A stretch of DNA of 26,540 nucleotides from a virus (IMGVR_UViG_3300037358_000043:1-26540); one strand, 5' to 3'. Counted from the first letter of the stretch, positions 1-26,540 are shown. Made by a program: numbers and translations. The notes: generated by a model from the letters alone, not told the origin.

Positions 1-438
1 AATCAGAACTTCCAGTGGTTCGAGCCGGGTAGCGTCTCTGGGCAGTGGGATTTCATTGATGAACTCGCCTTTGCGATTTGGATGACCTCGCAACTGCAAA
101 CGGCGGGGATGCAGTTACTGGCGAACGTCAACACGATCCCGTTCAACCAGACGGGTAAGTCGTTGCTTTACGCCGCGTACTTAGGTCCTATTCAGGCAGG
201 TTTGAACTGCGGCGGCATCCAGACCGGCATCCTCTTGACCCCCGCACAGATTGCGGAGATCAACCAGCAGGCGGGTTCAACGATCACCCCAGCCCTTTAT
301 CAGCAGGGATTCTGGCTGAGCCTGCCACTACCGAGTCCTTCCGTGCAGAGCGCGCGCGGGCCCTGGAGCGGCACGCTCTGGTACACAAATGCTGGCGGCG
401 TAAACACGCTCAGCCTTGCCAGCATCAACGTGCAGTAA
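1..438 (+). CDS. Tail sheath-like protein (DUF3383 type), C-terminal part only
   Basis: The reading frame is open from the first base of the window, so the gene begins upstream and only its last 145 codons are seen. The visible part contains WFEPGSVSGQWDFID and then AIWMTSQLQTAGMQLL, a pattern I recognise from the C-terminus of DUF3383 proteins, which act as the contractile tail sheath in several myoviruses. The sheath polymer surrounds the tail tube and contracts on infection. Position fits: the next gene is a small tube-like protein and then the tail chaperones and tape measure. An internal ATG at 82 exists but has no role as a start, because homology continues upstream of it. The family call rests on memory of the pattern, not on a search. 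Confidence 0.62.
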   Translation, partial: NQNFQWFEPGSVSGQWDFIDELAFAIWMTSQLQTAGMQLLANVNTIPFNQTGKSLLYAAYLGPIQAGLNCGGIQTGILLTPAQIAEINQQAGSTITPALYQQGFWLSLPLPSPSVQSARGPWSGTLWYTNAGGVNTLSLASINVQ

Positions 439-452
439 CGGAGTAATCACAA

Positions 453-902
453 ATGCCCGGTTACACCCTCACTGCCGCGAACTCCACCTTCTCACTGACG
501 ATCCCGCAAGTCTTTGGCGCGAATCCGCAAACGATTGCCGGATATGCGGTAGATGATGCTTTTGAGACCGAGAACGTTTCGCCCAGCGAGGCGGTGATCG
601 GTGTCGATGCGCTGATGTCCGCTGGCTATACGCCGTATCTCATCATACTCAAATTGGTGCTGATGGCCACTTCCCCCTCCATCTACGACACGATGAATCC
701 GTGGTTGGGCGCGATGGCGCAGGCGTGCGAAACCTATTACGCGAACGGCGTCATCATCTTGCCGGGCGTGCAGACGGTGTACACCTTCACGCGGGGCTCG
801 CTCACCGGAGCGATCATCATGCCGGGGGTGAAGAAGCAGCTTCAACAGGTGAGCTACGAGATCAAGTTTCAGTCCTGTGTTCCATCCCCGTATTCACCGT
901 GA
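453..902 (+). CDS. Probable tail tube protein
   Basis: A 149-residue protein starting at ATG 453 behind a GGAG ribosome binding site at about 440. It has no transmembrane segment, is rich in small and beta-forming residues, and its size matches tail tube subunits of contractile phages (about 110-170 aa). In phages with DUF3383 sheaths the tube gene normally follows the sheath gene and precedes the tail chaperones, exactly as here. I see no diagnostic motif, so the assignment is mainly by gene order and size. The tube would polymerise on the baseplate inside the sheath and carry DNA into the cell. Confidence 0.55.
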   Translation: MPGYTLTAANSTFSLTIPQVFGANPQTIAGYAVDDAFETENVSPSEAVIGVDALMSAGYTPYLIILKLVLMATSPSIYDTMNPWLGAMAQACETYYANGVIILPGVQTVYTFTRGSLTGAIIMPGVKKQLQQVSYEIKFQSCVPSPYSP

Positions 903-911
903 GGACTTCTC

Positions 912-1376
912 TTGAGACGAACCAAGCTCCTCACGATCAAAGAGGCCGATCCTAATTATAGAGATAATGGGAAGGTATTTTTAATTACCGAAATGCCAGC
1001 CGATCAGGGCGAGCAATGGGCCAATCGCTTTCTGCTTGCGATGGCGAACGCCGGTGCAGAACTTCCCGACGAACTCATGAACTCCGGCATGGCGGGCCTG
1101 GCTTCCATTGGAGTAGCCGCCTCGTTCGCGCAGGCATTGCAGAAGATCAAATACGAAACGGTCAAGCCGCTGCTCGATGAAATGATGGCTTGCGTGCAAA
1201 CCCGCCAGCTTGAGCAGAATCCGTGGATGGCGATCTTGTCAGGAGTCAACTGCCAGATTGAGGAGTTCCCCACCTTCTGGACGCTGCGCCTAGCGTGGAT
1301 CGAGTTGCACACCGGTTTTTCACCGGGCGCCGTAGCCCCAACTACGGCAGCGCCTTTAGCGGCGCGAGCGGCCTGA
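912..1376 (+). CDS. Tail assembly chaperone, short form (gpG-like)
   Basis: Starts at TTG 912, chosen because GAGG lies seven bases upstream (901-904) and the next in-frame ATG would lose conserved sequence. The 154-aa product has an N-terminal beta-rich part (KVFLITEMPADQGEQWANR) followed by helices and the LLDEMMACVQ segment near residue 95, which I associate with phage tail assembly chaperones. Such chaperones coat the tape measure protein during tail tube assembly and are not in the virion. It lies directly before the tape measure gene. The last 20 or so residues (AVAPTTAAPLAARAA) are low-complexity, as expected where a frameshift normally moves most conserved coding to another frame; see the site at 1314-1322. 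Confidence 0.72.
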   Translation: MRRTKLLTIKEADPNYRDNGKVFLITEMPADQGEQWANRFLLAMANAGAELPDELMNSGMAGLASIGVAASFAQALQKIKYETVKPLLDEMMACVQTRQLEQNPWMAILSGVNCQIEEFPTFWTLRLAWIELHTGFSPGAVAPTTAAPLAARAA

Positions 1377-1540
1377 TCGAGTACCTGAACGTGCCTCGCG
1401 TCATCGGCACTGTAGTTTCTGCGGACAAGGCCACACTGATTGAGCTGCAGAGTATCTACGGCGTCAAAGACGCTTACGATCTTCTCGAGGTCATTCTCGT
1501 GGATGCGACCAATCAGCGCCGCATGACGGAGAAGCGCTGA
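1295..1540 (+). CDS. Tail assembly chaperone, frameshift extension (gpGT-like C-terminus)
   Basis: This frame overlaps the end of the short chaperone and is displaced by -1 relative to it. It is open from GTG 1295, but that codon has no ribosome binding site, so it is more likely translated as a continuation of the upstream gene after a -1 slip near 1316-1320. The fused product would be about 209 aa, with 136 residues from the first frame and 73 from this one. The part after the overlap (GLIEYLNVPRVIG, then ATLIELQSIYGVKDAYDLLE) is helical and resembles the second domain of gpGT-type chaperones. It ends in TGATG, overlapping the tape measure start by one base. An independent gene from 1295 is possible but less likely. 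Confidence 0.62.
   Translation: MDRVAHRFFTGRRSPNYGSAFSGASGLIEYLNVPRVIGTVVSADKATLIELQSIYGVKDAYDLLEVILVDATNQRRMTEKR
1314..1322 (+). other. Probable programmed -1 frameshift site
   Basis: In the chaperone frame the codons read GGT TTT TCA. The five consecutive T residues (1316-1320) let a tRNA on TTT slip back one base onto TTT again, and reading then continues as TTC ACC GGG in the frame that stays open to 1540. This is not a perfect X XXY YYZ heptamer, since TCA must be replaced by TTC in the A site. The slip point is therefore the best candidate, not a proven one. Confidence 0.5.
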
Positions 1541-3183
1541 TGGCAACGGTCATTGATAGCCTCATCGTCAAACTTGGCCTTGACCCCAGGGACTACAAGA
1601 AGGGCGCCGCTGAGTTTGAGCGTGTCACTAAGGAAACCGAGACCACTGTTCGCAAGTCCACCGAATCCATGGCAAGCGGCTTTCGCCGTGTCGCGGCCGA
1701 AGTCATCGGGCTCTTTGTCGCCGTACGATCAGTGCAGGATGTGGTGGGGTTCTTCGAGCGTGTGAATGCGAGCACGCGCCAACTCGGGCTTGACTCCAAT
1801 AACTTCGGCATCGCGGCGAACGAGCTGCGCGACTGGCAGAACGCTGCAGTGCTCGCAGGCGGCAGCGCGGAAGGGGTGACGCAGACCATTGCCAGCTTGC
1901 AGAAGTCGCTCTTTAACCTGCAGTACACCGGCGCGGTGTCTGATCAGATCATTTTCCTGCAGCGCTTGGGAGTGCAGTTTCGCTCTGCTACGGGACAGGT
2001 CGCGCCGTTCAAAAGCATCCTCATGCAGACCGCTGCCATCATGGAGAAGAACGGCAGGAGCCGTGCTGAGAACTTCCAATACCTGCAGGCGGCAGGGTTT
2101 GATGCGGGCTCGATCAATCTCATTCTAAACGGCACGAAAGCCCTTGCGGCGTTTTACGAGCAGCAGAAGAAACTCCCACAGTTGACGCAGGCTGATATTG
2201 CTGCCTCCACGCGGTTGGCGCAGGCGTGGGAGCTGCTGAAGGAAAAATTCGTCGTCGCGGCGCAAAAGCTCATCACGGATGCGGAGCCTGCGCTCACCCG
2301 GCTTTTCGCGCTCTTCCAGCGTGGTATCGACTGGATCAACGCGCATCAGGAGGATATCACTCGCTTCTTTGAAGGTTTCTTCAAGTGGTTCGAGGATACG
2401 AAGAACATAGACAGCGTGAAGGGCTTTTTCTCAGACCTCGCCACCATTGTCGGCGGTCTAGCACGTGGAATGGGATTTCTGGCGAGCGCCATTCTTTCGG
2501 TCACTGAAGCCTACGGCAAACTCGTTGCAGGCACTTCTGTGCCGCTGCCACCTCTCCTGCGCGCTGCTGTGGCGCTGTGGTCTGGCGTGATCCGTGGTGC
2601 TGGTGGTAATGCCAATCGCAATCCGTTAACTGGCGAACTCCTGAACCACAACCGCGGCAACATCAAGGCGGTGGGCGATCAGCCGCGCGATGCACGCGGC
2701 TTTCGCGTTTTTGCGAACGATCAGGAAGGCATTGCGGCGATCAATCATCAGCTCGACCTCTACGCTGCTCGTGGCATCAACACTATATCCGGCATCGTGA
2801 ATACCTACGCGCCCGCATCCGACAACAATGACGTGTCCGCATATATCAGCGCGTTGATGAGTGCGACGGGTCGCGGGGCGAATGACGTTTTAGGCGCTGC
2901 AGACCGTGCCCCCCTGATCCGAGCGATAGTGCTGCACGAGACGGGTGCGGGGCCGCAGATCACCGTGCCTAGAAGCAGCATGACGCCTCAAGCACCCGCC
3001 ACTCCCGGTCTCTATACGAGAGGCCCACCGACGAGTGCACGCGGCGGTCCTCAGACCTCAGTCGATATCGGCACCATGAACATTCAGACGCAGGCAACGG
3101 ATGCTAACGGGATCATGGCCGATGCTTGGCGCTCGGTACAGCGTAAGTTTCAGGTGGCGCAAGCCGAGCCGGGGTTGGCATGA
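1540..3183 (+). CDS. Tape measure protein with an embedded muralytic-like domain
   Basis: 547 aa, starting at ATG 1540 in a TGATG overlap with the chaperone extension. The first 300 residues are mostly helical with long Ala/Gln/Leu stretches and hydrophobic segments near 300-330, typical of tape measure proteins, which fix tail length and leave the tube during infection. Residues about 367-455 are a separate globular domain: NRGNIKAVG, GFRVFANDQEGIAAI, GINTISGIVNTYAP and NDVSAYISAL. This pattern occurs in phage structural proteins and lytic transglycosylase-like virion proteins and probably cuts or binds peptidoglycan. The C-terminus is Pro/Thr/Gly-rich. The protein is short for a tape measure, implying a tail of roughly 80 nm at the usual length per residue. 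Position after the tail chaperones supports the call. Confidence 0.82.
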   Translation: MATVIDSLIVKLGLDPRDYKKGAAEFERVTKETETTVRKSTESMASGFRRVAAEVIGLFVAVRSVQDVVGFFERVNASTRQLGLDSNNFGIAANELRDWQNAAVLAGGSAEGVTQTIASLQKSLFNLQYTGAVSDQIIFLQRLGVQFRSATGQVAPFKSILMQTAAIMEKNGRSRAENFQYLQAAGFDAGSINLILNGTKALAAFYEQQKKLPQLTQADIAASTRLAQAWELLKEKFVVAAQKLITDAEPALTRLFALFQRGIDWINAHQEDITRFFEGFFKWFEDTKNIDSVKGFFSDLATIVGGLARGMGFLASAILSVTEAYGKLVAGTSVPLPPLLRAAVALWSGVIRGAGGNANRNPLTGELLNHNRGNIKAVGDQPRDARGFRVFANDQEGIAAINHQLDLYAARGINTISGIVNTYAPASDNNDVSAYISALMSATGRGANDVLGAADRAPLIRAIVLHETGAGPQITVPRSSMTPQAPATPGLYTRGPPTSARGGPQTSVDIGTMNIQTQATDANGIMADAWRSVQRKFQVAQAEPGLA

Positions 3184-3944
3184 GCCTTGCCAACATCGTT
3201 GTGTCGCTCTACCCGAACGTGCCGGATCTGCCGGGGGTGCCGCAGCTCAACCGCTCGCCGGACTTTCCAACTGACGATGCACCGACGCTGGGAACGCCTG
3301 CGGCGCAGGACTCGTTGTGGCAGTCCTCGAACCAAGCTCCCGCGTGGGGCATTGTCGATAGCGACTTAAATCTGGTGTTGTCCCCTGACTCGGTGCTCGA
3401 CTTCGACAATCGCAACGAATGGCGCATCTCGAACTTCCCCGTTCAGGCTGGTGGCTTTGCCAGCTACAACAAGGTCACCGTCCCCTTTGAAGTGTCGGTG
3501 CGTATGTCTAAAGGTGGAGGGGTGGGGGATCGCGCGCAGTTTCTCTCGGATCTCAACAACATCGCGCAATCGTTGGCGCTCTATACGATTCTCACGCCCG
3601 AGCGCAGCTATTCGAACTGCAACATCACGCGCTACGAAGTGAGCCGGCGCGGCGTGGCGGGCGCGTACTTCCTGACCGAAGTCGATGTGTTTTTCGTGCA
3701 GATCATTCAGGTGACCGCGCAGTACACGACGACCGCCGCCTCGACGCAAAACGCACAGAATCCCGCCTCGGTACCGCCCGTCAATCAGGGGATCGTGCAG
3801 CCGAAGGCTCCGTGGCCTGCCATCCCCAATCAGTTCGGCTCGCCGCCGTTCGTTCTCGGCACTGATCCCAATACCGTGTTCAGCACCTTGGGCGGTGGAC
3901 CGACGAGCATCGCCAACACGACTCCGGTGAGCATCGGCCCATGA
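3180..3944 (+). CDS. Baseplate-associated structural protein downstream of the tape measure
   Basis: 254 aa, starting at ATG 3180 in a 4-base overlap with the tape measure stop. There is no signal peptide or transmembrane segment. The first 70 residues are Pro/Asp-rich, the centre (about 80-185) is a beta-rich domain beginning WRISNFPVQAGGFASYNKV, and the C-terminal 60 residues are Pro/Gly-rich. I recognise this as a conserved class of myovirus proteins encoded between tape measure and plug. Its position equals that of Mu gp43-like or first-hub proteins that link the tape measure to the baseplate. The exact role is inferred from gene order only. Confidence 0.5.
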   Translation: MSLANIVVSLYPNVPDLPGVPQLNRSPDFPTDDAPTLGTPAAQDSLWQSSNQAPAWGIVDSDLNLVLSPDSVLDFDNRNEWRISNFPVQAGGFASYNKVTVPFEVSVRMSKGGGVGDRAQFLSDLNNIAQSLALYTILTPERSYSNCNITRYEVSRRGVAGAYFLTEVDVFFVQIIQVTAQYTTTAASTQNAQNPASVPPVNQGIVQPKAPWPAIPNQFGSPPFVLGTDPNTVFSTLGGGPTSIANTTPVSIGP

Positions 3945-4258
3945 TGCAGATACCCCTCTACCCCGTGCCCTCGCAGACCGTCGCAACGAACGTCGGCGGG
4001 CAGGCGGCAACGATCGCGGTGTATCAGAAGCGCACGGGATTCTTCTTTGACCTCGCATTGAACGGTGCCGCGGTCATCACCGCAGTGCTCTGTCAGAACC
4101 GTGCCATGCTCCTGACGCAAACCTATCAGGGCTTTGTCGGCAGCTTCTTTTTCTTCGACACACAAGGGGATACACCGCCGACCTATGCGGGTCTTGGGCC
4201 TGATCAGAGCGCGCGCTATCAGCTCGTGTATCTCTCCGCTGCGGACCTTGCTGCATGA
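3941..4258 (+). CDS. Baseplate plug protein (Pam3 gp18-like)
   Basis: 105 aa, ATG 3941 overlapping the previous stop by 4 bases. The sequence starts MMQIPLYPVPSQ, has a central FFFDLALNG and NRAMLLTQTYQGFVG, and ends with the pattern FFFDTQGD, then GLGPDQSARYQLVYL. I know this pattern from the baseplate plug family named after gp18 of cyanophage Pam3, a small beta-sandwich protein that closes the centre of the baseplate until contraction. Length and location, directly upstream of the hub and spike, both fit. There are no signs of truncation. Confidence 0.78.
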   Translation: MMQIPLYPVPSQTVATNVGGQAATIAVYQKRTGFFFDLALNGAAVITAVLCQNRAMLLTQTYQGFVGSFFFFDTQGDTPPTYAGLGPDQSARYQLVYLSAADLAA

Positions 4259-5172
4259 ACGCCTCAAGTTTCACGAGTAAGCAGTTGCGAGTGACGATTA
4301 GTCTTGCGCAGCCTAATGCAGTGTTCCCCGGCACGACTGGCAACACGCTTATCCTCGGGCCTGACTCAAGCGGCAATCAGCTACGCGTCATCGCCAATGT
4401 GCAAGCAGTCGCGCGTCTATCGGTCATGGCGGAAATCAAGATCTTCGGGGTGCTGCCCGCAGACATGAACGCGCTCACGGTTGCGTGGTTTAACTCGCCG
4501 GTCGTGCAGAACAACATCGTGATCCTCGAGGCCAACAACGGCAACGGCTGGACGCAGGTGTTCTCAGGAACGATCATCGAGGCTCAGCCCGATTATCGCG
4601 GCCAGCCAGCCGCGTTCTTTCGCATTCAGGCGAACGTGTCCTATGCGGCGCAATTGGCCCCCGTGCCGCCGCTCTCCTATCCGCACGGCGCATCGGTTGC
4701 AACCATCGTGCAGGCGCTTGCAACGCAGATGGGTTTCACGTTCGAGAACAACGGCGTGACGGCGACGGTCCCTCCAGGCTCTTACTACCCCGGTACGGCC
4801 TACGATCAACTGCAAACCGTGTGTCAGGCGACCGACACCGACTTCTACTTTTCAGGGAAAACTCTTGCCATCGTGCCATCTGGACTCGGGCGGCCGAATG
4901 TTCCTGCGGTGTTGCTCACGCAGCAATCAGGGCTTCAAGGTTATCCCGTCATTGAGCGTTTTGGGATCACGATCTACGCGCTCTTTGATCCCAACTTCGC
5001 AGGCGGCGGGCAGGTGCAGATCTCCGGCAGCGACATTCCTGCGGCCAACGGGACGTGGACGCCATTCTCGCTGACCCATCAGCTTGAGAGTCAGAATCCT
5101 AACGGCGCGTGGCTCACGACCTTGAGCTGCACGAAGTACGGCGCAGGGGTGCCGGATGAGTTTGCCTCATGA
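4255..5172 (+). CDS. Baseplate hub protein (gp27/gp44-like)
   Basis: 305 aa, ATG 4255 in a 4-base overlap with the plug gene. The fold looks all-beta in the first 130 residues (QLRVTISLAQPN, VARLSVMAEIKIFGVLPADM, TQVFSGTIIEA), followed by a helix-containing middle (ATIVQALATQMGFTFENNG, YDQLQTVCQATDTDFYF) and a beta-rich end. That layout, including the VCQATDTDFYF element, matches hub proteins that form the trimer on which the spike sits, like T4 gp27 and Mu gp44. The spike gene follows immediately. No enzymatic motif is visible. Confidence 0.72.
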   Translation: MNASSFTSKQLRVTISLAQPNAVFPGTTGNTLILGPDSSGNQLRVIANVQAVARLSVMAEIKIFGVLPADMNALTVAWFNSPVVQNNIVILEANNGNGWTQVFSGTIIEAQPDYRGQPAAFFRIQANVSYAAQLAPVPPLSYPHGASVATIVQALATQMGFTFENNGVTATVPPGSYYPGTAYDQLQTVCQATDTDFYFSGKTLAIVPSGLGRPNVPAVLLTQQSGLQGYPVIERFGITIYALFDPNFAGGGQVQISGSDIPAANGTWTPFSLTHQLESQNPNGAWLTTLSCTKYGAGVPDEFAS

Positions 5173-5816
5173 GCTACGCTCAACAGGGGCCGATCGACAC
5201 CGCAAGTGACTACGCGGCGACGCTCTTTCTCATCATCAAGATGCTGAAGAAGCTTGCTGGGCCGACGCTCGTGCAGGTTACCGCCTGCACCAATTCAGGT
5301 GCACTTGCGCTCACAGGAACGGTAGCGGTGCAGCCTCTCGTGAATCAGGTGGACGGCGAGGGCAATCCGACGCCCCACGGTGTGGTGCACAAGATGCTGT
5401 ACGTGCGGATGCAGGGCGGCGCCAATGCCGTGATCATGGACCCTGCGCCGGGAGACGTGGGATTAGCGTGTTTTTGCTCGCGCGATATCTCGACCGTGAA
5501 GGGAGCAGGCCCCGGCCCGATGAATCCTCAAACTCCTGCGCTCGATCATCTCTTTGATTGGGCTGACGGGGTGTATCTCTTTGGCGTGCTGAATGCACTG
5601 CCTGCGCAGTACTTCCAGTTCAATACGCAGGGTATCACGGCCGTATCACCCACGCAGATCAATCTGCAGGCTCCAACTGTCGCAGTCTCAGGAAACCTCA
5701 CCATCAGCGGCATGACGACCGGGACAGGCGATGGCGTGTTTGCTGGCATTGACGTGCAGCAGCATATTCACGGCGGCGTACAGGCTGGCGGCAGCGACAC
5801 GGGGCCACCGGTATGA
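5169..5816 (+). CDS. Baseplate central spike (Gp138 N-terminal domain type)
   Basis: 215 aa, ATG 5169 in a 4-base overlap. The N-terminal half has an OB-fold-like core with VTACTNSGALALTGTVAVQP and VIMDPAPGDVGLACFCSRD, characteristic of the Gp138 N-terminal domain first described in phage phi92. The C-terminal part turns into short repetitive beta strands (INLQAPTVAVSGNLTISG) typical of a triple beta-helix tip and ends with the HIHGGVQAGGSDTGPP sequence, common at the apex of these spikes. The trimer would pierce the outer membrane when the sheath contracts. It follows the hub gene, as in Mu and related phages. Confidence 0.82.
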   Translation: MSYAQQGPIDTASDYAATLFLIIKMLKKLAGPTLVQVTACTNSGALALTGTVAVQPLVNQVDGEGNPTPHGVVHKMLYVRMQGGANAVIMDPAPGDVGLACFCSRDISTVKGAGPGPMNPQTPALDHLFDWADGVYLFGVLNALPAQYFQFNTQGITAVSPTQINLQAPTVAVSGNLTISGMTTGTGDGVFAGIDVQQHIHGGVQAGGSDTGPPV

Positions 5817-6253
5817 GTCTGTCGTCAAATACTCTCTGCCTAGACGTGGCAACGTGGGATTTGATCCTTGACGCCAGCGGTTCCATCGCAATGGCTTCGC
5901 CGCCTTACGCCTTGGCGCAGGACGTGGCGAGCGCGATCAAGACATTCCTCGGGGAATGCTACTACGACACCACCATTGGCATCCCCTACCTGTCACAGAT
6001 CCTTGGCCAGCGGCCGCCAGTTGCGCTCCTGAAACAGTACATTGTTGATGCTGCGCTTACAGTGCCGGGCGTCGTGTCTGCCACCTGCATCATCACCGGC
6101 TTTGTCGGACGGCAGGCGCAAGGGCAAGTGCAGTTCACAGATGACGAGGGCCAAACTGGCACGGTGGGCTTAGGAGCACCCTCGTCAAGTCCACCAGCCT
6201 CGTGGACCGCTGACAGCTCGGTCGTTACGGCGGATTCAGGGATAGGCGTCTGA
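5813..6253 (+). CDS. Baseplate wedge / sheath initiator (Mu gp46, T4 gp25-like)
   Basis: 146 aa, ATG 5813 in a 4-base overlap with the spike gene. The protein has the usual order of this family: a short beta N-terminus (WDLILDASGSI), then helix AQDVASAIKTFLGECYYDT, a glycine-containing turn GIPYLSQILGQRPP and helix-strand VDAALTVPGVVSAT. The Gly-Ile-Pro-Tyr segment matches where Mu gp46 family members have a conserved G-[IV]-P-[YW]. These proteins join the wedges to the tube and start sheath assembly. The gene before baseplate J is the normal place for it. Confidence 0.8.
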   Translation: MSLSSNTLCLDVATWDLILDASGSIAMASPPYALAQDVASAIKTFLGECYYDTTIGIPYLSQILGQRPPVALLKQYIVDAALTVPGVVSATCIITGFVGRQAQGQVQFTDDEGQTGTVGLGAPSSSPPASWTADSSVVTADSGIGV

Positions 6254-7512
6254 TGTCAAACGGCTACGTCAGCGCAGTTCCGGGGATCACGTGGACTTCC
6301 ACGGGTCTCGTGTTGCCGCAGGAGTCGGCAATTCTTGCGGGCGCGCTTGCGGACTTGAACGCTGCATTTGGCGGCAACCTCAACATCACCAATCTCTTCA
6401 CACCGCAGGGGCAGCTTGCAAGCTCTGCGACGGCGTGCATCGGTGCAGGCAATGACCTCTTCGCCTACTTCGTCTCGCAAATCAACCCGGACAATGCAGC
6501 GGGCTTCATTCAGGATGCCATCGCGCGCATCTACTTCCTGACCCGCAACCCCGGTGTGCCGACCGCAGTGCAGTGCCAGTGCGGCGGCCTCATGAATACG
6601 GTGATCCCTATCGGAGCACTGGCGCAGGACACGAGTGGCAACCAGTACACCTCCACGGAAGGCGGGACCATCCCTGCCTCTGGCACCATCACGTTGCCCT
6701 TTGCGAATGTGGTGAACGGTCCCATCGCCTGTCCTGCGAACACATTGACACAGATCTATCAGGCGATCACGGGGTGGGAGTCGATCAACAATTCCTCTCC
6801 CGGTATCGCCGGGGCGAATGTGGAGTCTACCGAAGCCTTTGCATATCGCCGTCAGCTCTCTGTCGCGATCAATGCGCAAGGCTCTCCCGATTCCATGCTG
6901 GGCGCGGTGTTTGCGGTGCCCGGAGTCATTGATGCCTATGTGGTGGATAACCCGCTTTCCACGGCCGTGAACTACGGAGCAAGCAATTATCCGCTCGCGC
7001 CGAACTCTGTTTATGTCGGCGTCGTTGGAGGAAGTGCACAGGCGATTGCGCAGGCCATCTGGAACAAGAAGGATCTGGGGTGCAATTACAACGGTAACAC
7101 CACGGTGCAGATTCAGGACACGGACGGATATGAGCTGCCGTATCCGACCTACAACGTCACCTTCAACATCCCGAACGCACTGCCGATCTACTTCTTGGTG
7201 ACGATTGCGAACTCCCCCTCGCTACCGTCCAACATCACGACATTGGTGCAAACCGCAATCGTGAATGCGTTTACTGGAGCTGACGGGTCTCCCAGAGCAC
7301 GCATGGGCGCGCTCATTCTGGCCTCGACCTATTACCCGTCCGTAACTGCAATCGGTTCTGTGGTCTCGGTGTACTCGATTGGGCTCACGGCGGTCGTTCC
7401 TCCGGGGGGAGGGGGGCCGGGATTGACCACCAATTATGTGAGTTACCTGCAGATCGGGATTGACGAGGAGCCCGCCTGTCTTGCTGCCAACGTCTTTGTG
7501 GTGCTCGTATGA
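6253..7512 (+). CDS. Baseplate J-like wedge protein (gp47/gp6-like)
   Basis: 419 aa, ATG 6253 sharing one base with the previous TGA. It shows baseplate J family hallmarks: an N-terminal helical region with GALADLNAAFGGNLN and PQGQLASSATACIG, a central region with GGTIPASGTITLPFANVVNGPI, the segment GANVESTEAFAYRRQLSVAIN followed by GAVFAVPGVIDAYVVDN, and a C-terminal arm. These proteins form the baseplate periphery and bind the tail fibres. Full length for the family (350-450 aa). The receptor-binding genes follow directly. Confidence 0.9.
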   Translation: MSNGYVSAVPGITWTSTGLVLPQESAILAGALADLNAAFGGNLNITNLFTPQGQLASSATACIGAGNDLFAYFVSQINPDNAAGFIQDAIARIYFLTRNPGVPTAVQCQCGGLMNTVIPIGALAQDTSGNQYTSTEGGTIPASGTITLPFANVVNGPIACPANTLTQIYQAITGWESINNSSPGIAGANVESTEAFAYRRQLSVAINAQGSPDSMLGAVFAVPGVIDAYVVDNPLSTAVNYGASNYPLAPNSVYVGVVGGSAQAIAQAIWNKKDLGCNYNGNTTVQIQDTDGYELPYPTYNVTFNIPNALPIYFLVTIANSPSLPSNITTLVQTAIVNAFTGADGSPRARMGALILASTYYPSVTAIGSVVSVYSIGLTAVVPPGGGGPGLTTNYVSYLQIGIDEEPACLAANVFVVLV

Positions 7513-10445
7513 CGCTGCCAGCCATCCACGACTATCAGTTGCTGCAGAATACAGATGGCACGTTTGACGTGCAGTATCCGAGCGGTAACAAGAACTCCTC
7601 GACGCTGCTCGTGATCAATCTCACGGCGTACAACTCAAGCCCTCCACAGGCAACCAATCTGCCGGTTGGGCAAGCGGTCAGTTTCAACTTAAGCCAGTTC
7701 CTGCTCGGTACGGACGCAGCGATTGCGACACTCGCGATCCAGACGGTGAGTGGCAACAACGCCGCATCATCCGGTTGGTCTGTGTCAGGCGGCAGCATCG
7801 TGAATGCCGCCGGTGGCGCAGTCGGCAGCGGCGTATTGCAGGTGATTGTCACTGACCCGACGAATGGCTACACGGTGTCGTTCCCGGTTCTCTCCTGGTC
7901 CATTGTCCAATCGACCAACGCGACCTCGCCCAAATTTAATTATGGCCATTACGCATGGCCGGGGGCTGCCGGTTGGGTTCAACGTGGCTCAAGTTCTGCG
8001 AGCACGCTGAGCGCGATCACGGGGTCTGCCGGGCAGAACGGCACTGCTGGGTGGAAGGGCGCCAAGCTATCACTCTATCCGGCCATGATGGTCGGTGACA
8101 CCGCTGGCACCTACACGTCAGGCTTTGCGTACGTCGATGCGATCGTGGCGGGGTTGAGTGGCTTAAGCCCACCGCAGCATTTGATCCTTCAGGGCGAGAC
8201 GCTGAGTTACTCCGCAGGCGCTCCAGATACGTCCGACTACCCGCAGTACATGATCTCAAGCGGCGTGGTGGAGACTGGCGCAGCCGGTGCCACTGCGGGA
8301 AGCAGTGTGGCTTGGTGGACGAGTGCGGGCATGGCCGACATCATCGCCATCTGGACAGCCTACGGGGCGCGGTACGATAAAAACCCGTACGTGGAGATGA
8401 TCTGCCCGCTTGAGGAATCAACCAATCCCGGTGCGGGCTTTGACTGGTCTGGCTCCGCAGCAATCACGCAACTGCAGAACATGGTCGCGGCGCTGTCTCC
8501 GGCATGGCCCAACACGCTCATCCGCATTCTCATCAACTTTACCGGAGTGGTCGATTCGTCGCTTACTGCTTTCTACGACTTCTGCAAGGGCTACCCGAAT
8601 GTTTGCATCGGCGGCCCTGACCCTGAAATACCGAATGCCGGGTACACCTACCCGCTCACCTCGTCCAATTATCCGGCCGACTATCGCACGATTCAGGGCA
8701 ACTACGTTTTTCGTGGAAACCAGAATCTTTCGAGCGGCGTCTTTGGAGTTACTAACGCGGAAGATTTCCGGCCCAACATCATCTGGGTTGGAGAAGTACA
8801 GGACCTGGGATTGCTGAGCCCTCCGACATATGAAGGCGCGCTGATCAACTCCCCTGCGCTCGTGTGTCAGTACCAGACCACTGTGATGCAAGCCCGCTAT
8901 ATGTGTTGGAACGTTGGCAGCGGGAACGTACAGCTCACCGCCAACATCAATTCTTTCATCGCCTCGCAGGCGAACGTCTTGGGTAATGGTTTGGTTACCA
9001 CGGGCACGCCGACATGGCCGACCACAGCGCCCGCGTACGATTACTACATCTCACCGGGCGGCTCGGACTCCAATGCTGGCACGCTCGCAAGCCCCTGGTC
9101 GATTACTGCATTCAACTCCAAGCAGAGCGTTTACGCGGGCAAGAGCATCGGGGTCATTGGAGATGTAGGCGGGGTGCAAACGCCCCTACAGACCGGCTCT
9201 GAAGGCTCGCTCTACTCGATGCTGGTGGCCGAGAACGGCGGTACACCGGGGTGTGCTCTGCAGGTCAATGGCGGCACTTCCGGCTCCCCCACTTACGTTG
9301 CCTCCTGTACCAGTCTAGGCGTCTATGAAGCAGGCTGGGCAATCATTGATGCCTCCAATCCTTCGGGCGGTGGTTTAGCGGGCGGTTCTGGCGGCGGCCC
9401 GAACGGCATCATCATGGGGCAAGTGTTCTACGAGACGACTGCTGCTCAGTATCGGGTTGCCAACTCCGGATATGTAACGCTCGACGGTCTCGTCGTCCGC
9501 AACGGCAATTACGCGGGTATTCAGTTCGGTGACATTCAAAGTGGAGCACTGAGCGGCGTCATCATCCAAAACTGTCAGGTCTACAACATCACCTGCTCAA
9601 CTTCGTCCGAAAACCCCGGTGGTATCTTCCTCGGCAACACGATTGGGGTGCAGGTTCTCAACTGCCTGATCTATAACTGCCAGAACTCAGGCGGCAGCTA
9701 TCCCACATGGGGCACGGGCGGCATCACGACGTACAAGGCGATCGGCCTCATCGTCACCGGCTGCACGATCTACGGCTGCGGCTACGCAATCCAGAACAAG
9801 GATGCGAATCAGTGGGGCACCTACAGCTACAACTACTTTGACTGCGGCACGCTCGGCAGCGCGACCGGCCTTGAGTACGTCAATGCAATCAAGTCGTGCG
9901 AGCCCGGCAATGGCGAAACGCTCACTCTGCACCACAACATTATCGTCGGTGACGGCTATTACGGCTACGGCGCCGATGGCACGAAGATCAGCGGCAACGC
10001 GAGCTTCTACAACAACACCTTCTACACCCCGCCCGCAGTGACGGCGGGCGCATATTGTGCGTGGTTCGATACGACGACGGGCGCCGGGCCGTTCGAGTGG
10101 TACAACAACGTTGTTTACTACAATGCCTATGGTGTCAATCAAGGTGCTGCTAGTGGCTGCCTGAGCTGGACGCCTACGAGTGGCCTCGTGGCGGCTAACG
10201 TCAACTATAATTATTACGGCACAGGGATGAACTTTGGCAACGGCTCAAGCGCCAATCAGACGCTTGCGCAGTGGCAGGCTGCTGGCTACGACGTCAATTC
10301 AATCTCTGGTGCCAGCCCTTTCAGCAGCACTCCCGCATTTAACAATCCCGCAAGTTTTGCGATCACGGGAGCGGCCACGACTGCGGGCAAAGGCGGCGCT
10401 GCCTGCGGCGCGCTCGATGGCAGCGGCACCGTGGGATGGAATTAA
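7509..10445 (+). CDS. Large host-recognition protein: glycosidase-like barrel plus beta-helix
   Basis: 978 aa, ATG 7509 in a 4-base overlap with baseplate J. Three regions can be seen. Residues 1-140 are Ig-like beta sheet (GQAVSFNLSQFLLGTD). Residues about 145-490 alternate strands and helices like a TIM barrel, with acidic residues at two strand ends: E302/E303 in MICPLEES and E429 in IIWVGEVQ, which is the spacing expected of acid/base and nucleophile in clan A glycoside hydrolases. Residues about 510-978 begin YDYYISPGGSDSNAG and continue as a right-handed beta-helix of the pectate lyase or NosD type, with Asn/Cys/Ile-rich coils. It is probably a tailspike-like fibre that binds and perhaps cuts a surface polysaccharide. 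Enzyme activity is inferred. Asn, Gly and Tyr content is higher than in the neighbouring genes. Confidence 0.66.
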   Translation: MTLPAIHDYQLLQNTDGTFDVQYPSGNKNSSTLLVINLTAYNSSPPQATNLPVGQAVSFNLSQFLLGTDAAIATLAIQTVSGNNAASSGWSVSGGSIVNAAGGAVGSGVLQVIVTDPTNGYTVSFPVLSWSIVQSTNATSPKFNYGHYAWPGAAGWVQRGSSSASTLSAITGSAGQNGTAGWKGAKLSLYPAMMVGDTAGTYTSGFAYVDAIVAGLSGLSPPQHLILQGETLSYSAGAPDTSDYPQYMISSGVVETGAAGATAGSSVAWWTSAGMADIIAIWTAYGARYDKNPYVEMICPLEESTNPGAGFDWSGSAAITQLQNMVAALSPAWPNTLIRILINFTGVVDSSLTAFYDFCKGYPNVCIGGPDPEIPNAGYTYPLTSSNYPADYRTIQGNYVFRGNQNLSSGVFGVTNAEDFRPNIIWVGEVQDLGLLSPPTYEGALINSPALVCQYQTTVMQARYMCWNVGSGNVQLTANINSFIASQANVLGNGLVTTGTPTWPTTAPAYDYYISPGGSDSNAGTLASPWSITAFNSKQSVYAGKSIGVIGDVGGVQTPLQTGSEGSLYSMLVAENGGTPGCALQVNGGTSGSPTYVASCTSLGVYEAGWAIIDASNPSGGGLAGGSGGGPNGIIMGQVFYETTAAQYRVANSGYVTLDGLVVRNGNYAGIQFGDIQSGALSGVIIQNCQVYNITCSTSSENPGGIFLGNTIGVQVLNCLIYNCQNSGGSYPTWGTGGITTYKAIGLIVTGCTIYGCGYAIQNKDANQWGTYSYNYFDCGTLGSATGLEYVNAIKSCEPGNGETLTLHHNIIVGDGYYGYGADGTKISGNASFYNNTFYTPPAVTAGAYCAWFDTTTGAGPFEWYNNVVYYNAYGVNQGAASGCLSWTPTSGLVAANVNYNYYGTGMNFGNGSSANQTLAQWQAAGYDVNSISGASPFSSTPAFNNPASFAITGAATTAGKGGAACGALDGSGTVGWN

Positions 10446-10446
10446 G

Positions 10447-12612
10447 ATGAGCCGCAGTTTCGGCAAAGTCTCGACGGACTACTTGGCAGGCACCCCGGCC
10501 CCTGCGACGGCAGTCCCCTTGAGCATGGCGGTCTGGGCGAACTTCAACAGTACATCCCTAGTCGATGCGTTCTTGTTCTCGCTCGGCGTCTCAGGCGGCG
10601 GCTCACGCACGAACGAATTTCTCTTAGGTCTCGACTACGACGGCACCGCGGCTCTAGCAGCGATGACCTACGGGCCTTCCAACGGGACGGAAGCACTCTC
10701 GGGCACGACTGTCACGGCGAGTACATGGCATCACTGTGGAGCTGCTTACAGCAGCGTCAGCGCGCGCGTGGTGGTGTTGGACGGTGTTGTGTCCAGCATC
10801 AACAACACGTCTGAAACTCCTGTTGGCATCAACGCCGTGCGCATCAGCGGGGATGCCACGAGCAGCGGATTCTATTTCGGGGGACTTGAGGCGCATCTTG
10901 CGACATGGAACCGCGCACTCACCGCGATTGAATGGACCTATCTTGCGGGCGGCGGTAATCCGCAGTCCGTTCAGGGACTTATCTATTACTGCCGTTTGAC
11001 GCAAGGCAACTCGCCCGAGACCGCAGACGTCGGCACGACCTCGCTCACCGTCACCGGCACCACGGTCTCCTCCAATAACCCGACGCTTGCGACCTGGTTC
11101 ACGGGCGCGGCGATCGCCAATCAGGTTTACACGCAGGGCACAGCGATCACACCGATTGCCGTGGGGAGTGAGTTCCAAGCCTGCGGTTCAGCCTTCACGG
11201 TCACCCTGCAGCAGCTTGGAAGTGCGGGCACGGCAACGACGGCAAGTGCAGCAGGGACCACTACCACGCAGGTTCCGCTCACGAGCGCTTCGGGCTTCTC
11301 GGCCGGAAGTTTGCTTGTCATCGGCTCGAACGCCCCCGCACTTATTCTCGCCATCTCCGGCACCACGGCCCTCATTGCTGGCGCGCAGAGCTGGTCAAAC
11401 GGGGCCACCGTCACCCCCTATGGGGTTGCAAGCCCCACGATTGCCGGCTGCTCTGTGACTTCAGGCTCATGGGGGGGCACCCCGACCGGCACGCAAGCTG
11501 CAATACCGAATTACTTCTTTCTCGCAACCAACAATACGAACAGCGCACTGGTTGCCATTTCGAATCTCTTCAGTATCGCGATCAACTCTGGTGGACCGAC
11601 GGCGCCGACTTTTGCGCAGAATCCAAGCATTGCGCAAACCCTCCCCACGGGGGTCGTGATCAATGTGCTCCCTTCTGCTGCCTGTACAGGCTATGCCGCA
11701 GCCTATCTTGCTGGCAGCACCGCACCGACCGCCGCTCAGGTGATTGCTGGTACGGGCGCGGCGGTGAGCTCTTCGGCAGCTTTGACCGGCACATCGACAG
11801 GACAGATCTCACTCACCGGCTGGGTGTTCCCCGTCTATGACGTCTATATCGTCTTGAGCAACACGAACGGCAATTCTGCGGTTTTCCCGCTGACCGGACA
11901 GTTGCGAGCGCCGCTCGCCGGTATGACCTTCCGTCCTTTCGCAAGTGTGGCCTCTGGCACCTTGTACACCGGCAATGTCTCCGTAGGCGATATCGAAGAG
12001 ACGAGCCTTGCGCTCTCGCCTTCGGGGAATCAACCGACCTATCGCACGGACGGCAATGAAGGCTATCCCGGTGCTGGAGCGACATCGCGGCAAGTGCGTA
12101 CCAGTGAGGTCTATAACTACGCTGGACAGGCGTGGTATGTGCCCACTCCGGCAATCGTGGGACCGATGTCGCTCAACGGTTTGACTGTTTACTACAACGA
12201 CACCGCGCCGAGCTTCAATGGCGGCAGTCCCTCATTACAACTCGTGCAAGGTCAGGCGGTTACTAACGGGTCCAATCTTGCGCAGTTCTTCACGAGCATC
12301 TATGGTGATCCGCTTCTTGTGACCGGCACGGGAATGCCTGCGGGCATCACGATTGTCGGTAACGTGCCGACCGGCACCACTCAAGAACTCGGCACTTTCC
12401 CCGTGACGATGACGGCAACGGATCTTGCGCTGCTGACGGGTACTGGAACTTTGACGATCACGGTTGCCTCGTCAGGGCCGCCACCGACACCGAGCCCGCC
12501 GAGCCTTGACGTGCCGAATGTGGTGGGCGAGACACAGCTTCAGGCACAAGCAACCGCTGCTGAGGCGGGCTACGAGATTGGCAACAGCACTTCGAGTTTC
12601 ACAGATGTCTGA
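10447..12612 (+). CDS. Tail fibre-like protein with LamG domain and C-terminal half PASTA motif
   Basis: 721 aa from ATG 10447, one base after the upstream stop; an upstream open frame to 10234 only overlaps the previous gene and is ignored. Residues 1-200 look like a concanavalin/LamG jelly-roll (SMAVWANFNS, TWHHCGAAYSS, WNRALTAIEWTYLAGG), a carbohydrate-binding fold. The middle is a series of Thr/Gly/Ala-rich beta domains like bacterial Ig repeats. The last 33 residues (VPNVVGETQLQAQATAAEAG onward) match the first half of a PASTA domain and stop abruptly. The gene overlaps the next by 8 bases. It lies between baseplate J and the gp48-like gene, a place where fibre genes are not usual, so it looks inserted together with the preceding gene. 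Role as adhesin is inferred. Confidence 0.62.
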   Translation: MSRSFGKVSTDYLAGTPAPATAVPLSMAVWANFNSTSLVDAFLFSLGVSGGGSRTNEFLLGLDYDGTAALAAMTYGPSNGTEALSGTTVTASTWHHCGAAYSSVSARVVVLDGVVSSINNTSETPVGINAVRISGDATSSGFYFGGLEAHLATWNRALTAIEWTYLAGGGNPQSVQGLIYYCRLTQGNSPETADVGTTSLTVTGTTVSSNNPTLATWFTGAAIANQVYTQGTAITPIAVGSEFQACGSAFTVTLQQLGSAGTATTASAAGTTTTQVPLTSASGFSAGSLLVIGSNAPALILAISGTTALIAGAQSWSNGATVTPYGVASPTIAGCSVTSGSWGGTPTGTQAAIPNYFFLATNNTNSALVAISNLFSIAINSGGPTAPTFAQNPSIAQTLPTGVVINVLPSAACTGYAAAYLAGSTAPTAAQVIAGTGAAVSSSAALTGTSTGQISLTGWVFPVYDVYIVLSNTNGNSAVFPLTGQLRAPLAGMTFRPFASVASGTLYTGNVSVGDIEETSLALSPSGNQPTYRTDGNEGYPGAGATSRQVRTSEVYNYAGQAWYVPTPAIVGPMSLNGLTVYYNDTAPSFNGGSPSLQLVQGQAVTNGSNLAQFFTSIYGDPLLVTGTGMPAGITIVGNVPTGTTQELGTFPVTMTATDLALLTGTGTLTITVASSGPPPTPSPPSLDVPNVVGETQLQAQATAAEAGYEIGNSTSSFTDV

Positions 12613-13372
12613 CCCTATCGAACCACCGCTGGTTACTACTCAATCTCCCATCGCGGGGACGCCAGAGGCTGCTGGTGGCACGATCGATATTCAGTTGGGG
12701 CTCGGGCCGAATCCGACAGGGTTTGATCCTGAGCAGACGGTGATTTCGCAGTATGCGAACTCCCCAACCATCCTGCAGATGATCGACAATTTTCAGACCT
12801 ATTTTGACCCGACGGCGAACCTTCTCGCCTTCTACAACAACATCTGGAATATCGATTCTGCCATCGGGTTTGGTCTCGACATCTGGGGGCGCATCATCGG
12901 TGTCTCACGGCTGGTGACGATTCCGGCACCGTCCACTTTTACGTTCGGCTTTTACAACGCCGTCTCTCCGGATGACTTTGCGCCGTTTAATCAAGCGCCG
13001 TTTGCATCAACTTCCCCCCCTTTGACCCTCACCTATCCTCTGCCCGATGCGCAGTACCGCACGCTGCTTCTCGTCAAAGCTTTTGCGAATATCTGCAAAT
13101 GCACCGCGCCTGCGTTGAATCAGATGTTGAACTCCCTTTTTGCGGGTCGGGGAAGATGTTACGTGCAAGATCCGGGGAGGATGTTTTTGAACTACGTGTT
13201 TGAGTTTGACCTGACTGCGGTGGAGTACGCCATTTTGAATCAGTCCGGAGTACCTCCTCGTCCTGCGGGAGTGCTGGTGAACATCATACAGATTGATTCC
13301 GAGAACACGTTTGGCTTTTATGGCTCGGGGTTGCAGCCTTTCAACCAAGCCCCCTTTGCCGCTGGAGCGTAG
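12605..13372 (+). CDS. Baseplate wedge protein, gp48/DUF2612 type
   Basis: 255 aa. I place the start at ATG 12605, 8 bases inside the preceding gene; a longer open frame to 12464 encodes an Arg-rich shadow. The first 40 residues are Pro/Gly-rich; then comes SPTILQMIDNFQTYFDP and NIDSAIGFGLDIWGRIIGVSR, the hallmark of DUF2612 proteins, which together with baseplate J form the wedge in Mu-like baseplates. A short motif is duplicated inside the protein: FGFYNAV..FAPFNQAPFAS at about 116-138 and FGFYGSG..QPFNQAPFAAG at the C-terminus. Both copies are probably strands that anchor the fibres. Confidence 0.82.
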   Translation: MSDPIEPPLVTTQSPIAGTPEAAGGTIDIQLGLGPNPTGFDPEQTVISQYANSPTILQMIDNFQTYFDPTANLLAFYNNIWNIDSAIGFGLDIWGRIIGVSRLVTIPAPSTFTFGFYNAVSPDDFAPFNQAPFASTSPPLTLTYPLPDAQYRTLLLVKAFANICKCTAPALNQMLNSLFAGRGRCYVQDPGRMFLNYVFEFDLTAVEYAILNQSGVPPRPAGVLVNIIQIDSENTFGFYGSGLQPFNQAPFAAGA

Positions 13373-13375
13373 CGC

Positions 13376-14434
13376 ATGGCCGGTCAACCAGTTCCCAGCA
13401 CGCTCATCACGACGCCGTTTGCGGCTTCTGCGACGAACATCAATGCGATTCCGATCAACCCGCCGAGTAATCCTGCGCTCGCCTCGTTTCTCTTAGGGTG
13501 GCAGGCCGCGACCGAGCAGCCGCTCGCAAGCGGCGGTGTCCCTCCCAGATGCGAGGACTTCAACGGCATCCTGAATGCGATCACGCAAGGGCTTGCCTAC
13601 TTACAAGCCGGGCAGAATCTGCCCTACAACTCCACCATCGCAACCGCGATCTCTGGTTATGCGCAAGGCGCAATCATCCGCCGCGCGGATGGTACTGGCT
13701 CCTGGATCAACACCACTTCAGGCAACACGACAAACCCAGATTCTGGCGGCATCAACTGGATGCCTACCGATAACTACGGCCTGCAGCAGTTCACGCTCAC
13801 GAATGCGAATGTGACGCTTAGCGGTCCACAGGCGGCGAAGTCGATCATCCTCCTGCAAGGCACGCTCACCGGCAACGTGCAGCTCACCTTCCCCACCTGG
13901 CTCGGGATGCAGTGGCTCATCATCAACGGCACCACGGGCCCGTATGCCCTTACCGCAACGACCTCTGGCGGCACGCCGATTGCGATCGCGCAGGGCGGGG
14001 CGGGGGTCCTCACATGGTGCGATGGCACCAATCTCAACATCACCAACATCGGTCCGCAGGCATCGTCCTTCACGATCACCGCGGCGGCTGGCGGCACCAT
14101 TCTCTCAGGCTCAACCACCTGCAATTACACGCGTGTCGGTAACACGGTGACCATGACGCTGCCCGCGCTCACGTTCACCAGCACCGGCACCTCGTTCGCC
14201 ATGTTCGGCATTCCCACAGCGCTCATTCCGCCCTCCTACGCGACCATCGTGCAGGAGTTCCCCATTGCCAATGCGCTCAATGACTCCGCATGGGTGGCAG
14301 GAGCTTCGTGTTATTTGAACATCAGCAGCGGCACGCCGGAAATCGTATTCATGCTGAACGGTTCCCCGACGGGGTGGAGCGGGAGCGGGACGAAGTATTG
14401 CCTCGGAAATATGACTTACAACGTTGGACTCTAG
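13376..14434 (+). CDS. Tail fibre protein
   Basis: 352 aa, ATG 13376. The N-terminal region contains GGVPPRCEDFNGILNAITQG, LQAGQNLPYNSTIATAIS, GYAQGAIIRRADGTGSW and DPDSGGINWMP-type sequence (here NPDSGGINWMP), a combination I know from the N-terminal attachment part of phage tail fibres. The rest is beta-rich with Thr/Gly/Asn, like a fibre shaft and head (TFTSTGTSFAMFGIPTALIPPS). It follows the wedge gene as fibres normally do. No chaperone gene is evident downstream. It is the third large adhesin candidate in a row. Confidence 0.76.
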   Translation: MAGQPVPSTLITTPFAASATNINAIPINPPSNPALASFLLGWQAATEQPLASGGVPPRCEDFNGILNAITQGLAYLQAGQNLPYNSTIATAISGYAQGAIIRRADGTGSWINTTSGNTTNPDSGGINWMPTDNYGLQQFTLTNANVTLSGPQAAKSIILLQGTLTGNVQLTFPTWLGMQWLIINGTTGPYALTATTSGGTPIAIAQGGAGVLTWCDGTNLNITNIGPQASSFTITAAAGGTILSGSTTCNYTRVGNTVTMTLPALTFTSTGTSFAMFGIPTALIPPSYATIVQEFPIANALNDSAWVAGASCYLNISSGTPEIVFMLNGSPTGWSGSGTKYCLGNMTYNVGL

Positions 14435-14458
14435 AATTTTAAACAGTAGGAGATTCGC

Positions 14459-14638
14459 ATGTTAGGCATCGGTTTAATTCTCGTGCTCGCTGTCATCGCG
14501 GGCGGTCTTGCGATTTACGCCTTGGTGAAGCAGCCTGCTCCGCCTTCTGTGCCGCATGTTCTTCTGGCAGTTGCGGTGCTGCTGCTCGCGATTGCGGTGG
14601 GCATCGAGCATTACGCTGGCTCCGGCGTACACGGGTAA
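14459..14638 (+). CDS. Small membrane protein with two transmembrane segments
   Basis: 59 aa, ATG 14459 with a good GGAG site at about 14449. Two hydrophobic segments are visible: residues about 3-22 (IGLILVLAVIAGGLAIYAL) and 33-50 (HVLLAVAVLLLAIAVGI), joined by a short KQPAPPSVP linker, with a short GHG-type tail. Size and topology suit a class II holin-like or antiholin protein, but no family is recognised. It opens the cluster of membrane proteins that ends with the lipoprotein at 16233. Confidence 0.6.
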   Translation: MLGIGLILVLAVIAGGLAIYALVKQPAPPSVPHVLLAVAVLLLAIAVGIEHYAGSGVHG

Positions 14639-14642
14639 CGCT

Positions 14643-14816
14643 ATGTCACTCGGCACCATCCTGCTCATCGTTGTCGTAATTCTGTTGCTCGGCGGATTTA
14701 GCGGCAATTGGGGATCGCCAATCCCCTATGGGTACGGATTCGGCCATAGTGGCCTTGGCGTGTTGGGCGTCATCCTCATCGTCGTCATCCTGCTACTCGC
14801 GCTCGGGCGTCTATGA
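14643..14816 (+). CDS. DUF3309-like small membrane protein
   Basis: 57 aa from ATG 14643, four bases after the previous stop. The layout is MSLGTILLIVVVILLLGG, then a Gly/Trp/Tyr-rich turn with GNWGSPIPYGYGFGHSG, then GVLGVILIVVILLLALGRL. That is the signature of DUF3309, a proteobacterial two-pass membrane protein of unknown function. In a phage it would be a good candidate for a holin or for a captured host envelope gene. The upstream open frame to 14556 only overlaps the preceding gene. Confidence 0.72.
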   Translation: MSLGTILLIVVVILLLGGFSGNWGSPIPYGYGFGHSGLGVLGVILIVVILLLALGRL

Positions 14817-15310
14817 CCCTCGATTTGGCAGAACTGAAGTCCGTCCTTATCGCCGTGCTCACCGCTGCGCTGCTCTTTTTAGGCGCAGCGTATTGGCGTA
14901 AGTCCGGGCAACAGGACAAGGCCGACGAGGCAGAGGAGCTGCGCAAAAGGAGCGTCAGCGATCGTCTGCAAGAACTCGAAGCGAACATGCGTATGCTCGG
15001 CATCGCGGTGCAGCCGATTACCGCGGCGATGGCGGCGGTGCTTGTCAAGAGCCTGACGCACTTTCACACCCCTGAGACGGATGCACTTTTAGCCAAGGTC
15101 GGACCGCCCAATGTCCTGACCGCCATTGAGGAGGCGCACCTCGTGGAGCTCCTCGCTAATCGCACGCGGGATATGGGCTCGGAGTTTAGCGATTCCGAAC
15201 GCAACGCCGCGAAGCTCCTGCCGCTCATCATCGAGCGCACGCGGATTGAGGATAGGGAAGGCCAGCAAACTTACCTTGCCTTGGTTGGCATCCCGAAGGA
15301 GCATGAATAG
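14813..15310 (+). CDS. Membrane-anchored protein with cytoplasmic or periplasmic coiled coil
   Basis: 165 aa, ATG 14813 in a 4-base overlap. Residues 8-28 form one hydrophobic helix (SVLIAVLTAALLFLGAAYW), followed by a charged helix KADEAEELRKRSVSDRLQEL that could form a coiled coil to about residue 75, and a helical C-terminal half. One anchor plus a long polar helix is the form of inner-membrane spanin subunits and of phage holin-associated proteins, but the length is above Rz-type spanins and no Pro-rich tail is present. Function unassigned. Confidence 0.6.
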   Translation: MTLDLAELKSVLIAVLTAALLFLGAAYWRKSGQQDKADEAEELRKRSVSDRLQELEANMRMLGIAVQPITAAMAAVLVKSLTHFHTPETDALLAKVGPPNVLTAIEEAHLVELLANRTRDMGSEFSDSERNAAKLLPLIIERTRIEDREGQQTYLALVGIPKEHE

Positions 15311-15393
15311 TGGGGGTCATCATTGCGGTCATCGTCGTCGTGGTCCTGATTATTGTGTACCTCATCATCACGCAACAGCCGCCGCCGCACTGA
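15310..15393 (+). CDS. Tiny single-span membrane peptide
   Basis: 27 aa starting at GTG 15310, whose first base is the last base of the upstream TAG. It is a single hydrophobic helix MGVIIAVIVVVVLIIVYL followed by the polar tail ITQQPPPH. There is no separate ribosome binding site, so reading would depend on re-initiation from the previous gene. Lysis regions contain such mini-proteins, for example in small phages. I include it because the stop-start overlap matches the other genes in this operon; it remains a modest-confidence call. Confidence 0.42.
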   Translation: MGVIIAVIVVVVLIIVYLIITQQPPPH

Positions 15394-15394
15394 A

Positions 15395-15853
15395 ATGAAC
15401 CTCATCCTCACGCGCGACCCGCCATGGCCGACCTGCACGCTCGGAATGCTCACCGTTGAGGATCTTGAGCTCAACACGATGGAGCGGCCATGGATTGGCG
15501 ATCCTGAATGCATCGGGGGGGCCGCGTGCATTTCCTGCGTACCGCCCGGCGTCTACCAGCTTGCGCTGCACGACACGCCCGAACATCCCAGAACGTGGGC
15601 GCTCGTCAATCCGGCGTTAGGCGTCTATCACGAGCCGGGCGACATTCCTGCAGGCACGACAGGTCGCACAGCCTGCCTCATTCATCCGGGCAACTACCCG
15701 ACCGACGTGGAAGGGTGCATCGCTCCCGGCCTGTCACGCGCGCTGAACGGTGCCTTGTGGATGGTCACCGACAGTCAGGAAGCGATGATGAAGCTGCAAA
15801 CCGTCGTGCCGTGGGTTGAAGGGCATACGCTCACGATCGAGGACGGTGAATGA
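15395..15853 (+). CDS. DUF5675-like protein with H-GN...GC motif
   Basis: 152 aa from ATG 15395, one base after the tiny peptide ends. The sequence has LGMLTVEDLELNTMERPW, CISCVPPGVYQL and the motif CLIHPGNYPTDVEGCIAPG, which I recognise as DUF5675. The spacing of His, Gly-Asn and Gly-Cys recalls L,D-transpeptidase active sites, so a role on peptidoglycan is possible, but this is inference. The frame ends GAATGA, giving a 4-base overlap with the holin-like gene. It is one of two enzyme candidates in the lysis region. Confidence 0.68.
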   Translation: MNLILTRDPPWPTCTLGMLTVEDLELNTMERPWIGDPECIGGAACISCVPPGVYQLALHDTPEHPRTWALVNPALGVYHEPGDIPAGTTGRTACLIHPGNYPTDVEGCIAPGLSRALNGALWMVTDSQEAMMKLQTVVPWVEGHTLTIEDGE

Positions 15854-16236
15854 CGCAAGCTGGTGCTGTAAAACCCGATGTGGATTTGCTGCTGGCCAGA
15901 GCACAGGTATGGATTGCGATTTATTTCATCACTGGGATCTTCGGAATTGTGTTCGCGCTGATGTTCCTGCATACCACAATGAGCCCGATCGTCGTGACGA
16001 TCCTCACCAGCACGTTGACGGCGCTCGTCACGATTCTCACCCTGCAGTCCAACTTTTTCTACGCGCGCAGTCGGCCAGCCGCTTTGCCCGATCCCACGAC
16101 GACCACGACCACCACCACCACGACCACGGCGCCGACTGCCCCGGCCGATGGGGCCTCTCTTGTGCCGCCTCTCACCACCGAGACTTCTGTTAAAACCCAG
16201 GTCCCCGCAGATTCACCCCAAGGAAAGCCCGCATGA
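15850..16236 (+). CDS. Holin-like membrane protein with poly-threonine tail
   Basis: 128 aa, ATG 15850. Residues about 19-42 (AQVWIAIYFITGIFGIVFAL) and 45-66 (PIVVTILTSTLTALVTILTL) form two transmembrane helices, and then a soluble tail starts at SNFFYARSRPAALPDP. It contains ten or more consecutive threonines at about residues 83-93, followed by an Ala/Pro/Thr-rich end. Two helices with a long tail suit a holin or holin accessory protein. The tract is coded by ACN codons that are not identical (mixture of ACG and ACC), which limits slippage. Position just before a lipoprotein supports a lysis role. Confidence 0.58.
   Translation: MTQAGAVKPDVDLLLARAQVWIAIYFITGIFGIVFALMFLHTTMSPIVVTILTSTLTALVTILTLQSNFFYARSRPAALPDPTTTTTTTTTTTAPTAPADGASLVPPLTTETSVKTQVPADSPQGKPA
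16095..16131 (+). repeat. ACG/ACC trinucleotide run coding poly-Thr
   Basis: A run of about eleven ACN codons inside the holin-like gene, starting at the CCC ACG ACG block. The codons alternate between ACG and ACC, so the DNA is not a pure microsatellite. Variation in length is plausible. Confidence 0.7.
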
Positions 16237-16607
16237 AATACCTCATCGTTTTATCCCTGTTTGCACTCTCAGCCTGTGCCGAGCTACCCGTCGCTCTGCA
16301 AACCTGTACGGCCGTCGTCAATGACGCGGCTGCGGCCAACAACGTGCTCGTGACGACGACGACTGCGGCAGTCACCAATGGTGCGCTGACCGCCGCACAA
16401 GCCTCCAAGGTCGCCCAGTACAGCGCTGATGCCAATGCGATCATCTTGACCGCGCAAGCACTGTGTGCGGCTGGGGAAACGGCTTCCGCCAAGACAGTCG
16501 TGGCGCCAGTGGCGACGAGCGTCAAGATCATGAAATCCTGCACGACGCTTAAAGGCACAGCGGTTGATCAGTGTCTGGCATCTTCACCGAAGCCGAAAAC
16601 CTCATGA
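16233..16607 (+). CDS. Small secreted lipoprotein
   Basis: 124 aa, ATG 16233 in a 4-base overlap. The N-terminus MKYLIVLSLFALSACAELP is a lipoprotein signal peptide with lipobox L-S-A-C and cysteine at residue 15. The mature part is Ala/Thr/Val-rich, mostly helical, with cysteines at about residues 25, 76, 103 and 114. In a phage lysis region a short lipoprotein may be an outer-membrane spanin or an envelope (superinfection) protein. It lacks the Pro-rich segment typical of Rz1, so the spanin role is only a guess. Confidence 0.66.
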   Translation: MKYLIVLSLFALSACAELPVALQTCTAVVNDAAAANNVLVTTTTAAVTNGALTAAQASKVAQYSADANAIILTAQALCAAGETASAKTVVAPVATSVKIMKSCTTLKGTAVDQCLASSPKPKTS

Positions 16608-16804
16608 CGCCAGAAGCCATTCTCGCGCTCGTGCAGCTTGCTCTGCAGCTTGAGCCTGTGGTACTGCCAATGGTCAAGGGACTGGTGGAACACGCACAGG
16701 ATGCGGTTGCCGGAGCAGTCGTTACCGAGGCGGATGTGGAGGCAACCTTGAGTCAGTACGGCACCAACATGGCCGCATTGCAGGCGGCGATCGCCAAGGC
16801 ATGA
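16604..16804 (+). CDS. Small Ala/Leu-rich helical protein
   Basis: 66 aa, ATG 16604 in an ATGA overlap with the lipoprotein stop. An in-frame GTG at 16571 would extend it by 11 residues, but the overlap rule of this operon favours 16604. Residues 1-30 (LALVQLALQLEPVVLPMVKGL) form an amphipathic or weakly hydrophobic helix, and the rest is a helical domain ending QAAIAKA. It is not recognised; no signal peptide. Confidence 0.6.
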   Translation: MTPEAILALVQLALQLEPVVLPMVKGLVEHAQDAVAGAVVTEADVEATLSQYGTNMAALQAAIAKA

Positions 16805-17121
16805 GCCTCATGATCTTCCTCGGCGTGTTCTTCGTGCTGCCGCTGGGCCTTGCACGCTGGAATGCTTATTGCCTGCGCTATGCGATGGGCATTGATCTGT
16901 GGCTCTCACTCGTGACGAATGGTAGGCCGGGGGAAACTCTGTCGGGGCGGTGCGGGACGGCTTACCTGCAGGGCAAGACCAAGGGCAAGTTCTGGTGCCC
17001 GATCATCGATGCCATCATGGGAAGTCAGACGCATTGCGTGGATGCCATACAGGGTGATCGTGCGCGGGCAGCAACGGTGCTCAGCGACGACCAACCCTAT
17101 GCCACCAGGATAGCCACATGA
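16801..17121 (+). CDS. Conserved phage membrane protein
   Basis: 106 aa, ATG 16801 in a 4-base overlap. One N-terminal hydrophobic helix (LMIFLGVFFVLPLGLARW) is followed by RYAMGIDLWLSLVTNGRPGETLSGRCGTA and a segment with Cys and His (KFWCPIID, QTHCVDAI). The pattern NGRPGETLSGRCGTA is one I have seen in small phage proteins of unknown function with the same order of N-terminal membrane helix and polar domain. It is not assignable to an activity. It ends ATGA with the cysteine peptidase. Confidence 0.6.
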   Translation: MSLMIFLGVFFVLPLGLARWNAYCLRYAMGIDLWLSLVTNGRPGETLSGRCGTAYLQGKTKGKFWCPIIDAIMGSQTHCVDAIQGDRARAATVLSDDQPYATRIAT

Positions 17122-17879
17122 AATTCGGCCGCAAGCCGCGCAAGCACGATAAGCGCGTACCGCTGATGTCCGCTCTCACGGCGGGGCAGGTCTTGTCATT
17201 GCCGCCCGTTGCGGTCAACTACACGACGGGAATACCGGCTAACCTTGGAATGATGCTGAATGATCAGCTGAATGACTGTTGCTGCGCCGCTGTAGGCCAT
17301 GCCCTTGAGGTATGGAGTTTTAATGCCGCAGGGCAGATGCTCACCGATCCAAACAATGACGTGCAGGCCGTGTACGAGCGCTCCTGCGGATACACGGCGG
17401 GGAATGCCGCTACCGATCAGGGCTGCATCCTGCAGGATGTTCTGGGCTACTGGGTGAAGCAGGGCGTGCCTACCCCATCAGGCACCAACAAGCTTGCGGC
17501 GTTCGTGGAGATTGATCCGGATGACGGGGAGGCGATCAGGCGGGCAATAGACGACTGCGGCTGCGTCATCATCGGCTTCAACGTTCCCTATTACCTGGCG
17601 ACCTATCTCACCAACGCGGGCGCGCTGTGGGACTACTGGCCAAAAGCGAATAACAGCATCGTCGGCGGGCATGCCGTCATTCTTGCGGGATACCGCGGCA
17701 AGATATTCACGGCGATTTCGTGGGGCGCCCTTTATTCGGTCTCGTGGCGCTTCCTCACCCACTTCATGGACGAGTGTTACGCGCTCGCGGATGCCAGTTT
17801 CTTAAAGTCCACCGGCAACACCCCATCCGGACTAACACTCGCGCAGCTCGAGGCCGCTATGCAGGGATTAAAGCAATGA
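17118..17879 (+). CDS. Papain-like cysteine peptidase-fold protein
   Basis: 253 aa, ATG 17118 in a 4-base overlap. The N-terminus is basic (MKFGRKPRKHDKR) without a signal peptide. NDQLNDCCCAAVGHALEVW at residues 48-66 gives Cys54-56, the position of the nucleophile in papain-like folds, preceded by Asn-Asp and followed by a helix. GGHAVILAGY contains His185, and ISWG follows 13-17 residues later, the usual order Cys, His, then Asn/Trp-Gly. The central region has a helix-rich lobe. The nucleophile is one of three cysteines and which is used cannot be decided. In this position it could be an endolysin-like peptidase or a host-directed protease. Confidence 0.66.
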   Translation: MKFGRKPRKHDKRVPLMSALTAGQVLSLPPVAVNYTTGIPANLGMMLNDQLNDCCCAAVGHALEVWSFNAAGQMLTDPNNDVQAVYERSCGYTAGNAATDQGCILQDVLGYWVKQGVPTPSGTNKLAAFVEIDPDDGEAIRRAIDDCGCVIIGFNVPYYLATYLTNAGALWDYWPKANNSIVGGHAVILAGYRGKIFTAISWGALYSVSWRFLTHFMDECYALADASFLKSTGNTPSGLTLAQLEAAMQGLKQ

Positions 17880-18151
17880 AAGCCACCCTCGACACCAGCG
17901 GCCCCACGCCCAGAGTTACCCTGACATGGGTGCCGTCCAAGACCAATGTGGGCGGCTCGCCTATCACAGTTCCGCTAACCTTCAATCTCTACCGCGCGCA
18001 GCTCAACAAAACCCGCAGCGGCATGACAGGCGATACGGCCGTCGTCACCTTCGATCTTCCGACTGGCAGTACGCAGTTTTTCGCCATCACAGAGATCGAG
18101 AACGGCGTGGAAAGCGGGTTGAGCAATATCGAGCAGGTGACTATTCCGTAG
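17876..18151 (+). CDS. Fibronectin type III-like small protein
   Basis: 91 aa from ATG 17876, in an ATGA overlap. The sequence VTLTWVPSKTNVGGSPI, LTFNLYRAQ, FAITEIENGVESGLSNIEQV matches a fibronectin type III fold, with the conserved W, a Tyr on strand C and the E-S-G-L-SN end. It has no signal peptide. It is the last gene of the plus-strand operon and overlaps the convergent minus gene by 11 bases. Such lone FN3 domains occur on phage surfaces, where they help adhesion; whether it is on the virion is unknown. Confidence 0.68.
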   Translation: MKATLDTSGPTPRVTLTWVPSKTNVGGSPITVPLTFNLYRAQLNKTRSGMTGDTAVVTFDLPTGSTQFFAITEIENGVESGLSNIEQVTIP

Positions 18152-18365
18152 GCGGCTCCGGCAGCGCCTCAACGTCTATGCGGTAACTAACCGGCGTATG
18201 GTTACGAATGAACGCCTTTGTCTCATCGACGAAGTCTCTTGGCACGCGAACCAAACCGACTCCGGCCGCGTCCCCGTTGTGAATCTCGCCGCCGAAGTTA
18301 GCTACAAACTCAGCTAAATGTGCGCGCCAATTGAATCCAGCGGCGAAATACGGATCATATGTCAC
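18141..18365 (-). CDS. Unidentified small protein
   Basis: 74 aa read from GTG 18365, with GGAG 10-14 bases upstream on the minus strand. An ATG a few bases further down lies in another frame, so GTG is kept. The sequence MTYDPYFAAGFNWRAHLAEF is followed by VPRDFVDETKAFIRNHTPVS and an acidic-proline end. It follows rtcB with a 31-base gap and its end overlaps the convergent FN3 gene. No family recognised. Confidence 0.6.
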   Translation of the reverse strand: MTYDPYFAAGFNWRAHLAEFVANFGGEIHNGDAAGVGLVRVPRDFVDETKAFIRNHTPVSYRIDVEALPEPPTE

Positions 18366-18396
18366 GGCTTGGTTACTCCTTCGATTTCACAGCGCT

Positions 18397-19632
18397 TCAA
18401 CCTTTGACACAGATCCCCTGTTTCAGCTCGGCTACGATTTCGACCAGATCGCTCTGATTGTCCATGACTTCCTGAATCGACTTGTACGCGCCGGGGATTT
18501 CGTCGATCACGTCCGCATCCTTTCGGCACTCGACGCCAGCGGTCTGGGTCGCCAAGTCCTCGATGGTGAATTGCTTTTTGGCTGCGCCCCTGCTCATCTT
18601 GCGGCCTGCGCCGTGGGAGCACGAACAGAAAGACTCGGGATTGCCCTTGCCGCGCACGATAAAGCTCCGTGCGCCCATGCTGCCGGGGATGATGCCCATA
18701 TCGCCCAATCGGGCGCGCACGGCTCCCTTGCGCGTTACGTAGACGTTCTGGCCATAATGGTTTTCCACCGAGACATAGTTGTGGTGGCAATTCACTGCGG
18801 TTGAGGAAGTTGCCAGCCGGTCAGCGGGAAGGCCAAAGGCTTTCTCCACCGCTCCGATAGCCGCCCGCATCATGAGCAAGCGATTCGTCAGCGCGAAGTC
18901 CTGCGCCCACGACACGGCTTTCCAGTACAGGCCGAAATACTCGGAACCTTCCGGCAGATAGGCCAGATCCGGGTCCGCAAGCTTGATGTGCCAGCGCTGC
19001 ATTTCCTCCTTGGCCTTCATGATGAAGTAGGTTCCAAGGCGATTGCCGATGCCGCGCGAGCCTGAGTGCAGCATCAGCCACACCCCGTTCTCCTTGTCGG
19101 TGCAAAGCTCGATGAAGTGATTGCCGGTGCCGAGCGTTCCCAGGTGGCGCTCCGCGTTAACGTGGCCGCGCAGGGCCGCAGGCTGCTTCTCTGCGATCTC
19201 GCGGAATCGCTTGTCCTCGGCCAGATGCTTGAAGTGGATGCCGATATCCGCAGGCACGTCATGCCAGGCGCCCCGGTCGTTCGGGCCACCGTTATCGGTA
19301 CGCCCATGTGGGATAGCCGCCTCGATGGCGCTGCGCGCGTCCACGAGGCTGTCCGGTAGCTGGTCGGCGGTCATGTTGAGTTTCTGCGCCACCATCCCGC
19401 AGCCGATATCGACGCCCACGGCAGCAGGCACGATGGCGCGAATAGTCGGTATCACACTGCCCACGGTGGACCCCATACCCCAATGCACGTCAGGCATCAC
19501 GGCGACGTGCTTATGGATGAACGGCAGCGACGACAGGTTGTGAAGCTGCTGGAGTGCCGACGCCTCAATGTCGTTCGTCCAGATCTTCACGGGCGCGCCG
19601 TGCTCATCTTTGAATGTTTGTATCACAGGCAT
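18397..19632 (-). CDS. rtcB: RNA ligase RtcB
   Basis: 411 aa, about the length of bacterial RtcB (408 in E. coli). Starts at ATG 19632 behind GAGGGGAAG. RtcB joins 2',3'-cyclic phosphate (or 3'-phosphate) and 5'-OH RNA ends using GTP and Mn2+. The metal and guanylylation residues are all present: Asp75 and Cys78 in GVDIGCGM, His172 in GTGNHFIE, His189 in LHSGSRG, His283/284 in NCHHNYV, and the GMP-accepting His340 in CSHGAGRKMSR. Two HSGSRG and SMGARSFIV loops complete the fold. It is therefore probably active. In phages it may repair tRNAs or mRNA cut by host defence nucleases. A 9-base gap separates it from the tiny gene upstream. Confidence 0.96.
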   Translation of the reverse strand: MPVIQTFKDEHGAPVKIWTNDIEASALQQLHNLSSLPFIHKHVAVMPDVHWGMGSTVGSVIPTIRAIVPAAVGVDIGCGMVAQKLNMTADQLPDSLVDARSAIEAAIPHGRTDNGGPNDRGAWHDVPADIGIHFKHLAEDKRFREIAEKQPAALRGHVNAERHLGTLGTGNHFIELCTDKENGVWLMLHSGSRGIGNRLGTYFIMKAKEEMQRWHIKLADPDLAYLPEGSEYFGLYWKAVSWAQDFALTNRLLMMRAAIGAVEKAFGLPADRLATSSTAVNCHHNYVSVENHYGQNVYVTRKGAVRARLGDMGIIPGSMGARSFIVRGKGNPESFCSCSHGAGRKMSRGAAKKQFTIEDLATQTAGVECRKDADVIDEIPGAYKSIQEVMDNQSDLVEIVAELKQGICVKG

Positions 19633-19642
19633 ATACTTCCCC

Positions 19643-19741
19643 TCATGTACCTTCGCACTCCAGAAGTGCTATCACGGCTTGTCTGCTGACACGGTCGGAG
19701 CGCGCGCCGACTGAGGCATTGGAGTCGGTGGTACCGCTCAT
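19643..19741 (-). CDS. Tiny unidentified protein (32 aa)
   Basis: 32 aa, ATG 19741 in an ATGA overlap with the stop of the 29-aa gene upstream, and ending ten bases before rtcB. The sequence MSGTTDSNASVGARSDR then VSRQAVIALLECEGT gives one amphipathic helix after a polar start. It is supported by the coupled start and by the lack of any space otherwise; not recognised. It fills a stretch that would otherwise appear non-coding, and its stop lies within the Shine-Dalgarno region of rtcB. Confidence 0.48.
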   Translation of the reverse strand: MSGTTDSNASVGARSDRVSRQAVIALLECEGT

Positions 19742-19827
19742 GGGTGTCTGAGCGACTGCAAATAAAACGACATGACGACGCAGCCAACAAAGAACACTAT
19801 CGCTCCCCAGAAAAGCCACCTATTCAT
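19738..19827 (-). CDS. Tiny membrane peptide (29 aa)
   Basis: 29 aa, ATG 19827 with an excellent GGAGCGGGC leader, overlapping the upstream stop by 8 bases (ATGAATAG). MNRWLFWGAIVFFVGCVVMS is a single hydrophobic helix, followed by FYLQSLRHP. The positive residue near the N-terminus and the polar end suggest an N-in single-span peptide. Too short for standard predictions, but the overlap and leader support it. It may be a membrane-active early protein. Confidence 0.56.
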   Translation of the reverse strand: MNRWLFWGAIVFFVGCVVMSFYLQSLRHP

Positions 19828-20005
19828 TGCCCGCTCCTGCGCAGAAATCAGCTCTTGCGCACCAGCCCATCCACATGGCGTCTATATTTCGATCATCGTA
19901 CCCAATGCCATCTTGATTCAGGCGGCGCAAGCGGCTCTTACTCTCACAATGCCCCTCTTTCACGCACCAGTCGTGAAAGGCTCGACGTTCGAGTTGCTCA
20001 TCCAT
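19820..20005 (-). CDS. Conserved small phage protein
   Basis: 61 aa from ATG 20005, overlapping the upstream stop by 8 bases; a longer frame to 20122 is a shadow of the upstream gene. The pattern RRAFHDWCVKEG, then RLNQDGIGYDDRNIDAMWMGWCAR is one I know from small phage proteins of unknown function that carry F-x-x-W and a W-x-x-W ending (AMWMGW). Cysteine is frequent (4). The last codons are part of the leader of the next gene. No activity can be given. Confidence 0.62.
   Translation of the reverse strand: MDEQLERRAFHDWCVKEGHCESKSRLRRLNQDGIGYDDRNIDAMWMGWCARADFCAGAGNE
19824..19844 (-). repeat. Shared gene-junction leader, copy 1
   Basis: A 21-base sequence containing GGAGCGGGCAATGA on the minus strand. 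It is identical to 21731-21751. In both places it ends one gene and supplies the ribosome binding site and start of the next. Confidence 0.75.
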
Positions 20006-20297
20006 TGTCAGTCTGCCAATTTGCCGCCGCAGTGCATCGCGACACAGGGCTATCGACAATTTTAGGGCTTGCTTTAAGAGAACCGCCACAATGCGGGCAT
20101 TGCGGCGACAACATTTCAGCACCCTTAAGACACGCCTGCATAAACTCCTCGGCGGTTCGCGTGTCTCCGCTAGGTTTATCTAGCATGACCCAAAATACCG
20201 CCGCTACTAGGCCAATGACGTGAGCACCTTTCGGGGACTTGGATGCATCACGCAAGATTTCCGCAGCTTCGTGCATCAATTCGTTCGGCTCACTCAT
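19998..20297 (-). CDS. Unidentified protein with CPHCGG zinc-ribbon motif
   Basis: 99 aa from ATG 20297, overlapping the upstream stop by 8 bases. Residues about 27-40 (HVIGLVAAVFWVML) are hydrophobic and could be a short membrane segment. PQCPHCGGSLK near residue 72 gives one C-x-x-C knuckle, but a second pair does not occur; a single C is found further on. It may thus be a half zinc ribbon. The early region (NELMHEAAEILRDA) is helical. No family recognised. Confidence 0.58.
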   Translation of the reverse strand: MSEPNELMHEAAEILRDASKSPKGAHVIGLVAAVFWVMLDKPSGDTRTAEEFMQACLKGAEMLSPQCPHCGGSLKASPKIVDSPVSRCTAAANWQTDNG

Positions 20298-20487
20298 TGC
20301 GCTCTCTCGCACTATCAACGGCTCTCGGTGCAGCCAAAGCTTCCCGTGCGCGACGTTCGATGTGCCTGAGTGCCACTTCATGCCCACTGCCGACCGCGGC
20401 ATAGGGCAATTCTTCAGCAGCGAGTGATTGGATAAAATCCAGCGCCCCGCGCAAGGTTGCCAGCTCTCCAATGAGCTCAGGAGACAT
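20290..20487 (-). CDS. Small helical protein
   Basis: 65 aa. Start chosen at ATG 20487 because GGAGAGAG lies a few bases upstream; ATG 20514 would add nine residues without a site and overlap the upstream gene. The protein is all-helical: SPELIGELATLRGALDFIQSL, then EVALRHIERRAREAL. Its last bases form the leader of the next gene, with an 8-base overlap. Unknown function. Confidence 0.58.
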   Translation of the reverse strand: MSPELIGELATLRGALDFIQSLAAEELPYAAVGSGHEVALRHIERRAREALAAPRAVDSARERNE

Positions 20488-20500
20488 GTCTCTCTCCGCA

Positions 20501-21157
20501 CTAAACGGTGGCATTAGGATTAGTCTCCATAGAGTGGGCACGCCCACTGCGGGTGTCCCGTGCCGTAACAGCGGCCGCACACCACGTTTCCGCCATCGCG
20601 TCGGCTATCCCCGGATATGTTCGACTGCGATCCTGGCGGCGCTGTTTGCTCGGCGGTTGAAGCCAACAGGCCGGGTGCCTGCCGCGCTCGTCTGGCGTGG
20701 TAGGTTCCAAGGTTTCTAAGCCATCTAGCCAAAGACATGTAGCTTTCACCTCTCCGGTGCCGAGCTCGTCCAAATGCCAAAATTGCCACGGCTGAATTAT
20801 TTGCGTGGGGCGTTGCCACATGGTCGGCAGAACGCCCACAGGATTCTCGATGCACTTGAGCTTAATAGGAAGCGCCCAAAGCGTCTTTACGAATGCCAGC
20901 GCCCAGTGCCTTGCCTCCATGCGCCAAGGCTCGCTGGCCCAGCGATTGGCGCTCACAGTGAGGTAGGTGCAGTCCGGGTGTGCGATAAGCAGATCCCAGC
21001 CACGCCTTACCACGAAATGGTCAATCACGGAGCCTTGAATGTGATGTGGCGATCCGTCTTCTGCAGGCAATAGATCGCATGACCAAGCATCACAACCAAG
21101 CGCCCGGAACGCGCGTCGGACCACGCCGGAAAACTCACATGCCACGAGAACTCTCAT
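20501..21157 (-). CDS. C5 DNA methyltransferase-like protein lacking the PCQ motif
   Basis: 218 aa, ATG 21157. The N-terminus VLVACEFSGVVRRAFRALG and DAWSCDLLPAEDGSPHHIQG forms a Rossmann start with an F-S-G motif I as in C5 methyltransferases, and GWDLLIAHPDCTYLTVSANRW is at the place of motif IV. However the usual Pro-Cys is Asp-Cys here (HPDC), and no Q follows, so the catalytic cysteine context is altered. The C-terminal part has RSRTYPGIADAMAETW, a typical end for this phage family. The last 30 residues are an extra Arg/Ala tail. It may bind SAM or DNA without ordinary 5-cytosine activity; family-level function is unproven. Confidence 0.7.
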   Translation of the reverse strand: MRVLVACEFSGVVRRAFRALGCDAWSCDLLPAEDGSPHHIQGSVIDHFVVRRGWDLLIAHPDCTYLTVSANRWASEPWRMEARHWALAFVKTLWALPIKLKCIENPVGVLPTMWQRPTQIIQPWQFWHLDELGTGEVKATCLWLDGLETLEPTTPDERGRHPACWLQPPSKQRRQDRSRTYPGIADAMAETWCAAAVTARDTRSGRAHSMETNPNATV

Positions 21158-21162
21158 TGAGG

Positions 21163-21184
21163 CGCTTCGTCTCTAGGATGTTGT
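21163..21184 (-). repeat. Second junction leader family, copy 1
   Basis: A 22-base sequence with core TAGAGACGAAGCG on the minus strand, leading the methyltransferase-like gene. It matches 22736-22757 at 19 of 22 positions. Confidence 0.65.
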
Positions 21185-21185
21185 C

Positions 21186-21431
21186 TCACGCGAAAAGCCT
21201 CTGTTGAGAATGTGCTGCGATAATGCGTTCGCAGGCTACATCGAAGTACGCCGGCTCAAGCTCAATTCCTATGAACGGTCTGCCAAGTGCAGCGGCTGAC
21301 ACCCCAGTTGTTCCCACGCCCATAAATGGATCTAAAACGACTTCATTAGGAAGTGAGACTTTATTGACTAGCCAGTCGGCTACCATTTGTGGCTTGGCGC
21401 AAGGATGCCTGGTATCACGGTTAGAGCGGGC
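21186..21431 (-). pseudogene. C-terminal remnant of an adenine/N4-cytosine DNA methyltransferase
   Basis: From 21431 to 21186 the minus frame codes for TRHPCAKPQMVADWLV and then EVVLDPFMGVGTTGVSAAAL and IGIELEPAYFDVACERI. These are motif X and motif I (the SAM-binding DPFMGVGTT) of beta-class amino-methyltransferases. The target-recognition part and the DPPY motif IV, which belong upstream, are absent. Upstream is the TAG stop of the DUF6527-like gene in the same frame. Within the open part the only start is ATG 21386, which would leave out HPCAKP. I read this as a deletion remnant; a 66-aa peptide from 21386 could still be made. Confidence 0.75.
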
Positions 21432-21734
21432 CTATTCATCGTAGGGCCTTAAAGGAACAGTCTGCCCCTTCAGTTCGTGCCAGCAATCGCTTAGAAACTG
21501 AATGTTGCCGTCCTTCACGAACGAATGGCATCGCTTGGCTCCTGCCTCAACTGACCCGTTGCACAGCATCGAGGGTGAAAATGTCGGCTTCACCATGTCG
21601 CCGTTCCACGTCCAATTAGGGCCGTCTCCCTTGATGCGGAACGGATGCCCATACCCACAACCGGGGCACGTAACATCAATGAGAACTTCTGCGCCGTCAG
21701 CCGATTCGTAGCGATGGCAGACTTCGTCACTCAT
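21432..21734 (-). CDS. DUF6527-like protein
   Basis: 100 aa from ATG 21734, behind the GGAGCGGGC leader and with an 8-base overlap with the upstream gene. VTCPGCGYGHPFRIKG gives a C-x-x-C knuckle, WTWNGDMVKPTFSPSMLC is the family's central motif, and CHSFVKDGNIQFLSDCWHEL completes it; databases sometimes mislabel these as ammonia monooxygenases. Cys and His residues suggest a zinc site (Cys25/Cys28 with later Cys/His). The end GQTVPLRPYDE is normal for the family, so the TAG at 21434 is a natural end, not an interruption. Confidence 0.76.
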   Translation of the reverse strand: MSDEVCHRYESADGAEVLIDVTCPGCGYGHPFRIKGDGPNWTWNGDMVKPTFSPSMLCNGSVEAGAKRCHSFVKDGNIQFLSDCWHELKGQTVPLRPYDE

Positions 21735-21924
21735 TGCCCGCTCCTGCGCAGCGAGCGTGTAGCTTTTTGATCTGGGCCTTAGCGCTCTGCAGCGCCTCCA
21801 ATGTGTGTTTCATTCCAGCGTCGTAGGCTGCGGCCACGTCGAACCATGTGGCGACTCGATCAGTCCCGCGCCGTTCCACCTTCACATAGGCATTCGCAGA
21901 GGCGCTGTAAGCGCGATCATCCAT
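21727..21924 (-). CDS. Small unidentified protein
   Basis: 65 aa from ATG 21924 (the frame continues to 21945 but that overlaps the upstream 51-aa gene more). The upstream overlap is 8 bases. A basic/polar start MDDRAYSASANAYVKVERR is followed by a helical part VAAAYDAGMKHTLEALQS. Its C-terminus CAGAGNE is coded by the same leader bases as in the gene ending at 19820, because both form the Shine-Dalgarno of the next gene. Confidence 0.6.
   Translation of the reverse strand: MDDRAYSASANAYVKVERRGTDRVATWFDVAAAYDAGMKHTLEALQSAKAQIKKLHARCAGAGNE
21731..21751 (-). repeat. Shared gene-junction leader, copy 2
   Basis: Exact 21-base copy of 19824-19844, here leading the DUF6527-like gene. The flanking bases differ, so only the junction is shared. 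Confidence 0.75.
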
Positions 21925-22072
21925 TGGACTGTAACCACGCAACAACGTCTCGCGTCTGCTCTAGCGTAAGATGCGCCGTTGCGTCTCCAACGGGGGTGAA
22001 AAACACCGCACCTTCCGAGTGCTTGTAAATTCGCAGATCCCCAAAATCTCGTGATTCGCCTTTTTCGCTCAT
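21917..22072 (-). CDS. Hidden 51-aa protein
   Basis: 51 aa starting at ATG 22072, 4-base overlap with the upstream stop. The sequence is MSEKGESRDFGDLRIYKHSE, GAVFFTPVGDATAHLTLE and QTRDVVAWLQSNG. The combination of strands and a C-terminal helix looks like a small folded domain rather than noise, and both ends overlap neighbouring genes (upstream by 4, downstream by 8). The competing frame (21882-22190) gives Arg/Met-rich nonsense. No known family. Confidence 0.62.
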   Translation of the reverse strand: MSEKGESRDFGDLRIYKHSEGAVFFTPVGDATAHLTLEQTRDVVAWLQSNG

Positions 22073-22317
22073 CGACTCTCTCCCGCACTAGGAGCGGGTA
22101 ATGGATAGCGCTTAGCATATTCGTTGAATATCGGCCCGTGGATGCCATCGAGTCGAAGAATAAGGCTCTCTGCGAAAATGATGCGCTCATACAGTCGCTC
22201 TATTTCAGTCAACAGAAACCCGCAATCGTGATGGCAGTTCATCCATGCCGGGTTATCGTTGTGCGGCCTAGCGGATAAGTAAGCGCGACGGATTTGTTCG
22301 ACCCGCCGCTCGTTCAT
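22069..22317 (-). CDS. Small unidentified helical protein
   Basis: 82 aa from ATG 22317, 4-base overlap upstream and downstream. It begins MNERRVEQIRRAYLSARPHN, has CHHDCGFLLTEIERL with C-x-H-x-x-C, which might bind a metal, and continues as a helix to the end (PAPSAGESR). The last codons supply the AGTGCGGGAGAGAG leader for the next gene. Unknown role. Confidence 0.6.
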   Translation of the reverse strand: MNERRVEQIRRAYLSARPHNDNPAWMNCHHDCGFLLTEIERLYERIIFAESLILRLDGIHGPIFNEYAKRYPLPAPSAGESR

Positions 22318-22736
22318 ACACGCTCCATGATGACTAATCCGCCTTTGGTTTTGCCACATCGTTGCCACCCGGCCTTGATAAAGCAAAATCCAGGGTTCCT
22401 TGAGGCGACCGCTTGCGGATCGACGTAGGTGTAATGCCGGCGATCAGGCCAGAGGCAATCAGCAATCGAATCCGCTTGACGTATGAGGCGCGAGCTGCGA
22501 TGCGTTCCTTCATTCCTAAAGACTGCGCAGTTGATCCCGTCTTGGCCGCTGTCATCGAGGAAGTTTCGCCAGACGAAGAGGGCGTCCGCTCGCTCGGTGC
22601 GCAGGACAACCTTCTCGCCGGGGCCGACGAACTGGGTTCGCTTCCGACCGTCGGCGTATCGGTACGCCGAATAATGGCGCTCGTACATTTCAAGGCAGTC
22701 CAAGTCTCCGTCCTTTGTCAGCCACCAGAGAGGCAC
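22314..22736 (-). CDS. Conserved phage protein of unknown function
   Basis: 140 aa from GTG 22736, ten bases after the upstream stop; the leader is the TAGAGACGAAGC sequence seen also at 21163. The family pattern is LDCLEMYERHYSAYRYADGR, GPGEKVVLRTERADALFVW, DDSGQDGINCAVFRNEG, HYTYVDPQAVASRNPGFCF and KAGWQRCGKTKGGLVIMERV. I recognise it as widely distributed among phages but uncharacterised; the C-terminal GWQRCGKTKGGL resembles a GNAT-type end, so an acetyltransferase-like fold is possible. This is a guess. Confidence 0.66.
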   Translation of the reverse strand: MPLWWLTKDGDLDCLEMYERHYSAYRYADGRKRTQFVGPGEKVVLRTERADALFVWRNFLDDSGQDGINCAVFRNEGTHRSSRLIRQADSIADCLWPDRRHYTYVDPQAVASRNPGFCFIKAGWQRCGKTKGGLVIMERV

Positions 22737-22757
22737 GCTTCGTCTCTACAATGTTGC
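22736..22757 (-). repeat. Second junction leader family, copy 2
   Basis: Leads the gene starting at GTG 22736; the core TAGAGACGAAGCG overlaps the upstream stop TAG. Confidence 0.65.
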
Positions 22758-22931
22758 AACAAAGAATGTCGGCTTGACGGTGAGCCGCTTGGCCGCCACC
22801 TGATAGGCTTCCTCGGGTGAATCTCCATAGCCTCTCTCAAGCTCCTGATCCGCACCCCAGAGCGAGCACTCGTAGGTGCCGTTAGGGCGCTGGATCAGGG
22901 TGATGTGCCAAAGCAGCTTGCCGTCTACCAT
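22746..22931 (-). CDS. Small unidentified protein
   Basis: 61 aa, ATG 22931 with GGGAGA upstream. It begins with a beta strand (LLWHITLIQRPNGTYECSLW), then has DQELERGYGDSPEEAYQVAAK, a helix, and a C-terminal strand. The layout strand-strand-helix fits a small phage regulatory or anti-defence protein but no family is recognised. It is preceded by 18 non-coding bases and followed by 9. Confidence 0.6.
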   Translation of the reverse strand: MVDGKLLWHITLIQRPNGTYECSLWGADQELERGYGDSPEEAYQVAAKRLTVKPTFFVATL

Positions 22932-22949
22932 TGCAGTTCTCCCTCGCTC

Positions 22950-23543
22950 TCAGCGTTTACCTAGCCGATGATCCAATTCGTCCAGCCACTCGGTAATTTC
23001 TTTAACCTTGGCGCGGAATGCATCTTCATTCTTATCGGTTATCAAGGAACAAAATTGCACGGGAGTGGTACTGGTAACCAATCTGTGCATGGACCTAAAG
23101 TAGGCAAGTTCAGCAGCTTCAGTTCCCCGACTAAAGGCCCACGGGGCCGGAGGGACTTGGGAGGCAATCGCCTTCTCAAACTGCCGCTTCGTAGCGCGCC
23201 CTACGCCGTCAATTTGACGCGCCTCAGTGACGCTCAGTCCTTTTTCCTCAAGGATTGTGCGAATCCGCCCCTTGCCATTTTCCTTCTGAATGTCCTGAGC
23301 AAGCTGTGCCATTCTACGATAGGCATGGAGCCTCAAAATCCGAGCTTGTCGGGAAATCTCCTGAGAATGGTAGATCTTGGCCCATGCAGCGAGCGCGCTC
23401 GCCTTATCCGTCCAATACTTAGCATCATCAAACTGCGTGCAAGCTGCCACTGCCTTTACAGCAGCATCAAACTCGGCTGGCACCATTACAGTACGTCCGC
23501 GCGTGATCTGCCGCGCCTGGGAGCTTGTAATCACTTGCTGCAT
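22950..23543 (-). CDS. Unidentified helical protein with HTH-like C-terminal half
   Basis: 197 aa, ATG 23543 overlapping the upstream gene by 13 bases. The first 90 residues are helical and basic (ASALAAWAKIYHSQEISRQA, LRLHAYRRMAQLAQDIQ). Residues about 92-120 (RTILEEKGLSVTEARQIDG and VGRATKRQFEKAIAS) look like a helix-turn-helix, and the last 60 are helical. It resembles small phage DNA-binding or recombination-accessory proteins and shares the AKYWTDKASALAAWAK pattern with known phage families of unknown function. DNA binding is inferred. Confidence 0.6.
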   Translation of the reverse strand: MQQVITSSQARQITRGRTVMVPAEFDAAVKAVAACTQFDDAKYWTDKASALAAWAKIYHSQEISRQARILRLHAYRRMAQLAQDIQKENGKGRIRTILEEKGLSVTEARQIDGVGRATKRQFEKAIASQVPPAPWAFSRGTEAAELAYFRSMHRLVTSTTPVQFCSLITDKNEDAFRAKVKEITEWLDELDHRLGKR

Positions 23544-23890
23544 ATGCCCTCTTCCGTCTCAGAAGCGCGCAACTCTTTCTCTATCGGACCCCATGTGCAA
23601 TTGCACGGTCCCCTACCGTCTTGCAAATCGCACTTATAGTCGTGCTGCCCGTGCTCTAAAAGCAGTTCGCGCAGCCGGTCGCGCTCTGCCAGCGCCTCGT
23701 TGCGCTGGTGCGCCAGTTTCTCGACGCCGCCCCATTTCTCATCCCGCTCGCGCGTCAGGCGCTCGATCATTGCATCAAAATCGGATGCGAGGACTACCGA
23801 AGGGTAGGACAAGGCATCCAGTGTTCCGGCCTGATATTCCTTTAAATGCCCCACGGCTAAGAGCCGCTTTACTCGCTCGTTTGAGGTCAT
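23531..23890 (-). CDS. Coiled-coil protein
   Basis: 119 aa from ATG 23890, in a 4-base overlap with the upstream stop; the longer frame to 23980 overlaps the upstream gene. Residues about 38-90 (FDAMIERLTRERDEKWGG, AHQRNEALAERDRLRELLLE) form a coiled coil. A cluster of Cys at the C-terminus (YKCDLQDGRGPCNCTWGPI) could bind a metal. Similar proteins are common in phage accessory regions. No function known. Confidence 0.6.
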   Translation of the reverse strand: MTSNERVKRLLAVGHLKEYQAGTLDALSYPSVVLASDFDAMIERLTRERDEKWGGVEKLAHQRNEALAERDRLRELLLEHGQHDYKCDLQDGRGPCNCTWGPIEKELRASETEEGICSK

Positions 23891-24171
23891 GACGCTACCC
23901 GCTGATTTGCAAGCCCCAACACCTTCACGTTGCGCGCCTTTATCCAAACGGTGTTCTCTAGCTGTACGTACTTGTCGCATGCATACGCGAGATTAAAATC
24001 GAAGCGATTCACTTGCGCGCGCCCCGAAGGCAACTCCACGTCATAGACACAATCAATCGCGGGAACCAAAGGCGTGTACCACACGGTCTCGTCTGAATCC
24101 CACGTGGCCGGATAATGCTGAGTCTCGCTTCCCCCTTGTGCGCTCTCAGGTTTTGCGGTTGTGTCAGTCAT
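23887..24171 (-). CDS. Small beta-rich protein
   Basis: 94 aa, ATG 24171, 4-base overlaps on both sides. A polar start rich in Thr/Ser/Gln precedes WDSDETVWYTPLVP, DCVYDVELPSGRAQVN and CDKYVQLENTVWIKARNVK, a short beta-rich domain. Not recognised. Confidence 0.6.
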   Translation of the reverse strand: MTDTTAKPESAQGGSETQHYPATWDSDETVWYTPLVPAIDCVYDVELPSGRAQVNRFDFNLAYACDKYVQLENTVWIKARNVKVLGLANQRVAS

Positions 24172-24518
24172 GATGCATACCCCTCAGTGAATATCGGGGC
24201 AACCCTGTAAATCCTGTTCTCGTACATGCGGCGCAGCGCTTCGCATTGTTGTCGAGCATCCGTTTCTAAGGCCCATGCCTGAGCTTGCGCCGCTCGTTTC
24301 CAGAAACCGTCGATTAGCTGTTCCACGGTCCAGCATTGCCCGTCTCCGCTAAAGTCCGGTAGACGCCATCCGCCTACCGCGCGAATCTGCGGCTCCCCAC
24401 ATAGCGGACATTTCTTACCGGGATCAGTCTTGAAATAGCGGTTGCAGAAATGATTTCCGCAGTTCCACACTATCGCTGGATCAAAAGCCCACTGATCCGA
24501 TGTCAGAGCTTCAGTCAT
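24168..24518 (-). CDS. Zinc-ribbon protein
   Basis: 116 aa with start chosen at ATG 24518 by the 8-base overlap with the upstream gene; ATG 24554 would add 12 residues. VWNCGNHFCNRYFKTDPGKKCPLCG holds two C-x(n)-C pairs, CGNHFC and CPLC, a zinc ribbon near residues 19-42. Then WTVEQLIDGFWKRAAQAQAW is a helix. It may bind nucleic acid, but this is inferred only from the metal site. Confidence 0.66.
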   Translation of the reverse strand: MTEALTSDQWAFDPAIVWNCGNHFCNRYFKTDPGKKCPLCGEPQIRAVGGWRLPDFSGDGQCWTVEQLIDGFWKRAAQAQAWALETDARQQCEALRRMYENRIYRVAPIFTEGYAS

Positions 24519-24735
24519 AGCAGCAGCGGGAGGAATCCTCGGCGGCACGGTCATACAGTTGTTTGCGCAGACGCTTAATCTCAGCGTCTTGCCACCGAAT
24601 CAATTGAGCACTCGCCCGATCTTCAAGCTCGTGGTGGCGACGATATTTAGCATCCAGCCATAACGCGCAATCCTCGGGAGACATTGGGCCGTTCTCTCCA
24701 ATGAACTGCTCGTCGGTAGGGATGTTGTCTGTCAC
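24511..24735 (-). CDS. Small helical protein
   Basis: 74 aa from ATG 24735, 4-base overlap with the pentapeptide gene. PMSPEDCALWLDAKYRRHHE and QDAEIKRLRKQLYDRAAED are helical and the latter could form a coiled coil. The C-terminus SSRCCYD is Cys-rich. No match known to me. Confidence 0.6.
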   Translation of the reverse strand: MTDNIPTDEQFIGENGPMSPEDCALWLDAKYRRHHELEDRASAQLIRWQDAEIKRLRKQLYDRAAEDSSRCCYD

Positions 24736-25400
24736 GGCGCGGCCTGCAATGCCGCCTGCGCGCGTATGTCCTCAAGCGCGCGCTCGGTGCTGGCGTAGAA
24801 ATGCGGCACCCGCCCCGTGGAAGCACGATAAATCATGCTGCCCGCGCGCGCTGGACCATACTTGTCCTGTAGGGCTTTACCTTTCGGGCCTGCCTCGTGG
24901 ATTGCCCAGCCCGCGCGGCAGTGCGTTGTCCCGCACCATTCGTTCTTCGGGCCATGCCACGAGCCCATATCGAGCACGCCGCTGCCTCCTTCGATGACCG
25001 CCAGAATCTTGGCGTCGAGGTTCTCGACCACCGGTACATCGGGGTTGCGCTCGCGGAAGCGCAGCGCGCGTAGTCGCTGGCGCTCTTTACGATCAGTTGG
25101 CTCTGTCGCGTCGTTGCTATCGCCGGCATTGTAGGCACCCGCGAGGTAGGCACCCTCGAGGTCGGCATCCTCGAGGTTGGCACCCGCGAGGTTGGCATGC
25201 GCGAGGTTGGCACCCGCGAGGTTGGCATGCGCGAGGTTGGCATGCGCGAGGTTGGCACCCGCGAGGTAGGCACGCGCTTTAAAAGCCGCCTTGATTGCGT
25301 AGCCGAGTTGTCGCGCGGAGGATTGCTTACTGATAGATTTGGGCAGCTCGCACGAGAACAATACAGCACCGGTAAAGCGGTTCTTGATTTCAAGATTCAT
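24732..25400 (-). CDS. Pentapeptide-repeat protein with conserved C-terminal domain
   Basis: 222 aa, ATG 25400 behind GGAG. Residues 1-40 are a short beta/helix unit (NRFTGAVLFSCELPKS). Residues about 42-91 hold ten pentapeptides A-(N/Y/D)-L-x-x of the right-handed quadrilateral helix type, mostly ANLAG and ANLAH. Then an Arg-rich linker (KERQRLRALRFRERNPD) leads to a C-terminal domain with KILAVIEGGSGVLDMGSWHG, EWCGTTHCRAGWAIHEAG and HFYASTERALEDIR, which I know from phage and bacterial proteins of unknown function often joined to pentapeptides. DNA-mimic activity against gyrase is possible for such folds but unproven. Confidence 0.78.
   Translation of the reverse strand: MNLEIKNRFTGAVLFSCELPKSISKQSSARQLGYAIKAAFKARAYLAGANLAHANLAHANLAGANLAHANLAGANLEDADLEGAYLAGAYNAGDSNDATEPTDRKERQRLRALRFRERNPDVPVVENLDAKILAVIEGGSGVLDMGSWHGPKNEWCGTTHCRAGWAIHEAGPKGKALQDKYGPARAGSMIYRASTGRVPHFYASTERALEDIRAQAALQAAP
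25133..25272 (-). repeat. 15-bp in-frame minisatellite coding pentapeptides
   Basis: About nine tandem 15-bp units, core GAGGTTGGCA(C/T)(C/G)C on the plus strand, coding ANLAG/ANLAH on the minus strand. Nearly identical units at 25177-25260 indicate recent duplication. Confidence 0.86.
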
Positions 25401-25445
25401 AAAGGCTCCTATAAATTCAGCACTACTCGTCTGCGGTCCGGTGTG

Positions 25446-25565
25446 TCATCGCTTCCTCGTAAGGTTCGCCCCGATGGCAAAGCCGCAGAGCGCACCGTGC
25501 CCGATGCCATCCTCTGCGGCTTTCTTCGTGGGGTTCTCCAAAATCGCAACTTCAAATAAAGGCAT
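25446..25565 (-). CDS. Tiny protein (39 aa), possibly truncated by a hairpin
   Basis: 39 aa, ATG 25565 behind GGAGAT. The first 18 residues, MPLFEVAILENPTKKAAEDG, look like a known small phage protein whose usual form is longer and has a soluble beta/helix body. Here the second half is GIGHGALCGFAIGANLTRKR, which is coded by the loop and second arm of a perfect inverted repeat. I therefore think the gene has been altered by acquisition of that hairpin. Good ribosome binding site and codon use support expression of the first part. Confidence 0.56.
   Translation of the reverse strand: MPLFEVAILENPTKKAAEDGIGHGALCGFAIGANLTRKR
25479..25523. terminator. Perfect 12-bp inverted repeat, terminator-like
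   Basis: Arms AAAGCCGCAGAG (25479-25490) and CTCTGCGGCTTT (25512-25523) pair without mismatch around a 21-base loop. A-tract, GC stem and T-tract give the form of a bidirectional intrinsic terminator, though the T-run is short (TTTCTT on the plus strand). It sits inside the 39-aa gene. Alternatively it is an RNA structure that controls translation. Confidence 0.6.
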
Positions 25566-25630
25566 GGTGATCTCCTGCGTTAGTTAGGTAATACAATCAA
25601 TTAGTTACTCATCGGTAGGGAGCGCTTTTT
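25566..25630. promoter_or_regulatory. Short AT-rich leader with a TTAGTTA direct repeat
   Basis: The longest gap between genes in the minus block. It holds TTAGTTA twice (25580-25586 and 25601-25607), 21 bp apart start to start, two helical turns, so they face the same side of DNA. On the minus strand TTGATT and TAACTA are at positions where promoter elements might be, but I cannot support a promoter with confidence. Confidence 0.3.
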
Positions 25631-26540
25631 TCACGATTCCACCTGCGGCCGCCACTCGGTGCTCTTCATGCCAAACGACCAAGCAACCGCCGCTGTTGCT
25701 GTTTTCATGTCGGGCGGCACTCGAAGATGGTAGGTCTTGAAAGACTGATCCGGCTCGGGTGTTGAATTGATCACTTCGAGCATGACGATCGGGGAATCCC
25801 CGGGCCGATCCGCCCTCCAGAGCTTGCCGCGCTTGTCCTCGTGGATGAGAGTTGCGCCAATCTCGCGCGCGTAGCGGGCAAAACCGAAGCGCTGAATCAT
25901 GATGCGGCGGATCTCAACATTCTCCTCGCGCTGGATTTGCTGCGCGGTGAGGCTCTCCGGGCGCATCACAATCTGTTCGGTGACTTGCACCCCATGCCAG
26001 TAGTAAAGCTCCCACCCATCGCGCCAGCGGTGCGAAGGGCCATCAGAGCAATGCGGGCGGTTGCGGTCATCAAGAGATAGGCGCTCGGGGAAATCCGAGA
26101 CCATGCAGAATTTTTCGTGCACCAGGCGAAAGCCGCCGTTCTTCGCGCATCGCTCCCACGCTTCATAAGCGGCGTGGCACGGGAAGCGAAGTCCAAGGAT
26201 GTCGCGTGCCGCGGTGAGATAGCAGTCCCACCAGGCCCACATATTTCCGCCTTGGTAGTAGTTCGCCCAATTGGCTGCGCAGGCGAGTCCGAGCGCGGCG
26301 TGCGGACCTAGGATCTCAAAGGCGATGCGCGCGAAAAGATTCGCATCCCAGGTCGCATCCCAGGTCGCATCCCTGGTCGCATCCCTGGTCGCAGCCCAGG
26401 TCGCAGCCTCGGTCGCAGCCTCGGTCGCATCCCAGGTCGCAGCCCTGGTCACAGCCCTGGTCGCATCCCAGGTCACAGCCCAGGTCGCATCCTCGGTCGC
26501 AGCCTCGGTCGCAGCCTCGGTCGCAGCCTCGGTCGCAGCC
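25631..26540 (-). CDS. DUF6745-like protein with tetrapeptide-repeat N-terminus, 5' end outside window
   Basis: At least 303 codons; the frame is open to the right edge, so the start lies beyond the window (an internal GTG at 26476 lies within the repeats). The N-terminal part is 17 or more tetrapeptides of the form (A/D)-A-T-(W/E/R). After DANLFARIAFEILG comes a globular domain with FCMVSDFPERLSLDDRNRPH, CSDGPSHRWRDGWELYYWHG, REENVEIRRIMIQRFGFARY and STPEPDQSFKTYHLRVPP, the pattern of DUF6745, found in phages and bacteria, often behind A/W/D repeats. The C-terminus VAWSFGMKSTEWRP is typical. No function is known. Confidence 0.74.
   Translation of the reverse strand, partial: AATEAATEAATEAATEDATWAVTWDATRAVTRAATWDATEAATEAATWAATRDATRDATWDATWDANLFARIAFEILGPHAALGLACAANWANYYQGGNMWAWWDCYLTAARDILGLRFPCHAAYEAWERCAKNGGFRLVHEKFCMVSDFPERLSLDDRNRPHCSDGPSHRWRDGWELYYWHGVQVTEQIVMRPESLTAQQIQREENVEIRRIMIQRFGFARYAREIGATLIHEDKRGKLWRADRPGDSPIVMLEVINSTPEPDQSFKTYHLRVPPDMKTATAAVAWSFGMKSTEWRPQVES
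26341..26540 (-). repeat. 12-bp tandem minisatellite within DUF6745-like gene
   Basis: About 17 units of 12 bp, core GGTCGCA(T/G)CC(C/T), running to the edge of the window. Each unit encodes one tetrapeptide, and variants differ at one or two positions (W/R/E codons). It probably continues further, so its length cannot be given. Confidence 0.86.

Follow-up and report, generated by a model that had tools for sequence, protein, structure and literature searches.

Genes of the operon at 14459-18151

The window, which is the whole stretch of DNA analysed here, is the entire sequence of one virus record, 26,540 b long, which itself covers part of a genome. It derives from a contractile-tailed phage, in which the tape measure, baseplate hub, Baseplate_J, DUF2612 and tail-fibre genes are followed by a compact plus-strand operon at 14459-18151. 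Nearly all genes of this operon are joined by stop/start overlaps. The genes 3' of the operon lie on the opposite strand, the first being a small ORF and the next RtcB. Rfam and tRNA searches found nothing. The features that are necessary for the argument are as follows.

1540-3183, + strand: tape measure protein, with a C-terminal virion-borne lysozyme-like domain at residues about 369-472 (phrog_2276, phrog_873)
14459-14638, + strand: protein of 59 aa, predicted to contain two TM helices, holin candidate by hydropathy, without family match
14643-14816, + strand: DUF3309 protein of 57 aa, predicted to contain two TM helices and a candidate for the holin (Pfam 33.3 bits, cut-off 22.3)
14813-15310, + strand: 165-aa protein with an N-terminal TM segment and a coil, weakly like phrog_736 (E 7e-4)
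15310-15393, + strand: 27-aa single-TM peptide with a GTG start (sequence, hydropathy)
15395-15853, + strand: DUF5675 protein, proposed endolysin, with His97...Cys108 and without TM segment or signal peptide (PF18925, 65.1 bits, cut-off 26.7)
15850-16236, + strand: protein of 128 aa with a Thr/Pro-rich tail, predicted to contain two TM helices, holin candidate by hydropathy
16233-16607, + strand: 124-aa lipoprotein with an LSAC lipobox, possible outer-membrane lysis partner (sequence; weak phrog_1119 match, E 0.004)
16571-16804, + strand: small protein of 66-77 aa from an ORF call, start uncertain (16571 GTG or 16604 ATG)
16801-17121, + strand: 106-aa protein with an N-terminal TM segment, phrog_3342 (unknown; E 1.5e-9)
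17118-17879, + strand: cysteine-peptidase-like protein, phrog_19005, accessory (invariant Cys54, His185 and Trp202)
17876-18151, + strand: 91-aa fibronectin-type-III-like (FN3-like) protein (sequence)

The sequence-only reading described this region as a lysis region without a recognisable endolysin. The genes are present as described, and none of the Pfam lysins GH24, GH108, GH19, Amidase_2, M15 and SLT is detected in the operon. It also allowed for a conventional endolysin elsewhere in the genome; none is detected by Pfam in the other main ORFs of this partial record, in which the tape measure protein has its virion-borne lysozyme-like domain. The membrane proteins and the lipoprotein that it listed are likewise found, but its list lacks the GTG-started TM peptide at 15310-15393. 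The 128-aa protein at 15850-16236 has no family match in Pfam or PHROG. The PHROG that the 165-aa protein weakly resembles, phrog_736, corresponds to DUF2730, the family of the Mu releasin gp25, and to this PHROG the DUF2730 protein of martha 12B12 matches at 2.6e-30. The ORF at 17720-18151, which covers the FN3-like region, matches positions 15865-16368 of a related locus, L232. A lysis operon of a contractile-tailed phage is the best explanation of 14459-18151.

Lysins of related phages and of other DUF5675 phages

A viral scan with the Baseplate_J gene of the window yields ten loci. In L232 and L234, the tail-fibre gene is followed by a GH108 lysin (77 and 67 bits), and in L235 by a cell-wall hydrolase of the Hydrolase_2 family (35 bits). 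In L239, a GH19-like enzyme is encoded further downstream (E 1.6e-25 to the PWe1 endolysin). L242, a Burkholderiaceae MAG contig, has a GH19 lysin together with an Rz-like gene in the slot, and Pseudomonas phage Orisa03 carries an annotated lysozyme and two spanins there. L240 carries DUF5675 in the post-tail-fibre slot, as the window does. Because the relatives that share Baseplate_J carry lysins at this position, it is the lysis slot, in which DUF5675 replaces the usual enzyme; the DUF5675 gene of the window is thus located where the relatives have their endolysins.

The same relatives bear on two other proteins of the window that could account for lysis. The lysozyme-like domain of the tape measure protein matches phrog_873 and could in principle act at release. 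However, the domain is shared by L232, L234 and L235, each of which also has an endolysin of its own. This indicates that the domain is not a substitute for a lysin, and no match to it is found in L240, which carries DUF5675. Such domains serve entry, and release by the tape measure protein is extremely improbable.

The sequence-only reading named either DUF5675 or the cysteine peptidase as the candidate lysin. In the cysteine-peptidase-like protein at 17118-17879, the three residues that are invariant among four homologues are arranged in the papain-like order, and the gene lies in the same operon as DUF5675. The protein has no Pfam match, and an AlphaFold model built from the four sequences reaches a pLDDT of only 40. 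Its homologues adjoin Amidase_2 in L007, M15_4/VanY in L146 and Hydrolase_2 in L235, suggesting that this protein accompanies, rather than replaces, endolysins. No homologue is found in L240, where DUF5675 occupies the slot, or in the examined Mu-like or microvirus contexts. The protein was therefore rejected as a lysin, for which role it is unlikely on these gene contexts, and it is highly improbable that it serves as the endolysin with DUF5675 as its accessory. By the same contexts, it is an accessory gene. Of the two candidates, it is DUF5675 that is favoured by slot replacement and by the exclusion of other lysins, the fusion to a holin and the presence in microviruses described below.

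Whether canonical lysins accompany DUF5675 was examined in 51 DUF5675 phage records, which are mostly 28-60 kb long and may be incomplete; these scans cover Amidase_2, GH108, M15_4, M15_3, Phage_lysozyme, SLT and GH19. Amidase_2, GH108, M15_4 and M15_3 are each detected in 0 of the 51 records, and known positives are detected in the Amidase_2, GH108 and M15_4 scans. The GH19 scan gives no matches, with an equally silent control. Phage_lysozyme and SLT are detected in one record each, within ORFs of 871 and 798 aa, and these matches are probably virion proteins because of the size of the ORFs.

Mu-like phages allow the lysin of each phage to be counted in a defined interval. The endolysin gene of Mu, gp22, comes after the late activator C. 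DUF5675 has the same position in Mu-like relatives, directly after C in ZX4290 and with one secreted-protein gene between them in martha 12B12. Eighty loci were fetched with the martha terminase, and the C-to-TerL interval is readable in 74 loci from these and the DUF5675 loci together. The lysin is GH108 in 58 intervals, DUF5675 in 8, phage lysozyme in 6 and SLT-like in 1, and one interval contains none. Hence exactly one lysin is present in 73 of the 74 intervals, never two, and DUF5675 never occurs with another. The 8 DUF5675 loci represent 6 distinct contigs, and the lysin families were confirmed on representatives. Simple counting over the distinct contigs gives a p of about 4e-8 for this exclusion, which is an optimistic value, as the loci are related and not statistically independent. 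The same TM holin-like neighbour is retained in all 8 DUF5675 loci. These intervals, together with the scans of the 51 records, indicate that DUF5675 replaces canonical lysins and does not accompany them.

As an alternative, a conventional endolysin could lie in the part of the genome outside the record, with DUF5675 as an accessory wall-modifying enzyme. This would be consistent with the partial nature of the window and with the large phages in some of which DUF5675 is not located near a lysis module. It is nevertheless very unlikely, since the relatives have their lysin in the very slot that DUF5675 occupies in the window, the 51 other DUF5675 records are without common lysins, and exclusion is strict in Mu-like phages.

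The DUF5675 protein, its motif and its membrane neighbours

The score of the window protein places it in DUF5675 well above the gathering cut-off. Twelve residues are invariant in 72 diverse members of this family: Glu30, Ser47, Cys48, Pro50, Gly52, Tyr54, Arg91, His97, Asn100, Gly107, Cys108 and Gly112. His97 and Cys108 are spaced by 11 residues in 68 of these proteins and by 12 in the other 4. The invariant His...Gly-Cys resembles the active site of the L,D-transpeptidases (YkuD), with which DUF5675 has in common the order His...(Ser/Thr-His)-Gly-Cys-hydrophobic; the mechanism would follow from this resemblance in sequence. The YkuD signature, H-X14-17-[S/T]HGC-hydrophobic, is not matched as such, because the His-Cys spacing is 11-12 residues in DUF5675 as compared to about 16-19 in YkuD, and the exact [ST]HGC is present in only 9 of the 72 proteins.

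The predicted model of the window protein has a pLDDT of 91.4 and a pTM of 0.87. A Foldseek search of the PDB with this model gives no significant match, although a loop-altered YkuD derivative could escape such a search. PDB sequence searches with the single DUF5675 sequence and with profiles of 13 and 72 members give chance matches only and no L,D-transpeptidase, and hhalign of DUF5675 against E. coli LdtB/C/E gives a probability of 0.9%, which is not significant. In the short hhalign alignment with the E. coli enzymes, the His residues nevertheless coincide, as do the Cys residues. The window sequence on its own retrieves no relatives in a viral scan, and the 13-member alignment is too diverse. 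In a Foldseek search of BFVD, the model groups with other DUF5675 proteins and with A0A7M1RYB0 of the uncultured phage cr116_1 (E 3.4e-6), whose predicted fold matches the model at 19% identity; its name, 'L,D-carboxypeptidase/transpeptidase', is a predicted annotation. Kinship with YkuD is thus unsupported by profile or fold, whereas action in the manner of YkuD is plausible. Accordingly, the designation of DUF5675 as transpeptidase-like in the sequence-only reading holds for the logic of the motif and is not supported for kinship. Among enzymes of the L,D-transpeptidase fold, LDTBcn can act as an endopeptidase (PMC10864386), and Tlde1, a T6SS effector derived from the YkuD family, uses the fold to kill as an L,D-carboxypeptidase (PMC9638812).

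If DUF5675 were non-enzymatic, a wall-binding or envelope protein that merely travels with lysis genes, the absence of a significant match to known enzyme folds would also be expected. Such a role is most unlikely, because DUF5675 replaces enzymes one for one and because its His, Gly-Cys and Asn are invariant in 72 diverse proteins. Not every member of the family need be an endolysin, since DUF5675 is contained in giant proteins in some cases (RP31) and is located apart from any lysis module in some large phages (355E48.1, near RNR and PhoH).

A hydrophobic N-terminus is present in 1 of the 72 DUF5675 proteins, suggesting that the enzyme needs a holin. TM segments are predicted in 79 of 194 neighbours of DUF5675, as compared to 50 of 546 background genes, and the recognised holins beside it are of the GTA_holin_3TM (5), phrog_3427 (6) and LydA (1) types. 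In L097, DUF5675 (107 bits) is followed by GTA_holin_3TM (38 bits) within a single protein of 336 aa, both above the cut-off. DUF5675 is therefore coupled to holins by this fusion and by the enrichment of TM neighbours, its own export signal being absent. DUF5675 is also encoded by three microviruses of about 5 kb (L002, L003 and L072); other microviruses encode an M15 peptidase, which has been suggested to act in lysis (Roux et al. 2012, PMC3394797).

Proposed role of DUF5675 in lysis

The comparisons of position, lysin replacement, holin association and residue conservation suggest, with a probability of about 0.85, that DUF5675 is the endolysin of the window phage. The DUF5675 protein would accumulate in the cytoplasm as a soluble, leaderless enzyme and would gain access to the periplasm through a holin, for which the two-TM proteins encoded at 14459, 14643 and 15850 are the best candidates. 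In the periplasm, it would cleave peptidoglycan, and the outer membrane may be handled by the lipoprotein together with a TM protein. In the likeliest chemistry, which is thiol-based, Cys108, activated by His97, would attack the peptide stem at the bond that follows an L-centre (mDAP3-D-Ala4 or L-Ala1-D-Glu2), and in an L,D-endopeptidase of this kind water would replace the acceptor stem. The chances that DUF5675 uses such L,D-type thiol chemistry are about even.

In the literature searched, DUF5675 is mentioned in two papers, neither of which gives it a function. For martha 12B12, synteny has been taken to point to a soluble protein, weakly similar to L,D-transpeptidase by HHpred, as the endolysin (Chamblee et al. 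2022, PMC9239132). As we read the synteny, this protein is VPCG_00031, the product of the DUF5675 gene in the lysin slot of martha, which belongs to the same family as the window protein and is about 35% identical to it. This proposal concerns one phage in one sentence, in a passage that does not name DUF5675, and the window phage is not Mu-like. The claim of a new type of phage lysin is strongly supported as regards DUF5675 being a lysin, with the qualification that the idea had appeared in that sentence of 2022 for one phage. The present analysis extends it from one phage to the family, and adds the quantitative exclusion, the holin fusion, the microviruses, the lineage of the window and the removal of the rival peptidase. 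The Mu cassette consists of the endolysin gp22, the spanins gp23/23.1 and the DUF2730 releasin gp25. DUF5675 takes the position of gp22 in the Mu-like relatives, where a DUF2730-like TM protein accompanies it, as one weakly does in the window. According to the same paper (PMC9239132), Mu gp22 is a muramidase that has a SAR domain; unlike gp22, DUF5675 is without an N-terminal hydrophobic segment.

It is an evenly balanced proposition that DUF5675 represents a widespread class of endolysins with an L,D-specific Cys site that either converged with L,D-transpeptidases or descends remotely from them, a class which is distributed among tailed phages of Gram-negative hosts and some microviruses and has once become a single holin-endolysin polypeptide. 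If this is true, a function would be assigned to a family with hundreds of viral members that has hitherto been of unknown function, and many phages listed without an endolysin would be accounted for. The fusion to a holin and the copies in microviruses provide simple systems for testing lysis. If the chemistry is of the L,D-type, DUF5675 would constitute a class of phage lysins with an unusual way of cutting peptidoglycan, and would be a source of new enzymes against Gram-negative bacteria.

Tape measure domain

Residues 369-472 of the window tape measure (1540-3183) form an NRGNI-type lysozyme-like domain. This domain is common to the window and three loci that share its Baseplate_J gene (L232, L234 and L235), and is not detected in a fourth such locus, L240.

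Other genes of the window

One gene was recorded next to the lysis operon.

18397-19632, (-), RtcB RNA ligase (Pfam E 6e-126)

Within 7509-12612, the ORF of a large beta-helix protein shares ~210 b with a second ORF, which starts with TTG and has a Laminin_G_3 domain; their junction may represent a frameshift or a late start. Encoded close to the record end (24732-25400 and 25631-26476, (-)) are a pentapeptide-repeat protein and a DUF6745 protein with ATWDAT-like motifs repeated at the N-terminus.

DUF5675 in other viruses

In Vibrio phage 355E48.1 (133 kb), DUF5675 is located at 5992-6390 of locus L015, near ribonucleotide reductase and PhoH, with no obvious lysis module close to it. In viral locus L097 (6001-7008), DUF5675 and a GTA_holin_3TM holin are contained within one 336-aa protein, a natural fusion of the proposed endolysin with a holin. 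The DUF5675 gene is also present in ssDNA microviruses with genomes of ~5 kb.

L002, 3009-3419, DUF5675 gene
L003, 7-384, DUF5675 gene
L072, 3384-3752, DUF5675 gene

The microvirus gene possibly encodes a lysin that was taken up from tailed phages.
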